Shown here one piece after another: positions 1 through 64,000 of a DNA stretch of 64,000 nt (position 1 is the stretch's first letter; each line of letters opens with the position of its first letter). The DNA is from Rubripirellula sp. (GTDB lineage Bacteria > Planctomycetota > Planctomycetia > Pirellulales > Pirellulaceae): NCBI GenBank assembly GCA_012270065.1, contig JAAXJB010000072.1:1-64000 (forward strand). Reading direction: 5' to 3'. The position numbers were made by a program, and so were the translations under genes. The notes below the pieces were generated by a model that made no database searches, was not told the origin of the DNA, and saw nothing but the letters and a program-made list of their open reading frames with translations.

Positions 1-470
1 TGCGGCGAAGCATGACCTCAAGGTGAGCGTTCGTGACGGCCGCGCGTTGAGTGACCCTCTATCCGCTTATAGTGATTTGGAATCTGAAAACTATATGCCC
101 TGCGGTGCAATCAACCGCAGGGCCTTTTTCATTGGGAACTACCATTTCATTTGCGATGCGGAAACGGTTCGCAACTCACGATCATCGCCCCATGCATGAT
201 GGTTCCCCCCGGACGATTCCGACAACTGCAGCAAATGAGCATTGATTGACAAAGCTCTTTCGATTGCTCGAATCCCACAATCGCACCCTTCTCTCTTCCT
301 CTCTGAAGGTTCTTTCACTGGACTTTCGCAATGCCAAAAGATCCGAGCACCATGGTAAGTTGAGGCCATCCGTTCCATTTGGTACGCAGCAAAACAGAGT
401 GCCTTTGGAATCCACATCCTCGGACACTCCCGAAAACTGGACTTTCGCGAATAAGAGTTCACCATGTGCC
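1..470. other. No confident gene; terminator near the left end
   Basis: One frame on the + strand is open from the window edge to a TGA at 197-199 and could be the tail of a gene that starts outside the window. It does not resemble anything I know, and it runs straight through the strong terminator at 97-130, so I do not call it. The reading frame of the M20 peptidase extends back to a TTG at 246, but the stretch before 471 looks non-coding. Nothing else is seen here. Confidence 0.5.
97..130 (+). terminator. Rho-independent terminator
   Basis: A perfect 10-bp inverted repeat (GCCCTGCGGT at 97-106, ACCGCAGGGC at 114-123) encloses a 7-nt loop and is followed by CTTTTTC. This is a textbook intrinsic terminator on the + strand. 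It probably ends a transcript entering from the left of the window and separates it from the M20 peptidase gene. Confidence 0.85.
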
Positions 471-2030
471 ATGAAAAAACACTTCCGACGTTTAGCTGAC
501 AGATCAAAACGGGCAGTCATAATTCTGGCCACATTCACCGTATTCGTGTGCGTCTACCTGCTCGCGAATGCCGCCAGACTAAAGTCGCGTCAATTGAGCC
601 CACCTGCTCTCGATCCCATTCAAATCGACCAGGCGCTTGCCTTATCACATTTGTCTGATGCAATTCAATTGCCGACGGTTTCCCATCGCAATCGGGCCAA
701 GAACAACGCATCCGCATACCGGGATTTCCAGAAACTTCTTGAATCCACGTACCCGACCGTCACAGAAAACCTGAACAAATACACTGGAAAAGACTTTGGC
801 GATCCAGACAACGCAAGTCTTCTGTACCAGTGGCCTGGAAGCACTCCAAAAGGTTCTGCGGTTCTGTTGATGGCACATTACGATGTCGTTCCGGTGGAGC
901 AAACAACACTGCCAGACTGGGAACACCCGCCATTTTCAGGTGAGATCGAAGAAGGCTACCTCTGGGGACGTGGTGCTCTCGACGACAAATGCGCGGTAAT
1001 CGCAATCATGGAAGCGTGTGAACGCCTGATACAGGAAGGTTTCCGCCCCGAATGCGACGTCTATCTTGCGTTTGGCCACGACGAGGAAGCTGGCGGGAAA
1101 TTCGGGAACAGGCAAATTGCTCAATGGATGCGAAACGCTGGAATCCGATTGGAAGTGGTGATTGATGAAGGAGGTGGGATTTACTGTGATGTCCCCGGAC
1201 TGAAACAGCCAGCAGCCTTGATAGGCATTGCTGAAAAAGGCTATCTGAACATCACGATGACCGTGCAATTAGAAACCGCGGGGCACGCATCAATTCCGCC
1301 ACGCGAAACTGCAATCGGGATCATGGCATCTGCCATCACAAAGCTGGAAAAGACCGATTTCCCCGTACGTGTCGACGGTGGCATTAGCAGAATGCTTGAT
1401 TACCTGGGACCCGAGATGTCTTTTTTCAACCGCGTTGCCATTGGGAACCAGCAATGGTTCCAACCATTCATCAATCGACAGTTCAGCAGCACGCCGGCAG
1501 GAAATGCTGCCTTACGCACAACCATGGTTCCCACCATGCTTGAGGCCGGCTTCACCGAGAATGCTCTGCCGGCAACAGCAAAAGCAAATCTGCACCTTCG
1601 GATCCAACCTGGTGAGAGCGTAGAATCTTCTTTGAAGTTCGTCAGCTCGATCATTGATGATGAACGCGTCGAACTGCGTCTGGATCAGGACTTGCAAGGT
1701 AAAACAAGGCAGCAGCCGGGATATCGACAACCGTCCAGAATATCTTCTGACACCAGCTCCGCGTTCACAGCAATGCATCGGACAATCAAACAGGTGTTCC
1801 CTGAAGTTGCCGTAGCTCCCTTCTTTGTCGTCGCCAGCACCGACTCGGCTCATTACGATGACCCAGCACTGAGCAAGGATGTTTACCGCTTCACTCCCTG
1901 GAAACTTGACCAGAAAGGCGTGGCCTCCATCCACGGCATCAATGAGAAAGTGGGAACCGGCGAGTTCGTCAAGATGATCCAGTTTTATGAACAACTGATC
2001 ATGAATCTGACTGAAAACAAGAGACAGTGA
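471..2030 (+). CDS. M20 family metallopeptidase (PM20D1-like)
   Basis: A 519-residue zinc peptidase of the M20 family, closest in layout to carboxypeptidase-like PM20D1 proteins that act on N-acyl amino acids or dipeptides. The metal-site motifs are visible: AHYDVVP (His136, Asp138), GRGALDDK (bridging Asp171), GHDEEAGG (Glu205/Glu206, general base and ligand) and STDSAHY near the C terminus for the last His. The insertion between the two halves forms the usual dimerisation or lid domain. The ATG at 471 is chosen because it is followed by a basic stretch and a hydrophobic segment (residues about 15-32), which fits a signal anchor; the 75 codons upstream look non-coding. It stands alone after a terminator. 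Substrate is not predictable. Confidence 0.9.
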   Translation: MKKHFRRLADRSKRAVIILATFTVFVCVYLLANAARLKSRQLSPPALDPIQIDQALALSHLSDAIQLPTVSHRNRAKNNASAYRDFQKLLESTYPTVTENLNKYTGKDFGDPDNASLLYQWPGSTPKGSAVLLMAHYDVVPVEQTTLPDWEHPPFSGEIEEGYLWGRGALDDKCAVIAIMEACERLIQEGFRPECDVYLAFGHDEEAGGKFGNRQIAQWMRNAGIRLEVVIDEGGGIYCDVPGLKQPAALIGIAEKGYLNITMTVQLETAGHASIPPRETAIGIMASAITKLEKTDFPVRVDGGISRMLDYLGPEMSFFNRVAIGNQQWFQPFINRQFSSTPAGNAALRTTMVPTMLEAGFTENALPATAKANLHLRIQPGESVESSLKFVSSIIDDERVELRLDQDLQGKTRQQPGYRQPSRISSDTSSAFTAMHRTIKQVFPEVAVAPFFVVASTDSAHYDDPALSKDVYRFTPWKLDQKGVASIHGINEKVGTGEFVKMIQFYEQLIMNLTENKRQ

Positions 2031-2163
2031 ACTGATTTCGTGGCTGGGGGATTGCTCTCTTCTATACTGCCTCGACGGGAATTTTCTTGATCATGATTGC
2101 AATAGTCTGATCTCCCGCACACCGCCATTAGCACACCGCAATTTTGATTTTCTGGATCCTTTC

Positions 2164-2745
2164 ATGAATCGGTCACGCATGCTTAGCTACGGCATCACCG
2201 CACTCGCATTGGGAACAACCCTGTACTTTGGGTGGAAATTCACGGCTCGCAGTGCTTATGAATCAGCAAGATACAGTGTGATCATCGCAGAGGATAACTT
2301 TGAACTTCGCGACTATGCTGACCACGTTCTGGTGTCGACACCCATGAAACTGGAATCCCAGGGCAATGATGGCAGTTTTTCACGTTTGTTCCGGTATATC
2401 AGCGGCGATAATCGCGAACAACAAAAAGTCGCGATGACCACACCTGTCTTCATGCAACAAGGTGAGATGGCATTCGTTGTCCCCGAACAGATCGCAATTG
2501 GCGGGGCCCCCGAACCCGAGAACGAACGCGTGCAGCTTCGTAATCGGCTGGGCGGCAAGTTTGCAGCTCTGAGGTTTTCAGGTCGGATGCAGACATCAGC
2601 ATTAGTGGAACGCGAAAACGATTTACGGCGTTGGATGGAGAAACAGAATCTTGTCGCGGCGGGACCTGTGGAATTCGCAGGCTACGACCCGCCATGGACA
2701 CCCGGCATGCTCCGCCGTAACGAAGTGCTGATTCGTGTTGAGTGA
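2164..2745 (+). CDS. SOUL heme-binding family protein
   Basis: A 193-residue protein of the SOUL/HBP family. The diagnostic core is present: NFELRDYADHVLVST, then FSRLFRYISGDN followed by KVAMTTPVFMQ, and a MAFVVP strand. Members in animals and plants bind heme or porphyrins; bacterial members are poorly characterised, so heme binding is inferred from family. Residues 8-25 form a hydrophobic segment that should export or anchor the protein. A TATACT box lies about 95 bp upstream (2063-2068) but no convincing -35 goes with it. It is a single gene, 133 bp after the M20 peptidase and in the same direction. Confidence 0.88.
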   Translation: MNRSRMLSYGITALALGTTLYFGWKFTARSAYESARYSVIIAEDNFELRDYADHVLVSTPMKLESQGNDGSFSRLFRYISGDNREQQKVAMTTPVFMQQGEMAFVVPEQIAIGGAPEPENERVQLRNRLGGKFAALRFSGRMQTSALVERENDLRRWMEKQNLVAAGPVEFAGYDPPWTPGMLRRNEVLIRVE

Positions 2746-2835
2746 AAGCAACGGCCGAAGTTTGCAAGTCTCGGCAACTCTGGAAAATTCTGGCAGTGGT
2801 ACCTCGCAACCGAAGAAAAAATGCCTGTGTGACGG

Positions 2836-2869
2836 TTGACCCACCACAGTGAACCCTGCCTACTATAAT
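2836..2869 (+). promoter_or_regulatory. Candidate promoter of the lactonase-like gene
   Basis: A perfect TATAAT at 2864-2869 lies about 40 bp before the chosen ATG (2909). A TTGACC at 2836-2841 is a good -35 word, but the 22-bp spacing is longer than the usual 16-19, so only the -10 element is convincing. Confidence 0.35.
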
Positions 2870-2908
2870 GCTGCCTTTCCGAAGGCTTGCAGACAGGCAA
2901 CCGAATTC

Positions 2909-3973
2909 ATGAAATCACTGCTGATCCCTGTTTTTCTTTCCATCTCTTTTGTTCAAGTTGCCAATGGCCGAGACCCATTGGTGCATGTTTCCCTGGCAAA
3001 AGACAATCGCATCATCACTTATCAACTTGATGACCGTGACGGGACACTCAACGAAGTGGACAGCGTGATGGTTGATGGGGGACCGGGAGCATTGGCGGCA
3101 CATCCGACTAAACCGGTCATTTATGCTTCCATCCGTCAAGTCGGCCATCTGGCCAGTTTCTCGGTGGATGAGCGAACCGGAACACTGACTAAGATCAACG
3201 AGGTCACAGCAGGTGCCGACCCGGCTTATCTCGCAATTGATGGATCTGGCAAGTACCTGATGAGTGCCTACTACAAGGCTGGCAAGATTCTCGTTCATGC
3301 AATCACAGAGAATGGTGCCATCGGCGAGGAATTACAGTCCATCGCAACTGACGAACGTGCCCATGCAATTGTTCCTGACCGTACAAGCCGGTTTTGGTTT
3401 GTCCCACACACTCGTCCCAATGCAATCTTCCAATTTCGCTTTGATGCCGACAAGCAACGCCTAACGGCCAACGAGCCTGCGAAGCTCACGCGAAGGCAAC
3501 AGACCGGCCCACGGCATCTGTGGTTTCATCCCTCACTCAACACGGCTTACACCAGTGACGAACAAGGGCGCAGCGTATCCGCTTACAGATTCGATCCTGC
3601 TCAAGGCACACTTGAACTGACACAGACATTATCCACCCTTCCAGAAGACTACGATCACAACGTCGGTGGCAGCACATCAGACATCGAAGTTCACCCTTCC
3701 GGCAAATACGTCTACGTCGCTAATCGCGGCCACGACAGCATTGCCCGTTTCGGCGTCGACATGGATCTCGGAACCCTTGTTCATCTTGGAAATACCGAGA
3801 GCGAAACGACGACCAGATCATTCAACATTGATCCCAGTGGTCAGTTACTGATCGCAGCCGGACAAAACTCCGGGAAACTGGCTGTCTTTCGCATCGATCC
3901 CACAGACGGTGACCTGACACGCATCAACACTTTCCCCACAGGAAATTCACCTTGGTGGGTTCTGATCAGGTAA
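2909..3973 (+). CDS. Lactonase-family seven-bladed beta-propeller protein
   Basis: A 354-residue protein of the lactonase (Pgl-like, COG2706) family. It begins with a signal peptide (residues 1-20, ending VANG) followed by repeated propeller blades such as YQLDDRDGTLNEVDSV, FSVDERTGTLTKINEV, YRFDPAQGTLELTQTL and FRIDPTDGDLTRINTF, each ending in the family's T-L/G-x-L pattern. The segments HPTKPVIYASIR, HPSGKYVYVANRGHDSI and DPSGQLLIAAGQNSG are typical. Cytosolic members are 6-phosphogluconolactonases; this one is exported, so a sugar-lactone hydrolase in the periplasm is more likely than a pentose phosphate enzyme. The ATG at 2909 is chosen for its signal peptide over an in-frame GTG at 2849. 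Confidence 0.85.
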   Translation: MKSLLIPVFLSISFVQVANGRDPLVHVSLAKDNRIITYQLDDRDGTLNEVDSVMVDGGPGALAAHPTKPVIYASIRQVGHLASFSVDERTGTLTKINEVTAGADPAYLAIDGSGKYLMSAYYKAGKILVHAITENGAIGEELQSIATDERAHAIVPDRTSRFWFVPHTRPNAIFQFRFDADKQRLTANEPAKLTRRQQTGPRHLWFHPSLNTAYTSDEQGRSVSAYRFDPAQGTLELTQTLSTLPEDYDHNVGGSTSDIEVHPSGKYVYVANRGHDSIARFGVDMDLGTLVHLGNTESETTTRSFNIDPSGQLLIAAGQNSGKLAVFRIDPTDGDLTRINTFPTGNSPWWVLIR

Positions 3974-4205
3974 ATCATTGTTCTCCTAACCCGTGTTTCA
4001 GGCACCATAACAGGACAACCGTCACACTCCCGGGCACACCATGTCGGCCGCTTCCATTCATCCACCTGGGCACGACAGCACATACACATGACGATCATGC
4101 AAACGCAATCATCGAGGCAAGTCGCACTGACGTTCAACGTGGTCTTGTCCTGATCACAGGCTGATCTTGCAAGAACGTGCGGCCAGCCGATTGGAGTGTG
4201 AACAT

Positions 4206-5288
4206 TCAGGAAATCAGCGTGTCTCGGGCATTACCCTTGGCGATGATCTCGGCCATTTCAGGATCCAAACGTACCGTTTCAAGAACAAATCCTTCCTCAG
4301 TTGCCACAGCATCATTTTGCAGGACCTCCATGAGATTGCGTTCGATCGTGTGACAGATCGCGTCCAGCGGCAGATGGTCGATACGACGCGTATCAAATGG
4401 ATTCTGCAGCTCCATGCCGATCCGATCCAGAGAAAGCATTGGCAATGCAAGCAGCATGATGAAGAGCGGTATCAGAAAAATTCCGTGATTGAAATCCAAA
4501 TCGGCAACGGAAAAAGTCGCGGGCCCGTCAAACTCGCTGATCAGGGCGAACGGCAATGCCGTCAGGAAAATGAAAATGAATTGCCGGACTTGAATCGCTG
4601 AGGCTCGAGCCAGCGGAGTGTTCCGGATTCGTTCACAGCCGCCCGTGTAATCGATGATCATACTGCGTTGCTGTTCAGCCTGCAGAAACGCATAGCGACT
4701 CATTCCCTCACGCCGGCCCTCACTGAGCATTTGAGCGAGAATGGACGAAACAAATGTCGGCATGTGCTTTGCTTCGGCCACACGTTTTGCATTCGTTCGC
4801 CCTACAAGTCTGGAAATTTCCCCCAGTGATCGATCCTCTCTCAAACTGCACCGAATGACATGAGGTAACGCAGCAGACCAGCGAATGAACTGATTTCGCC
4901 ACTCTCCGTTTGGCGGACCGTAGGACGAAGCGATGATGCCGAGGTTACGTGACTGGTTGACGATCCCGCCCCACAGCTTTCGGGCTTCCCACCAACGGTC
5001 GTAACCTGCATTGGTACGTAAAACCAGCAACAAACCCAAAACTGCACCAGCCGCTGAAAGCACACTGGATGGAATAGCAAGAACAACGTCAAACTTGGCT
5101 TTGGCAACAGTCGCAACCAGAACAATCAGGAACGCCAGCATCCCGAATTTGACGATGTCAATCAGAACGCGGGGAAGAGCGGAGCCTCGGATCGTCAACG
5201 CTCCAACCCAGAACGAATAGTTCAGGGGACGTGGTTCCTCCAACGGCTCGTTGTCAACTGACTCGTCAACAGATTGAGATGAATCCAC
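4206..5288 (-). CDS. Bestrophin-family (UPF0187/YneE) anion channel
   Basis: A 360-residue membrane protein of the bestrophin family, which form pentameric anion channels. The N-terminal hallmark is clear: YSFWVGALTIRGSALPRVL, a long hydrophobic helix, then LVLRTNAGYDRWWEARKLWGG, the family's most conserved motif. Further hydrophobic segments occur around residues 230-260 and 270-295, and DRIGMELQNPFD near the C terminus matches the conserved bestrophin element. The start is a GTG at 5288 preceded by AAGGGAAG on the minus strand, a good ribosome site. No neighbour shares its direction closely, so it is probably monocistronic; a candidate promoter is at 5531-5558. Confidence 0.9.
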   Translation of the reverse strand: MDSSQSVDESVDNEPLEEPRPLNYSFWVGALTIRGSALPRVLIDIVKFGMLAFLIVLVATVAKAKFDVVLAIPSSVLSAAGAVLGLLLVLRTNAGYDRWWEARKLWGGIVNQSRNLGIIASSYGPPNGEWRNQFIRWSAALPHVIRCSLREDRSLGEISRLVGRTNAKRVAEAKHMPTFVSSILAQMLSEGRREGMSRYAFLQAEQQRSMIIDYTGGCERIRNTPLARASAIQVRQFIFIFLTALPFALISEFDGPATFSVADLDFNHGIFLIPLFIMLLALPMLSLDRIGMELQNPFDTRRIDHLPLDAICHTIERNLMEVLQNDAVATEEGFVLETVRLDPEMAEIIAKGNARDTLIS

Positions 5289-5878
5289 GCTTGGCTTCCC
5301 TTGAGTTTTTTGGACTGGACTGTGGAATTATGTACTTTGAAAGATGTACGGGGGAATGATGTACGGGCCCCATCAACGCGACCCACGATCCCGATGCAGA
5401 TGATTTCACGGCCCCATGCCCACACATCGGATGACATGAAACAGTGACACACGATCACTGGCTCAAACTGGTTCCACCATCAGAGAAAATGCAGTCCCGA
5501 ATGAATACCCCGTCTCTGAGCCACGGGCAAATTGTAAAATACGGTCAACTTTGGTCAACGTGATTTCTCACGCCTCGCAGGCAAGGATCGCGCTTTTACA
5601 AGCCTAATCATCTACTCTGCGTTGTTTCAACTTCCAGTTCGGATCAACTGCCCCGAAAGGCGGATCGCATGACGGAAATGAACCCTGTCGTCCCAGAGCT
5701 GAATGGGATCTGGTCAAATTGAACGAGGCTGAACGGAACGGGGGGATCCGAAACCGCACGGCTGCAAAGACGTGCGTCCGGAAATCACCAACGGGAAAGA
5801 TGCAGCAGGCAAAAGGCTGAACGATCACCACAGCAATTCACTGCCGTTCACTCCAAGTCACAGCACACCCGAAACTGG
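5289..5878. other. 590-bp intergenic region without a gene
   Basis: No convincing coding sequence on either strand. It holds a candidate minus-strand promoter (5531-5558) and a short direct duplication, gatgtacggg at 5343-5352 and again about 15 bp later. It separates the bestrophin gene from the glycosyltransferase-like gene. Confidence 0.5.
5531..5558 (-). promoter_or_regulatory. Candidate promoter for the bestrophin gene
   Basis: On the minus strand TTGACC (5558-5553) and TACAAT (5536-5531) are separated by 16 bp, a good sigma70-type match. It would give a 5' leader of roughly 235 nt before the GTG at 5288. A second GTTGACC copy overlaps the spacer (5543-5550), making a direct repeat that could bind a regulator. 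Confidence 0.35.
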
Positions 5879-6661
5879 TCACGCTGCTCCGTCGATTGCC
5901 CGCCAGTAGTTTTTGATCCAGGGAGCGGGCAAGGTTGATTTCAGCAGCCCTCCCTTGTACCCCTTGATTGCCTGATCAGGCAGAGGATATCCATGGAACA
6001 CCAGGATCCTCATGTCAGCAGGCTCCTGTGGTTCCCGAATCAGATTGAAAGGAAACGTTGGTCGGCAACTTCGCTTGAAACTTCGAACCCATTTTTCCGG
6101 CCAGAATTCCAGATCATCGCGCAATGTATTGCTCACATACTGCTGCTCGATTCGAAAATTCTCGAGTGCCCATGCTTCATTTTCGGAAAAATGTGAGTAG
6201 ACGTATTGGTGCTTCTCAGGATTGAAACGGAAAATTGACGTATTCCCGACACGGCCATCTCTTCCCGGCAGGTACATGGCTCGCCGCTTTTCCAGCCAGT
6301 CCTGAATCACACAGAACTTGCCAGGTGCAAAGGTAAAGAAATCATCCATCGAGCCTGTGATCACAATATCGAGATCCAGAAAGAGCGTATCCCCTTGAAG
6401 ATCCGCCAGCCCCGGCTGGAACAAGCCCACTTTCCGCCACGTTGACCCACCCGGACGGCGATCAAACTCTTCCTCATCAAACGGCGTGACAGGCAACGGT
6501 AAAGCTTCCACCTCGTCGCACAGCCCCGAAGGATCATCAGTCAAGCAGACGAAGCGAAGTTCACCAGAGAGATTCTCGCGTACCCCTTCATACAATCGAT
6601 TGACGTAGGCACCGCCGTACTTGGTACCCCACTTGATGCATAATATGTTCTTCGTCGTCAT
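5879..6661 (-). CDS. Glycosyltransferase-like protein (DxD)
   Basis: A 260-residue protein with the look of a small GT-A fold glycosyltransferase. It opens with a beta-strand (KNILCIKWGTKYGG), has RFVCLTDDPSGL and then DTLFLDLDIVITG, where Asp96-Leu97-Asp98 is a typical metal/nucleotide-sugar DxD motif in a hydrophobic strand. No signal peptide or membrane span is seen, so it is probably cytosolic. The ATG at 6661 follows GGGAGA on the minus strand at good spacing; the frame is open further upstream to 6895 but that part lacks protein character. I do not recognise a precise family, and donor and acceptor are unknown. Its neighbour, the beta-helix protein, is transcribed the same way about 300 bp upstream. 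Confidence 0.7.
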   Translation of the reverse strand: MTTKNILCIKWGTKYGGAYVNRLYEGVRENLSGELRFVCLTDDPSGLCDEVEALPLPVTPFDEEEFDRRPGGSTWRKVGLFQPGLADLQGDTLFLDLDIVITGSMDDFFTFAPGKFCVIQDWLEKRRAMYLPGRDGRVGNTSIFRFNPEKHQYVYSHFSENEAWALENFRIEQQYVSNTLRDDLEFWPEKWVRSFKRSCRPTFPFNLIREPQEPADMRILVFHGYPLPDQAIKGYKGGLLKSTLPAPWIKNYWRAIDGAA

Positions 6662-6967
6662 GACAAAGCGTCTCCCGAGGCGAAATCGAAAACAGCAACA
6701 CGATATAGTCCCTGAATTCAGCGTTTCGACCAAGACCAGTTTTCCATCCCCGGTGGATGGCGTTTGAGACAGTAAAAAACGGGATTTGGCACGGGCTTGC
6801 CAATCTTCTCTGATGCTCCAGACGTCTCGACAGACACGATTTCCACAGCATCGCGGCAACCGTCGCACGCCCTGCCGTGTGCGTTCAACGGCCAATGCCG
6901 CACCATTGATTACCTGTTTTCAAAGCATCTGCACGAATGTCAGGACCTGGCTTTTCTGGCTGCTTCC

Positions 6968-8305
6968 TCAGGCATCACGCTCGTCCACAATCGGCTTATC
7001 GAAACCGCTAATCTGATTTTCCTCGACGGTCAGGCTTTCGACTTGCCTTGCAATGTGAATCCCTTGCCGATTCGCTGGCCTCCGAGTTTCACGGATCGTG
7101 TTTCTGGCCACAACAACGTCTTTGGTATTTCCAAGGATGTTGACAGCGATTCCATCATCATCGCCGCTGTCAATGATCTGGTTATCCTCAAGCAGATTAC
7201 GGTTGGCCCAGAAATCTTTTCCACGGGAATCATCGCGAAAGAGCACACCAACCTTTCCGCTGTTCTTGATCTCATTACGACGCATCACATTATCAGTATC
7301 GTTGTGGCCGATCGACATCCCCTGTGAGAGGTTTCCATGCATGCGGTTGCTCTCGGCAATCCCGTGCTTGACGCCCCAGCACCAGAACAAGCCAATGTTA
7401 TTGGCGTCCAGACGATTACCACGCATGACCGGTCGCTGCGAACCTGAACCGGGATGCAGTCCATTCCCCCGGTTGCCATGGACGTGACAATCCTCCACGT
7501 GCACATCGTGACAGATCTGGAAACTGATTCCGTCTCCGTTGTAGTTACGGGACTCGACGTTCCGGATGGTGAATCGCCTGCAGTCCTGCAGAAAGATGTT
7601 CCCTCCATAGTTTCCGTTGAAGTTCGCGTTTTGCTCAAGGTTGCCATCGAGGCAAAGGTTTTCAATGAGGACGTCGGAACAGTTCTCACTTGTCAGAAGT
7701 GGAAACAGAGAGGTGCATTTCGGCTTTTGACTGACCCATAGATTCTTGCGCAAGCCTTTATCGAGTTTGAATCGATTTCCGTTTCGTGCCACGAGCGTTC
7801 TTTTGATGACCTGAGCCCCACCGTGATGCGGGCTGTCCCCAATCAAAGCAACTCCATCGCCAACTTGAAAATCAGCTGCCTTCACAAGCGTAATTTCCTG
7901 GTCGTACCAATCTGAATCATCTGCCAACATCACTTCTTCGGACGGAATCTTTGTCAGAATGCTATCTGCCCCGCTCCCCATCAGGTGGATTCCGGTTGAC
8001 AGGTGAATCGCATTTCGCAGGCGGTAAACCCCGGGACCGATTTTGACTGTTCCTTTTCCAAGTCGGGTCACGTAATCCACGGCCGCTTGAATGGCTTTAT
8101 CATCGTTTCCCACGATATCGCCACTCTTCTGACCAACCGTTATCGTCAGACCATCTGACCAGTCAACGCGTGCGTCTTCGTCTCCATCCGTTGCCCGATG
8201 CCGATCAGATGGTCCCTGGGCGATGATCGCATCAAGTCGATTCACACTGGCGAGAAACCCAGCTCCCATGGAAGCAAGTGCTTTCCTTCTGGAAAAAGCT
8301 GTCAT
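6968..8305 (-). CDS. Tat-exported right-handed parallel beta-helix protein
   Basis: A 445-residue protein of the pectate-lyase/polygalacturonase-like parallel beta-helix superfamily. The ATG at 8305 gives a twin-arginine signal (SRRKALASMGAGFLAS). After it comes AIQAAVDYVTRLGKGTVKIGPGVYRL, the standard opening cap of beta-helix carbohydrate enzymes, and then rung repeats such as NVESRNYNGDGISFQICHDVHVEDC, HVHGNRGNGLHPG and NRMHGNLSQGMSIGHN. Such proteins are commonly polysaccharide lyases or hydrolases, but no catalytic signature is clear enough to say which. The export signal fits an extracytoplasmic polysaccharide-degrading or binding role. It is divergent from the large cytochrome gene to its right. 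Confidence 0.82.
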   Translation of the reverse strand: MTAFSRRKALASMGAGFLASVNRLDAIIAQGPSDRHRATDGDEDARVDWSDGLTITVGQKSGDIVGNDDKAIQAAVDYVTRLGKGTVKIGPGVYRLRNAIHLSTGIHLMGSGADSILTKIPSEEVMLADDSDWYDQEITLVKAADFQVGDGVALIGDSPHHGGAQVIKRTLVARNGNRFKLDKGLRKNLWVSQKPKCTSLFPLLTSENCSDVLIENLCLDGNLEQNANFNGNYGGNIFLQDCRRFTIRNVESRNYNGDGISFQICHDVHVEDCHVHGNRGNGLHPGSGSQRPVMRGNRLDANNIGLFWCWGVKHGIAESNRMHGNLSQGMSIGHNDTDNVMRRNEIKNSGKVGVLFRDDSRGKDFWANRNLLEDNQIIDSGDDDGIAVNILGNTKDVVVARNTIRETRRPANRQGIHIARQVESLTVEENQISGFDKPIVDERDA

Positions 8306-8674
8306 GAATGATGATCCCAACTCTTTGGCGTGTGCTTGGAAAGCAGAAATTTCGGCAACCATTTCTGCGGTCACTGCTTGCGTGACAGTGTACCTGACTC
8401 CGAAGGCCGGATGCCACGATCAGCGGTGAGGATTTCAACCGAGGTATGCCGACAAAACCATTACCATTGGCGTTCAACGTGAAAACATGAAAAAGGCGGC
8501 CTTGAGGACGAAATCCGGCAGACGACCTCAAGGAAGCAGATGCATCGGAACCGGACGATGCGCAATCGAGATTCATTGCGTTATACTCTCAGGGATGCTT
8601 GCCAGCGGGAAACAGTTTTTCCGCAGAAAACGCGAGTCCCGCCCACATGATCTCCTGTCCAACCCTGAGGCAAG
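8306..8674. other. Divergent intergenic region
   Basis: The region lies between the minus-strand beta-helix gene and the plus-strand cytochrome gene and should hold promoters for both. Only the weak candidate at 8559-8587 could be pointed to. No gene is seen. Confidence 0.5.
8559..8587 (+). promoter_or_regulatory. Weak candidate promoter for the DUF1592 gene
   Basis: TATACT at 8582-8587 is a good -10 word about 88 bp before the ATG at 8675. The best -35 at 17-bp spacing (TGCGCA, 8559-8564) matches the consensus in only three positions, so this is tentative. Confidence 0.25.
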
Positions 8675-11600
8675 ATGTTCAGCTCGATTTGCCGCTTTTT
8701 CAATCAGCACATCGCTATCACCATGGCAGCCTGCCTGGCACTGGTGCTGAATCAATCAATCATCCGCGCCCAGCAGCAACCGACAGACACACAAACTGCC
8801 AACCGAGTCTCTTCTTCTGCAACCTTTGACCGGATCGCAGGTTCGTTCCTGACCAACCACTGCATACGATGCCACAACGAAGATGAACGCGAATCCGGCA
8901 TTCGAGTAGACCAACTCAATGGCAAACTGGCAGAATCGACTTTGAAACTCTGGGAGGAGATTTCCGAGCAAATCAAGACGGCTGCGATGCCCCCTGAGGA
9001 AGAGCCACAACCCAGTGCCAAACAACGCGAAAGAATGGTTCGCTGGATCGACAACGCGTTGCATGAAGCTCGCTCCAGAACAATGCCAATCAATGGATCA
9101 GTCCGACGTCTGACCGTGCAACAGTACCGAAATGCTCTCCGTGAGCTGCTGGGACTCGAAGAAGACTTTGCAGCGGCTCTTCCCTCTGACGGGGTCTCGC
9201 GGGATGGTTTCACCAACAATGCGGAGACCCTTCTCACATCGCCGCTACAGGTCGAAGCATGGTTCAACATCGCCGAAAAAGCGATTGATGCCTGTCTGGT
9301 CGACTCATCATCAATGCCGACCATTCAGAGATTCCGGATGGACCTTGGCAAGTCGATCAACCCGAACCCGTTCGGCGAATCCTTGATCCTGGGTGCGAAC
9401 AGTCGGCTATTACCAAATCAGGATTTTCTGATTACCGAAATGGACGCGGAGAAACCATTCGCGTTCAAGCCGTTTCGCATGCGAACAGACTATCGCTTCA
9501 ATGAAGGCTACCGGGGCAACAGCACGGTTCGTGGCTGGCGTGACTACGACAGCATTTACCATGCGGTTTTCGCATGCATGCGAGGTGATGGAGGCTACCC
9601 CAAAGGCAATCCCTACCGCACAGTTGAGAGCGGGTTGTTATTGCGGCCGGCCATTCCGACCACTGAGATTTTCCGTGAATCAAGCACTTATGGTCCCAAA
9701 GCAAACTTTAAAATCGCCTTGAGAGAACTTCCGGAACATGGCAGGTTCAGGATTCGTGTCAGGGCCGCCAAGTATGCGGATGGCCTGTTGCTTACCGGTC
9801 GAGGCTTCAAGCCTGCCAAGCGGGAAAAAAACAGTGCCTCAAGCAAACACCAGTTCGAATATTCCCTCAACGAAACGGATGCGATTCTGCCAATCAGCGA
9901 TCCTGGCATTTATCAGGTTGATGTTCACCCAAAACCACATGCAGGAAAAATCAGCGATCCACCCGACGGAAGCAGACTGTCCGAAGGCCTGATCGGCCAT
10001 TGGTCGTTTGATGACGATTCCCCGGGCAGTGCTACTGCTGGCAACCTCACGGGTGAACTGACTGGGAACATCAAAACAATTGCATCACCCATTGGTAACC
10101 AAAGGGAAGGGAAACAGAGCAAAGCAATCATTCTTGATGGTTCAGATGATTCTGTGGTTGTACCGAGAGACGATTCCATGAACGTCGGTGCTGGTGACTT
10201 TACTGTTTCCGCCTGGATCAAACCATCGCAACTCAGGCAAGGTGGCATCGTCTGCCTGGGACGCTACAGCTGGACACACGGCTGGTATTTTGACATGCCC
10301 AATAACCAGGGAGTGTTGCGTATCGAAACAGCGTCTCCGCAGAACAAGAGCAATGGCACGGTTGCCTCACGCCCAGGAACCATCAAGGTCAATCAGTGGC
10401 AACACGTTGCTGCAGTAGTACGCCGCGGAGCGAACCAGACTCACTTGTACGTGAACGGCTATCGCGTTGCATCAGGGACCATTGGTGCGACCAATCTCGA
10501 TAACCCGTCGGTCGATCTGCATCTGGGCAGAATTCAGGGTTCGAAATTATTCAAGGGACAGATCGATGAGGTAAGGATATACCGCCGCGCTCTGGAACCC
10601 GCGGAACTGCAGGCGCTGCTGGAACCCGGCAAGCAGTACGCCGTCCCGCCGCCAATGGATGGCCCAAAACAGATTGAGCTGACAATCGGTGACCGTGTAT
10701 TTGCATCAAAGCTCAGAACAGGCGAATCCACGTTCCTTGCCGTCCGCATCCCGGAAGGACAGCACCAACTCAAAATCAATGCAGGCAATGACGCTGCATT
10801 GCACCAACTTGTACTGACGCGTCTGAATGAGCACAGCCCTCTTGGAGCCGAATTCAGCAGATTCGAGAACCGGTCTCCCAAACTCGGCGTTTACATGGGA
10901 CTGCGAAGAGACTGCGGCCACACCTGCCTCCAAGTGCAACAACCAACCTCCGTTTCAAGCACTGATTTTCGGACCTACACTTTCGAAGGCTCCATCAACA
11001 ACTATCCAAGACCCTTTGTAGAAAAAGGCAACGACAACTATTTGGCAGGAGTGCGTGAAATCACGGTCAGGCACGAGTATACCGATGGACGGGACATGCC
11101 GCGGTTACTGTTGGGCTCAGTGGAGTTTGAAGGCCCGCTCTACAATTCATGGCCGCCTGCCGCCCACCAGCAGATTTTCATTGAAAGTGAAAAGGCAGAT
11201 AACCCTGACGAGTATGCACAGGAGATTCTTGAAAATTTTGCTGCACGTGCTTTCAGAAGACCTCTCACATCCAGCGAACGAAAAGAAGTCCTGCAAACAT
11301 GGAGGAACTTCCATGAGTCCAGCGGCAACTTCGAGCAGAGCATCAGAGAAACATTGATCGTCATTCTGACTTCTCCGTCTTTTCTGTTCATTGTGGAACA
11401 GAGCTCGGGCCCCCAGGCGGAAGACCTGAGTCCGATGGAACTGGCGTCCAAACTGTCATTCTTTCTGTGGAATGGACCACCGGACGAGCGTCTGCGCCAG
11501 CTGGCTGAATCCGGCCAATTGCCGAAGAAGCTGGATTCGGAAATTGTCAGGATGGTACAGGACAGACGTTTCGGCGCGTTCGCTGATCAATTTGCTGCAG

Positions 11601-12409
11601 AATGGCTCAGTCTGGACAAGTTCGATGTCGTGGAAACTGATCGCAAACGTCACCCGAAACTCACCGCAACGGTGAAACGGCAACTCAGGCACGAACCTGC
11701 GAGATTCCTTGAGTATCTTGTCCGGGAAAATCTTCCTGCGCGAAACCTGATTCAATCCGATTTTGTGGTCATCAATGAAGTCATTGCCACGTATTACGGG
11801 ATCGGTGAAAAGTCCGAAAGCGGATTCGATTTTGTCCCTGTCCTGCATCAGCAACCGCACCTGGGTGGCCTGCTTTCCCAAGCGGCGGTTCTGGCAGGCC
11901 TGTCTGATGGCAAAGAGGGTAATCCTGTGAAACGCGGTGCCTGGTTTGCCAGAAAGATCATCTCTGAACCGCCAGCAGACCCACCCCCGAACGTCCCGGA
12001 ACTGAAAGACGAAAGCGGTCTCAGCCTACGTGAGCGTCTGGAACAACACCGCAATGTCAAAGGGTGCATTCAATGTCATCAGAACATTGATCCTTGGGGG
12101 CTGGCCTTTGAACAATACGATGCGGGAGGCTTGTTTCTGAATGACAAGGTCGATGCCAATTCGAGGCTTCCTGACGGCCGGGAAGTGCATAACCTGAACG
12201 ATTTGAAGGAACATCTGGTCAAGAAACGCCTCGACGACGTCGTGTACAGTGTCGCTCGACACCTTTCAGTCTATGCCATTGGCCGCAGCCTGACCTACAA
12301 TGAAGATCGCATTCTCAAACGACAGTGTTTAGACTTGAGAGAGAAGGATTACGGCATGCTGGACATCGTCAAGTTCATCATCACGAGTGACCTTTTCCTG
12401 AAGAAGTAA
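8675..12409 (+). CDS. Giant diheme cytochrome, DUF1587/LamG/DUF1592 type
   Basis: A 1244-residue exported protein of the Planctomycete giant cytochrome class. Order: signal peptide (1-33, ending IIRA); N-terminal cytochrome domain with CIRCH at 63; DUF1587 around 148-215 ([18 protein letters not shown]); beta-rich part; a LamG/concanavalin-like domain about 445-625 ([32 protein letters not shown]-type strands, [13 protein letters not shown]); DUF1595 about 845-905 ([10 protein letters not shown]); DUF1592 about 915-1040 ([18 protein letters not shown]); DUF1588 with the second heme CIQCH at 1131 followed by [16 protein letters not shown]1585 at the end ([10 protein letters not shown]). The LamG insertion makes it much longer than its three paralogues here and suggests carbohydrate binding. 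GAGG just before the ATG supports the start. It forms an operon with the DUF1552 gene 49 bp downstream. Function of the class is unproven. Confidence 0.92.
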
Positions 12410-12458
12410 CCTTGCTGCCCGAATTTTGCGTCCAACCCCAAAACCGGAAATCCATTCG

Positions 12459-13799
12459 ATGATGCATCCAGCCAAGATAAAGCGACGGTCTGTTCTCCAG
12501 GGAATCGCTGGAGCTGCTCTCGCGTTGCCGCCACTGGAGGCGATGGGCAGCGAGGTGACGGAGCAGCAACCCAGGCGTTTCTGTGCCATCTACACAGCGA
12601 ACGGAATGTCGCTGCCCAAGGCTGATCATGGCATCAACCAATGGAGCTGGTTTCCCACTCAGGAAGAATCTGGCAGTTTCGTCTTTGGGGAATCGACAGC
12701 TCCGCTGAAACCATTCCGGAAACACCTCAGCTTCATGGGTGGTCTGTATCATGAAAACGGGGTCAAAGCAGATCCACACACCTGTTCGGACATGTGGTTG
12801 ACTGGTGCCCCGTTGCACGATTCGACGCGCGAAACCTACAACACTGTCGGTGTCGATCAGGTCATCGCGCAGCATACCAAGAAGCATTGCCGCCAGCCCT
12901 CGCTGGTACTTTCAATTGACGCAGGCGTCGGTTTCCTGTCTCGAACTGGTACCATTTCCTATGACCTGCAGGGACGTCCGATTCCGGCAGAGAACAGCCC
13001 GAGACGGGTATTTGACCGTCTGTTCAGAGTCGACCAGACATCACTCAAGGCCCAACGCGAAAAACTGCGTGCCAAGATCAAATTGGTAGATGCTGTTCTG
13101 GAAAGCTCTCGCAAATTCAACCAGCAATTGGGGGCCGCTGATCGTCGCAAGATGGATCAATACCTCGCTTCTCTCAATGAAATCGAGTCAAGACTCATTG
13201 CTTCGGAAAAGTGGATTGATATTCCAATCAAGGAACAGGATCACTCACATCTGAACCTTGATGTCAAGAAGGAAGATGACCCACGCGAATACTACCGAAA
13301 CATGTTCGACCTGATCTCGCTCGCGTTCGATGCAGACATCACTCGCAGCGTTGCCTTCATGCTGAACCGGGAAGACGGTATGGGAATCAGTGACACCTTT
13401 CCGCTCAAACTGGGACTCAGCAAAACTCATCATCAACTTTCTCACGCGGGTGACAAAGCGGGGCAACTGGAATTTGCCAAGTACGACCTTTTCCTCAGCG
13501 AGCAAATTGCCGGTTTCCTGCAGCGTCTGCAACAGTACAAAGATATGGACGGCACCGTTCTGGACAATACAGTCGTGCTTTACGGCAGCGGTGCCAGCAC
13601 CACCCATTGGTCAAAAAATCTGCCCACGCTGGTAGCGGGCGGATCCAAAATGGGTCTTCAGCATGGCCAGTACTGGAAGAACGGCGAAACCAGAATGGCC
13701 AATCTTTACCTCAGCATTCTGCGGTCCATGGGCATTCAGACTGAATCCTTCGCTGATAGCACGGGGGTCCTGGACAATTCGATATTCACAACCATCTGA
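12459..13799 (+). CDS. DUF1552 family protein, Tat-exported
   Basis: A 446-residue DUF1552 protein, the standard partner of DUF1592 cytochromes. The start at 12459 (MMHPAK) gives a twin-arginine signal [17 protein letters not shown]. Family landmarks follow: [59 protein letters not shown], and near the C terminus [27 protein letters not shown] with LQHGQYW. The family is related in fold to DUF1501 and the alkaline phosphatase/sulfatase superfamily, so a hydrolase-like or partner role is plausible, but no activity is established. It belongs to the same subtype as the copy at 18067 and differs from those at 40004 and 44024. Its stop codon lies inside a hairpin (13792-13827). Confidence 0.92.
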
Positions 13800-13827
13800 T
13801 TGTCAGGCCGACGGGGCAATCAGATGG
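13792..13827 (+). terminator. Hairpin overlapping the DUF1552 stop codon
   Basis: CCATCTGATTG (13792-13802) and CAATCAGATGG (13817-13827) form a perfect 11-bp stem with a 14-nt loop. The TGA stop of the DUF1552 gene is inside the left arm. No U-tract follows, so it may act as an mRNA 3'-end stabiliser or imperfect terminator rather than a classic one. Confidence 0.45.
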
Positions 13828-13924
13828 ATTGTCTGACTGAACATCCGTGACGCTCGACATCAATCCGAAATAGAAAACGTTCTCCCACCAACCCACCAAT
13901 CCCACCATGGTTCACGAGATTCTC

Positions 13925-15214
13925 ATGCGAGCCTTCCGAAACATCGCGTTGACAATCGTTCTCAGCATTGCCTTTACCTCAATCGCATCGACCACGCATG
14001 CCGACTGGCCCAGTTGGCGTGGCGCGGACAATTCAGGCAGTATCCATCAGGGAACGTATCCCAGTGCAATCAACGAGGAGACCATTCGATGGAAGACTCC
14101 TCTGCCAGGAAAAGGGTGTTCAACGCCGATCGTGGTCAATGAAACCATCTACGTCACAGCACCAGAAAACGGAAATGATTCGCTTTTGTCCGTGGACTGG
14201 CAAGGGAAAATCAACTGGACGACCTCTTTTGGACCGGAGGTGAAGGGAAAACACCGGAACGGATCGGGTAGCAATGCTTCCCCTGTCAGTGATGGCAAAG
14301 CGATCTATGTTTACTTCAAGAGCGGAACCTTTGCCGCAGTAGAACCGGATGGCAGTATCCGATGGCAAACCAACATCGTAGAGCGTTTCGGCAAAGACAC
14401 CCTGTTCTGGGACCATGGAACCTCGCCGGTCCTCACCGATCAATACGCAGTACTGGCACGCATGCACAAGGGCGAATCATGGGTAGCCGCGTTCGACAAG
14501 AAAACCGGTGAGCTTGCATGGAAAGTTGCGAGAAACTACGAGGTACCAGTGGAATGTGACCATGGCTACACATCACCACTGGTCATTCAACATGGTGGGA
14601 AAGAAGCATTGCTGGTCTGGGGCGCCGAACACGTAACGGTCCACAACGCGGAGGATGGCAGCACACTTTGGTCCTGTGGTGGCTTCAATCCGGAATCGAA
14701 CAAGCTATGGCCTGCGATCGCCATGCCCGTCATTGTCGACGGTGTCGCGGTGATCGCTTTCGGTCGAAACGATCGCAAACTCCCTTTGATGTTTGGTGTC
14801 AAACTCAACGGAAGCGGCGATGTCACGACTACGAATCACATCTGGCAACGGGACGACATTTCGACGTTCGTTCCAAGCCCGGTTGCATACCGGGGACGTG
14901 TGTACCTGGTGCGCGACCGTGGAGAGGTTGAGTGCATTGATCCAGCGACAGGAAAAACAATCTGGACGGATACCCTGCCCAAGGGACGCAGTTCTTACTA
15001 TGCATCACCTTTGATCGCCAATGGCATGCTTTACGCCGCCCGAGAAGACGGTGTCCTGTTTGTCGCCAGCGTCAAAGACGACGAATTCAAACTGCTTTCG
15101 GAAAACGAGATGGGTGAACCAGTGATTGGATCACCCGTTCCCGAGCAAAACAACATCCTGATTCGCGGAGAAAAGCACCTGTACTGCGTGCAGGCACCCA
15201 CCAGTCAACCATGA
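13925..15214 (+). CDS. Exported PQQ-like beta-propeller protein
   Basis: A 429-residue protein of the PQQ-binding-like (BamB/quinoprotein-like) propeller class common in planctomycetes. A signal peptide (residues 1-26, ending THA) is followed by DWPSWRGADNSG, the usual opening of this class, and blades with W-x-T/N and G-x-hydrophobic patterns such as VDWQGKINWTTSFG, EPDGSIRWQTNI, DKKTGELAWKVA, NAEDGSTLWSCGG and DPATGKTIWTD. No residue set proves PQQ binding, so a non-catalytic propeller is equally possible. The ATG at 13925 gives the cleaner signal peptide; an in-frame ATG at 13907 is an alternative. It sits between two cytochrome/DUF1552 pairs in the same direction. Confidence 0.85.
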   Translation: MRAFRNIALTIVLSIAFTSIASTTHADWPSWRGADNSGSIHQGTYPSAINEETIRWKTPLPGKGCSTPIVVNETIYVTAPENGNDSLLSVDWQGKINWTTSFGPEVKGKHRNGSGSNASPVSDGKAIYVYFKSGTFAAVEPDGSIRWQTNIVERFGKDTLFWDHGTSPVLTDQYAVLARMHKGESWVAAFDKKTGELAWKVARNYEVPVECDHGYTSPLVIQHGGKEALLVWGAEHVTVHNAEDGSTLWSCGGFNPESNKLWPAIAMPVIVDGVAVIAFGRNDRKLPLMFGVKLNGSGDVTTTNHIWQRDDISTFVPSPVAYRGRVYLVRDRGEVECIDPATGKTIWTDTLPKGRSSYYASPLIANGMLYAAREDGVLFVASVKDDEFKLLSENEMGEPVIGSPVPEQNNILIRGEKHLYCVQAPTSQP

Positions 15215-15548
15215 GCCCAAGCAACCATGAACATTGGCCATTGGTGCAGATTCGAGGATCTGGGTTAACCAACACCGCAAGCCAGAAGCGGAATCGGAGT
15301 CATCGCTGAAAAGCAAGACGCGCCACAACGATGCCTCCGCCTGCGGATCCGCAGGCGATTCTGTCCGGATCTTCTGTCGAACGAGTGACGAAACAGAATT
15401 CCCGGCGGGTAAAAGAAACATGCCTTTAATGTCCCGTTTAATGTATATTCGGGGAATCTGGTATTGCTGGAATTGACGCTTCACTGAAGATCAGCAATCA
15501 GACCCCGCCCCACAATCAGAAAGCGCCCCACCAACCCAACCGCTCGCT
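15215..15548. other. 334-bp intergenic region with a 20-bp palindrome
   Basis: No gene is seen. The region holds the perfect palindrome at 15338-15357 and an AT-rich stretch around 15425-15450 (ttaatg repeated, then TATATT), which could be part of a promoter for the following cytochrome gene but lacks a clear -35. Confidence 0.5.
15338..15357. promoter_or_regulatory. Perfect 20-bp palindrome
   Basis: The half-site CGCCTGCGGA (15338-15347) is followed immediately by its exact reverse complement TCCGCAGGCG. With no loop it looks more like a dimeric DNA-binding site than a transcription terminator, although it could also form a short hairpin. It lies 124 bp after the PQQ-like gene and about 190 bp before the DUF1592 gene. 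Confidence 0.4.
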
Positions 15549-18002
15549 TTGAGTTCTGCCTCTCATCGGATCGCTGTCCTGAATCAATTTCCAGGGTCTC
15601 TCTTCCTGGCGGTGCTATGCCTTTTCCTGGTCATCACCGGAAAGATCGTTGCTGAAGACAACGTAAAAGCTGTGACCACCCATGCCAAATCCGAACATGC
15701 CTACCAGAACGATGTCCTGCCGGTACTGAAGAAACACTGCTTTGACTGCCACGGAAAGGAGAGCCCGGAGGGCGGAGTGAACCTGCAGGAACTATCTCGG
15801 GACCTGGTTGCCGATCGGCGAGCAGCAGAAGTCTGGCAGGAAGTCCTCAACGAAGTATTCGCTGGCAAAATGCCTCCCGAAGAAACCACCCACATGACGG
15901 CAGAAGAAACGCAAACGCTGACAACCTGGGTGTCCACGAAAATCAACGAGGCTGTCAATACACGACAACAGACAGATGGCCGTGTAATTCTGCGCAAAAT
16001 GAACCGGCAGGAATACCAGAATACAATGCAGGATCTCATGGGTGTTGAGATGGACTTTGTGCGAGATCTGCCACCCGACGCTGTATCGTCGGACGGTTTC
16101 CGTAACGACGGGCAATCCCTTCGGATGTCGGCGTATCAACTCGAGTGCTACCTCGATACTGCGCGTCGCGTCATGGACCGCGTTCTGAAATCGGGGGAGC
16201 CACCAGAGGTATTCAAACACGAATTCAAGGAAAGCAAGAACGACAAGTGGATCAGCAAGGCGGTCAAATCAAATCGTCTCGGTCGGCAACAGGAATTTCT
16301 GGCCAAGATGAAAGAGTACCCCGACGAGGGTGAATTCCTGGTGACGGTAAAACTCAAGGCTGAACTCATACCCATGGGTGGCTTTCCGCTTCTCGAAGTC
16401 TCTGTGGGATATTGCCCGGACACCCAGATTCTGGTGCGGGAGTTCGAACCGGTGGAAGTCTCGACAGCTGACGAACAGGTCTTCCAGTTCCGGGGTCAAT
16501 TGGAAGATTTTCCACTGCCGGTGCGCGGGCAGGGAAAGTACCCCGGTCTGGTGATGCGAGTACGCAATGTCTACGACGACGGCAGTGATTTGCCAAAAAT
16601 CCAAAAGGACGAAAAGAAGAAGAACTTCTATCCAGACGAACCACACTTGCCAAAATTACTCATTGAGTCGGTCCAATTCGATGGCCCTGTTTTTGAAACA
16701 TGGCCTCCGGCGTCACACCAGAAGATCCTTTTCGACTCTCCATTGCAGACGACAGATGAGAGTGCTTACGTTCGCGAAGTACTGTCAAGATTCATGACAC
16801 GTGCCTTTCGCAGACCTGTCACACCAGACGAACTCAAGCGTTTTTCCAGACATTACGATTCGATTCGCTCCGATTTCCCTTCTCAAATTGAAGCCCTACG
16901 GGAAACGCTGGCGCTGGTACTGATTCAACCGGAATTCCTGTATCTCGTTGAACCAGCCGCATCAACCAGGAGATCCGTCAATGGCTGGGAATTGGCATCG
17001 CGACTGTCTTACTTCCTCTGGAGTACCATGCCAGATCAGCGTCTGTTTGAACTCGCAAACAGCAATGAGTTGCTCAAGGACGAGGTGCTTGCATCGGAAG
17101 TGGAAAGAATGCTTTCGGACCAGCGTGCTGAACGCTTCATTGAACAGTTCACGGATCAATGGTTGCAACTGGACAGACTCGACAGCATTGCTGTGGACTT
17201 GAAGCGCTACCCGACTTTCAACGAACAATTGAAGACTGCTTTTCGCAACCAGACTCACGCTTTGTTTGCCAGAATCCTGAATGAAAACACAAGCGTCCTG
17301 CAGCTGATTGATTCGGATATCGTGATGCTCAACGAGCGTCTGGCACGTCACTATGGAATCCCCGGTGTGATGGGTTCAAAGATGCGTCCGGTCAAAGTGG
17401 AAGCTGGGCATCATCGAGGCGGGCTGGTCACACACGGCAGCATTCTTCTCGCAAACTCGACCGGATCCGACACTCACCCAATTCGTCGTGCTGTCTGGAT
17501 TCGTGATCGCCTGCTCAATGATCCACCACTTCCTCCGCCGCCTGATGTACCCACGCTCGAAGATGCGGACCCGAATTTCAGGAAACTCCCGATCCACGAA
17601 CAACTGGCATTTCATCGAGAAAAACCTGCTTGCAACAATTGTCACAAGAACCTTGATCCCTGGGGAATTGCTCTGGAGGATTTCAATGCGATGGGCTTGC
17701 GTGAAAAGCCGGAAAAGTCCGGGGATAGTAACAACAAAGGGGCAAAGGTGGTCAATTCATTGCCGGACGGAACAGAATTGGCAAATGAAGCTGACCTGAA
17801 ACAACATTTGCTGCAGAACAATGAAGCAGCCTTTTCCCGATCATTCGCGGTGCATCTCATGACCTATGCGCTTGGGCGGCCCATTGAACTGACAGACCGC
17901 AATTCGATAATGGAATTGACGTCAGCTTTCAAATCGGACGAATATCGACTTCGAAACTTCATCACCAGTATCGTTCTCAGCCCCCCCTTTCGTACAAAAT
18001 AA
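15549..18002 (+). CDS. Giant diheme cytochrome, DUF1592 family
   Basis: An 817-residue member of the DUF1587/1595/1592/1588/1585 family. The first possible start is a TTG at 15549, which gives a good signal peptide (hydrophobic core LFLAVLCLFLVIT); no ATG occurs in frame until about residue 110, so a non-ATG start is very likely. Domains: cytochrome domain with CFDCH at 64 and KMPPEE about 110; DUF1587 from about 148 (RKMNRQEYQNTMQDLMGV); DUF1595 about 405-465 (TRAFRRPVTPDEL); DUF1592 about 477-600 (LASRLSYFLWSTMPDQRL); DUF1588 from about 624 with CNNCH at 695 and NLDPWGIALEDFN; DUF1585 from about 745 (ALGRPIELTD). It lacks the LamG domain of the copy at 8675. The partner DUF1552 gene starts 64 bp later. 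Confidence 0.91.
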   Translation: MSSASHRIAVLNQFPGSLFLAVLCLFLVITGKIVAEDNVKAVTTHAKSEHAYQNDVLPVLKKHCFDCHGKESPEGGVNLQELSRDLVADRRAAEVWQEVLNEVFAGKMPPEETTHMTAEETQTLTTWVSTKINEAVNTRQQTDGRVILRKMNRQEYQNTMQDLMGVEMDFVRDLPPDAVSSDGFRNDGQSLRMSAYQLECYLDTARRVMDRVLKSGEPPEVFKHEFKESKNDKWISKAVKSNRLGRQQEFLAKMKEYPDEGEFLVTVKLKAELIPMGGFPLLEVSVGYCPDTQILVREFEPVEVSTADEQVFQFRGQLEDFPLPVRGQGKYPGLVMRVRNVYDDGSDLPKIQKDEKKKNFYPDEPHLPKLLIESVQFDGPVFETWPPASHQKILFDSPLQTTDESAYVREVLSRFMTRAFRRPVTPDELKRFSRHYDSIRSDFPSQIEALRETLALVLIQPEFLYLVEPAASTRRSVNGWELASRLSYFLWSTMPDQRLFELANSNELLKDEVLASEVERMLSDQRAERFIEQFTDQWLQLDRLDSIAVDLKRYPTFNEQLKTAFRNQTHALFARILNENTSVLQLIDSDIVMLNERLARHYGIPGVMGSKMRPVKVEAGHHRGGLVTHGSILLANSTGSDTHPIRRAVWIRDRLLNDPPLPPPPDVPTLEDADPNFRKLPIHEQLAFHREKPACNNCHKNLDPWGIALEDFNAMGLREKPEKSGDSNNKGAKVVNSLPDGTELANEADLKQHLLQNNEAAFSRSFAVHLMTYALGRPIELTDRNSIMELTSAFKSDEYRLRNFITSIVLSPPFRTK

Positions 18003-18066
18003 CATTCCACCTGTCGCATCGTCTTCAGGCTCTCGAGATACCAACCAGCATCAAGAGATCATCAAC

Positions 18067-19425
18067 ATGACCAGCAGGAAATCTTGGCATTTGGATCGAC
18101 GCACCTTTCTCAGGGGCAGCGGGATTGCAATGGGACTGCCATGGCTCGAATGCATGTCGGGTTCGTCCCTTGCTGCGACGGAGGAGTCGTCAAACGCAAA
18201 ACGTCTTTGTGCTCTGTACTTCGGATTTGGAGTCAGCCTGCCAAAAGAAGACAGCGATCAAGCCAAATGGCGATGGTTCCCAAATGGCACTGGGAAGGAT
18301 TTTCAATTCACTGAAACACTTCAACCACTCGAAAAACATCGTAGCCATCTCAGCGTACTCGGTGGGTTATCGCATCCAAATGGTCGACGCATGGGTGCGC
18401 ATGACACGGGTGACACATTCCTGACAGGCGCCTACCTCAACAACAAGATGCTTCAGAATACGGTATCTGTTGACCAGGTAGCGGCAACGGCAGCATCAGA
18501 ACAAACCCGATTCTCTTCTTTGGTGCTTTCAACCGATGGTGGTGTTGGCGAACCAACCCGTTCCAGCACGCTCTCCTACGACATGAAAGGTCGACCACTT
18601 CCTGCGCTGAACCAGCCGCAGCAGATATTCGATCGCCTCTTCGGAGCCGGAGACGCCGATGTACTGCGCAAGCAGAGACGACTCAAGAGTGCGGCTGGCA
18701 TGCTGGACCGTGTTCTGGAAGATTCCAAATCACTGCGTCGACGATTGGGCGCTCATGACCAGGACAAACTTGATGAATACCTTGCATCCGTAGAAGAGAT
18801 CGAGCGAGGCGTACAACGCTCACAGCAGTGGCTCGAAGTTCCTCGCCCCGAGTTGAGCGATCAGGATCGCGAGATGCTGCATCTGGATGCCGATGACGAG
18901 GCTCCCAGGAATTTCATTCGAACGATGTACGACCTTGTCTATCTGGCGTTCCGGACGGACTCAACCCGCGTTGCGACTTACCAAATCACCAACATGGCAG
19001 ACTGCTCTTCAAAAGCTGCCAAATTCCCACAACTGGAAGGTTTTAAATCATCGCTGCATTCGCTGGCCCATGACTGGAACAAACCAGGCGGTGCTGAAGC
19101 TCTCAGCAGGTGGGATCAATTCATGGCATCGCAACTCAGTTACTTCCTCGATCGCATGTCACAAACCAGTGAAGGTGAAGGCTCATTGCTCGACAACTCG
19201 TTGGTTCTGTACGGCAGCAGCAATAGCACAACGCACAACAACCGGAACTACCCACTCATTCTGGCGGGTGGCAATAACCTGGGTTTGCAACATGGGCATT
19301 ACCACCGATTTGAAGAAAAAACACCCATGTCAAACCTGCTTTTGACGATGCTGCATTGCATCGGAAGCAAACAGGAATCTTTCGCTGACAGCACCAACAC
19401 GATGGCAGAGATTCTGGCACCCTGA
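18067..19425 (+). CDS. DUF1552 family protein, Tat-exported
   Basis: A 452-residue DUF1552 protein with a twin-arginine signal DRRTFLRGSGIAMGLPWLE. It shows the family landmarks KRLCALYFGFGVSLPKED, HLSVLGGLSHPNGRRMGAHDTGDTF-type text around residues 95-120, LGAHDQDKLDEYLASVEEIERG, and DNSLVLYGSSNSTTHNNRNYPLILAGG with LQHGHYH at the C terminus. It pairs with the DUF1592 gene just upstream and most resembles the copy at 12459 in length, in the order cytochrome then DUF1552, and in the STTH motif. A catalytic role is not established. No obvious terminator follows. Confidence 0.91.
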   Translation: MTSRKSWHLDRRTFLRGSGIAMGLPWLECMSGSSLAATEESSNAKRLCALYFGFGVSLPKEDSDQAKWRWFPNGTGKDFQFTETLQPLEKHRSHLSVLGGLSHPNGRRMGAHDTGDTFLTGAYLNNKMLQNTVSVDQVAATAASEQTRFSSLVLSTDGGVGEPTRSSTLSYDMKGRPLPALNQPQQIFDRLFGAGDADVLRKQRRLKSAAGMLDRVLEDSKSLRRRLGAHDQDKLDEYLASVEEIERGVQRSQQWLEVPRPELSDQDREMLHLDADDEAPRNFIRTMYDLVYLAFRTDSTRVATYQITNMADCSSKAAKFPQLEGFKSSLHSLAHDWNKPGGAEALSRWDQFMASQLSYFLDRMSQTSEGEGSLLDNSLVLYGSSNSTTHNNRNYPLILAGGNNLGLQHGHYHRFEEKTPMSNLLLTMLHCIGSKQESFADSTNTMAEILAP

Positions 19426-19966
19426 CTCTGGTTGCTCTGCAGAGAATGCCCACCTCACTCCCGAAATAGCTGGCAACGGGTTTGTCGGACATTTCGCATG
19501 GTTACCGTCCAGGACCGATTGCGGATCACCTGTGGTGAAGAAGCAGGCGACTGTTGCTCTGCCGAAGTCACGTGAATTCGCACAGGAGTCACTTCTGCGG
19601 GTACAATCTGAGACAGGTCAGATAGGCGTCCTGGGATTAAACTGGAGACACGAAAGAAACGTTGCTGCAGGCATTGTGTTGTCAGAGTTGCGCTGTTCAG
19701 GGATGTGAACAGTGTGGGATCTGGACAGCTCGAGACATCGGGCGTCTTCACGAGACAGCCAAGTTCATGCAGCTTCCATTCTTGATCATGATGCAGCAGG
19801 TGGGCTGAACTCACATTCCTGCATTGTTGATTCCGGACAATTATCTGATTCAAGTGTCAGCCACCGATACTGCCAATTCAGACACCAACCCTGGGTTTTC
19901 CTCTACTGGCCATCGCAATTCCTGTCTCCACCCACTGGTGTTGCCAGATGTCCGCCATGGGGAGCC
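19426..19966. other. 540-bp intergenic region without a gene
   Basis: Both strands contain frames of up to about 130 codons, but none has protein character or a ribosome site. A 7-bp inverted repeat, CTGTTCA and TGAACAG around a 6-nt loop (19693-19712), is an operator-like or hairpin element. A 10-bp palindrome CTCTGCAGAG lies shortly after the DUF1552 stop. Confidence 0.45.
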
Positions 19967-21175
19967 ATGATTAACAATCCGAACATGAAAAACATTCCAC
20001 TGATCCTGACCCTGCTCGCAAGTCTTTGCGGCTTCCATGCTGCAAAAGCTTCCGACGACACCGCTTCGCTGACTCTTCTGGTGAACACACTGAAGTCAAC
20101 TGACAATCCCAATGTCCGTGTGATACTGATGCGTGGAATGCTGAGTGGCCTGTCAGGACGCCGAAACGTTGATCCGCCACCGGGCTGGAAGGAACTCAGC
20201 AAGAAACTTTCCTCAAGTGAGCATGCCGAGGAACGTGCACTTCTGCAGCAGTTGTCCCAGATCTTCGGTGATACGGAAGCCATGCAGGAGGCATTGACAC
20301 TCGTGCAAGACAGGAACGCCGATGTCAGTGCGAGAAAAACAGCGTTACGTTCATTGCTCGCACAGCAGAATGAGCAAGTCTCGGTGGAACTGGTGGAACT
20401 GCTGGATGACCCTGAACTGTGTCTTGACGCAATTCGCGGTTATGCCTCCATCGAGAACGCATCTGCTCCCGGGATTCTATTGGGTCGGTATGAAAATTAT
20501 GATGACTCACTGAAGCGTGCTGTGATAGAAACGCTCGCGACCCGAAAAGGTTATGCCGTCGCATTGTTGACAGCGATCGAATCAGGCAAGATCCAACGCA
20601 AGGAAATTCCGGCGCATGTGGCACGATCCCTTGATGTTCTTCTGGGGGATCGGTTTGTCAAAGTTTTCGGTGAGGTCGAGGATCTATCAGCAGACAGGGC
20701 GAAGCTGATGGCAAAATACAAGGCGATGTGCACTCCCGAAGCAATGGAAAAAGCGGATGCCTCGCGTGGCCGGGCAGTGTTTGCCAAAACCTGTGCCTCC
20801 TGCCATCTGATGTACGGTGAGGGCGGTAAAGTCGGCCCGGATTTGACAGGTTCAAACCGTGCCAACCTTGACTACATCCTGCTCAACAGCGTCGATCCAA
20901 GCTATGATGTTCCCGATGGTTACAAGATGGTGTTGATCCAAACCATCGATGGGCGGCTGATCAATGGAGTCGTCGCCGAGGAAGATGCACGTCGTGTCGT
21001 GCTGAAAACGGTCGAGCAGCCCGAAGTAGTGATTGCGAAGGAAGATATTGAGGCAAGGAAGATATCATCGAAATCGATGATGCCCGATGGGCAACTGGAA
21101 CAGATGAAACCACAGGAAATGCTTGATCTCATCAAGTATCTTCGAACAACCGCTCAGGTGGAGATGGCAAAGTGA
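19967..21175 (+). CDS. HEAT-repeat/cytochrome c protein (PVC heme-binding type)
   Basis: A 402-residue exported protein. After a signal peptide (MKNIPLILTLLASLCGFHAAKA begins at the second ATG, 19985) come HEAT-like helical repeats up to about residue 250. The C-terminal cytochrome domain has CASCH at 276, GPDLTGSNRANLDYILLNSVDPS, and the associated beta part (MVLIQTIDGRLINGVVAEED, SMMPDG, LIKYLRT) that defines the Pirellula/Verrucomicrobium-type heme-binding region (TIGR02603). The ATG at 19967 follows GGGGAG at good spacing. The stop overlaps the next gene's GTG by 4 bp. Family context says it takes electrons from a PVC-type dehydrogenase, here the next gene; that is inference. Confidence 0.88.
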   Translation: MINNPNMKNIPLILTLLASLCGFHAAKASDDTASLTLLVNTLKSTDNPNVRVILMRGMLSGLSGRRNVDPPPGWKELSKKLSSSEHAEERALLQQLSQIFGDTEAMQEALTLVQDRNADVSARKTALRSLLAQQNEQVSVELVELLDDPELCLDAIRGYASIENASAPGILLGRYENYDDSLKRAVIETLATRKGYAVALLTAIESGKIQRKEIPAHVARSLDVLLGDRFVKVFGEVEDLSADRAKLMAKYKAMCTPEAMEKADASRGRAVFAKTCASCHLMYGEGGKVGPDLTGSNRANLDYILLNSVDPSYDVPDGYKMVLIQTIDGRLINGVVAEEDARRVVLKTVEQPEVVIAKEDIEARKISSKSMMPDGQLEQMKPQEMLDLIKYLRTTAQVEMAK

Positions 21176-23517
21176 AGCGATATATCCCAGGCAAACTGTA
21201 CTGGTTCTGCACGGCATTTTTCCTGCTGGGCACAACGAGCATCTGCGCAGCAGACCCGCGCAATGAACTTCCGAAAAAACAGCATCGAACCAGCAACGCC
21301 CCCTTTCTGACTCCCGAACAGGCGGTCAAGAAAATGGCTATCCCCGATGGGTTCGACGTTTCAATTTACGCTGCCGAACCAGACATTGCCGAGCCAATTG
21401 GATTCTGTTTCGACGACCGCGGACGCATGTGGGTCGCTGAAAACTTCAACTATCGAACGCGTCGAAATCACACTGATGATCCCGTCAGCCGGATTCAGAT
21501 TCTCGAAGACACCGACAGCGATGGCATCTTTGACAAGAAAAAAACATTTACCGACACACTGACCTTCACCTCGGGTCTGGCACCAGGATTTGGCGGTGTC
21601 TTCGTCGGTTCACCTCCGAACCTGACGTTCATACCTGATGCCGATGGTGACGATGTACCAGATGGTCCACCTCAGGTGCTGCTTGATGGGTGGGGAATCA
21701 ATGATCGTCACGAAACGTTGAACAGTTTCATTTGGGGCCCTGATGGCTGGCTCTACGGATGCCATGGAGTATTCACACAATCCCGAGTTGGCAAACCGGG
21801 CGACAGTGAGGAAGCAAGGCAGTTCATCGACGGTGGAATCTGGCGTTATCACCCAACACAGAAAAAGTTTGAAGTCTATGCCCGTGGCTTGTCGAATCCG
21901 TGGGGATTTGACTTCAATGACCACGGTCAGGGTTTTGTGACATGCTGCGTGATCCCTCACCTGTACCATATTGTGCAGGGCGGGGTTTACACGAAGCAGA
22001 GTCGCCCCCATGTCAATCCACATATCTACGATGACATCAAGACAATCCGGACGCACAAGAACCGGCTTTCGGCACACGGTGGTGCGAGAATCTATCTTGC
22101 GGATGATTTCCCGGCAAAGTATCGCAATCGGCTGTTCATGTGCAATATCCATGAACACGCAGTGCTGACCGACATATTGACCCCCAAGGGATCGAGTTTC
22201 GTTGGCAGCCATGGGGATGATTTCATGCCAGCCAACGATCTGGCATGGGTCGGTTTCAGTGTGGAAACCGGTCCCGAAGGCGGTGTCTATGTTCTCGACT
22301 GGCACGATACCGATGTTTGTGGGAACACAATCAACTTCGCCAACAGCGGTCGGATCTACCGGATCACCGCTGCCGGTGCTAAACCGATTGAACGTCCAAA
22401 CCTGAGGGCGATGTCCGATGCCCAACTCGTCGAACTGCAATCACACTCCAACGATTGGTATGTGCGTCAGGCAAGACTGCTGCTTCACTCACGGACCGCT
22501 GCCGGAAAACTGGACAGTTCGCTGGTCCACAGAAAACTCAATGAACTGTTTGATGATCCGGCAACGACCAGCCCAAAACGCCTGCGTGCACTGTGGGCGT
22601 TGCATGTAACCGAAGGACTCAGCAAGCAGAGACTGCATTCCTTACTGGATCACGATGATGAATACATTCGCGGGTGGACCATCCAGCTTCTTTGCGACCA
22701 AAGCAGCATCCACTCATTCCAGACAGCAGCAACCACCGGGCAACCTGTTGTCAGCCGAAAAACGCACGACAAATTCGTGGAGATGGCAAGCAAGGATGAA
22801 TCACCGATTGTACGTCTCTATCTGGCATCCGCTTTAGGTCGGCTACCATTTGCGGATCGTTGGGACATTCTCAAAGGTCTGGTCTCACATCCAGAAGACG
22901 TGGATGATCACAACCTGCCGCGAATGTACTGGTTCGCTCTGGAGCCGATGGTCCCCAAACACGCTGACAAAGCACTTACGTTGGCAGTATCCGGGAAAAT
23001 CCCGAAACTGCAGGAGTTCGTAGCCCGACGAATGTTGAGCGGGGAAACGGTTGTGGATCTGAACGCTCCGAAAAGACCTCAACCCAAACCTGAATGGCAA
23101 ACAGTCATTCAAAAGGTCGCTCCCGGGTTCAACGTCAGAAACGTCGGTGAGGGCGGCGTTGTGGAACACAAGACATTCCGGAACTCAACTGCTGTGCAGA
23201 CCCACCCACTGCATAAAAACAGAGCCAGCAGCCTTCACCGGACCGCAGCAATCCCCACTGACAAAAAAACAACGCTGCACATGCGAGTCAGTCACCACCC
23301 CCATGGCGACTGGCAATTGCGAGTTCTTGCTGATGGCAAGATGATTGAGAATCAACTCGTCAGTTCAAAAACCGTTGGGAAGGACGAATGGATGGAGGTC
23401 TCGGTTGACTTGACGCCGTATGCCGGCAAGAAAGTAAAGCTGTCCATTGAAAATCATCCCAACAACTGGATGAACGAATGGGCGTACTGGAACAAAGTTG
23501 TCATCATCAGCGAGTGA
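21172..23517 (+). CDS. PVC-type dehydrogenase-like beta-propeller protein
   Basis: A 781-residue exported protein matching the putative membrane-bound dehydrogenase N-terminal domain (TIGR02604) related to glucose/sorbosone dehydrogenases. It starts with GTG overlapping the upstream stop (GTGA), with a signal peptide ending ICA. The propeller runs to about residue 400: IPDGFDVSIYAAEPDIAEP, DDRGRMWVAENFNY, ILEDTDSDGIFDKK, WGPDGWLYGCHGVFTQS, ARGLSNPWGFDFND, AHGGARIYLAD and VLDWHDTDVCGN are typical. A HEAT-like part follows (about 420-640), then a C-terminal beta-sandwich (about 650-781) that looks like a carbohydrate-binding module. In other planctomycetes these parts are often fused with a cytochrome domain; here the cytochrome is the preceding gene. 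The substrate, presumably a sugar or polyol, is unknown. Confidence 0.88.
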   Translation: MKRYIPGKLYWFCTAFFLLGTTSICAADPRNELPKKQHRTSNAPFLTPEQAVKKMAIPDGFDVSIYAAEPDIAEPIGFCFDDRGRMWVAENFNYRTRRNHTDDPVSRIQILEDTDSDGIFDKKKTFTDTLTFTSGLAPGFGGVFVGSPPNLTFIPDADGDDVPDGPPQVLLDGWGINDRHETLNSFIWGPDGWLYGCHGVFTQSRVGKPGDSEEARQFIDGGIWRYHPTQKKFEVYARGLSNPWGFDFNDHGQGFVTCCVIPHLYHIVQGGVYTKQSRPHVNPHIYDDIKTIRTHKNRLSAHGGARIYLADDFPAKYRNRLFMCNIHEHAVLTDILTPKGSSFVGSHGDDFMPANDLAWVGFSVETGPEGGVYVLDWHDTDVCGNTINFANSGRIYRITAAGAKPIERPNLRAMSDAQLVELQSHSNDWYVRQARLLLHSRTAAGKLDSSLVHRKLNELFDDPATTSPKRLRALWALHVTEGLSKQRLHSLLDHDDEYIRGWTIQLLCDQSSIHSFQTAATTGQPVVSRKTHDKFVEMASKDESPIVRLYLASALGRLPFADRWDILKGLVSHPEDVDDHNLPRMYWFALEPMVPKHADKALTLAVSGKIPKLQEFVARRMLSGETVVDLNAPKRPQPKPEWQTVIQKVAPGFNVRNVGEGGVVEHKTFRNSTAVQTHPLHKNRASSLHRTAAIPTDKKTTLHMRVSHHPHGDWQLRVLADGKMIENQLVSSKTVGKDEWMEVSVDLTPYAGKKVKLSIENHPNNWMNEWAYWNKVVIISE

Positions 23518-23520
23518 TCC

Positions 23521-24396
23521 ATGAGTATCCGATTAATTCTCATTGCCTGCCTGTTCGCGGGATCGTTCAGCGGTTTTGCTGCTGCCGAGAAGGCCAAGGT
23601 TGTATTCATTTCCGGCACGCCCAGTCACGGTCGCATGCACCATGAACATCGCGCCGGCAACATGATCCTTGCCAAAGCTCTGAATGACTCAGGTCTCGAG
23701 GTGGCGGCAGAGCTGGTGCCACACTATGGATACCCGAAAGACAAATCCATTCTGCAGGATGCCGCGACCATTGTGATTTTCTGCACTGGGCATCGCGGTC
23801 ACGTCCTCAATCCCCATTTGGCAGAGTTCGATGAATTGATGAAGAAGGGCACGGGTGTTGTCATGATTCACTGGGCGACCGAAGCGGAAAAGGGTGAGCC
23901 CGGGCAGAAGTTTCTTGACTGGATGGGTGGATTCTGTGATCTCGATTGGTCCGTCAATCCGCACTGGGCGCCAAACTTCAAGACTTTCCCCGATCATCCG
24001 ATCAGTAATGGAGTTCAACCATTCAAGGTCCATGACGAGTGGTACTACCACATGCGTTTTGTGGATGACATGAAAGGCGTGACGCCTATCCTTTCTGATC
24101 TGCCACCACTGGAAACATTGAAACGGAAAGATGGTGCCAGAAGCGGAAACCCGGCAGTCCGCAAAGCAGTTGAATCTGGTCAGACACAACATGTGGCCTG
24201 GGCATACCAGCGGCCCGGTGGCGGGCGAGGGTTTGGCTTTACAGGTGCCCATAACCACAGCAGCTGGCAGGACGATAACTTTCGAAAGGTAATGCTCAAC
24301 GCAATCCTCTGGACAGCAAACGTGGAAATCCCCGAAAACGGATGTCCCTCTCCACAACCCAGCGACGAGCAGATCCAGGACAATCTGGACAAGTGA
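23521..24396 (+). CDS. ThuA domain protein
   Basis: A 291-residue protein of the ThuA-like glutamine-amidotransferase fold (trehalose utilisation family). A signal peptide (1-22, ending FAAA) is followed by KVVFISGTPSHGRMHHEHRAG, a strand-loop typical of ThuA, then TIVIFCTGHRGHV, GTGVVMIHWATEAEKG and a final GRGFGFTGAHNHSSW element. ThuA proteins are tied to sugar oxidation pathways such as 3-keto sugar metabolism, though their exact reaction is not settled. It begins 3 bp after the PVC dehydrogenase stop, so the three genes from 19967 form one transcription unit. It is convergent with the sulfatase at 24430, with only 33 bp between them and no visible terminator. Confidence 0.9.
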   Translation: MSIRLILIACLFAGSFSGFAAAEKAKVVFISGTPSHGRMHHEHRAGNMILAKALNDSGLEVAAELVPHYGYPKDKSILQDAATIVIFCTGHRGHVLNPHLAEFDELMKKGTGVVMIHWATEAEKGEPGQKFLDWMGGFCDLDWSVNPHWAPNFKTFPDHPISNGVQPFKVHDEWYYHMRFVDDMKGVTPILSDLPPLETLKRKDGARSGNPAVRKAVESGQTQHVAWAYQRPGGGRGFGFTGAHNHSSWQDDNFRKVMLNAILWTANVEIPENGCPSPQPSDEQIQDNLDK

Positions 24397-24429
24397 CTTC
24401 ACGCCCGTGGCGTTGCAAACTGACTGACC

Positions 24430-26061
24430 CTAGTTTGCTCTCCAGCCGCGATCAAACTGCATTGTCAGTTGCTTCACCAACTGCGGATTCATGTCAGCCA
24501 CATTGCGTGTTTCTTCAGGGTCAAGCTGATGATCATAAAGTTCAACAAACAGAGGCGGGAGATCAGGATCACGATAGTCGCGCCACAGGACCAGACGGTA
24601 TCGATCGGTACGCATGGTGTAACCCATCAGGTGATTCTCAAATAGATCACGATCCCAACGGGCACCCTGCTGACGAATGATACGACTCTCAACATCACGT
24701 ATCAAAGGGCCGAAGAATGTCTGCCTCATACCGGCCGAGAGAGGATTGGCAGCCCACTCACGCAGTGCAGGATTGGGAAACTGACTGAACACTGCTTTCT
24801 TCCATGGCTGTCCGGGCTCCTTCAACAAGGGAGCAAAACTTCTACCCTCCAGGTGTTCCGGCAAGGGAACGCCACTCAATTCACAAAGTGTTGGATAGAT
24901 GTCAACAAGTTCCACCAGTGCATCGGTGGTTACTCCACGCAGTTTCATGTCGGGAGTCCGGATCATCAACGGAACCCGGGTAGCGATTTCATAATTCGTG
25001 GCCTTGCCCCAGATTCCCATGTCTCCCAGATGCCAACCGTGATCGCCCCATACAATCACAATCGTATTCTCCCTCATGCCATTCTTTTCCAAGGCATCAA
25101 GCATCAATCCGACCTGCGCATCCACGTAACTCACACAGGCGTAATAGCCATGCAGCAGAGTCCGTGCAAGTTCTTCACCGATTGGCCCGGACTTGGGTAT
25201 GCCATGGCGAGTGCGTAATTCAAAAGAGGCATGCAGGCCAGTTGCTGCACCACCTTGAGGTGGTGATGTCTGAGTTGCAATTTTGATCGCATCGCGATCA
25301 TACATATCCCAATATTTTCTGGGTGCAATGAAATCAAGATGCGGTTTTACCAGCCCCAACGCCAGAAACAGAGGTTTACCAGTATTCTTCCGGATGTGAT
25401 CCTCCAATGTCGCGATCGCCAACTGTGTGTTGAATCCATCGCCATACACGTGATCTTCCACATCGGCTGCTTCGTAGGCTGGCCCGTGAACGAGACCGCC
25501 TGAGCCATTGGGACCATACTTGGCCAGCATCGCCTTCCTGTTTTCCTGCCATATTTTCTGGTTCTCCGGCAGTGCGTAGCTACCCGGCAGTTTTTGACGC
25601 TGATAGCGGCAAGACTTCCAGGCAGGACCGCGACTCCAGGACAAATCATGATCCGTCATTTTTGCGTGGTAGATTTTCCCGCAATAAACCGTCTCGTAAC
25701 CATTCGCAATCAAATGCTGCGGCAGAGTTACGATTTCGGGGTTCAAGTCACGAAAGTAAGCCGTGTTTTCAATCACACCGATGGTGTCGGGCCGCGCGCC
25801 TGTCATCAGACTGGCTCGTGATGGACTGCAGATTGCCTGCTGGCAATAAGCACGATTGAATTTCAAACCTTCCGAGGCCAAGCGATCGAGATTGGGGCTT
25901 TTAGCGATGCTTGAGCCGTAACAGCCCAGCTCCGGCCGCAAGTCGTCAATCGCAATGAAAAGAATGTTGGGCGGCTGATCTGCGATCAGACTGCCAATAT
26001 GTAATGACAACCCAAGCACACCGAACAAGAGCCATCTGCTGTTGAAAATAGCACCTGTCAT
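24430..26061 (-). CDS. Sulfatase, iduronate-2-sulfatase-like
   Basis: A 543-residue type I sulfatase. The signal peptide (1-28) is followed by PNILFIAIDDLRPELGCYG, where Asp39-Asp40 bind calcium and DLRPELGCYG is typical of iduronate-2-sulfatases, and by CSPSRASLMTG, where Cys78 is converted to formylglycine. LFLALGLVKPHLDF and the late IVIVWGDHGWHLGDMGIWGKATNYE, with Asp/His metal ligands and Lys, complete an intact active site. The best guess at substrate is a 2-O-sulfated uronate or related sugar in a sulfated glycan, acting in the periplasm or outside. It is a single gene, convergent with the ThuA operon. Confidence 0.92.
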   Translation of the reverse strand: MTGAIFNSRWLLFGVLGLSLHIGSLIADQPPNILFIAIDDLRPELGCYGSSIAKSPNLDRLASEGLKFNRAYCQQAICSPSRASLMTGARPDTIGVIENTAYFRDLNPEIVTLPQHLIANGYETVYCGKIYHAKMTDHDLSWSRGPAWKSCRYQRQKLPGSYALPENQKIWQENRKAMLAKYGPNGSGGLVHGPAYEAADVEDHVYGDGFNTQLAIATLEDHIRKNTGKPLFLALGLVKPHLDFIAPRKYWDMYDRDAIKIATQTSPPQGGAATGLHASFELRTRHGIPKSGPIGEELARTLLHGYYACVSYVDAQVGLMLDALEKNGMRENTIVIVWGDHGWHLGDMGIWGKATNYEIATRVPLMIRTPDMKLRGVTTDALVELVDIYPTLCELSGVPLPEHLEGRSFAPLLKEPGQPWKKAVFSQFPNPALREWAANPLSAGMRQTFFGPLIRDVESRIIRQQGARWDRDLFENHLMGYTMRTDRYRLVLWRDYRDPDLPPLFVELYDHQLDPEETRNVADMNPQLVKQLTMQFDRGWRAN

Positions 26062-26300
26062 CTCTGCTCGCTTTCTGCTTTACAAACCCAGAACTCTTGG
26101 AAATTGACTCTATCAAGCCATATGCTGGAACGGTCGGCTAGGCGTGAAAATCTATTCTCTCGTCCAGCATAACCGACAAAAACGCACACGAGGGGTAGCA
26201 TGTATTGGCCAGCATGCGGCATTCAACTGGGTGTTAAGGGACAAACTACCACAATTACGGCTGGCAACTCCACGCGAAGCCCATTGGAGATGATGTCGCG

Positions 26301-26591
26301 ATGAGAATGTTGCTGCCCGTCGGTCGGTCTGGTTGGGCGATTGCTGCTGGATATGCACTCCTCTTTTCGATGGTTGCTTCCATTGCAGCCCCAGTCGCAG
26401 TGATTGTCAGCATGTTTACCATTCGTTAGATTCTGAACCAGCGTTCCTTGGCCGGAACGGGACGCGCCGTCTTTGGGGCGGTCATGGGGTCCCTGTTCTG
26501 ACCATTCTTCGTTTGGATGTCAGCCATGCTGATTTCTAGCGAAACCATATCTCGATATCCGCTTCGCAATTTTGATTTCCACATTTCATAG
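26301..26591 (+). pseudogene. Decayed small membrane protein gene (DUF4190-like)
   Basis: One frame from ATG 26301 reads MRMLLPVGRSGWAIAAGYALL followed by a hydrophobic alanine/valine-rich stretch, then a TAG at 26427, then ILNQRSLAGTGRAVFGAVMGS LF-type sequence, a TGA at 26499, then PFFVWMSAMLISS until a TAG at 26589. The parts on both sides of each stop line up in one frame and resemble small planctomycete membrane proteins with a GRSGWAIAAGY opening and a GRAxFGxVMG second half, often annotated DUF4190. Two nonsense codons without a frameshift suggest a recently inactivated gene; sequencing error or readthrough are alternatives. It lies just upstream of CD225 and DUF2752 genes in the same direction. 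The 239 bp before it hold nothing recognisable. Confidence 0.5.
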
Positions 26592-26600
26592 GGTCGAACA

Positions 26601-26918
26601 ATGAATAATCCATATGACGCTTCTACTACGGTGCAAAGTGGCAATCCACAGGCAGCCGGCCCCAAACCGGAGAACTACCTGGTTCAATCCATTCTCGCGA
26701 CCCTATGCTGCTGTCTGCCGTTTGGCATCGTGGCGATCGTTTACTCAGCGCAGGTAGACTCGAAATACAACGGCGGCGATTACTCCGGTGCCGTGGCTGC
26801 GTCCAATAACGCAAAGAAATGGGGTTGGATCTCTTTTGGCTTGGGCTTGGTAATCAACATACTCGTGTTCATTGTGCAAGTCATGGCGACTGTAGCAGCT
26901 TCGGGTGCCGGAATGTAA
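26601..26918 (+). CDS. CD225/dispanin family membrane protein
   Basis: A 105-residue small membrane protein. It has a polar N terminus (MNNPYDASTT), a first hydrophobic helix with a cysteine cluster (SILATLCCCLPFGIVAIVYSAQV), the linker DSKYNGGDYSGAVAASNNAKKW and a second helix (ISFGLGLVINILVFIVQVMA). This is the classic CD225/dispanin layout, including the A-x-x-x-S-N-N-A-K-K-W element between the helices. Bacterial members are of unknown function; the eukaryotic IFITM relatives are membrane-fusion modulators. AGGG lies upstream of the ATG. It is followed 21 bp later by the DUF2752 gene. Confidence 0.9.
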   Translation: MNNPYDASTTVQSGNPQAAGPKPENYLVQSILATLCCCLPFGIVAIVYSAQVDSKYNGGDYSGAVAASNNAKKWGWISFGLGLVINILVFIVQVMATVAASGAGM

Positions 26919-26939
26919 CCGGGTGGGTTTTAAAGCAAG

Positions 26940-27428
26940 ATGAGTGATGCACAAAGTCAAATCAAGTTGCGACGCTGGCAGATTGCCAGCGTGATTGCTT
27001 GCCTGTGCATTCTCGTCTCTGGCATTTTCCTGCTAAGGCGGTTCGACCCCGCAGAATACTCGTTCTATCCAAAGTGCCCCATGCACCTGATGACGGGACT
27101 TCATTGCCCGGGTTGTGGTGCAACACGGGCTTGTGGGGCACTTGCCTCCGGTCGCGTAGTGGATGCAATACGCTACAACCCGCTACTGATCCTCGGCAGT
27201 CCGGTAATTCTTGCGGTCGTGCTGATACAGAGAAAACGGGAACATCAAGGTGCAGCCGCATGGCCTGCTCTGTCCGTATGCCTGTTTTTGATTTTGCTGG
27301 TTTATACGCTGGCCAGAAATATTCCATCACCAACACGCAGCATTTTCGCGCCTCCAGCATCCCTGTTGCCTGACAAGTTACCACCTGCTCAACGTCAAGA
27401 TTCCACGATGGTTCCACAAGACTCTTGA
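26940..27428 (+). CDS. DUF2752 family membrane protein
   Basis: A 162-residue protein with the signature of DUF2752: CPMHLMTGLHCPGCGATRACGALASGRVVDAIRYNPL. The paired cysteines in TGLHCPGCGATRA could bind metal or form disulfides. Hydrophobic helices lie at about 15-32, 85-98 and 115-130. The C-terminal 30 residues are polar and proline-rich. Function is unknown. It probably shares a transcript with the CD225 gene, 21 bp upstream, and is convergent with the minus-strand gene ending at 27468. Confidence 0.88.
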   Translation: MSDAQSQIKLRRWQIASVIACLCILVSGIFLLRRFDPAEYSFYPKCPMHLMTGLHCPGCGATRACGALASGRVVDAIRYNPLLILGSPVILAVVLIQRKREHQGAAAWPALSVCLFLILLVYTLARNIPSPTRSIFAPPASLLPDKLPPAQRQDSTMVPQDS

Positions 27429-27467
27429 ATAAGCATTCGGTCTCCACCTGCTGCTGCCCGTCCAACG

Positions 27468-29003
27468 TCAATCACGCGGGATTTCATTGAGCGTATAGTA
27501 CGCATTTTCGTGCACGAGTTTCCCACCGTCTGATTCACGCATCGGTTGCAGATCAAACTCATGCACATGCCCCTGCACGAGCCCCTCAACCTTGATCCGG
27601 ACCTGCAGACCGTCCTTGGACACGATGGCATTCACGACCTTGGGTTTCGTCTGATCAACTTCGGGACTACCGTAGCCCTGCTGGTAAACGTGAGTGAATG
27701 TCGATAGCGAATAGGTATCAGGATTCGCTGCTATCGCACGATCAACTGGTTTTGTGAACGTCAGCAGAAAGCCGTCCGATCGGGCATTGATTGTCTTGAT
27801 TTCAAAGGGAACAATCCCGGTCCAATCCAGTCGCTGGATTGCAAACTCGCGTGGCCCTCTGACTGGCCATCCGCGGTTGGTTCCCCCCACAATCAAATCT
27901 CCGCGTGGAGTGAATTGGCACGCCAACAGTCCGGTCGCCAGTCCTTCCCGAAAGGGATAGCACGCCCCCTGCCAGACACCGTTGACTTTTTCAGTCGTGG
28001 CACGCATGACAACACTAAGGCTGAAGTCCGTCACAAAAAGCTGATTCTCAAAAGGTCCAAACTTGCCTCCGGTACGGTCTACCATGAAACCGGAAATGGA
28101 TCGTCCCATGCGGATGTAAGGGAAAACGACAGCATAAGGAACAAGTTCCTTCACCCGCTTACGTTCTTCCATCAAGCGTGAGCGTGTGTTGGGCACGACA
28201 GGCTTTTCACCCATGTCTTTGGCCAAGTCCAAGTCATACCAGTTGAAACTGACGGGATGCCCCATGAAGCCTCCCTGCTGCAATACCTTCAGACTACAAG
28301 AACCATTCCACGGCCCCTGACTTTCAGCATAGAACATGACTCCATGTTCGTTCGGCCCTATACCACACGGACTGCGGATCCCACTGCACACGGGTAGCGT
28401 TTTTCCGTCGGGCGTGACTTTCAGACACCAACCCCGAAAAGGAACGTCCGAGTGATAGGATTTGGAGAGACAGAGTGCCACCCAGACATTACCGTCTTTA
28501 TCAGGCTTTGAACCAAACGCAAACTCATGGTAATTCCGAAAACCCCAGACATCACTTAGAGTGCGAAAATGGTCTGCTCTGCCATCCGCATCTTCATCTG
28601 TGATCCGCGTCACTTCTGTCTGCTGGGTGACGATGAATGCGTCGTCACGATACGCCATTCCCATGACCTCATCCAAGCCATGAGCAAAACGCCGAAAAAC
28701 CGGTTTTGGATTTTTGTCAAACGCTCCATCCACCAGAAAAATATCACCGCGCCGCGTTCCAATGGCCAATCGATTGTCGGGCATCACTTCAAAGCAACCT
28801 GCTTCGATTGCTGTTCCAGTGGGCATGGGAATCTCAACAATCCGGTAATACTTTGCCTCTTCTTCTGCAGTATCCCAATATTCGCCCAACGTCTCTCCCA
28901 ACACCATTGCGGGGGTGAAAAAGATGGCAATGCAAGCGAAGCGAGCGGTGCAAATCAGCGAACCGGCGTGGTGGAAGATCATGAGTCGAGTCCTACCAGA
29001 CAT
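27468..29003 (-). CDS. PVC-type dehydrogenase-like propeller protein
   Basis: A 511-residue exported protein of the glucose/sorbosone-dehydrogenase-like propeller group. The start at 29003 (MSGRTRLMIFHHAG) leads into a hydrophobic signal segment. It shows EIPMPTGTAIEAGCFEVMPDNRLAIGTRRGDIFLVDG, GLDEVMGMAYRDDAFIVTQQTEVTRITDEDADGRAD, GIRSPCGIGPNEHGVMFYAESQG and WPVRGPREFAIQRLDW, typical of the class, and a C-terminal beta domain. The start overlaps the end of the upstream hexaheme cytochrome gene by 11 bp, so the two are co-translated and probably work together, the propeller perhaps oxidising a sugar or alcohol and the cytochrome taking electrons. Substrate and cofactor are unknown. Confidence 0.82.
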   Translation of the reverse strand: MSGRTRLMIFHHAGSLICTARFACIAIFFTPAMVLGETLGEYWDTAEEEAKYYRIVEIPMPTGTAIEAGCFEVMPDNRLAIGTRRGDIFLVDGAFDKNPKPVFRRFAHGLDEVMGMAYRDDAFIVTQQTEVTRITDEDADGRADHFRTLSDVWGFRNYHEFAFGSKPDKDGNVWVALCLSKSYHSDVPFRGWCLKVTPDGKTLPVCSGIRSPCGIGPNEHGVMFYAESQGPWNGSCSLKVLQQGGFMGHPVSFNWYDLDLAKDMGEKPVVPNTRSRLMEERKRVKELVPYAVVFPYIRMGRSISGFMVDRTGGKFGPFENQLFVTDFSLSVVMRATTEKVNGVWQGACYPFREGLATGLLACQFTPRGDLIVGGTNRGWPVRGPREFAIQRLDWTGIVPFEIKTINARSDGFLLTFTKPVDRAIAANPDTYSLSTFTHVYQQGYGSPEVDQTKPKVVNAIVSKDGLQVRIKVEGLVQGHVHEFDLQPMRESDGGKLVHENAYYTLNEIPRD

Positions 29004-31836
29004 AATCAAGGATGAGTTGTGAACGTCCACTTTTCAAATCCAGAGGAATGTGCAAGTGGCTACCAGCTGGATCGCTAACAATGCTGGCTGCATGATCAGG
29101 GTCAACCTCAACCCTAAGATCATTTCCCAATCGAAAACGATGTTCCGTTTCTTTCTGGATCGGAAGACTGGTTCGCAGGCGGAAGGCAAGATCATTCCTT
29201 GGACGGTCAGTCTGGAAGACAAGTGTCCGTTTTAACCTTAAAGAATCAGGACTTCCGCTCTCCTGATAGCGGGAGAAATCTTCGACATCCACGTTATCAA
29301 GCTGATAGGTGAAAGTTGGGCGGTCCATTTTGTCAAGAAAGTAGCCTGTGAAACGGTGTCTCGGTGGTCGGCCCTCGTCGACAATCCAAGGCGACTTCCT
29401 GCTATCCAACTCTGGCCCTGCTTCAAAACGAATCAGGTCGCTCCCGAGAGGTCGAACTGTCCCGTGACCCTGACTGCGCCAGACACCTGCTGGATCCGCA
29501 AATTTCCCTTTCCAGATCATTGCAATTCTCAACTGCTCGGCATCAAAGGCAAGATTGACACCGCCCGGGTACCCGACACCAATCCCCCGTTTGCCAATGC
29601 CCTGATAACTCCGCCGCAAGATTGCCGCTCGGCCATCCGTGGCAAGCAACTCAATTGGTTCGCGTCTCAAACCACGAGGGACTCTGGCTTGCCTTCCGTC
29701 CTTCAGGTATTCCCAAACAGCCCCAATCTGCTGATCTGTATCACCATCGAGAATCTCCCTGCGGATTGCTTTGCCCCCCGGCCAGAACGATGGCATCACG
29801 GTGTTGGGACTGATTGTCTGAGGTGACCGCATGTAGCGGTAGAACCACTCTCCATGGAGACGTTCCGCCATTTCAGTCAAGTCGACACCCGGCATGGTCA
29901 ACGCTGGTTTCTGCTGAAACGTATGACAGGCAATGCAATTGAGACCTCCACTGCCAACCAGTTCGGCACCAGTTTTCCGTATCTCCCTGGGATCGTCGAA
30001 TTGATGCAAATCAATGGCAGGCAACTCGTCAGTCTGCTGAAACAGATCGACCAGGTGCTCGACATGCTGTGTCCCGAATTGCGGCATGCGAGTCTGGACG
30101 TAAGGCCTGATCGCCCGACCACTGACCAATACTTGCCTCAGCCACTTCGGTTTCAGTTTTGCGCCAACACCAGTCAATGGTGGAGGAATCCGCCCCTGAG
30201 GACCGAGGTTCTCATTGGTTGTGAGAAAATATGGATCACGTTCATCACTGACGCCTCCAATTCCGTCACGCTGATGACACGCGTAACATCGAAATGTCTG
30301 CAGGGTCACGTTGATTTTCTGCGTCCTGGTAAGTTCACGACCAGCTTGTTCAATGGCAATGTTGATCGCTGCCCGCTGATCATCGGTGAGCTGAAAAGCA
30401 GGCCACTTTCCTGCATCCACGGACAAACAGCCCTGGCCAGGTCGCAGTGCACTGAAAGATGTAAATTTCGATGACACTTCAACACCATCGATTTGATGAC
30501 ACTGGTTGCATCCGACCTCGGCAAAACGTTTCTTGCCAATCGCAACCATCGAAGGATCAAGCTTCCAGTCGGGACTTCCGGGCTGCAGCGTTTTTTTCAA
30601 CGGCAAACTCAGCAGGTAGGAGGCAATGTCCAGTGCCTCCCAATGGTCCAGCTTCATGTTCGGCATGCGTCCAGCTGGCCTGACACGATGAGGATTTTCC
30701 AGAAACGCTGTGAGTCCCTTGACGCTGTATTTCTCTGGCGGATTGCCGAGTGGGACAGAACCTTCACCCAACTTCTCGTGACCGTCCTCCCCGCGAGGCG
30801 AGTGGCAAGCAACACAGCCAACGGAATGAAACAATTGCATCCCACGCCTCGAGGCATCAGCATCCGGGACTTCCGCATGGAACTCATCTTGACTGAGCGA
30901 CACCAGGAAATGCGTGATGGCTTCTGCCGTTTCCTGCTGTTCTTCTGGATCCAACTGTCCCAGAACCCGAGGCATGCCGGTGCCGGGTTTGAGACCATGC
31001 GGATCAACGATGAACTGCCTGATGTAATCTGGATGCACCCTTGAGCCCACGGATGCAAGATCAGGCGCGGAATTCACATGCAAGCCATCAGCGGCTCTGT
31101 GTGATCGCACCTCTCCACGATCCAACATCCCCGCCAACGTCCCTGATGCATGGCAACTTGTGCAGTGATATTGCTGCACCAAAGCAATACCCTGAACTCG
31201 ATCATCAACACTGCTACGGGTTGCCGCTTCGGCAACAGCCTGATCGGAGACTCCTGTTGCTGCTATGTCCATCAGGTATTTGACCAGATCCAGAAACTCC
31301 TGCCGATCCTGCAATTGATCAGCCAAACCTTCCGGCATCGAAGACTCGGTGTCTAGTTTCATGTCTTCGACGTCTTGACGCATTACTGTTACCAGACGCT
31401 GCCGGCTGGAAGTATCCCGCAAGACGTAATGCGTGGCGGTCTCGTCAACGATTCTTCCTTTCACAAGCCGACCGTCGACATCGAGAATACTGACCGTTCC
31501 AAATCCCTTCTTGATCACTTTGGATGGATTCAGAATCGATTCAACAAAGTACCCATCCGGAATATCTGTTCCCGTCTGCGTTAAATCAGGGCCCAGAAGA
31601 TTGCTGGCTCCCTTCGCATGACATCCTACGCAATTCAGTTTTTTCTGGGCAAACAGGATCGCCCCCTGAACCGCGTTCCCTTTCTTTCTGGCTTCGCTGG
31701 CAAGCATTCCGGGCTGCTCACGCAGCAACTGCGCCGTAAGCTTTTCCGTTGTCGTTCCTTCTGACTGGGCGGCAAGCTTGTGTTGCATGCCGATTCCGGT
31801 CAATGCCAAGGCAATCGTTAAAACAAGTCGAAACAC
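28993..31836 (-). CDS. Hexaheme c-type cytochrome
   Basis: A 947-residue exported protein with six CxxCH motifs at about residues 69 (CVGCH), 225 (CTSCH), 341 (CVACH), 443 (CNQCH), 517 (CYACH) and 634 (CIACH). The first cytochrome domain carries the PVC-type heme-binding extension (GPDLTQTGTDIPDGYFVESILNPS, GRLVKGRIVDETATHYVLRD, SSMPEGL). The remaining domains are class I-like. The last 300 residues have no heme and form a beta-rich domain (WKGKFADPAGVWRSQGHG, FTGYFLDKMDRPTFTYQLDNVDVEDF). The GTG at 31836 is preferred because AGAGAG precedes it and the signal peptide then starts MFRLVLTIALAL; a TTG at 31863 is an alternative. It is operonic with the dehydrogenase-like gene downstream. It should be a periplasmic electron conduit. 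Confidence 0.88.
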   Translation of the reverse strand: MFRLVLTIALALTGIGMQHKLAAQSEGTTTEKLTAQLLREQPGMLASEARKKGNAVQGAILFAQKKLNCVGCHAKGASNLLGPDLTQTGTDIPDGYFVESILNPSKVIKKGFGTVSILDVDGRLVKGRIVDETATHYVLRDTSSRQRLVTVMRQDVEDMKLDTESSMPEGLADQLQDRQEFLDLVKYLMDIAATGVSDQAVAEAATRSSVDDRVQGIALVQQYHCTSCHASGTLAGMLDRGEVRSHRAADGLHVNSAPDLASVGSRVHPDYIRQFIVDPHGLKPGTGMPRVLGQLDPEEQQETAEAITHFLVSLSQDEFHAEVPDADASRRGMQLFHSVGCVACHSPRGEDGHEKLGEGSVPLGNPPEKYSVKGLTAFLENPHRVRPAGRMPNMKLDHWEALDIASYLLSLPLKKTLQPGSPDWKLDPSMVAIGKKRFAEVGCNQCHQIDGVEVSSKFTSFSALRPGQGCLSVDAGKWPAFQLTDDQRAAINIAIEQAGRELTRTQKINVTLQTFRCYACHQRDGIGGVSDERDPYFLTTNENLGPQGRIPPPLTGVGAKLKPKWLRQVLVSGRAIRPYVQTRMPQFGTQHVEHLVDLFQQTDELPAIDLHQFDDPREIRKTGAELVGSGGLNCIACHTFQQKPALTMPGVDLTEMAERLHGEWFYRYMRSPQTISPNTVMPSFWPGGKAIRREILDGDTDQQIGAVWEYLKDGRQARVPRGLRREPIELLATDGRAAILRRSYQGIGKRGIGVGYPGGVNLAFDAEQLRIAMIWKGKFADPAGVWRSQGHGTVRPLGSDLIRFEAGPELDSRKSPWIVDEGRPPRHRFTGYFLDKMDRPTFTYQLDNVDVEDFSRYQESGSPDSLRLKRTLVFQTDRPRNDLAFRLRTSLPIQKETEHRFRLGNDLRVEVDPDHAASIVSDPAGSHLHIPLDLKSGRSQLILDYVW

Positions 31837-31987
31837 TTCATATCTCTCTGTGTTCACTGACAAGGTGCTGGGTTCACTTACAGAGTGCTATGTCCATCGT
31901 CCATCGTTCAGTCAATCGCCTGAACGCAAAATCAAGGACTTCATTCACGGGGTTCCATAGCAGGCAGTCCGATGACGGCCTTGCCAC

Positions 31988-33970
31988 CTACTTGATCTTT
32001 TTGCCGACAACACCGATCTCGGCAGCGGACCCCCATGGAGCGCCATTGACTTCTTCCATGGAACGTACTCGGACGTAACGTCCTCTCACCGGTGTCTTAC
32101 AATCAGCCGCCTGCGGCGTTTTCACTTTCTTGAACTCGGCAACGACCGCCGCCTGAGCAAAGTCGTCCGCTGAATCGCTGACACTGAACTCTGCTTTTTT
32201 GAATGCCCCGTTCCAACCGCTGTCCTGGCGGGCGAGGTATCGAAAACCTGTTATTTCATAGGTCGCACCCAGATCAAGAATCAGCTCATGAGGGGGCTCT
32301 GCTACCCCGCTGTCAAAACGGGAATGCCAGACGGAATGTGGATTACCATCCACTGCGTTGGCAGCCATTTTCCCGTTGCTTTCATTCTGACTGCTGAATC
32401 GCAGCACACTGACCTGTTTCGGTGGCACCAGATTCTTTTCCTTGATCACATTGACCTTAACACGCTTTGCATTGGGGTTTCCCTTCGAACCATACTTCGC
32501 CGCACGATCTCGCTCTTGCAGTTCCTTGGTGAAAAACTCTCCGGCCTTCCATGGTTCATGGGACGCCTCGGCATGGTCAATCATCTTCTTCAACACATCT
32601 GGAAACTGTGCCGCCACATCTCTGGTCTCGCTGACGTCCTTCGCCAGATCGTAAAGAGCCCAGTCACCATCCTTGCGAACTTGAATTGCTTTCCAATCCC
32701 CCATTCTCACAGCAGTTTGATTGGCATATTCCCAATACAGAAACTCATGTTGCTGCTGTTTGTGCCCAGTGGCCTTTTCACCGACCAGTTCGGTGAGAAT
32801 GGACATGCCATCCAGATCATCCGGAGCTTCGGCACCGCTGAGCTCAGCAAGTGTTGGAAACACATCAACCTGACTGAACAACAGGTCGCTGACAGTATTT
32901 GCTTCAATTTTGCCGGGCCAACGAACCAGATACGGAATGCGGAGTCCACCCTCATACAGGTTGCCTTTCCCACCACGAAATTCAACACCTGTTCGCGGGT
33001 TCAAATTGGGTCCGAAATAGCCTCGGGGATGTTCCTTGCTTCGAAAGCGATCCTGCCCGCCATTGTCACCTGTGAAGAAGACAATCGTGTTTTCTTCCAG
33101 CTTCAAATCTCGTAATAAATCAAGAATCGTTTGCAGATCGTTATCGACCATCGTCACCATCGCGGCATAATTCTTGACATCCTGTGCAATTTTCGGATCG
33201 TTGAACCATTCGTCATCCTTGTAAGCTTCGAATGCAGCATCATCTGACGGAATATCGTACATCCCATGCGGTGGTGTGATCGGAAAATAACAGAAGAAAG
33301 GGCGGTCCCTGTTTTCCCGGATGAAATCCAGACCTCGCTTCATGATTTCATAATTTGAATACGTTTCTCCACTACGGCCACCATCGTTACCGGCCAATGG
33401 AACCTCTTTGCTGTTATGAATCAGATACGGTGGATAGAAAGAATGCGCATGGACCTGATCGTAGTAGCCAAAAAACTCATCAAAGCCGTGCTCTTCTGGC
33501 ACACCTGTCGATCCACGCCCACCAGCTCCCCACTTGCCGAAGCCACCAGTGGCGTACCCTCGCTTCTTCAGCATGCTGGCAATCGTAGCTTCGCCAGCGC
33601 GAAGGGGTGTTCCGCCCGGATTGTCCCTTACTGAACAGTGTCCCATGTGCTTGCCGGTCATCATGCACGCCCGCAGTGGCCCACAAACCGGTGCCGCGGC
33701 CAGCGCCTGCGTGAAACGAATTCCCTCGGAAGCCATCCTGTCAATATTGGGAGTGCGAAGTCTCTCATTGCCCATGTGCGACAGTTCGTAATACGCCAGT
33801 TCATCAGACATGATGTACACGATGTTGGGCAACCGCGAGACCTCACCTGATTTTTCTGCAGCATCGGTCGATGCCGTCAAAAGGCATGGGACCGAGAGGC
33901 AGAAAACAGCGAGACACAGGGGCACCATTCTGACCGGATGATGGCTTGAAATAAAAAGTCGCAGGGGCAT
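31988..33970 (-). CDS. Sulfatase with C-terminal discoidin-like domain
   Basis: A 660-residue type I sulfatase. Signal peptide about 1-38, then PNIVYIMSDELAYYELSHMG (metal ligands Asp56/Glu57), TPNIDRMASEGIRFTQA, and CGPLRACMMTGKHMG, where Cys96 is the formylglycine site and the usual serine of CxPSR is Leu99. FFTGDNGG and GGKGNLYEGGLRIPYLVRWPG supply the late Asp, Asn and Lys, so the site looks active. The catalytic part ends near residue 480. Residues about 520-655 (LRFSSQNESNGKMAANAVDGN, LDLGATYEITGFRYLAR, FSVSDSADDF, GRYVRVRSMEEVNG) form an F5/8 type C (discoidin) domain that may bind glycan. It is a single gene. Confidence 0.92.
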   Translation of the reverse strand: MPLRLFISSHHPVRMVPLCLAVFCLSVPCLLTASTDAAEKSGEVSRLPNIVYIMSDELAYYELSHMGNERLRTPNIDRMASEGIRFTQALAAAPVCGPLRACMMTGKHMGHCSVRDNPGGTPLRAGEATIASMLKKRGYATGGFGKWGAGGRGSTGVPEEHGFDEFFGYYDQVHAHSFYPPYLIHNSKEVPLAGNDGGRSGETYSNYEIMKRGLDFIRENRDRPFFCYFPITPPHGMYDIPSDDAAFEAYKDDEWFNDPKIAQDVKNYAAMVTMVDNDLQTILDLLRDLKLEENTIVFFTGDNGGQDRFRSKEHPRGYFGPNLNPRTGVEFRGGKGNLYEGGLRIPYLVRWPGKIEANTVSDLLFSQVDVFPTLAELSGAEAPDDLDGMSILTELVGEKATGHKQQQHEFLYWEYANQTAVRMGDWKAIQVRKDGDWALYDLAKDVSETRDVAAQFPDVLKKMIDHAEASHEPWKAGEFFTKELQERDRAAKYGSKGNPNAKRVKVNVIKEKNLVPPKQVSVLRFSSQNESNGKMAANAVDGNPHSVWHSRFDSGVAEPPHELILDLGATYEITGFRYLARQDSGWNGAFKKAEFSVSDSADDFAQAAVVAEFKKVKTPQAADCKTPVRGRYVRVRSMEEVNGAPWGSAAEIGVVGKKIK

Positions 33971-34284
33971 GATTCTTTCCAGAGTAGATCAACATGAAAT
34001 CGGCAGCAGCTGGCTGTTGCTCCCGATCCGATATCTTACCTGCAAAAGCCACCCTCGTGAGACATGAAACAACGAGAAAACGCTGCCCGCTGGGATGCGT
34101 CCGGTCATTCTGCAACCAAAGTCGTCAGGCCGTGTTGATGCAACCCAATTTCCCTGTTCTGGAGAACCATTCCGGCAAACAACCGGAAGCAAGATCCTGC
34201 ACGGAGATTTTATGTCGCACCTGTTTGTGCGAAATGGCAACACGGCAAAGGGTTTACCTGTTTGCCAAACTGAAAGTGGTGTTT
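33971..34284. other. 314-bp intergenic region without a gene
   Basis: The region lies between two minus-strand genes. It should contain the promoter of the sulfatase and the terminator of the ankyrin-cytochrome gene, but I see no clear element of either kind. Confidence 0.45.
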
Positions 34285-37200
34285 TCAGTCATCCGACTTC
34301 TGGTCGGGATCACGTGAGTTGAGGAGTTCGACCATACGTGGTCTGGCCTTCTGGATGTCGTCAAGATCAAGTTCCAGATTCAAACTGCGACTGATCCCTG
34401 CATAGAAACGGGACAATCCTTCACTCCACTGCGAATCGACTACATCCACTGGTGTTTCTCTCCTGTCATTTCTGACCGAGGTCGAAGCACCTTTTTGCAG
34501 CAACGTGTTGACGATTTCAAATTCGCACATGAAAGCAGCGACATGCAGGGCAGTATTTCCATCATCGTTCGTACGATGAACGTTCGCCCCACGCCGCAAC
34601 AGAAACTTGACCGCCTCGAGCTGACCATTCAGTGCGGCATCACTCAAGGCAGTGGCGCCACCGGATGGATTTCGCTCATTGATTCGAGCTCCTCGGGCAA
34701 GCAAACGACGCATTTGGTCAATGTTTCCTTTTGACGCTGCTTCATTCAAGGCACTGCGACGGTCAACGTGGTCGGCGTCGATCGACGCTTGCAGCTCTAC
34801 TGCTTCCGCTGCTGTACCGGTCACGTGAAAGATAAAATCGTTACTGAACAAACCCTGCCGGTTCTGGACCTGCAACAGATGCATCCCTTCATCGGGCAAT
34901 TGATCCAAACGCAGTTGAATGGTTTCGCCATCGATACTGATACTCCCGGCAACTCGGCGACCATCGACAATCACATGCGCGTTCTCATCAAGATGACGGC
35001 CACTCAGTGTCATTTCCTTGTTTCCTTCAAAGAGAACAGGAAACTTCTGACGGCCGCTTTGTCTTTCCAAAGAGCCAAGCGTCCAAAGAGCCGGTTGCGG
35101 TGATTCAAGGTCAGCCTTGACCCCATGTCTTGCAGAAAATGTCCCCACAAATCTGCCATTTTCCGCCAACCCAACAAGTTGCTGTCTCTGAAACGCCTGT
35201 TGTTCCACCCCGTCACCCAACCTGCTTTGATAAGTACCCATGCCCTGATTCGAATCAGACACATACTGCAATTTCAGCGGAGTCGCCTCCTGATTTGAGT
35301 CGATCAAGACGCCTTCGGCCTGAAGAACGACACCACCCTCTGCGGCAGATTGCTCGAGCGCATCGAGCAACTCACCAGTGAGCACCTGTTTTGAAGTCGT
35401 CTGGTTCAACGTAACCTGGCGTGCGAATGTTCCTGAAAAACCAGTGCTTCCCTCCAGGACCATATCCCAAACGGGATCAAAGCGTCGGCGGCCGCCCCAC
35501 GAAAACTGCCACATGCGCCGCTCCGGAATACCCCGCTCTGCGATTGCCCGATAGAAGTCAAAATCGATGATATTGAGCCTGCCCTGTGGCAGGATCAGGA
35601 ATCGGTCATAAGCTCCTCGCCACGTTGGCGCATCCATCCCGGTCCCCGGGGTATTGGTGCTGACCAGGAATGGCATGCGGTGGCAATTTCCGCAAACATT
35701 GGGCTTTGGCTTTCCATCGTAATCACCATCAATATGAAAGAGTTTGAACCCCTCCTGCGCCCGCTCCGAGACGACGTTGCTATAGGCCCGCTTTTGCGCG
35801 GGAGGATAGGGAATGCTCAACAGAAACTTCGCCATGTCATCCCGTTCGGCAGCGTTCAAGGCACCCGGCTTGCCTTCATCATTGACCGTCTCATCGCCAA
35901 CCATGCTCATGGTGCTGGCAAGCCCACCGTCAATCAGGTGCCGCGTGGTACTGACAGGATTTTCCAACTCGCTGTTGGGTGGATCTGAACCATGGACATT
36001 CGCGCTGTTGTTACCACCATACGGATCACCCGGTATCCCATCCCAGTGAAAGGGAGCAGTATCACGCAAGCCCCGAATCGGCATCGTGGATCGCGGCATG
36101 ATCTGGTCGCCCCCGGTCACCACAGGTGTTTTCAACACCCAGAGAAGCTGATCAGTGTGTCCATCTGGATGACAACTCGCGCATGCAAACGTCCCCGTCG
36201 TCGAGGCTGCTGCCGTGTTGAAAGCGATTCTGCCTCGCTTCACAGCGGGATGAGTCGGATCTTGCAACTCAATGGTCTGAACCAGCTTGGGATGCGAACG
36301 ATCGGAAATGTCCATGCACGACACAGTATTGGCAACTGCATTGAGCGTCCAAGCCATCCTCGTCTTGCCACGGGCATCAGACTGCAACGCAATGCCCCGG
36401 GGAACCGCATCAACCCGAACCCGCCCAAGCACCTCACCGCTGGACGCATCCACGGTGAAGAACTGGTCTGAGCCTGCAGCTGACACGAAGAGCGTGCTGT
36501 CATCCTCACTGACCTCAATTGCAAACGGTGTGGCCAGTGCATTCGAAGGATTCGGATGTTCCGGAGGCAAGGGTTCTAGGTCAAAGAAGTTGACTTGTGC
36601 TTCGAATTTTTCCGAATCATCAATTTCATTTGTGCGAGGCAGAACACTTGTGATGCGATTGAGAAAGGCACGGTTTTCCAACTCGGCAAGTCCATGGTCT
36701 CTCGTTCCCGCGCGGCCATTGACATCATTTCTCGCATCAGTTTGTGCGATGTAAACGTGTCCCTGCGAATCAACCGCCATTCCATACAACAGAGTCCCCA
36801 GCGAATTCACAACCTCTACCAGACGATCCGATTCGGTATCAAAAACAAACAAATCCCGATCTGGAACCTTGGGGTGTTTGACAATGTCGACCACAGCACC
36901 CAGTGACAATACATTGTTATTCGCGATTGAATGCTCATGGGCATTGAATGTAACCAGTTCTCCATCAATCTCACCGGTTCCGCCGGACAACTGCGTCCTG
37001 TTATTTGATTCAAAGGGAATGACGTACAACAGGCCATTACGGACAACGATCTGACGGGGATCCTGAGCAGGAATCTTCAAGTGACCAGTGACCACCCGAT
37101 TCACCACATCGACAATGGCGATCTGGTTTTCTGAGGACAAAGCAACATAGGCTTTCTCTTCATTTGCAAAGGCGATCCCAACCGGTTCATCAAACCGCGT

Positions 37201-37641
37201 CGCTTTCGTTTCAGGATCGAAATCCTGCACCGTATCGACCACCTGCAGATAGGTAGAACTGGATGCTTCCGTGTCGATCACGCTGACAGAATCAGAAACA
37301 TGATTTGATACCCACAACTCTTTTCCGTCTGGCCGAACAGCGACACTGACCGGATCAACCCCAACATCAATGCGTTTCCTGATTTCAAAGGTTTGAGCAT
37401 CAATGACATCAACTGTGTCTGCGGGAGTGTTGACGACAAACAACAGTCCCCCAATCAGAGTGATTGGTGACGCATGCGGACTTGCGAAGGTTGGATGGCC
37501 AACTGACTGGAGGCTCTTGGCGACTTTATCCGATGCATGCAAATTTTGCTTACCCGAGGATTCATCATTTCTGCCCAGATGATCCATCAGGAAATAAACT
37601 GCCATCACGCAAAAAGAAGCGATAACAAGTTTCTTTTTCAT
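34285..37641 (-). CDS. Propeller/diheme cytochrome/IPT/ankyrin fusion protein
   Basis: A 1118-residue exported or anchored protein with a rare domain order. After an N-terminal hydrophobic segment (KKKLVIASFCVMAVYFLM) there is a YVTN-type beta-propeller to about residue 470 (TPADTVDVIDAQTFEIRKRIDVG, VRPDGKELWVSNHVSDSVSVIDT). Then comes a diheme part resembling di-heme peroxidase/MauG-like proteins, with CASCH at 487 and CGNCH at 650 and TMPIRGLRDTAPFHWDG between them. Residues about 875-950 look like an IPT/TIG immunoglobulin-like domain (GRHLDENAHVIVDGRRVAGS). Residues about 957-1057 are three ankyrin repeats (LNEAASKGNIDQMRRLLARGARIN, DGNTALHVAAFMCEFEIVNTLLQKGA). Ankyrins suggest a protein partner outside the cytoplasm. 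Function is unknown. Confidence 0.85.
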   Translation of the reverse strand: MKKKLVIASFCVMAVYFLMDHLGRNDESSGKQNLHASDKVAKSLQSVGHPTFASPHASPITLIGGLLFVVNTPADTVDVIDAQTFEIRKRIDVGVDPVSVAVRPDGKELWVSNHVSDSVSVIDTEASSSTYLQVVDTVQDFDPETKATRFDEPVGIAFANEEKAYVALSSENQIAIVDVVNRVVTGHLKIPAQDPRQIVVRNGLLYVIPFESNNRTQLSGGTGEIDGELVTFNAHEHSIANNNVLSLGAVVDIVKHPKVPDRDLFVFDTESDRLVEVVNSLGTLLYGMAVDSQGHVYIAQTDARNDVNGRAGTRDHGLAELENRAFLNRITSVLPRTNEIDDSEKFEAQVNFFDLEPLPPEHPNPSNALATPFAIEVSEDDSTLFVSAAGSDQFFTVDASSGEVLGRVRVDAVPRGIALQSDARGKTRMAWTLNAVANTVSCMDISDRSHPKLVQTIELQDPTHPAVKRGRIAFNTAAASTTGTFACASCHPDGHTDQLLWVLKTPVVTGGDQIMPRSTMPIRGLRDTAPFHWDGIPGDPYGGNNSANVHGSDPPNSELENPVSTTRHLIDGGLASTMSMVGDETVNDEGKPGALNAAERDDMAKFLLSIPYPPAQKRAYSNVVSERAQEGFKLFHIDGDYDGKPKPNVCGNCHRMPFLVSTNTPGTGMDAPTWRGAYDRFLILPQGRLNIIDFDFYRAIAERGIPERRMWQFSWGGRRRFDPVWDMVLEGSTGFSGTFARQVTLNQTTSKQVLTGELLDALEQSAAEGGVVLQAEGVLIDSNQEATPLKLQYVSDSNQGMGTYQSRLGDGVEQQAFQRQQLVGLAENGRFVGTFSARHGVKADLESPQPALWTLGSLERQSGRQKFPVLFEGNKEMTLSGRHLDENAHVIVDGRRVAGSISIDGETIQLRLDQLPDEGMHLLQVQNRQGLFSNDFIFHVTGTAAEAVELQASIDADHVDRRSALNEAASKGNIDQMRRLLARGARINERNPSGGATALSDAALNGQLEAVKFLLRRGANVHRTNDDGNTALHVAAFMCEFEIVNTLLQKGASTSVRNDRRETPVDVVDSQWSEGLSRFYAGISRSLNLELDLDDIQKARPRMVELLNSRDPDQKSDD

Positions 37642-38116
37642 ACTATCACCGAAATCCTGAAAAGAAATTGCCTGTCAAGCCAAGGCTGATCAAAACAACT
37701 AGAACGCCTACCAATTACGAAAACAAGTTATTCGAGTTTCTTTGTTACGCAGCGATACTGGCGACAGATTAGCCAGACCAAGGGTGCCTGGTGAAAAGGG
37801 TGCCCGGTGAAAAGGGTGCCCGGTGAAACTGAGTCATGCCGCACTTTCAAGGGTCGTTAAAAATCCCCCTATCCATCTATTCGGCCCCCAGCAGTGCTGT
37901 CTGTTAACAGCGGACATGATGTAAAAGTCGAATCAATGCTCATAAATACCCTTAAAAACAGGGAGTGACCGACATCCTCCAGATTCCAAGCACCGGGGCA
38001 TATCCGGTTTCTTCATCTTTTGCTAACAATTATCGAGCAGATGCAGTTACAGTAACTGTTCGCTGGCGAGAGCATCCGGGAACATTGATGCTGAAACGCG
38101 CCCTCAACCCTCAACG
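37642..38116. other. 475-bp divergent intergenic region
   Basis: The region lies between the minus-strand ankyrin-cytochrome gene and the plus-strand cotransporter, so promoters for both are expected. The visible structure is the 16-bp tandem repeat at 37781-37828. A short CCCTTaaaaacAGGG inverted repeat lies about 150 bp before the cotransporter start. Confidence 0.5.
37781..37828. repeat. 16-bp tandem repeat, three copies
   Basis: Three head-to-tail copies of AGGGTGCCCGGTGAAA (the first has T in place of one C) lie at 37781-37796, 37797-37812 and 37813-37828. The array is intergenic and upstream of both divergent genes. It may be a protein-binding array or a slipped-strand duplication. Confidence 0.85.
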
Positions 38117-39808
38117 GTGGCTCAATTGGATCTCGACGCACTGGTAAAACTGCTATTTGGCCTATTGGGTGGGCTCGGCATCTTTCTTCTGGGCATGAAG
38201 AACATGTCCGATGGCATGCAAGCGGTTGCCGGAGCAAGCTTGCGGCGTCTGATTGGGTACGTCACCAACAACCGTTTCCTTGCCACGGTTGTTGGAGTGG
38301 TTGTCACTTGCGTGGTCCAGTCAAGTTCCGTGACGACAGTAATGGTCGTAGGATTCGTCAACAGCAGTGTGATGGAACTCTCTCAGGCGATCGGCGTGAT
38401 CATGGGAGCGAACATTGGCACGACGATCACAGGCTGGATTCTGGTTTTGAAGATTGGGAAATACGGTCTTCCTCTGCTTGGCTTTGCTGCTTTCTTTTTT
38501 CTTTTTTCCAAGAGCGACCGTTGGCGTTACTGGGCGATGGCGATCATGGGTGTCGGAATGGTCTTTTTCGGTCTCGAACTGATGAAAGATGCCTGTGCCA
38601 TTATCAAGGAAACCCCTCAATTTGAAAGTTCATTCAAATACTTCACTGCTGATACCTATTTCGGCGTACTCAAGTGTGCATTAGCAGGTTGTCTGCTCAC
38701 CACGCTGGTTCAGTCTTCCTCAGCAACGCTCGGAATCACGATCTCACTGGCGACCCAAGGAGTGATTGGATACGAAACTGCGGCAGCATTGGTGCTCGGT
38801 GAAAACATTGGCACAACGATCACAGCATTGCTGGCATCTCTGGGAGCAACAACAAACGCCAAACGGGCTGCCTATTTTCACATGATTTTCAATTTGGCAG
38901 GCGTGCTGTGGATCACATCCATATTCTGGTGGTACATCGCATTGATTCAGGGTCTGCTCGATCATGATGTTTCCGAGATGGTGCTCGAGGACGGCAAAGA
39001 GACTTATCCATATACCATTGCCGCGATTGCGTTGACTCACTCGATATTCAACATTGTCAACACACTCCTGTTTCTTCCATTTCTACCGTTTTTTGTTCGG
39101 TTCCTGGAGAAGATTGTCCCGTCCAAGGATTTCAAGGAGCAACCCAAACTGACCGACCTGGATATCCGTTTGCTCGAAACACCTCTGTTGGCAATCGAGC
39201 AGTCTCGCAAAGAAATTGAAAAAATGGGTACCGGTTGCGAAAAAATGCTTCAATGGCTCGATGAGCTTTATGACCAGAATGAAATTGACAATCAACTGTC
39301 TGACAAACTGTTGCACCGCGAGCAGGTACTCGATGCTGTTCAGGACGAAATTGCAAAGCATGTAACCAGCCTGCTTTCAAATGACATTCCGCACTCCGTT
39401 GCAGTCGAAGCCAGACAACAATTCCGAATGACAGACGATTATGAGTCGATCAGTGACTACCTGGTGAACATTCACAAGTTCGATATCCGTTTACGGCGTG
39501 ATTCCCAACGCTTCACCGATTCACAGCGAGAAGGCATCAAGACGATCAATGGACTGGCCACGGAATATCTAAAGATGGTCAATCTGGCATTGGGGGCCAG
39601 CGACGCGAGCATCATCACTACGTCAGAGGGTGCATCAAAACGTCTCCGGAAAAAGATCAAACAACTCAGACGCGATCATCTCTCGGATTTGTCGGCGGGA
39701 ACAGTTTCGCCTCAGGTTTGCGTTGCCTATCTTGCTGTTCTCAATGCATTTAGCAGAGTAAGAGACCACATTGATAACGTTGCGGGCGCTATTTCCGGGG
39801 AAAAATAG
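38117..39808 (+). CDS. Na/phosphate cotransporter family protein with PhoU-like domain
   Basis: A 563-residue NptA/YjbB-type Na+/Pi cotransporter. The N-terminal membrane part has two inverted repeats, each with the family's QSSS motif (VVQSSSVTTVMVVGFV about residue 70 and LVQSSSATLGITISLA about 200) and GANIGTTITG / GENIGTTITALLAS. About eight hydrophobic helices end near residue 340. The C-terminal 220 residues are helical and PhoU-like (KEIEKMGTGCEKMLQWLDELYD, FRMTDDYESISDYLVNI, FSRVRDHIDNVAGAI). It moves phosphate with sodium across the inner membrane. The start is a GTG at 38117 beginning MAQLDLDALV. It is monocistronic. Confidence 0.93.
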   Translation: MAQLDLDALVKLLFGLLGGLGIFLLGMKNMSDGMQAVAGASLRRLIGYVTNNRFLATVVGVVVTCVVQSSSVTTVMVVGFVNSSVMELSQAIGVIMGANIGTTITGWILVLKIGKYGLPLLGFAAFFFLFSKSDRWRYWAMAIMGVGMVFFGLELMKDACAIIKETPQFESSFKYFTADTYFGVLKCALAGCLLTTLVQSSSATLGITISLATQGVIGYETAAALVLGENIGTTITALLASLGATTNAKRAAYFHMIFNLAGVLWITSIFWWYIALIQGLLDHDVSEMVLEDGKETYPYTIAAIALTHSIFNIVNTLLFLPFLPFFVRFLEKIVPSKDFKEQPKLTDLDIRLLETPLLAIEQSRKEIEKMGTGCEKMLQWLDELYDQNEIDNQLSDKLLHREQVLDAVQDEIAKHVTSLLSNDIPHSVAVEARQQFRMTDDYESISDYLVNIHKFDIRLRRDSQRFTDSQREGIKTINGLATEYLKMVNLALGASDASIITTSEGASKRLRKKIKQLRRDHLSDLSAGTVSPQVCVAYLAVLNAFSRVRDHIDNVAGAISGEK

Positions 39809-40003
39809 GACATCCAGGTCGTCGCTCTCTACCCGATCTCATCCTCCCTTGCGATATTCAACCGGCATCCCGAATGGGGCTTTTGGTTGAATCTGATTAC
39901 AATGTGGGCTGCGTGGTTCCATGCCCATTTTGAGTGTTACCACTCCAACCGGGCGGTGGCCTACAAAATCCAAGTGAATCAAACCGGTGCAGAAGGACCG
40001 AGG

Positions 40004-41275
40004 ATGAAGCGGCGAGCATTTTTGCGTGGTGTCAGCGGAGCGACCATGGCATTGCCAACTCTGGAGGCAATCGCGAGTTCAGAGAAAGTAACAGCCAGAC
40101 GGATGGTCTGTGTCGGACTGAACTTCGGCTTGGTACCCCAGCTTTTTTTTCCAACCACCACTGGAAAAGAGTACCAACTCACAGAGCGATTGCAGCCATT
40201 GAACAAGCTGCGCAAGGACTTCACTGTATTCTCAGGTTTGGATCACGGTACCGAAGCGCAAGGTGGACACGGCGGAGTGCATGCCTATCTGTCAGGGGTC
40301 CTCTCCAAACACTCTCGGAACATGCCTGAAGCCAACATTTCAGTGGACCAGAAAGCGGCGCAGCTGGTGGGATCACGCACACGCTATCCATCACTGCAGA
40401 TCGCCAGCGGCAATGACCCCAACAACCAGATTTCGTGGAGTGCATCCGGGGTGTCTCTCCCCCCAGTTTCGAAAGTCGATTTACTCTTCAACCTCCTGTT
40501 CCAGAAGGTTGATCCGCAACTTCGCAAAACCACTCAGGCAAAACAGGCAGCACGCACAAGCATCCTTGATCTTGTGAAAACCGATGCGCAGTATCTTCAT
40601 CGCAAGCTCGGGGCGCAGGACAGAGCCAAAATTGATCGTTACTTCACCACGGTAAGGGAAGTCGAAAAGCGGATTTCGCAGTCCAGCCAGTGGCTCGACA
40701 AGGCAAAACCCAATGTCGACTACAACCTGCCCGCAGATGCGAACAACATGAACTTTGTTGACCGTGTCCCGCTTTACTACGACCTGATGGCTCTTGCACT
40801 GGAAACAGATTCAACCCGGGTGATCACGCTGGGCCTGGCTGATATCGGAGCGAATTACGGTGGCTTCAAAATCAGTCGTGGTTACCATCAGCTGACTCAT
40901 CACGGTAAAGTGCCGGAATACATCACCGAACTTTCCGTGATTGAGCAATTCCACATGGAACAACTCACCCGCTTCCTGAATCGCCTCAAATCAGTGAGAG
41001 ACAATCACGGCAACACGTTACTTGACAGCACGATGGTGCTGTTCGGTTCCGGAATGGGAAATGCAAGTTCACACTCCAACAAGAATCTTCCACTGGTTCT
41101 GGCAGGAGGCGGCTTCCAACATGGTGAGCACAAGTCGTACTTCACTGGTGAAGGCAACAAGCGTTCTACTCCAGCAGGTCGTTTGTTTGTTTCGATGCTG
41201 CAACGCTTTGGTGTGGAAACAGATCGCTTTGGCACGGCCAGTGGAACGCTGCCCGGTCTGGAGCTGCAGACATGA
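40004..41275 (+). CDS. DUF1552 family protein, Tat-exported
   Basis: A 423-residue DUF1552 protein. The ATG at 40004 follows AAGGA at good spacing and gives the twin-arginine signal KRRAFLRGVSGATMALPTLEA; the frame is open further back but not protein-like. Landmarks: RRMVCVGLNFGLVPQLFFP, TVFSGLDHG, GGHGGVHAYLSGVLS, LGAQDRAKIDRYFTTVREVEKRI, GYHQLTHHG, and DSTMVLFGSGMGNASSHSNKNLPLVLAGGG. It is of a different subtype from the copies at 12459 and 18067: it has GMGNxSSH instead of xSTTH, and precedes its cytochrome. Its stop overlaps the next start by 4 bp (ATGA). It is the first gene of a five-gene operon. Confidence 0.93.
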   Translation: MKRRAFLRGVSGATMALPTLEAIASSEKVTARRMVCVGLNFGLVPQLFFPTTTGKEYQLTERLQPLNKLRKDFTVFSGLDHGTEAQGGHGGVHAYLSGVLSKHSRNMPEANISVDQKAAQLVGSRTRYPSLQIASGNDPNNQISWSASGVSLPPVSKVDLLFNLLFQKVDPQLRKTTQAKQAARTSILDLVKTDAQYLHRKLGAQDRAKIDRYFTTVREVEKRISQSSQWLDKAKPNVDYNLPADANNMNFVDRVPLYYDLMALALETDSTRVITLGLADIGANYGGFKISRGYHQLTHHGKVPEYITELSVIEQFHMEQLTRFLNRLKSVRDNHGNTLLDSTMVLFGSGMGNASSHSNKNLPLVLAGGGFQHGEHKSYFTGEGNKRSTPAGRLFVSMLQRFGVETDRFGTASGTLPGLELQT

Positions 41276-43992
41276 GAAAACGAGCAACACACCGAACCGG
41301 CACGACCAGTCAAGGCCAGACCAGCCCGAAAAGCCGAAGCAAGCCTGAAACACCTCACTGGCCACCAGCATCTGCAGGTCGTCGGTTCGCGTATGCATTA
41401 GCTACCCTGTGTTTCATCTCAATCCTTTTTCAACAAAAGCAGCTTCACGCCGAAACAGGCGAACAAACTGCAACCTCGGCTGAAAACGGACTCGCACCTC
41501 ACGTCCAGCAATATCTCAAGACTCACTGCCACCGTTGCCATGGCAACCAGAAGCAAAAAGCTGACCGGCGTCTTGATCAGTTCCCACGGAAAGGCAAGTT
41601 GAATGAGGAGCAAAGAGATCTGCTTGAAGAGGCGTTGGACGCGATGAACCGGGGCGAAATGCCGCCTCGTACAAACGACGGCAGTCCGCTGCCCACGGTT
41701 GCGGAAACGCGGAAAGTCATTTCAACCATCACCGCTTATCTTGATTCTGCAAACCAGGCTCAAAAACTGTCCACCACGATTCTCCGTCGACTCAATCGTT
41801 TTGAGTACGTGCGGACCATCAGGGACCTGCTTGGCGTTGACATCGACTCATTCGATCCGACGGGGGACTTTCCACCCGATGCGAAGCTACACGGATTTGA
41901 CAACAACGGTGAGGCCTTGACGCTTTCCGACTACCAATTGCAACGTTACGTGGAAGTCGCCGAAGCTTATCTGGATCAAGCTCTCTATTTTGATGAGCCA
42001 GCGCCCGAGCCAATCAGCTGGTCTTACACTGGAAGTGACTTCAACGGTGTTGTCTCGTATCAACGCGCACCGGTCACCTGGCGATTGATCGTCCCAGCGG
42101 GATCTCCTGCGAACCAACATGAACAGGGTGACTATATCGAAATCGGGCATGGACAACCGTCGGAACGTCATCCCACTTACGTCACCGATTTTGTCCGCCA
42201 CGGGGGTGTGCCAGCCGATGGTTGGTACGAAATCCAGATCAAGGCGGCGGCAGCCAACCGCCTCGATCACGGCTATGAGCACGTGGAATTCGACAGGTAC
42301 ATCAACGAACCGCTGAAACTCGCGTTATGGATCGCCCCCGAAGCACGCCTATTGAACAAGAACGCAGCAGACAAGCGGCGTCTTGCCAAAGTCTGGGACC
42401 TGCCAGATGGTCGACCCGATTCGTTCACAGCAAGAGTCTGGCTACGGAAAGGGGCCGTGCCATTTGTCAGCTGGGCCAATGGGATCAGTTCCAAAGGTAA
42501 CATCCGTCGAGTTGCGGAAAAGCACCATCCTGAGGTCATCCGGGCTACCACGACCCAACTGGACGCAGCGAAGCTTGGTGATCCAGAAGCTCAAGCGTTA
42601 GTAGAAAAACTTGCTCGTAATGAGAACAACCCATTGCTGTCGGAGCTTTACCAGGGACCGCGTGTTCGAATCTGGAACATGGATGTCTCCGGCCCGATAC
42701 ATGAGGACTGGCCACCTGTCAGCCACCAGCTTTTGTTCGGCGAACAAATGGACGCCACAAAAATCGACATTGATGAACTTGTGCTGCGTTTCGCAACCCG
42801 CGCTTTTCGTCAGCCTGTCAAACCAGAAGAGGTGAAACATTACGCCCAGTTTGTGCGTGACCGGATCGCCGCTGGCAATTCGCATCGGCGTGCGATCAAA
42901 CTGGGCCTGACCGCAATCCTGACATCACCACGTTTTCTTTATCTCGATGAGGGCAATGCTGATTCGGGCACTTCCCTGGGTTCCCATGAATTGGCAACCC
43001 GGCTGTCGTATTTCCTCTGGAGCTCAATGCCAGACGAAAAACTGTTTCAAAAAGCCAGCACGAACGAACTTTCGGAAGATGGACTACGCGACGAGACATT
43101 GCGTCTGCTCGCTGATCCCAAAGCGGTCGCGTTCGTGGAACACTTCACGGATCACTGGCTTCGAATTGACACCCTGGGAGCAATGCCACCAGATCCAAAA
43201 GCATTCGAGTCCTACTACAAAGATCGGCTTGAAACGTTCTTCAAGCAGGAAACAAGACTCTTCTTCACTGATCTACTCCAGCAAAATGGATCGATCCTGA
43301 ATCTGCTCGATAGTGATTACAGTTTTCTCAATGGCACGCTGGCACAGCATTATGGTGTAGAAGGCTTGACTGGGGAAGAATTCCGGAAAGTCAGATTCGA
43401 ACCAGAACACCATCGCGGTGGCTTGCTGGGACAGGGAAGCATTCTCACCCTGACTGCAAATGGAATTGAAACATCTCCGGTAGTTCGAGGAGTCTGGGTC
43501 ATGGAAAACATCCTTGGAACACCACCCTCGCCGCCACCTCCCGATGTAGAGCCTCTGGAACCCGATACGCGTGGTGCCGTGACCGTTCGTGACCAACTCA
43601 AGAAACACCGCAGTGTCGCTGCCTGTGCGGATTGTCATGACCGGATTGATCCCGCCGGTTTCGCGTTGGAGTTTTACGATCCGATTGGTGCCTACCGTTC
43701 ACACTACAAGTCACGCGCGTCCCGCAATCCGGCAGTAGACGGTTCCGGTACACTTGTGTCGGGTGAGTCGTTCAAAGATGAAACGGAATTCAAAAAACTG
43801 CTGCTTGCACGTAAAGACAGATTCACAGAAGCGCTCACGGCGAAACTGCTTTCCTATGCAACAGGCCGGGAAATGACATTCCGGGATGACGCAGAAATCA
43901 AAAGGATCGCTGCCGAGTGTGCGAAACAGGGGTACGGACTTCGAGATCTGATCTTGGGTGTTGTCGACAGCAAGGTCTTTCGCCAGCGTTAG
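41272..43992 (+). CDS. Giant diheme cytochrome, DUF1592 family
   Basis: A 906-residue protein translationally coupled to the DUF1552 gene (ATGA overlap). The N terminus is long and basic (about 36 residues) before a hydrophobic export segment (YALATLCFISILF). Domains: cytochrome with CHRCH at 86 followed by KQKADRRLDQ; DUF1587 about 172-240 (RRLNRFEYVRTIRDLLGVD); DUF1595 about 503-560 (TRAFRQPVKPEEV); DUF1592 about 568-690 (LATRLSYFLWSSMPDEKL); DUF1588 from about 715 with SPPPPDVEPLEPDTRGA and CADCH at 785 followed by DRIDPAGFALEFYD; DUF1585 about 850-906 (ATGREMTFRDD). It has the QKADRR element also seen in the copy at 45298. The downstream DUF1552 gene begins 31 bp later. Confidence 0.93.
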   Translation: MRKRATHRTGTTSQGQTSPKSRSKPETPHWPPASAGRRFAYALATLCFISILFQQKQLHAETGEQTATSAENGLAPHVQQYLKTHCHRCHGNQKQKADRRLDQFPRKGKLNEEQRDLLEEALDAMNRGEMPPRTNDGSPLPTVAETRKVISTITAYLDSANQAQKLSTTILRRLNRFEYVRTIRDLLGVDIDSFDPTGDFPPDAKLHGFDNNGEALTLSDYQLQRYVEVAEAYLDQALYFDEPAPEPISWSYTGSDFNGVVSYQRAPVTWRLIVPAGSPANQHEQGDYIEIGHGQPSERHPTYVTDFVRHGGVPADGWYEIQIKAAAANRLDHGYEHVEFDRYINEPLKLALWIAPEARLLNKNAADKRRLAKVWDLPDGRPDSFTARVWLRKGAVPFVSWANGISSKGNIRRVAEKHHPEVIRATTTQLDAAKLGDPEAQALVEKLARNENNPLLSELYQGPRVRIWNMDVSGPIHEDWPPVSHQLLFGEQMDATKIDIDELVLRFATRAFRQPVKPEEVKHYAQFVRDRIAAGNSHRRAIKLGLTAILTSPRFLYLDEGNADSGTSLGSHELATRLSYFLWSSMPDEKLFQKASTNELSEDGLRDETLRLLADPKAVAFVEHFTDHWLRIDTLGAMPPDPKAFESYYKDRLETFFKQETRLFFTDLLQQNGSILNLLDSDYSFLNGTLAQHYGVEGLTGEEFRKVRFEPEHHRGGLLGQGSILTLTANGIETSPVVRGVWVMENILGTPPSPPPPDVEPLEPDTRGAVTVRDQLKKHRSVAACADCHDRIDPAGFALEFYDPIGAYRSHYKSRASRNPAVDGSGTLVSGESFKDETEFKKLLLARKDRFTEALTAKLLSYATGREMTFRDDAEIKRIAAECAKQGYGLRDLILGVVDSKVFRQR

Positions 43993-44023
43993 ATAATATT
44001 TTCCTCACCAACAAGGACTGAAG

Positions 44024-45301
44024 ATGGCGTCCATTCCCAGACGCAACGTATTGCGAGGCTTGGGTATCGCAATCGCTTTGCCTGGCTTCGCTTCATTGAA
44101 GGCCGAATCCGTCAACGGATTGAATCGGTCAACCAGACGTTTTGTGTGTGTGTCACCCAATTACGGCATGAATCCTGCTGGTTTCTTTCCCACTCAAACG
44201 GGAAGTGAATACAGGATGCCAGACCTGCTCCAGTCTCTTGAATCACATCGGGAATCCCTGAGTCTGTTTACCAACCTCGATCATCCGGGCGTTGGTGGAG
44301 GACATGGCTGTTCCAACACCTTCTTGAATGGTGTTGAACTGAAAAACACCAAGGACGACCCACAGCGTCTGCTTTCTCTGGACCAGTTGCTCGCTGAGAA
44401 AATTGGGCAAAAGTCCAGATTCCCATCCATGCTACTGGGATCAGGCGGAATTTCATGGTCCCGAGCCGGAATCCGCCTGCCAACCCAAGCTGACCCGGTC
44501 AGCGTTTTCAACAGCCTGTTCGTGGACGATTCCGCGAAAGCAAAGCAACAGCAACGCAGATTCCTCGATGAGGACACCAGCATTCTTGATGTGGTTGGTG
44601 AGGATGCCCGAAGTCTCCGGCGACGTCTTGCACAAACCGATCAACAGAAACTTGATCAATACCTGACTTCCATCCGCGAAGTGGAACGGAAGCTGATCCG
44701 CCAGGCTGAATGGCTGGACATTCGCAAGCCAAGAGTCAAAGACGATGTGATTCGTGGTGGGGATGATGACGACACCATCGTTGACTTGCAGTATCCGTAC
44801 AACACTTCAGTCATGTACGACCTGATGGTTCTGGCCTTGCAGACAAATTCGACCAACGTCATCTGTTTTGGTCATCCTGGAGGAAATCGTCTGTTTCCCT
44901 TTGAAGGCATCACACTTGGCTATCATTCGCTGACGCACCATGGCAAGCGACCGGAGCTCCTGAAGGAGCTATCGATCATCGAACGTTTCTACGCCAAAGA
45001 GTTTTCTGCATTTCTCGGCAAACTGAAAGAGGCTCACGACACTGACGGCAGACCGCTGCTGGATTCAACGGCTGTCCTGTTTGGCAGTGGAATGGGCAAT
45101 GCAAGCTCACACTCCAGCCGAAATCTTCCTGTTCTTCTTGCTGGAGGCGGTTTCCGACATGGGAATCACCATCGCTTTGAACGTCACCAACGTGACGGAC
45201 GCCCTCTCGGTGACCTGTTTGTTTCGATCCTGCAACAGTTTGAAATCGAACAGGACCAATTTTCGAATCATGGTGGCAATCTCAATCATTTACTGACATG
45301 A
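44024..45301 (+). CDS. DUF1552 family protein, Tat-exported
   Basis: A 425-residue DUF1552 protein with the signal PRRNVLRGLGIAIALPGFASL and AAGGA before the ATG. Landmarks: RRFVCVSPNYGMNPAGFFP, LFTNLDHPGVGGGHGCSNTFLNG, LAQTDQQKLDQYLTSIREVERKL, GYHSLTHHGKRPELLKELSIIERF, and DSTAVLFGSGMGNASSHSSRNLPVLLAGGG. It is clearly the nearest relative of the copy at 40004, sharing the GMGNASSHS and THHGK motifs, and like it overlaps its downstream cytochrome by 4 bp (ATGA at 45298). The two units look like a tandem duplication that has since diverged. Confidence 0.93.
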   Translation: MASIPRRNVLRGLGIAIALPGFASLKAESVNGLNRSTRRFVCVSPNYGMNPAGFFPTQTGSEYRMPDLLQSLESHRESLSLFTNLDHPGVGGGHGCSNTFLNGVELKNTKDDPQRLLSLDQLLAEKIGQKSRFPSMLLGSGGISWSRAGIRLPTQADPVSVFNSLFVDDSAKAKQQQRRFLDEDTSILDVVGEDARSLRRRLAQTDQQKLDQYLTSIREVERKLIRQAEWLDIRKPRVKDDVIRGGDDDDTIVDLQYPYNTSVMYDLMVLALQTNSTNVICFGHPGGNRLFPFEGITLGYHSLTHHGKRPELLKELSIIERFYAKEFSAFLGKLKEAHDTDGRPLLDSTAVLFGSGMGNASSHSSRNLPVLLAGGGFRHGNHHRFERHQRDGRPLGDLFVSILQQFEIEQDQFSNHGGNLNHLLT

Positions 45302-47775
45302 ACAAATCGTTTTTCTGCGGCTTGATTTTTTGGCTGACGACGACCGGTTCCGCTGCTGAACACTCGCTCGCCGATATTGGCACGTTCCTGCGTGGTTACT
45401 GTATCGACTGCCACGGTGCTCAGACGCAAAAAGCTGACCGCCGCTTTGACGGATTGGCCGCCGGGCTCGTTGATGGAAAATCATCCACTGGGTTTCAGCA
45501 GGCAGACATGCTTCAGGAAATACTGGACCAGCTCAATCTGGCCGAAATGCCGCCGGAGGATGCAAAACAACCCGGTAACGATGAGATCAAACAGGTTGTT
45601 TCGTTACTCACAAAAACTCTGGCCGAAGCAAAGGTCGCAATGCGTGGTAACGCCGGAAAGGTCGTTTTGCGGCGACTCAATCGCAACGAATACCGAAACA
45701 CAATTCGCGATCTGTTCGAACTACCCATGGTCGATTTTGATCCAACCATTGCATTTCCCGCTGATGATGCCACCGATGGTTTTGACAATAATGGCGAGGG
45801 TCTGATTACATCTGATTACCTGCTTCGAAACTATCTTGCTGCCGCCCGGCAAATCGCCGACAAGGTGATTCGGCCGGGCCCGCGTCCCGAATTGATCCAT
45901 TACCATTCAGGACTCTCCTCTGATTCTGGACAAACGGCTGCCCGCAGCGGTGGATCGCCACTGCAATCAAACCCCACCGAAAGCTCCAGTGACAAAGAGG
46001 CCAGACAGGATGCAGGCCGGCTATTCATCAAGTTCCGTCAACCACTGGGAATACGGCAACTGGACAAACGCAAAGGAGTCCCCGCTGATGGCGAGTATGT
46101 GATACGGCTTTCGGCAAAAGCCGTCCGTCGCATGTCCCGCTACAAAGACGAGGACCTGAGATATGATTCCTCTGAACCCATGCGTTTATCGATCTCGATT
46201 GATTCACAGGCACTGGGTGGTACCGCCCACAGGATCATCGGTGAGTACACCATCCCTGACGATGAAGTGATCGAGATAGAGCATCGTGTATGGCTTGAAA
46301 AGGGCTTTACGTTTCATGTCCACTGGGCAAACGGTCCAAACGGTTCGTTCAAACGCATTCTTCGAAAGGTTCTACCCAAATACAACAAGGATGCGTTGTA
46401 CCCCATCCGGAATCCTCCGGAAATGTATCTTGGTTCAGGTCCTGAACTGCATGTTCATGGACTGGAAATCGAAGGGCCCTTTTATGATGCCTGGCCACAA
46501 CCCGGATTTGCCAGGTTTTTTCCGGATCCGCCAAATGCCCCGGATGCAGATTACCTGGACAAAGCTCTGCTTCGCCTTGCCAATGCTGCCTACCGAAGGC
46601 CGGTCACTCGCAAGGAAGCGAGCCCTTATCTTGAACTGGCTCGTCGACACTTGAAGGACAAGGGCGACTTCTGGGAGTCGGCAAAACTTGGAGTACGGGC
46701 AATCCTGACCTCTCCGAACTTTCTCTATCTGGCCGAAACACCACCAACTTCAACAGATTCGAATCAACTTACCAACCATGAACTTGCCAACCGCATGTCC
46801 TATTTCCTGTGGAGTTCAATGCCGGACAGTGAATTACGCTCCTTGGCCGATCGTGGTGCATTGAACGATCCGGATGTTCTGCAGGAACAGGTGGAACGAA
46901 TGCTGTCGGATCAACGTGTCGCTGCGTTTGTTGAAAATTTCGTTGGTCAATGGCTGGGACTTCGAAAGCTGGGTGAAATGCCACCAGACCCGGAAACCAA
47001 CCGTGCCTATTACGAAGACAATCTTGAAGATGCAATGCGTCAGGAAACGCTTCTGTTCTTTCGCCACATGCTCGATCAGAACCGTGAATTATCGGAATTC
47101 ATCGATTCTGATTACACGTTTTTGAACCAGGCGTTGGCTCGACATTACGATCTGCCAGTCCCGTCAGATGAAGCCTTTCACAAAGTCGATCTTCCGGCAG
47201 ACAGTCCTCGCGGAGGGCTGTTGGGACAGGCCAGCATTCTCACCGCCACCTCCAATGGCGTGGAATCTCAACCTGTCGTCCGAGGTGTCTGGGTCCTGAA
47301 TAATCTTCTTGGAAGCCCGCCGAATCCCCCGCCACCTGACATCGAACCACTTGAGCCTGACACCAGAGGTGTGTCCACCATCCGCCAATTGATGGAAAAG
47401 CACCGTGACAATCCCACGTGTTATGAGTGCCATCGGAAAATTGACCCTTTTGGACTGGCTCTGGAGAACTTTGATCACGTGGGCCAATGGCGAGACCGCT
47501 ACGCAAAGCGGTTGCCCATTGATGCCTCTGCATCGCTGGCGGGCGGTCAAGTGATTCAGGGTGTTGATGGAATCAAACAGTTATTGCAACTGAATCCAGA
47601 AAAGTTCAACCAGTGCCTGACAGAAAAGCTCATGACCTACGCACTGGGTCGGCGGCTCAGCTTCATCGACCGTGACGAAATCCAGCAGATCACAAGATCC
47701 GTTTCCAATGGAAAGCTTGGACTACGGGAGCTGATCCACCGGGTGGTAAACAGCAAGGCGTTCCAATCAAAATGA
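45298..47775 (+). CDS. Giant diheme cytochrome, DUF1592 family
   Basis: An 825-residue protein. Short signal peptide (1-20, ending GSAA), cytochrome domain with CIDCH at 35 followed by AQTQKADRRFDGL, NLAEMPPEDA about 80, DUF1587 about 125-190 (RRLNRNEYRNTIRDLFEL), DUF1595 about 420-480 (NAAYRRPVTRKEA), DUF1592 about 495-615 (LANRMSYFLWSSMPDSEL), DUF1588 from about 640 with NPPPPDIEPLEPDTRGV and CYECH at 708 followed by RKIDPFGLALENFD, and DUF1585 at about 770-825 (ALGRRLSFIDRDE). Both ends overlap neighbours by 4 bp (ATGA), so it is tied to the DUF1552 gene before it and to the sulfatase-like gene after it. Role unknown, probably electron transfer linked to the partner's substrate. Confidence 0.93.
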   Translation: MNKSFFCGLIFWLTTTGSAAEHSLADIGTFLRGYCIDCHGAQTQKADRRFDGLAAGLVDGKSSTGFQQADMLQEILDQLNLAEMPPEDAKQPGNDEIKQVVSLLTKTLAEAKVAMRGNAGKVVLRRLNRNEYRNTIRDLFELPMVDFDPTIAFPADDATDGFDNNGEGLITSDYLLRNYLAAARQIADKVIRPGPRPELIHYHSGLSSDSGQTAARSGGSPLQSNPTESSSDKEARQDAGRLFIKFRQPLGIRQLDKRKGVPADGEYVIRLSAKAVRRMSRYKDEDLRYDSSEPMRLSISIDSQALGGTAHRIIGEYTIPDDEVIEIEHRVWLEKGFTFHVHWANGPNGSFKRILRKVLPKYNKDALYPIRNPPEMYLGSGPELHVHGLEIEGPFYDAWPQPGFARFFPDPPNAPDADYLDKALLRLANAAYRRPVTRKEASPYLELARRHLKDKGDFWESAKLGVRAILTSPNFLYLAETPPTSTDSNQLTNHELANRMSYFLWSSMPDSELRSLADRGALNDPDVLQEQVERMLSDQRVAAFVENFVGQWLGLRKLGEMPPDPETNRAYYEDNLEDAMRQETLLFFRHMLDQNRELSEFIDSDYTFLNQALARHYDLPVPSDEAFHKVDLPADSPRGGLLGQASILTATSNGVESQPVVRGVWVLNNLLGSPPNPPPPDIEPLEPDTRGVSTIRQLMEKHRDNPTCYECHRKIDPFGLALENFDHVGQWRDRYAKRLPIDASASLAGGQVIQGVDGIKQLLQLNPEKFNQCLTEKLMTYALGRRLSFIDRDEIQQITRSVSNGKLGLRELIHRVVNSKAFQSK

Positions 47776-49082
47776 AAAGGCTGACCAGACTATTTCTCCT
47801 CACAATTGCCTTCATGGTGAACACACCCCAAGGCCATGCCGGGGATGCTCCCAACATCATTTTGATTCTGGTTGAAGGCATGAGTCGTGATTCGATCGGT
47901 TGCTACGGATCCGGCCAACCGACTCATCATATCGATCAACTTGCAAAATCCGGCGTCCGGTTCGAGACGGTGTGGAGCATGGCGGCCGACACACCGACGG
48001 TTGTCACTCTTTTGACCGGACAATATCCGTTCCGGCATGGCTGGACCCAACATTACGACCTGCCTCAATTTGGTGTCCATGGCTTGAACGCCGAACGCTT
48101 TGCCACAATGGCAAGGTTCCTCAATGACCGTGGTTACAAGACGGTCATTGGTGGACATTGGCGGATCAATGATCTCAACAGACAGCCAGATGCTCTGCAA
48201 CAACACGGCTTTCAGGAATCTTGTGTTGCTGTTGAAACACCAACGGAAAACAGCGGCACCGACACCAGTGATGCTACGCTACTCATCAATGGAAAAACGC
48301 AGGTCGTCAAAAATCAGGTGGAACGAGTGAGTTCATTTCTGAACGACTTTGTACAACGGAATCACGACCAACCATTCTTCATTTACTACCCAATGCTGAC
48401 TGAAGGATTCGCACCAAACCATCCAGAAACAGCGGACTTAAAAAAGCACCGAAAAGGAAAACAGAGCAAAAACGCTGCCTTCGGGATCAAACGAATCGAT
48501 CAGTTGATTGGCAACTTGCTGGACGCCGTGAAGTCGGCTGGTCACGAAGAAAACACAGTCATCCTGCTAACTGGCATGAACGCAACCACAATCGGCAGTT
48601 CTCAGACGCGTGATGAAGAGGCACTCGACCACGTGGTATCGGACCAGACGTTGCGTGTACCCCTGATTGTTCGAGCGCCAAACATTTCCAGTGGAAACCG
48701 GGTGTCGCCGGACTTGATTGACTTCACCGATTTTTTACCTACGGTGCTTGAATTTGCCGGGCTGCAACCAGAACGCCAGCCCCAGCTGGATGGAAGATCA
48801 TTTGTCCCCAGCCTGCTTGGCAGCGAAGATCCATTTCAGAAACGCAGTTGGATCCATGCCCAACTTGGCAAGCTTCGAATGGTGCGTGACTGGGAACACA
48901 TGATCGACACAAACAACAGGTTCCATGATCTTCTGGAAGATCCAGAACAGCAGCAGGAAATTAACCCACTCGACAAAATTGCACCGGGACGGCGTCAGCG
49001 TTTACAGATGATCATGGATCGTTTTCCAAAGGATGCGGCCGGTCCATTCCCACAAGGCAATCAGAATCCGGGAGACAGATAA
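47772..49082 (+). CDS. Sulfatase-fold protein lacking the catalytic residues
   Basis: A 436-residue exported protein with an evident sulfatase fold but a dismantled active site. Signal peptide (1-24, ending HAG), then NIILILVEGMSRDSIGCYG, where the usual metal-binding Asp-Asp is Glu-Gly. At the formylglycine site the family CxPSRxxLLTG reads DTPTVVTLLTG: Asp73 replaces Cys and Val77 replaces Arg, while YPFRHG right after is conserved. The late region TVILLTGMNATTIG lacks the Asp-Asn/His pair and the Lys of GGKG. It cannot work as a classical sulfatase, so a binding, scaffolding or altered hydrolase role is inferred. The fold-level hallmarks DFLPTVLEFAGL and RVPLIVRAP are intact and the frame is open, arguing against a pseudogene. 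It is the last gene of the operon and overlaps the cytochrome by 4 bp. Confidence 0.85.
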   Translation: MKRLTRLFLLTIAFMVNTPQGHAGDAPNIILILVEGMSRDSIGCYGSGQPTHHIDQLAKSGVRFETVWSMAADTPTVVTLLTGQYPFRHGWTQHYDLPQFGVHGLNAERFATMARFLNDRGYKTVIGGHWRINDLNRQPDALQQHGFQESCVAVETPTENSGTDTSDATLLINGKTQVVKNQVERVSSFLNDFVQRNHDQPFFIYYPMLTEGFAPNHPETADLKKHRKGKQSKNAAFGIKRIDQLIGNLLDAVKSAGHEENTVILLTGMNATTIGSSQTRDEEALDHVVSDQTLRVPLIVRAPNISSGNRVSPDLIDFTDFLPTVLEFAGLQPERQPQLDGRSFVPSLLGSEDPFQKRSWIHAQLGKLRMVRDWEHMIDTNNRFHDLLEDPEQQQEINPLDKIAPGRRQRLQMIMDRFPKDAAGPFPQGNQNPGDR

Positions 49083-49447
49083 AGCACTGCAATTCAGTCA
49101 TCGGACGGTCACAATTCCACCGTGTGCTGCGTTACCAGCCGTGTTTGGGGAACAAACATGTTGCTGGATCGGATTTTCCTGCTGCCGCTCGCGGTGCTGC
49201 GAGCAGGATAGAGTTTGAATTGCTCACAAACGGCTCCTAGAATAGAGAGGGCTTGGTATTGCCGCGTCACTGACATCGATTGGGCGGCGTTGCCACTCCG
49301 TGACGGATGAAACGTCGGGTTCTTCCACTTTGAACGACTTCGTGTGCGACCCTCCCCGAATGCTCTCCTTCTGATCTTCACGACATTTCATCTTCCCCAA
49401 TTTTTCTTGCCCTGATCAAACCAGCTGGCCTTTGTCATAATTTTCAG
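49083..49447. other. 365-bp intergenic region between two operons
   Basis: No gene is seen. A GC-rich hairpin (GCTCGC, 6-nt loop, GCGAGC; 49187-49204) lies about 105 bp after the sulfatase-like gene and could be a weak terminator without a U-tract. A candidate promoter follows at 49215-49243. Confidence 0.5.
49215..49243 (+). promoter_or_regulatory. Candidate sigma70-type promoter
   Basis: TTGAAT (49215-49220), a 17-bp spacer and TAGAAT (49238-49243) make a good -35/-10 pair. It lies about 200 bp before the DUF1549/1553 gene and just after a hairpin, where a new transcription unit would be expected to begin. Confidence 0.4.
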
Positions 49448-52429
49448 ATGCTGTTCCGTTTCATCGTTTTACAATTCATCTGCTGTCTGCCGTTTGCCGG
49501 TGCATTCGGTGAGACGTCTGATGTTTTATTTGAAACACACATCAAGCCTGTGTTCCAGGCCAAATGTGGAAAGTGTCATCGGGAAAATGAACGCAAAGGT
49601 GGGCTCGATCTGTCCAGCATGAAAGGTCTGCACGCCGGTGGCGAGACAGGGGATGAACTTCTCACTGCTGTATTGGAAGACAATGCGCTGTGGCATCAAA
49701 TCGAACAGGGGGAAATGCCACCCGAGGGTGAACCGGCACTCCGAGAAAAGGAGCGTCGACTGATCCGAAGCTGGATTCTCGCTGGCTGCCCTTCCAAAAC
49801 CAAAATCGAAAATACGCACGAACTGACTCAACATGACGTGCTTCCGATTCTGCTACTCCGTTGCAATGCCTGCCATGGACCGCAGCTTCAGCAGGGAGAA
49901 CTCGATTTACGGACGCTGGCAGGCATGCTGCGTGGTGGAAAGAGTGGCCCGGCTCTGGTTTCAGGAGATCCTGACAGCAGTCTGATGATTCAACGTATCG
50001 AAACACAGGCTTGCCCTCCCAGTGAGTCACTGCTGAAGTTCTTTGTTCGTCGACCTTCGACAGCCGAAGTAAAAACCCTGCGAGATTGGATTGCTGCCGG
50101 GGCGCCGGAGGGCGAGGTCGAACCTGATGTAGCGACCACGTCGAACGATCCGCTCGTAAGCCCGAACGATCGCGCGCACTGGGCATTCCAGCCACCAAGT
50201 TGGCCAGACACTGGAAATTCAATTGATGATTTCGTGGGCCAGAAATTGACTGAAGCGGGGCTCACCTGGTCGATGCCGGCAGATCGGCACACCCTGATTC
50301 GACGTGTTTACCTCGATCTTTTGGGCATGCCACCAGAACTGGACGAATTGGAACGTTGGGCGTCGAGCAAAGATCGAAACTGGTACAGCAGGATGATTGA
50401 CCACGTGCTGTCATCGCCACGCTACGGCGAACGCTGGGGAAGATACTGGCTTGATTTGGCAGGATACGCTGACTCGGAAGGCGGGATCAGTGCCGACCCG
50501 CTGCGACCAGTTGCATGGAAATACCGTGACTACGTCATCGAGGCTTTCAATGAGGACAAACCTTATGATGAATTCCTGATCGAGCAACTTGCAGGTGATG
50601 AACTGCTCGGTCAATCGGGTTCGAAAACGGTGACCGATGACACCATTGAGAAACTCGTTGCGACAGGTTTTCTTCGCATGGGCATCGACGAGACAGGTTC
50701 AAGAACCATGAACTTTGTCCCCGAACGGCTGAAAGTTGTCGCCGATGCAATCTCGGTTGTAAGCTCAGGATTGATGGGCTTGACCATGGAGTGTGCACGG
50801 TGCCATTCGCATAAGTACGATCCAATTCCGCAACGCGACTATTATCGCTTGAAAGCCGTTTTCCAGGGTGCTCTGGACGAACACGACTGGAGCAGTTTCA
50901 AACAGCGGAAACTGAACCTTGCTACGGAAACGCATCAGGCACAGATCGCACGGTTCAACCCACCGTTGGAGAAACAGCAAAAACGTCTGGTCGCACGTCA
51001 AAAGGAACTTGAAGCAGAAATCCGCCTGAACCTGCTGCGACATCATCATCCTGATCAGTCGGAAACAGACAATCAGACGACGCTTCGGGCACTTCGAAAA
51101 GCAGACAACACGCGAACCCTCATCGAAAAAAAGCTGGTTGAGCGATTGCAAAAGGCAGAGTTGATACCTGATTCCATGCAACCGACAAATGTCCTGAAAG
51201 ACCGGACTGAAGCAGAACAGGTGAGAAAAGACCTGCATCGGCTACGTCAACGGATGATCCCCCCCAAAACCATCCGGGCATTGTGGGATCAAGGACGTCC
51301 CTCACCAACTTACGTACTCAGGCGTGGTGAACATGACAAACCGGGTACGCTCGTGGGGCCTGGAGTACCAAGTGTACTGACCGATGGCAAAACGCCATTT
51401 GAAGTGACCCCGGTTAAAGCTGCTTCACATTTGGGTGCTTACACGAGCACTGGACGGAGACTTGCGTTTGCCAAGTGGCTGACGTCCCCTGATCATCCCC
51501 TGACAGCACGCGTCATGGTCAACCGCATCTTTGCGAAGCACTTTGGAACCGGCCTGGCTTCCGATCCTGGAAATTTCGGGCGTCAGGCTGAACCACCATC
51601 ACACCCCCAACTCCTCGATTGGCTCGCCCTGAAATTCATCCACAGTGGCTGGAGCATCAAAGCCATGCATCGCTTGATGATGAATTCGAGAACCTACCAG
51701 CAGTCCAGTCGGGTAACAGCCAAACATCACCAGATTGATGCAACGAACCGGTTTCTGGCTCGAATGCCACTTCAACGTCTGGACGCCGAGGCTCTTCGCG
51801 ATTCACTTCTTTTTGTTTCCGGGCGAATGTCCCTGAAATCCGGCGGCATCCCGGACGCGGTCTCGGTTAGTCGAAATGGCATGGTGAGTGTTTACCCCAG
51901 CGAAGAAAACAATCATGCGGCAACTCATGCCGACAATGGTATCGCATCCATTCAAACTGCAAGTGGCAAGTCTGACAGTCGGGAAGCGGCCACCATTGCA
52001 AAGTCCGAAATCGATGCCTGCTGGCGGCGAAGCATTTATCTTCAGTACCGTCGCACCGAAATCGCGACCATGATGGACACCTTTGACTACCCGCAAATGG
52101 GGCCGAACTGCCTGGACAGATCGGTTTCAACTGTGTCTCCGCAAGCATTGATGATGCTCAACGACAAACACGTGCATACACTGTCCCTGTCGTTTGCCAA
52201 TCGGATCATCAACATGATCAAAAACCGTGGTTTGAATGACAGCAATCGCACACGTGTCGACCTGGTTTATCGCATGGCTCTCAGTCGGCCCGCAGATCCT
52301 CAGGAAATCGAATTTGGCGACGATTCTCTGAGAAAGCTAACCAATTCATGGCACGGTGATGAAACAAAAGCGTTGGCGACCTACTGCCATACAATTTTCA
52401 ACACAGCAGCCTTCCTTTATGTGGACTGA
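49448..52429 (+). CDS. PSCyt1/DUF1549/DUF1553 triheme-motif cytochrome
   Basis: A 993-residue exported protein of the second Planctomycete cytochrome class. Signal peptide (1-21, ending GAFG) is followed by a PSCyt1 domain with CGKCH at 40 and GEMPPEG, a second cytochrome domain with CNACH at 139 and GDPDSSLMIQRI, then DUF1549 (about 260-460: FVGQKLTEAGL, RRVYLDLLGMPPEL, YGERWGRYWLDLAGYADSEG) ending with CARCHSHKYDPI at 449. A charged helical stretch (about 490-600, rich in Lys, Gln, Glu) may be a coiled coil. DUF1553 follows (about 640-990: GRRLAFAKWLTSPDHPLTARVMVNRIFAKHFG, SVYLQ-type RRSIYLQYRRTE). It is directly followed by its usual DUF1501 partner with no spacing. Confidence 0.93.
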   Translation: MLFRFIVLQFICCLPFAGAFGETSDVLFETHIKPVFQAKCGKCHRENERKGGLDLSSMKGLHAGGETGDELLTAVLEDNALWHQIEQGEMPPEGEPALREKERRLIRSWILAGCPSKTKIENTHELTQHDVLPILLLRCNACHGPQLQQGELDLRTLAGMLRGGKSGPALVSGDPDSSLMIQRIETQACPPSESLLKFFVRRPSTAEVKTLRDWIAAGAPEGEVEPDVATTSNDPLVSPNDRAHWAFQPPSWPDTGNSIDDFVGQKLTEAGLTWSMPADRHTLIRRVYLDLLGMPPELDELERWASSKDRNWYSRMIDHVLSSPRYGERWGRYWLDLAGYADSEGGISADPLRPVAWKYRDYVIEAFNEDKPYDEFLIEQLAGDELLGQSGSKTVTDDTIEKLVATGFLRMGIDETGSRTMNFVPERLKVVADAISVVSSGLMGLTMECARCHSHKYDPIPQRDYYRLKAVFQGALDEHDWSSFKQRKLNLATETHQAQIARFNPPLEKQQKRLVARQKELEAEIRLNLLRHHHPDQSETDNQTTLRALRKADNTRTLIEKKLVERLQKAELIPDSMQPTNVLKDRTEAEQVRKDLHRLRQRMIPPKTIRALWDQGRPSPTYVLRRGEHDKPGTLVGPGVPSVLTDGKTPFEVTPVKAASHLGAYTSTGRRLAFAKWLTSPDHPLTARVMVNRIFAKHFGTGLASDPGNFGRQAEPPSHPQLLDWLALKFIHSGWSIKAMHRLMMNSRTYQQSSRVTAKHHQIDATNRFLARMPLQRLDAEALRDSLLFVSGRMSLKSGGIPDAVSVSRNGMVSVYPSEENNHAATHADNGIASIQTASGKSDSREAATIAKSEIDACWRRSIYLQYRRTEIATMMDTFDYPQMGPNCLDRSVSTVSPQALMMLNDKHVHTLSLSFANRIINMIKNRGLNDSNRTRVDLVYRMALSRPADPQEIEFGDDSLRKLTNSWHGDETKALATYCHTIFNTAAFLYVD

Positions 52430-53914
52430 ATGACCTTGGAACGAAAGCCAGTTTCTTCGCGCCGGGATTTTTTTGCTCGCACCAGTGATGGGCTCCTCGG
52501 TGCTGCGCTGCTCCAGCTACTCACCAGTGATGTTCACGCGGATCGTCCGCCAAAGGCAGCATCCGAAAAAGCGATTGGATCAGACAGCTCAAATCGCACT
52601 TCCAACTATGACCTGAGTCCCAAACCCGGACACCACAAGCCAACTGCCACCTCAGTGATTCAATTGTTCATGAATGGTGGCCCCAGCCAGATGGATCTGT
52701 TCGATCCAAAGCCGGCGTTGGACAAACTCGATGGCAAACCTTACCCCGGCAGCATCGAAGAGATTGGTAATACCAACGTGAGTGACATTGGCGTCATGAT
52801 GGGTGGCCGATACCCCATCCAGCGACATGGCGAATCAGGAATGTGGATGGCAGACACGCTCCCGCACACGTCAAAGATGGTTGACGAAATCTGCATGATC
52901 AATTCGATGTGGACTGATCATCCAAATCACGACAACGCGCTCTATAAAATCCACAGTGGAAGACTGTTCATGGGATACCCAACGCTGGGTGCATGGACAG
53001 CCTATGGCCTGGGCTCAGAAAACCAGAATCTGCCAGCTTACGTTGTGCTGGGAGATCCTCTCGGATTACCCAAGAATGGAACGCGCAACTGGACTTCCGG
53101 TTTCCTGCCTCCCGTCTACCAAGGCACACCTTTCCGCCCCAGCGGATCACCGATCCTCAATCTGCGCAAACAATATGAGCAACCCTCTGAGGTATCCCTC
53201 ACGGCCAGCGAGATGCTGAAACAACTTGATGAGAAACATCGCTCACGACGCCCACATCAGGGGATGCTTGACGCAAGAATCGAATCCTATGCCCTTGCCG
53301 CACGAATGCAATTGACTGCAAATGAAGCGCTTGACCTGAACCTTGAAAGTGCCGAAACGCTGCGGTTATACGGTGTGGGTGAGCCCCACACGGACTCCTA
53401 CGCAAAACGCTGCCTGATGGCGCGTCGTTTGGTAGAGCGTGGTGTGCGATTTGTACAGATATTTCTGGAAGAGCAACCTTGGGACAGTCACGTTGACCTG
53501 GCATCCAATCACCGAGCCATCTGTCAGCGAACCGACAAACCAGTCGCAGCATTGCTGCAGGATCTGAAACGCAGCGGCTTGCTCGATAACACCCTCGTAA
53601 TTTGGGGTGGAGAGTTCGGACGGACACCGACTTCCCAACGCTCAGGTGACATATACACCGGCCGGGATCACAACATGCAGGCCTTTTCCACATGGATGGC
53701 AGGTGGTGGAGTCAAAGGTGGAATGAGTTACGGAAAAACCGACGACTTTGGCCACAAAGTGATCGAGAATCCTGTCAGTGTTCATGACTTCCATGCCACG
53801 ATCCTTCATATGCTTGGACTCCACCATCAGGAACTGTTCTTTCTTCGAAGTGGACTTGAAGAACGCCTGACCGGAGTCAAAATTCCATCAGTGGTCCACG
53901 ACATTCTGAGCTGA
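52430..53914 (+). CDS. DUF1501 family protein, Tat-exported
   Basis: A 494-residue DUF1501 protein, the expected partner of DUF1549/1553 cytochromes. A twin-arginine signal (SSRRDFFARTSDGLLGAALLQLL) starts the protein; its ATG follows the upstream TGA with zero spacing. Landmarks: VIQLFMNGGPSQMDLFDPKP, GESGMWMADTLPHTSKMVDEICMI, SMWTDHPNHDNA, ARRLVERGVRFVQIFL, and near the C terminus DNTLVIWGGEFGRTP and GRDHNMQAFSTWMAGGGVKGG. The family belongs to the alkaline phosphatase/sulfatase superfamily and retains several possible metal ligands (Asp/His), so a hydrolase is possible, but no activity is established. The amidohydrolase-like genes follow 29 bp later. Confidence 0.93.
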   Translation: MTLERKPVSSRRDFFARTSDGLLGAALLQLLTSDVHADRPPKAASEKAIGSDSSNRTSNYDLSPKPGHHKPTATSVIQLFMNGGPSQMDLFDPKPALDKLDGKPYPGSIEEIGNTNVSDIGVMMGGRYPIQRHGESGMWMADTLPHTSKMVDEICMINSMWTDHPNHDNALYKIHSGRLFMGYPTLGAWTAYGLGSENQNLPAYVVLGDPLGLPKNGTRNWTSGFLPPVYQGTPFRPSGSPILNLRKQYEQPSEVSLTASEMLKQLDEKHRSRRPHQGMLDARIESYALAARMQLTANEALDLNLESAETLRLYGVGEPHTDSYAKRCLMARRLVERGVRFVQIFLEEQPWDSHVDLASNHRAICQRTDKPVAALLQDLKRSGLLDNTLVIWGGEFGRTPTSQRSGDIYTGRDHNMQAFSTWMAGGGVKGGMSYGKTDDFGHKVIENPVSVHDFHATILHMLGLHHQELFFLRSGLEERLTGVKIPSVVHDILS

Positions 53915-53943
53915 CAATCTGACCTGATATTCTGGAGCAGATC

Positions 53944-54855
53944 ATGGCGATACATCGACGCCAAGTGATACAGGGTGCTGTCACAGCGGGGGCCGCATCA
54001 CTTGTGGCCTCCCGCGGAAATGGCGAGATATCGCCCCCGGCTCCCAGGATGCCGCCCCGGGTGATCGACACCAACATCAGCCTGTTTTCGTGGCCATTTC
54101 GGCGACTGCCGTTGGATAATGTGGATGACCTGTGCTCGAAACTACAGCAAATCGGAATTACGGAGGCGTGGGCAGGCAGCTTTGAAAGCTTGCTGCATCG
54201 TGATCTCAGATCTGTCAACGAACGTCTTATCAATGCATGCCAGAACCATTCAATCCTGATTCCCGTCGGAGCAGTCAACCCGAATCTTCCTGACTGGAAT
54301 CACGATCTTGAACTTTGTCTCGGCCATCATGGGATGCCCGGCGTCAGACTACTTCCGGGATATCACCACTACGAACTGAAAGACCAAGCTTTTGGTGCGC
54401 TGCTCGCGAAAGCGACCGAGTTGGGTGGTTTTGTCCAAATCGCAATGACGTTGGAAGATGCTCGTACACAATCAGATCTTGTGCGGGCAGACAACATCGA
54501 TTTAAAGCCTCTCAAAAAGTGGATGCAGCAGATCCCCAAGGCCAGAGTTCAAATCCTGAATTGCCGCCCTACCGCCGCCGACATAAAAACATTCGAATCG
54601 ACGCCACGACTCACGCTTGATACATCAAGAGTGGAGGGAACTGATGGCCTCTCGAATCTTGCGTCTTCCATTGGTAGTGAACGTTTACTATTTGGCTCAC
54701 ACTCACCATTTCTGATTCCAGAAGCATCGTGCATTCGAATCCTTGAAAATGGACTCCCGGCAGAAATGATTCCAGCAATCATGCTGGCAAACGCCAAACG
54801 TTTTTGCAACGTCCAAGACAGCCACACCGAAGATCACCCAAGGTCAACCAGATGA
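53944..54855 (+). CDS. Amidohydrolase-2-like protein, Tat-exported
   Basis: A 303-residue protein with the TIM-barrel layout of amidohydrolase 2 (COG2159). The signal HRRQVIQGAVTAGAASL marks Tat export, and GGAG precedes the ATG. The barrel begins VIDTNISLFSWPFRRLP, where the metal-binding HxH normally after Asp-Thr is Asn-Ile-Ser. Further family features are ITEAWAGSFESLLHRD, GAVNPNLPDWNHDLELCL, MPGVRLLPGYHHYEL and ERLLFGSHSPFLIPE, where the usual FGSD is FGSH. The loss of canonical metal ligands suggests altered metal use or no hydrolysis. It overlaps the next amidohydrolase-like gene by 4 bp and follows the cytochrome/DUF1501 pair, so it is likely part of the same function. Substrate unknown. 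Confidence 0.82.
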   Translation: MAIHRRQVIQGAVTAGAASLVASRGNGEISPPAPRMPPRVIDTNISLFSWPFRRLPLDNVDDLCSKLQQIGITEAWAGSFESLLHRDLRSVNERLINACQNHSILIPVGAVNPNLPDWNHDLELCLGHHGMPGVRLLPGYHHYELKDQAFGALLAKATELGGFVQIAMTLEDARTQSDLVRADNIDLKPLKKWMQQIPKARVQILNCRPTAADIKTFESTPRLTLDTSRVEGTDGLSNLASSIGSERLLFGSHSPFLIPEASCIRILENGLPAEMIPAIMLANAKRFCNVQDSHTEDHPRSTR

Positions 54856-55703
54856 ACTTTGGCTTACCCTCTGCACAGGAACTTCGCAAATACAGAATTT
54901 GGGACTCCTACTTCACTCCGGCTTTTTCGCATCCCGGCTCTGATGGCAGTTGCGACCTGATCAGTGATATCGAGAAGTCGATGCGTGCCATTGAATTGGG
55001 GCAATTCGAAAAACTCTGTTTCTTTCCGCATGTCGGAATTGGCACGACCAGCGATAAAAAACTCGAACAGACTCTGCGCGAAAAACCTGCGTTGATATCA
55101 CAACCGCTGAAACGTTGGCCAAAGCGACTGTTCGGAATGATTCAACTCAATTTACAGAATCCGGAAGACTCCCTGATGGCATTGGAACAATGGGTGCAAA
55201 ATGGTCCGATGCGTGGAGCCTACTTTCCCGGAAGTGGGCCGGGAGCAGCCAACTGTCTTGACCCAAAAGTCCTGGCTGTGGTTGAAAAAGTCGCAAAAAC
55301 CGGTGGCCTGATCATGCAGCACACCTGGCTGAAAACCGGTGGCAAGAGATCGCCCCATGAATCAACCCCAGCAGAACTTGCAATTCTGGCATCGCGATAT
55401 CCAAAGCAGTCATTCATCTGTGCTCACGCCGGAGGAGAATGGGAACAGGGCATCCGTGCGCTTCGCAACACACCCAATGTGTTCATTGAAACATCAGGCT
55501 TTGACGCAACTGCCGGATTCATTGAAATGGCTACGCGTGAACTGGGATCAAGGCGAATCGTATTCGGAAGTCATCTGCCGTCCAGATCTCTGGGAACTGA
55601 ACTCTCGAAGGTAATCACAGCCAGAATCACGGAACAGGAAAAACAGGACATACTCGGAGGAAACTACCGCAGGATTCTTGGTATCACTGCGCCCAACAGG
55701 TAG
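54852..55703 (+). CDS. Amidohydrolase-2-like protein
   Basis: A 283-residue barrel protein related to the preceding gene. The ATG at 54852 overlaps the upstream stop (ATGA), and no signal peptide is evident, unlike its partner. It begins with YRIWDSYFTPAFSHPG, in which the HxH of active amidohydrolases is replaced by Ser-Tyr-Phe. It continues with GGLIMQHTWLKTGG, SFICAHAGGEWEQGI (one retained His), NVFIETSGFD and RRIVFGSHLPSRSLG, again with FGSH for FGSD. These shared changes suggest a subfamily with its own chemistry. The two amidohydrolase-like proteins may form a heteromer; if the second really lacks export, it would have to ride out with the Tat-exported partner or act in the cytoplasm. 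Confidence 0.8.
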   Translation: MNFGLPSAQELRKYRIWDSYFTPAFSHPGSDGSCDLISDIEKSMRAIELGQFEKLCFFPHVGIGTTSDKKLEQTLREKPALISQPLKRWPKRLFGMIQLNLQNPEDSLMALEQWVQNGPMRGAYFPGSGPGAANCLDPKVLAVVEKVAKTGGLIMQHTWLKTGGKRSPHESTPAELAILASRYPKQSFICAHAGGEWEQGIRALRNTPNVFIETSGFDATAGFIEMATRELGSRRIVFGSHLPSRSLGTELSKVITARITEQEKQDILGGNYRRILGITAPNR

Positions 55704-55901
55704 TGCAACCAACAAGCGAAGGTTGCAGATGGAAAACGGACCTCGGATCACGTGGCCTTTGACTTGCTTCGCTCCACCCTCAATCCAGCGGGCACTTTTG
55801 GGGATGAACGACCTTGCGTGAGTATCAAAACTGTAACGTGGCGTTTCCGAAAATCAGAATGGTGTAGGATAAGGCCAAGGGCATCAAACTGGACTTGGCT
55901 C

Positions 55902-56570
55902 ATGAAACCTCTCGAACCTGCTGGCAACTTGCCCGAATCCCCCATGAACAGCCAAGTGGACATCACTCCGCAGAATTCTGGAAACGAAGCAACTCCAGAA
56001 ACCGAGTGTTCAGATGGTCCGAACTGTGTCGAGAGTGACCAAAGCAAAGGTGAGCGAGTCATCGAACGGGAACAGATTGATGCATCTACGATCGGAGCAC
56101 AGCGAAGAATTGACCAGTGGCTGACTGAGTATTCGCATTACCACCAAAACCCGCTGAACAAAATCATCCACATCATTTGTGTCCCACTGATCGTTCTCAG
56201 CATCCTCGGACTATTGTGGTCTGTCCCAGTAGCCCCGACAGTTTCCGGCCCGGGTCGCTGGCTGAATTTCGCCACGATCACCGTGATCGTTATATCAATT
56301 TACTACTTCCGCCTGTCTCCGCGGCTTGCCATGGGTATGCTGGTAGCCGCGTCTGCATTTCTGTCCATCATTGCAAACGCGGAAGGATGGTTCGACATTC
56401 AGGTTTGGGTAATGTCAGCTTTGCTGTTCGTGTTTGCATGGACTGGCCAATTCATTGGACATCATTTCGAAGGAAAGCGACCAGCCTTTGTGAGTGATCT
56501 TCAGTTCCTTCTGATTGGTCCACTGTGGATATTGGCGGATCTTTACCAACGGTTACGCATCAAATACTGA
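55902..56570 (+). CDS. Mpo1-like (DUF962) membrane protein
   Basis: A 222-residue protein whose C-terminal 150 residues match the DUF962/Mpo1 family: WLTEYSHYHQNPLNKIIHIICVPLIVLS, three further hydrophobic helices, then GQFIGHHFEGKRPAFVSDLQFLLIGPLW. Yeast Mpo1 is an Fe(II) dioxygenase that removes one carbon from 2-hydroxy fatty acids, using histidines in these two motifs, which are all present here. The N-terminal 70 residues are acidic and low in structure. The start could be 55902 or 55944; I choose the first. It precedes the acylase gene by 74 bp in the same direction, which may be co-transcription without a functional link. Confidence 0.82.
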   Translation: MKPLEPAGNLPESPMNSQVDITPQNSGNEATPETECSDGPNCVESDQSKGERVIEREQIDASTIGAQRRIDQWLTEYSHYHQNPLNKIIHIICVPLIVLSILGLLWSVPVAPTVSGPGRWLNFATITVIVISIYYFRLSPRLAMGMLVAASAFLSIIANAEGWFDIQVWVMSALLFVFAWTGQFIGHHFEGKRPAFVSDLQFLLIGPLWILADLYQRLRIKY

Positions 56571-56644
56571 TTCCAACGGGTAGCACCGCAAACGTTCCTG
56601 CCTGGCTGCAGATACGCCCCACTATTCTTTTAAATCGGATTAAC

Positions 56645-58945
56645 ATGACTGGCCTTCGGTTTCTGATTCTGGTGATCGCAACAGCATTCATTCCCACTCT
56701 CTGGGAGAAGAAATGCGTGTTAGCAGTCGAAATCGGACCTGTGGCCAAGAATGAAATCGGTTCAACGAGCATTCAGCTTGCGCAACAGGTGATGATTCAT
56801 CGAGATCGCTGGGGTGTAGCACATCTATTTGGAGAAACCGACGAGAGTACATTATTTGGTGCTGGGTATGCTCAGGCAGAGGACTACTTCTGGCAACTCG
56901 AAGACACAACCATTCAGGCAATCGGACGTTACTCTGAAATCCGTGGAAAAGCCGGCCTCAAGACAGATCTGCTGGTACGCAGCTTTGAACTTGCTCGCCG
57001 TTCAAAGCAGGACTTCGCCGAACTGCCTGCAGAAAGCCAAAAACTTCTCAATGCATTCGCCGCGGGCATCAACCACTTTCTCGACACCGATTCGACGGAA
57101 AAGCCACGCCTGCTGAAACGTTTTGAGGCTTGGCATGTCTTGGCAATCGACCGCTACCTGATGCTGACAATGACCTATGGCGGAAGTGGTGCGAGAAAGC
57201 CGCGCCCCGAGGACGTGAAGCTAAGTTGGCACAACCAGCCACTTCCACGCTACAGCTGGGAATGGTCAGATTTCCCCGGTCGCTTCGAGTCGGATGTCCG
57301 CGAATCCATTGGCTCAAATTCGTGGGCAATCGCACCCCAAAAGACCCGAACCGGTGAGGCGATGCTGTTCATCAACCCTCATCAACCGTGGTACGGAATC
57401 GGGCAATTTTACGAGATGCATCTGCACAGCAAAGAAACGCTGCGTTTTTCAGGCGCATGTTTCTTCGGCAATCCAATCCCCGTGCTCGGGCACAATGAAT
57501 ATCTGGGCTGGGCCTACACCGTGAATCAACCCGACGTTGCTGATTCATGGAAAATCGATTTCGATCATCCCTCTGATCCTTTGAAGTATCGTTTTGGCGA
57601 TGGATATCGTCAGGCCGAAGAGTGGCAGGAATCGATTTTGATTCTCGAAAACAATGCCCTGCAATCACAGACAGTGACTTTCCGCAAAACGGAATCAGGC
57701 CCAGTCATGTCGCGAAATGGAAACCAGGCAGTTGTCGCCAGGATCGCCCGTCTGTTTGATACAGGAAGGCTGGATCAGGCAGTCGAAATGGTCCGGGCCA
57801 CCAATTTTGATGAGTGGAAAAAAGCACTGTCCCGATGCGCCATTCCAATGTTCAACGTGACCTACGCTGACCACGATGGAAACATTTTCTACGCTTACAA
57901 CGGCGCCATTCCCATCAGGGATGAGCGATTTGATTGGACGCGAACTGTCGATGGCAGCGATCCCGCAACACAGTGGCGAGGCTTTCATACTCTCAATGAC
58001 CTGCCGCAGGTGCTGAACCCGAAATCGGGCTACGTTCAGAACTGTAACTGCTCGCCTTATGTAACCACTGATGCCGACAACCCGCAACGCAACGATTATC
58101 CCAAGTACATGGTTCGGGACTGGGACGTTGACAAACGGCGAAGCAAACTCGCAAGAGAAGTTCTGTCTGCAGCCGATGATGTCACATTTGACTGGTATCA
58201 GAAACTCTGTTTTGATTCCACGCTTTACTGGCCAAAAACAGAAAAGGCCAAGTGGCAACGTGACTTCAGTGCATTGAAACGGGCTGAACCACTGCTGGCC
58301 GCAAAAATCGAGCCCTACCTCAATGCACTTGTGCATTGGGACGGCAAAGCCGACAAGCAGTCGGAAGTTGCGCTCTTGTGCATCAGCTGGTACGAAGAAC
58401 TGTATGGGACTTCGCAATCCGAGAAAATCAAAAGCGAATATCGCGGCAAGCCGGAAAAGCAACTGCTTGCTCTGGCGAAAGTAGCACAGCAACTCCAGGA
58501 ACTACACGGGGACTGGCGGATACCATGGGGCAAAGTCCACCGTCTGCAAAGAACCGCCTACAGCGCAGACACCATGGAAGCCGGCGTATCACTCCTGCCC
58601 TTCGCTCCCAGTCAGGCGTGTGCTGGTGCTCCCGGACCACTGGGTGTTGTTTTCACGATTTACTCAACGCCCAGTGTGCCATTACTTCGCCCACAACGCT
58701 TTGCGGTGGTCGGCTGTTCCTACATGTCGGCGATTGCGTTTGGAAAAAACAAAGTGCGTGCAGTGTCATTGGTTCCATTCGGAGTCAGTGGAAGCCCAAG
58801 GTCACCTCACTTCCGCGATCAAGCAGACCTGCTGGCGAATCAGAAGTTCAAACCCGCCTGGTTCTATGAAGACGACGTGCGAAATGCAGCAGTCATGTCG
58901 TATCACCCCGGCAAAAAATCAATGTCAACAAAGGCTCAACAATGA
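56645..58945 (+). CDS. Penicillin acylase family Ntn-hydrolase
   Basis: A 766-residue exported precursor of the penicillin amidase/acyl-homoserine lactone acylase family. A signal peptide (1-25, ending VLA) is followed by VMIHRDRWGVAHLFGETDESTLFGAGYAQAEDYFWQLE, the family's conserved alpha-chain opening. RESIGSNSWAIAP contains the catalytic Ser224, which becomes the N-terminal nucleophile after autoprocessing, followed by AMLFINPHQPW. GHNEYLGWAYTVNQPD and YADHDGNIFYAYNGAIPIRD complete the beta chain. It hydrolyses an amide, such as an N-acyl group; the true substrate is unknown. The ATG at 56645 is used because it gives the signal peptide. It overlaps the sulfatase start by 4 bp (ATGA), suggesting the two act on one substrate. 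Confidence 0.9.
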   Translation: MTGLRFLILVIATAFIPTLWEKKCVLAVEIGPVAKNEIGSTSIQLAQQVMIHRDRWGVAHLFGETDESTLFGAGYAQAEDYFWQLEDTTIQAIGRYSEIRGKAGLKTDLLVRSFELARRSKQDFAELPAESQKLLNAFAAGINHFLDTDSTEKPRLLKRFEAWHVLAIDRYLMLTMTYGGSGARKPRPEDVKLSWHNQPLPRYSWEWSDFPGRFESDVRESIGSNSWAIAPQKTRTGEAMLFINPHQPWYGIGQFYEMHLHSKETLRFSGACFFGNPIPVLGHNEYLGWAYTVNQPDVADSWKIDFDHPSDPLKYRFGDGYRQAEEWQESILILENNALQSQTVTFRKTESGPVMSRNGNQAVVARIARLFDTGRLDQAVEMVRATNFDEWKKALSRCAIPMFNVTYADHDGNIFYAYNGAIPIRDERFDWTRTVDGSDPATQWRGFHTLNDLPQVLNPKSGYVQNCNCSPYVTTDADNPQRNDYPKYMVRDWDVDKRRSKLAREVLSAADDVTFDWYQKLCFDSTLYWPKTEKAKWQRDFSALKRAEPLLAAKIEPYLNALVHWDGKADKQSEVALLCISWYEELYGTSQSEKIKSEYRGKPEKQLLALAKVAQQLQELHGDWRIPWGKVHRLQRTAYSADTMEAGVSLLPFAPSQACAGAPGPLGVVFTIYSTPSVPLLRPQRFAVVGCSYMSAIAFGKNKVRAVSLVPFGVSGSPRSPHFRDQADLLANQKFKPAWFYEDDVRNAAVMSYHPGKKSMSTKAQQ

Positions 58946-60465
58946 AGCTTATCGGAATCGCACTAACATTCATGCTGAGTTCCCTGGCATCTGTCAGCGG
59001 TGCTGAGTTGCCAAACATTCTGTTTTGCATCTCCGACGATCAAAGCTACTGGCATGCGGGTGCCAACGGCGATCCAGTCGTCAAAACACCTGCATTTGAT
59101 CGTATCGCCTCCGAGGGCATCCGGTTCACGCAGGCCTTTTGTGACGCACCCACCTGTGGCCCCTCGCGAAGTGCGATCCTGACGGGGCAGCACATCTGGC
59201 GTCTTGCAGAAGCAGGAAACATCCACAGCACCTTGCCCGTTCGTTTTGCCACCTATCCTGAACTGCTGCAAAAGCAGGGGTACTTCACGGGCTTTACAGG
59301 CAAGGGCTGGAGTCCGGGGCGTCTCGAACCAGGGGGACGTACCGAAAACCCAGCGGGAAAAGACTACGGAAAACGTCGACTGAAAAACACGAAACCCGGT
59401 ATAGCAAACAAGGATTATGCAGGAAATTTCTCCGACTTTCTCGCAGCGCGACCCGCCAATGCGCCCTTCTGTTTCTGGCTTGGTACCCACGAACCACATC
59501 GAGGTTACCAGCTGGGTGCCGGTCTCGCCGCAGGCAAGGATCCAACCAAGGTGGTCGTGCCAAAATGCCTTCCTGATACTCCAGTGGTACGGAGCGATAT
59601 TCTCGACTACTACACCGAGGTTGAACATTTTGACCGCATGGTTGAGCAAGCCCTGAACTTGCTCGAGCAAAAGGCGGAACTCGACAACACAATCATTGTG
59701 ATCACCAGTGATCACGGCATGCCATTTCCCCGTGCAAAAGCAAGCCTGTACGATACGGGTACGCACGTCCCATTGGCGATCAGGTGGGGAAATGGAATCG
59801 ACCGACCTGGACGTGTTTCCGATGCCTTTGTGAATCTGAGTGACCTGGCGCCAACCTTTCTGGAAACAGCCGGAATCACCCCCCCCTCTGACATGACTGG
59901 ACGCAGTCTGCTGGAGCTACTGCGGAATGGGAAAACCAAAACATGGCCGGAGCGCGACCACGCGTTGATTGCAATGGAGAGGCACGACGGGTGCCGAAAA
60001 GGAGGCAAAGGCTATCCCTGCCGGGCATTGCGCACATCCAGATTCCTTTTCATCATCAACCACGAACCCGATCGCTGGCCCTCGGGTGACCCCGATCCAT
60101 CAGTGTGCGCACGTGCAATTCCCTACGGTGAAATTGACACATCCCCAACGAAAACCCTGATGATGGAAAAAAGTGATGAGCCAGAACTTCAGAAACTGAG
60201 TCAACTTGCTTTCGGCCGACGCCCCGCGGAAGAACTCTACGACGTACTCGCGGACCCGTGGCAACTTGAGAATCTCGCAGATAACCCTGATTACTCTGCG
60301 GTCCTGACGGGACTGCGGAAACGGCTCACCCAACGTCTGATTGAAACAGAGGATCCCCGCCAAACTGGCGGCGCGGTGCTATGGGATTTCTATCCCTACT
60401 ATGGTCTCCGCAGGAATCGCAACTGGAAGGTCGATCCCCTACCCACGAAAGCCGAATCCGACTGA
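58942..60465 (+). CDS. Sulfatase, N-sulfoglucosamine-sulfohydrolase-like
   Basis: A 507-residue type I sulfatase. Signal peptide (1-20, ending VSG), then PNILFCISDDQSYWHAG with Asp32-Asp33, TPAFDRIASEGIRFTQAF, and CGPSRSAILTGQHIWRLAEAGNIHSTLP with formylglycine site Cys72. This last motif, together with the late VITSDHGMPFPRAKASLYDTGTHVPLAIRWG, resembles the heparan N-sulfatase (SGSH) branch. The active site looks intact. It is coupled to the acylase gene by a 4-bp overlap, so a plausible but unproven scenario is joint removal of N-acyl and sulfate groups from an amino sugar polymer. No terminator is visible after the stop. Confidence 0.92.
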   Translation: MKLIGIALTFMLSSLASVSGAELPNILFCISDDQSYWHAGANGDPVVKTPAFDRIASEGIRFTQAFCDAPTCGPSRSAILTGQHIWRLAEAGNIHSTLPVRFATYPELLQKQGYFTGFTGKGWSPGRLEPGGRTENPAGKDYGKRRLKNTKPGIANKDYAGNFSDFLAARPANAPFCFWLGTHEPHRGYQLGAGLAAGKDPTKVVVPKCLPDTPVVRSDILDYYTEVEHFDRMVEQALNLLEQKAELDNTIIVITSDHGMPFPRAKASLYDTGTHVPLAIRWGNGIDRPGRVSDAFVNLSDLAPTFLETAGITPPSDMTGRSLLELLRNGKTKTWPERDHALIAMERHDGCRKGGKGYPCRALRTSRFLFIINHEPDRWPSGDPDPSVCARAIPYGEIDTSPTKTLMMEKSDEPELQKLSQLAFGRRPAEELYDVLADPWQLENLADNPDYSAVLTGLRKRLTQRLIETEDPRQTGGAVLWDFYPYYGLRRNRNWKVDPLPTKAESD

Positions 60466-60820
60466 TTCCAGCAGACTTTTTCACCGGCCGGGTTTCACTG
60501 TACTGTTGTCAAAACACGGTTCTTCAAACGACGGCACACATGATCCCGCATATCGGTCAATGGATCGCCCCCCATGTCAGGCCTTTCAGCATAACTCTCC
60601 CGTGCATGCTTCCAATTCTTGAAGTGTTGGATTGTCTACCAACCGTTACATTTAATCGCTGGAACAGTATGTTACAGTACCCGCGAGAGGTGTTTCAGAT
60701 CGAAGTGGGCAACCGCAAAGCGACCATCACAACTGAGATCGTGTACCACACAATGGCCGGATCATCAGGATTACGAAAACAACACTCGAATCACAAAACA
60801 GGTGACGGAGCAATCGACCA
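60466..60820. other. 355-bp intergenic region without a gene
   Basis: Frames exist on both strands but none is convincing. An AT-rich stretch around 60630-60680 (TTGGAT, later TTTAAT at 19-bp spacing, then a GAACAGTATGTTAC near-palindrome) may be the promoter region of the DUF4956 gene; the match is weak. Confidence 0.4.
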
Positions 60821-61471
60821 ATGGAATTTCTGGAAATCCCGTTATTCGATGATGACGTATTCAAAATGTTCATCCGCTTCGGGTTCAACCTGTTATTCCT
60901 GTTCCTGATCGCACGCTTCGCAATTCTGACGAATCCGCAGAATCGCGAATTTGCTTTCACGGCCGGCATGCTGAACATCACAGTATTCTTCATCTGTTTC
61001 GCACTGAAGAAACTGGAACTCGGAATCGGTATGGCGTTGGGACTTTTCGCGATCTTTGGTGTACTGAGATACCGGACCAATTCTCTTCCGATCAAGGAGA
61101 TGACCTATCTGTTCGTCGTCATTGGCATTGCTGTCATCAATTCACTCTCGAACAAAAAAACCAGCTACGTTGAATTGGTAGCTGTGAACAGTCTGATCCT
61201 TTGTGCCGCCGTCCTGAAAGAAAGATTCATTGCCAATGGTGGCACCAAATCGAAAAAAAACGGTATCAATGGCGGCAAGCCACGCAAGCAGGTCGTGGAA
61301 TACGATCGTCTTGATCTTCTATCACCGGAGAAACGAGACGACCTGCATGCAGACCTGATTCAGCGAACCGGAATCCCTGTATCACGGGTTCAGGTACAGG
61401 CAATCGACTTGAAGCAGGGATCCGCCACGCTCAATGTCTGGTGCGAACCGGAAGCCCCCAGCAAAGAATGA
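60821..61471 (+). CDS. DUF4956 family membrane protein
   Basis: A 216-residue integral membrane protein of the DUF4956 family. The motif GMALGLFAIFGVLRYRTNSLPIKEMTYLFVVIGIAVINSL is the family's signature. Four hydrophobic helices lie at about 20-38, 48-62, 68-85 and 95-112, with another near 118-132. The C-terminal 75 residues are cytoplasmic in character: a basic linker (KSKKNGINGGKPRKQ) and then YDRLDLLSPEKRDDLHADLIQRTG, a small alpha/beta domain. Members in other bacteria are often next to polyphosphate-polymerase (VTC-like) or CotH genes; no such neighbour exists here. Function is unknown. Confidence 0.9.
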   Translation: MEFLEIPLFDDDVFKMFIRFGFNLLFLFLIARFAILTNPQNREFAFTAGMLNITVFFICFALKKLELGIGMALGLFAIFGVLRYRTNSLPIKEMTYLFVVIGIAVINSLSNKKTSYVELVAVNSLILCAAVLKERFIANGGTKSKKNGINGGKPRKQVVEYDRLDLLSPEKRDDLHADLIQRTGIPVSRVQVQAIDLKQGSATLNVWCEPEAPSKE

Positions 61472-61496
61472 CCTGCGCAAGCACAAGCAGCGCAGG
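61472..61496 (+). terminator. Hairpin after the DUF4956 gene
   Basis: CCTGCGC (61472-61478) and GCGCAGG (61490-61496) form a perfect 7-bp stem with an 11-nt loop directly after the stop codon. No U-tract follows, so termination is possible but not certain. Confidence 0.4.
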
Positions 61497-61507
61497 CTCA
61501 GGTCCAT

Positions 61508-61645
61508 TCGGGGCTACCGCGTGTGTCTGTTCAGGACCAGCGTTTTGATCCGCTCAGGACTACCGCGCTGATCTGGCCAGGACTTCAGCGCTGGCCTCGT
61601 CAGGACTACAGCGCTGGTTTGGTCAGGACCGGCGGCCCGAATGGT
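61508..61645. repeat. 23-bp minisatellite, about six copies
   Basis: Imperfect head-to-tail units start at 61508, 61531, 61554, 61577, 61600 and 61623, each exactly 23 bp apart. The shared core is TCAGGACTACAGCGCTG, with the first and last units the most diverged. The period is not a multiple of three and the array lies between two convergent genes, so it is not coding. There are no unique spacers, so it is not a CRISPR. Confidence 0.85.
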
Positions 61646-61759
61646 GGCTTGCACGATTCACTGTCCCCAAGTTGGTGGCACGATGACATTTCAAGTGTAC
61701 CTTGACCATTTCGGGAACATCCACATTAGCGCAGCATCGGGATTTACCATTCACTTGCT

Positions 61760-62584
61760 TCACTGATAAACACGGACGTAATCGATCAAGTACTGGGCGG
61801 GGAACTTCGTATCAGCACCAACAGGCCCGACAAAACCGCCACCGACTGCGAGATTCAGAAGGAGATGGAACTTCTGATCGAATGGGGCAGGAAATTCACC
61901 ACCCGTCGTGCTCCACCTGGTTTGAGTCTGCACCAGTTTTCCATCGACAAACCATTGGATTTTGCCGGCTTGCCATTCGATGGCGAATGTGTGGAAATCA
62001 TCGGCAAAGTTTCCCTCAGGCAGCTTGTACTCTTTCCCCGAGGATGCATTCCGTGGCCACGCATCACCATAGTGCAATGTCCCCAGAACTTCATTGGTGT
62101 TCTGTCCCCGATACTCCATGATGTCAATTTCACCGCTCTTTGCCCAACCACCATACTTGTCTTCCGTTGGCAGCATCCAGATAGCAGGCCATAGTCCTGC
62201 CCCGGACGGCAACTTGGCGCGGACTTCGATCCGTCCGTATTTCCAGTCACCGCGATTCTTCGTCCTCACTCGCCCCGAAGAATACTCACGCGTAGTCCCC
62301 ATGATGTTCGCGTTATCACGCCTCACTTCCAGAATCAAATTACCGCCAGCTACACGGACATTCTCTTTTCGATCGGTGTAAATCTGCAGCTCACTGTTCC
62401 CGCCTCCAAATGCATTGACCTCGATTCCCCATTTGGAAAAATCAAGTGAATCTCCATCAAAATTGTCTTCCCAAACCAGCTTTCGTTTTCCTGCCGCATC
62501 CTGATTCTGGGCAATGACAGAAGTGGAAAACAGGATGGAACACATGCAAAAGAAAAACAGAGGAGACATCATTCGTGGGCACAT
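61760..62584 (-). CDS. GH16 family glycoside hydrolase
   Basis: A 274-residue secreted beta-glycanase. Signal peptide (1-25, ending VIA), then LVWEDNFDGDSLDFSKWGIE, GGGNSELQIYTDRKENVRVAGGNLILE, GRIEVRAKLPSGAGLWPAIWMLP and the catalytic GEIDIMEYRG, with nucleophile Glu152, Asp154 and acid/base Glu157. AIEWQAGKIQWFVDGKLV and LLNLAVGGGFVG complete the jelly roll. The EIDIME form with this context is typical of laminarinases (beta-1,3-glucanases) but other GH16 substrates cannot be excluded. It fits the polysaccharide-degrading theme. It is convergent with the DUF4956 gene, with the minisatellite between them. Confidence 0.92.
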   Translation of the reverse strand: MCPRMMSPLFFFCMCSILFSTSVIAQNQDAAGKRKLVWEDNFDGDSLDFSKWGIEVNAFGGGNSELQIYTDRKENVRVAGGNLILEVRRDNANIMGTTREYSSGRVRTKNRGDWKYGRIEVRAKLPSGAGLWPAIWMLPTEDKYGGWAKSGEIDIMEYRGQNTNEVLGTLHYGDAWPRNASSGKEYKLPEGNFADDFHTFAIEWQAGKIQWFVDGKLVQTQTRWSTTGGEFPAPFDQKFHLLLNLAVGGGFVGPVGADTKFPAQYLIDYVRVYQ

Positions 62585-62647
62585 GGATTTAACCTTCGAC
62601 TTTGGGTTTAGTGAGCAGAGTTTTTCGTGATTGGAGAAATGGGATTG

Positions 62648-62674
62648 ATCGGAATCCGGTCACGGAATTCCGAT
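62648..62674 (-). promoter_or_regulatory. Inverted repeat upstream of the GH16 gene
   Basis: ATCGGAAT (62648-62655) and ATTCCGAT (62667-62674) are perfect 8-bp inverted arms around 11 bp. The element sits between the stop of the partial minus-strand gene and the GH16 start. It could be a transcription-factor operator or an intergenic hairpin; no T-run follows on the minus strand. Confidence 0.35.
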
Positions 62675-62699
62675 TGCAAATCAGTGACAGATACCGGAG

Positions 62700-64000
62700 T
62701 CACTCTTTTTTCTGGAAACTGTAAAAAACATCAATTCGACAAATCTGGCCCGTACGCGCGAACAGCGTTTCGGTTTCACCAGAAGTGAGCATCAGATCAT
62801 CACGTTCTTCCGGTTCGGCATTGATTCTCGAAATGACAAGTCTGGAATCATTTGCCTGATGATAGACAATTGGTGTTTGGCAAAGCGTGAAAGCAAAACT
62901 GCCAGCAGGTAGCGGAACTTCCACGAATTCATCATCCAGGTTCACAAACTGGAGCGTCGAGTCGTTCGCCAGCAACTCACATGCTTCGAACATGCCTGGT
63001 TCAAAACGAATTTGAGCATTGGAAACACGCACCCCAAGTTCGGCTAGACGTGACAGAATATCCTCCTTGACCTGCCCGGTCATACCGGGCTGTTGGACTC
63101 CCGCGTCCTGTGGGGTGTGCGAGTAGGGGTCGGCCGGAAAAGCACCGTATTGAGCAGGTGACTTGGCCAAGCCAATGCCATCACGAATATTCCGATAGTA
63201 ACGCAGCAACTTCTCATTCAGGGTGCAATCGCCTGAACTGATCTGCGACCGCATGCAGTTTTCGATGGTCGCCAAAGCCAGTTTGGAAACCATATGCCAG
63301 TAGATGGAGCCCAGACCTTCGTAGGCAAAAAAAGTACCACTCCGTCCTGTGAAACTCTTGTGGCAGAAAGTCTGTTCAAAAAGGTCGCAGACGATTTCCC
63401 TGTCCTGCGTGACTGCCTCAGCATATTCCGGATCGGCAGCCAACACCTCCAGTGCCAACTTCAAATCCATCACATTCCGAAAATCAGCATTGAAGTGCAC
63501 TCCACCCTCGACATCCTGACGGACAATCCCAGAATGCCCATCATCAATCAAACGCTGCAACAGAAATGATCGCGTCCATGCATTCTCCGCAAGACTGTTC
63601 TTTTCAAGGAAAGTTGCCAGACGCCGGTCCGGGTAGAGCATGAAGCTCTGCTGGTCTTCGCGATAGATCCTGCTCCCGTGCAGCGCATCCAATACTTCAA
63701 CAGCCTCGCTTGCCGATAACAATCCACTGCTGAGAACAGCAACCTGTCCCTCAAGCATTTCCTGCAAGTTCGTAACCCCGTAGGCTTCCGCATTGATGCC
63801 GATCAGGTTGTAGGAGTGATACAGACCATCCTGACGACGATTGGAACGAATCGCGTGATCGATCATCACCAGGCATCGCCGAAAGAGAATCACACACTCT
63901 TCGAGTGGCAAGTCGATTTTGTCGCCAGCAAGGCCATGCTCATACAACTTCTGCCGATATTCACATCCAGCCAGTGCGAGGGAATCCACGATCTGTTTGC
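62700..64000 (-). CDS. Unrecognised protein, 5' end outside the window
   Basis: The C-terminal 430 or so residues of a larger protein; the frame is still open at the right edge, and the first possible internal start (GTG at 63989) is probably just a valine codon. I do not recognise the family. It contains QDGLYHSYNLIGINAEAYG, LHGSRIYREDQQSFMLYPDRRLATFLEKN, FRNVMDLKLALEVLAADPEY, FCHKSFTGRSGTFFAYEGLGSIYWHMVSKLALATIE and DPYSHTPQDAGVQQPGMTGQVKEDIL, then a beta-rich end. The mostly helical first part with Tyr/His/Trp/Glu clusters recalls (alpha/alpha)6-barrel carbohydrate enzymes such as GH94 relatives, but that is only an impression. It is transcribed toward the GH16 gene. Confidence 0.7.
   Translation of the reverse strand, partial: KQIVDSLALAGCEYRQKLYEHGLAGDKIDLPLEECVILFRRCLVMIDHAIRSNRRQDGLYHSYNLIGINAEAYGVTNLQEMLEGQVAVLSSGLLSASEAVEVLDALHGSRIYREDQQSFMLYPDRRLATFLEKNSLAENAWTRSFLLQRLIDDGHSGIVRQDVEGGVHFNADFRNVMDLKLALEVLAADPEYAEAVTQDREIVCDLFEQTFCHKSFTGRSGTFFAYEGLGSIYWHMVSKLALATIENCMRSQISSGDCTLNEKLLRYYRNIRDGIGLAKSPAQYGAFPADPYSHTPQDAGVQQPGMTGQVKEDILSRLAELGVRVSNAQIRFEPGMFEACELLANDSTLQFVNLDDEFVEVPLPAGSFAFTLCQTPIVYHQANDSRLVISRINAEPEERDDLMLTSGETETLFARTGQICRIDVFYSFQKKE

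Follow-up and report, generated by a model that had tools for sequence, protein, structure and literature searches.

A sulfatase with a lost catalytic site retained beside DUF1552 and DUF1592 genes in Rubripirellula sp.

The window, the whole stretch of 64,000 nucleotides analysed here, encodes an S1-type sulfatase whose catalytic site is lost. Its family occupies a constant gene neighbourhood and is retained along with its partner across genomes, and in relatives of the window protein's clade selection is relaxed on the N-terminal but not on the C-terminal part. This regional pattern of constraint, together with retention of the gene, points to a non-catalytic function. The reading we favour, to which we give about an even chance, is that the C-terminal module is the reason why a catalysis-dead sulfatase persists, as a putative non-catalytic partner of the DUF1552 and DUF1592 proteins. 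The genes concerned are:

39887-41275, + strand: first DUF1552 gene of the row (open reading frame, Pfam)
41272-43992, + strand: DUF1592a, same row, forming with the first DUF1552 the unit 39887..43992 (open reading frame, Pfam)
44024..45301, + strand: DUF1552 (HXXSHH) protein, second partner (Pfam, neighbourhood comparison)
45298..47775, + strand: DUF1592 protein with a PSCyt1 cytochrome-type domain (DUF1592b), constant upstream partner (open reading frame, Pfam, neighbourhood comparison)
47772..49082, + strand: pseudo-sulfatase gene, 436 aa, S1-sulfatase fold (open reading frame, Pfam match, structure model and superposition)
49448..55703, + strand: DUF1549/1553, DUF1501 and two amidohydrolase-family genes, downstream (open reading frame, Pfam, neighbourhood)

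Fold and catalytic site of the window protein

The sulfatase reading frame (47772-49082, +) starts with ATG and is open over 436 codons. Its product scores 114.9 bits against PF00884 (Pfam Sulfatase; cut-off 25), and its structure model (pLDDT 82.5, pTM 0.87) follows the sulfatase fold along the whole chain. Superposition on active sulfatases, proposed by the first-pass annotation, gave a whole-fold match with VIA-align: 6hr5 (S1_25) was the best hit (Z 38.3, 2.9 A, 347 residues), a rank shared with 6psm (S1_19) and others. This confident model argues for a complete S1-sulfatase fold, and the annotated intactness of fold landmarks and frame holds in Pfam match, model and reading frame alike. 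The N-terminus looks like a signal peptide, and the protein is probably exported.

Site positions were read from an alignment of the window protein with its family relatives:

47874..47879, + strand: Glu35-Gly36 at the metal-binding Asp-Asp position (alignment with relatives)
47988..48002, + strand: Asp73-Thr-Pro-Thr-Val77 at the formylglycine motif CxPxR, CTPTR in intact orthologues (alignment)
48576..48581, + strand: Met269-Asn270 at the late metal pair Asp-Asn, with the Asn kept (alignment)

Where active-looking relatives carry DD, CxPxR, K, H, D and K, the window protein has E35-G36, D73-TPT-V77, H129, G212, M269 and D286. Asp73 aligns with the formylglycine Cys and Val77 with the motif Arg, so that these two substitutions, like Glu-Gly for the first Asp-Asp, are as originally annotated. 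His129 occupies the Lys position of GKW, Met269 takes the place of the late metal Asp, and Gly212 and Asp286 fall in the His and late Lys columns, the least certain assignments because these columns sit in gappy stretches. The annotation had also counted the late Asp-Asn/His and Lys as missing, which is right for the Asp (Met269) and the Lys (Asp286), but the Asn persists as N270, in an invariant column. As for the His, the residue two past the GKW Lys, Arg131 here, is Gln in 17/17 intact or nearly intact relatives and 15/15 outgroups, and its absence there is therefore normal for the group. The window protein thus carries DTPTV at 73-77 in place of (C/S)xPxR, and E35-G36 and M269-N270 in place of the metal ligands Asp-Asp and Asp-Asn. 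Lacking Cys/Ser, Arg and metal ligands, it should not have formylglycine sulfatase activity.

Such loss does not appear to be a general habit among the aligned sulfatases of this genome, which holds at least 150 sulfatase, 58 DUF1552 and 87 DUF1501 matches. In 48 other sulfatases, the 47 lowest-scoring of the 150 listed matches plus one more in the window, the Cys is present in 48/48, the Arg in 46/48 and the late Asp in 47/48, the remaining one having Glu. Since the listed matches, 150 of 251 first-look candidates, reach down to 141.6 bits and all outscore the window protein, this genome may contain further damaged sulfatases.

The linked family and the spread of site damage

The family comprises 34 loci with a sulfatase gene behind a DUF1552-DUF1592 pair. 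All 34 loci have DUF1592b upstream on the sulfatase's own strand, with one intervening ORF in L019 and directly adjacent in the window, where the sulfatase start overlaps the stop of the DUF1592 gene by 4 nt. The same 4-nt overlap occurs in 27/34 loci, including L015 and L173 after start trimming, and this together with the linkage at every locus confirms the annotated operon coupling. DUF1552 is found upstream in 30/34; at the remaining four the contig stops before that position. Some intact loci (L019, L022, L193, L198) have a DUF1592a-like gene upstream as well, and the downstream DUF1549/1553-DUF1501-amidohydrolase arrangement is common to the window clade (five loci, plus L172 up to its contig end). 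In a tree with 15 outgroup sulfatases, the 34 rows form one clade with 100/100 support, the tree covering part of the near-scoring sulfatases, to the exclusion of L199 and L201 for example. Profile A1 gives clear members 404-800 bits, L185 357, and the best outside sulfatases 381 and 379; because these scores have no sharp edge, the family was bounded by gene context and tree.

Across 240 genomes, a DUF1592b orthologue (E <= 1e-200) was detected in 21, and 20/21 also carry the family sulfatase gene. In the last one, G261, the locus position runs off the contig on that side; no family member scored above the search threshold anywhere in this assembly, which may therefore be a genuine exception. 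G229 has an intact sulfatase beside broken partner genes.

The catalytic site is complete in 14 of the 34 loci, nearly complete in 3 and damaged in 17, with substitutions that differ among damaged copies. The search for DTPTV homologues beside DUF1592/DUF1552 genes, suggested earlier, returned none other: of the 34 members, the window protein alone has the motif, which rules out a conserved DTPTV pseudo-sulfatase family. Homologues with a normal site in the same operon context, named by the first-pass annotation as evidence against its proposal, do exist, as the 14 complete loci carry CTPTR and the full site. Complete sites in this very position indicate that the loss came late in a family of active-looking enzymes, whose intact members presumably cleave sulfate esters. 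Parsimony on the family tree counts 6 state changes, 3 of them forced by well-supported branches. An AU test rejected grouping L018 together with the clade of ten damaged members (p 0.019); joining L173/L174 to that clade was not rejected (p 0.59), nor was uniting all 15 strongly damaged rows in one clade (p 0.10). Branches are long for some of the damaged rows on this tree.

Within the window clade, K129, H212 and D269 are missing in 6/6 members and the Cys is still present in 4/6, suggesting that the former were probably lost first and the Cys last. The ancestor would have been an active formylglycine-dependent S1 sulfatase encoded with one particular DUF1552-DUF1592 pair, and sulfate cleavage would have been lost in the window's lineage. 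The annotation had raised the possibility of a new chemistry, a site rebuilt with Asp73 and His129 for another reaction. Both residues are polar at former active-site positions, and His129 occurs in 5/6 clade members. By contrast, an Asp73 equivalent is found in 0/33 other family members, the metal ligands D35, D36 and D269 are lost, and the clade has no new conserved polar set; the nine residues invariant in its six proteins and rare in intact ones (Q49, A72, A168, L171, N197, L266, S290, L331, I378) do not look like a catalytic set. We regard this possibility as very improbable.

Regional constraint and the C-terminal module

Sulfatase conservation was compared with that of its neighbours at 14 intact and 12 damaged loci, setting apart L015, L017, L180, L018, L172, L174, L181 and L183, where one of the three genes is cut, split or missing. 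In 91 intact pairs, the sulfatase and DUF1592b are conserved to the same degree (75.2 and 74.4% identity). Compared with the intact loci, the window sulfatase falls 19.6 identity points below its own DUF1592b, and seven other damaged sulfatases fall 13.1-21.1 points below theirs (8/12 damaged loci measured, including the window), whereas four damaged copies (L021, L185, L195, L196) show little or no acceleration. Two parts of the protein were distinguished:

47844..48671, + strand: former catalytic part, residues 25-300, relaxed (regional dN/dS in clade relatives, invariant-position count)
48672..49031, + strand: C-terminal module, residues 301-420, proposed docking part (family-specific residues, regional dN/dS)

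Six non-independent pairs of the clade relatives L169-L172 gave dN/dS values of 0.18-0.36 (residues 25-150), 0.35-0.49 (151-300) and 0.05-0.11 (301-420), compared with 0.04-0.08, 0.06-0.18 and 0.04-0.12 in 7 intact pairs; all pairs were hand-chosen, and WIN/L009 (saturated) and L183/L184 (no dS) were unusable. The contrast rests on these four relatives because silent change between the window protein and its sister is saturated (dS 2.7); for that pair, the N/C ratio of differences per site is 1.51, inside the intact-pair range of 0.68-1.55. The damaged pair L173/L174 has no contrast (0.20, 0.25 and 0.19 by region), but with only 18 differences in residues 25-420. Silent sites of residues 301-420 are free to vary (dS 0.54-2.05 across the six clade pairs), so the constraint acts on the protein, and an RNA-level element was set aside. 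Catalytic residues lost in an active-looking family, with purifying selection acting on the protein, qualify the window protein as a predicted pseudoenzyme.

The window protein itself retains 41/46 of the positions invariant in 15 intact relatives within residues 301-420, and 82/138 within 25-300. A set of 31 residues is shared by 90% of the 27 family rows compared but by no more than 25% of the 15 outgroups, and 23 of these lie within 301-420; when defined without the window protein the set numbers 33, of which that protein keeps 28, including 22/24 in 301-420. For the family-specific residues, the 12-row damaged set stands without L018, L021, L185, L195 and L196, and the 15-row intact set without L188 (masked stretch) and L198 (partial).

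Relaxed selection had been named in advance as a sign against the pseudoenzyme; it is seen in residues 25-300 of the four clade relatives, but not in their residues 301-420, and the window frame is open. Gene decay, in which an unneeded sulfatase slowly disappears within a co-transcribed row, would explain the lower conservation relative to neighbours, the raised dN/dS in residues 25-300 and the different residues lost in different copies. It is unlikely given a frame open over 436 codons, since simulated unconstrained copies of the sister gene close fast (8/300 open at 0.1 changes per site, 0/300 at 0.3), and we reject it as the main reading on C-terminal constraint equal to that of intact enzymes and on retention in all partner-bearing genomes but the one whose contig runs out. 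Equally improbable is that the old cleft binds a sulfated glycan without cutting it, as had been suggested. The modelled fold, an organism rich in sulfatases and residues 25-150 still below neutrality are consistent with it, but the substitutions at cleft positions, those of the sulfate-contacting Lys and His included, differ from one clade member to another, and residues 151-300, the least constrained part, drift, leaving this suggestion unsupported.

The C-terminus could also serve the protein's own folding, export or self-association, in which case its present role would have nothing to do with the neighbours. The module does belong to the sulfatase fold, and contact with DUF1552/DUF1592 is deduced indirectly; however, its conserved residues mark the DUF1592-linked family and are rare in the 15 related sulfatases, and the gene goes along with its partner across genomes, so we give this explanation a small chance. 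Taken together, a scaffold or partner role, also among the annotation's suggestions, best fits the fold, the open frame and the DUF1552/DUF1592 linkage; binding to the partners we infer. The protein would be retained because residues 301-420 have an additional, non-catalytic task, which most likely is to hold or stabilise the DUF1552 and DUF1592 proteins.

More tentatively, and with rather less than even confidence, the window protein may be required, as a non-catalytic subunit, in an exported complex where DUF1552 is the working hydrolase, DUF1592/PSCyt carries a cytochrome-type domain and the C-terminal module serves for docking; the sulfatase would have been reduced, perhaps repeatedly, to an assembly part and nothing else. 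DUF1552 is apparently a distant sulfatase relative: its profile resembles DUF1501 and, more weakly, sulfatases. A separate profile comparison with sulfatases, made with a narrow DUF1552 alignment, gave a probability of 3.7. A PDB sequence search with DUF1552 gave no credible match, and its structure model has a pLDDT of 40.5.

Significance and relation to known systems

A dead sulfatase that remains linked to one DUF1552-DUF1592 pair allows a partner role to be told apart from a catalytic one and assigns the candidate partner role to a definite stretch, residues 301-420. According to PMC5615132, the roles of planctomycete-specific proteins were unknown as of 2017; the assembly-subunit reading, if true, would offer a first handle on the function of the abundant planctomycete DUF1552/DUF1592 proteins. 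As PF00884 scores the dead window protein well above its cut-off, sulfatase counts include dead proteins and need caution as a basis for judging polysaccharide diets. Open-licence PMC text yielded no paper on DUF1592 together with DUF1552 and, in the portions available, none on a sulfatase pseudoenzyme of the window type.

The closest comparison is with the orthologous CTPTR sulfatases L010, L011 and L019 (respectively 49, 50 and 47% identical along most of the protein), which share the window gene's position, with an overlapping start in L010 and L011, and its C-terminal family residues. Unlike the window protein, they retain the whole catalytic site and match their neighbours in conservation. 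With the S1 formylglycine-dependent sulfatases at large (PF00884; SulfAtlas S1), the window protein shares the whole fold, but it lacks the Cys/Ser and the motif Arg, and of the metal ligands just one Asn is left. Putatively inactive S1 sulfatases of Planctomycetes and Lentisphaera, with the motif Arg replaced by Ile or Leu, are mentioned in PMC5066984; they include proteins from the same phylum as the window protein. L294 and L304 of this genome, outside the window family, resemble that type, with Leu and with Cys and metal residues kept. A more distant parallel is the Dis3/RNase II family, in which, according to PMC8097288, pseudonucleases evolved repeatedly: there too, inactive members arose in an active enzyme family and took another role, although these are fungal RNA-binding proteins of an unrelated enzyme family.

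The window gene and its active site

The open reading frame at 47772-49082 (+) encodes a protein of 436 aa and is the fifth of a gene row. Its start falls within the stop codon that ends the preceding DUF1592 gene (45298-47775).

Gene row ending in the sulfatase-like gene
39887-41275, DUF1552, gene 1
41272-43992, DUF1592a, gene 2
44024-45301, DUF1552, gene 3
45298-47775, DUF1592b, gene 4
47772-49082, + strand, sulfatase-like, gene 5

On its 3' side, a gap of 365 nt is followed by DUF1549/1553, DUF1501 and two amidohydrolase-family genes. The N-terminus of the protein looks, by eye, like a signal peptide. The Pfam Sulfatase profile matches the protein with 114.9 bits, and its predicted model is a complete sulfatase (pLDDT 82.5) on which solved sulfatases superpose, 6hr5 (Z 38.3, 2.9 A, 347 residues) being tied with others.

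An alignment of the protein to its 33 orthologues and another 15 sulfatases was read with the residue roles known from the arylsulfatase A literature. The site of intact orthologues, D-D, C-T-P-T-R, K, H, D-N and K, reads E35-G36, D73-T-P-T-V77, H129, G212, M269-N270 and D286 in the window protein. The replacements listed by the first-pass annotation are thus borne out, except that Asn270 of the late pair, given there as missing, is still present. Arg131, two residues past the GKW Lys, says little, since intact relatives also lack His there and all carry Gln.

A family linked to DUF1592

Genome contigs were scanned and relatives searched, yielding 34 distinct family loci, which the tree separates with full support from the 15 outgroup sulfatases. 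Every one of the 34 has DUF1592b upstream in the same orientation, immediately adjacent in 33 of them. In 30 loci DUF1552 lies farther upstream still, and the contigs of the remaining four (L015, L172, L174, L181) end before that point. None of the six non-family sulfatases whose surroundings were inspected (L186, L187, L199-L202) has such neighbours. The first-pass annotation had named homologues with a normal CxPxR motif in the same context as the case against its reading, and these exist: the site is complete in 14 of 34 loci (L010, L011, L013-L017, L019, L020, L022, L179, L180, L193, L198), complete apart from a single residue or a masked segment in three (L012, L178, L188), and damaged in 17. 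A divergent member, L185 (G004, 3919-5181), carries STPAR, and its C-terminus, which extends to the contig end, seems unrelated.

Members chosen by score and context are present in 22 of 241 genomes of the window's taxonomic family. At E <= 1e-200, a DUF1592b orthologue was found in 21 of 240 genomes of that taxonomic family, 20 of which also hold the sulfatase gene; in one of these, G014, the DUF1592b and sulfatase matches lie on separate contigs, with a DUF1592b fragment at the contig edge beside the sulfatase. In the 21st, G261, the contig ends on the side expected to hold the sulfatase, and no family member lies elsewhere in the genome above the family-search threshold. Two genomes have the sulfatase and no DUF1592b match at this cut-off: in G107 the contig begins inside DUF1592b, and in G229 (L180, contig of 7.1 Mb, 4698-9622) the case is reversed, DUF1552 and DUF1592b being split into several overlapping frames beside a complete sulfatase site.

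Site loss and the retained C-terminal module

The window protein groups with L009 and L169-L172 (six rows, support 100/98). K129, H212 and D269 are absent from all six, and Cys is kept in four, Arg in three and Asp-Asp in one; because the first three are gone throughout and Cys is left in four, metal and sulfate binding were probably lost ahead of the nucleophile. D73 is a step private to the window protein; elsewhere in the family, Cys is replaced by Gly, Glu, Ala, His, Phe, Leu or Ser. Parsimony places six activity-state changes on the tree, of which strong branches force three, and of three groupings put to the AU test a single one was rejected, the joining of L018 to the ten-member damaged clade (p 0.019). 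L018 (7983-9305) is an orthologue with GTPSR, its nucleophile changed, apparently recently, and the remaining listed site intact.

Comparing intact loci in 91 pairs gives 75.2% identity for the sulfatase, a level of conservation equal to that of DUF1592b (74.4%) and close to that of DUF1552 (78.6%). Between the window locus and the intact set, by contrast, the values are 46.8%, 66.5% and 71.0%. Seven further damaged loci show the same lag; among the 12 measured, L021, L185 and L195 show none and L196 a mild one. For the sulfatase, whole-gene dN/dS (NG86) spans 0.23-0.31 among the five damaged pairs whose dS can be read, against 0.09-0.16 in intact pairs, with 0.05-0.13 for partner genes. By region, six pairs among L169-L172 and seven intact pairs, non-independent within each set, give 0.18-0.36 against 0.04-0.08 (residues 25-150), 0.35-0.49 against 0.06-0.18 (151-300) and 0.05-0.11 against 0.04-0.12 (301-420). 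In a count restricted to non-overlapping pairs, residues 25-300 hold 448 amino-acid differences and residues 301-420 hold 115 across five damaged pairs, the corresponding numbers for six intact pairs being 232 and 93 (Fisher p 0.0066); the three window-clade pairs alone give 299 and 75 (p 0.010). However, the damaged pair L173/L174, with 18 differences across residues 25-420, lacks such a contrast, and the per-site ratio for the window protein against L009, 1.51, falls inside the intact range of 0.68-1.55.

At positions that never vary among 15 intact orthologues, the window protein retains the residue in 54/76 (25-150), 28/62 (151-300) and 41/46 (301-420), and L184, one of the most decayed, does so in 28/76, 28/62 and 37/46. 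Since 23 of the 31 residues marking the family against 15 other sulfatases also fall in 301-420, the C-terminal module is both the family hallmark and the portion outlasting catalytic loss.

A proposed bifunctional ancestor and its neighbours

The data are most economically explained by a bifunctional ancestor, a sulfatase with a C-terminal module that would additionally have served the DUF1552/DUF1592 proteins. Once sulfate chemistry was no longer important, the catalytic part would drift, with module and gene retained. We infer that the module binds the DUF1552/DUF1592 partners. By hhalign, the DUF1552 (44024-45301) and DUF1501 (52430-53914) profiles are related to each other at a probability of 97.7 across 353 columns, and each also matches sulfatases along roughly 100 columns (probabilities 82.3 and 91.8). 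This suggests membership of DUF1552 in the sulfatase superfamily; the neighbour of the dead sulfatase may therefore be a remote relative within that superfamily and have an activity of its own. In the same profile comparison, DUF1592 matches none of DUF1552, DUF1501 or sulfatases. A weaker DUF1552-sulfatase alignment, from a separate profile comparison, lands on the late metal-site region. In PMC5615132, PSCyt genes are described as frequently near sulfatases and of unknown function.

The window genome (7.0 Mb) holds 58 DUF1552, 87 DUF1501 and at least 150 sulfatase matches. Among 48 other sulfatases aligned (the 47 lowest-scoring of 150 listed, plus one), Cys is present in all, the motif Arg in 46 and the late Asp in 47, so the window protein's loss is unusual for its genome. 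Leu replaces Arg in the remaining two, L294 and L304 (contigs C88 and C34; CRPAL/CRPSL), which retain the metal residues and resemble sequences mentioned as putatively inactive in PMC5066984.
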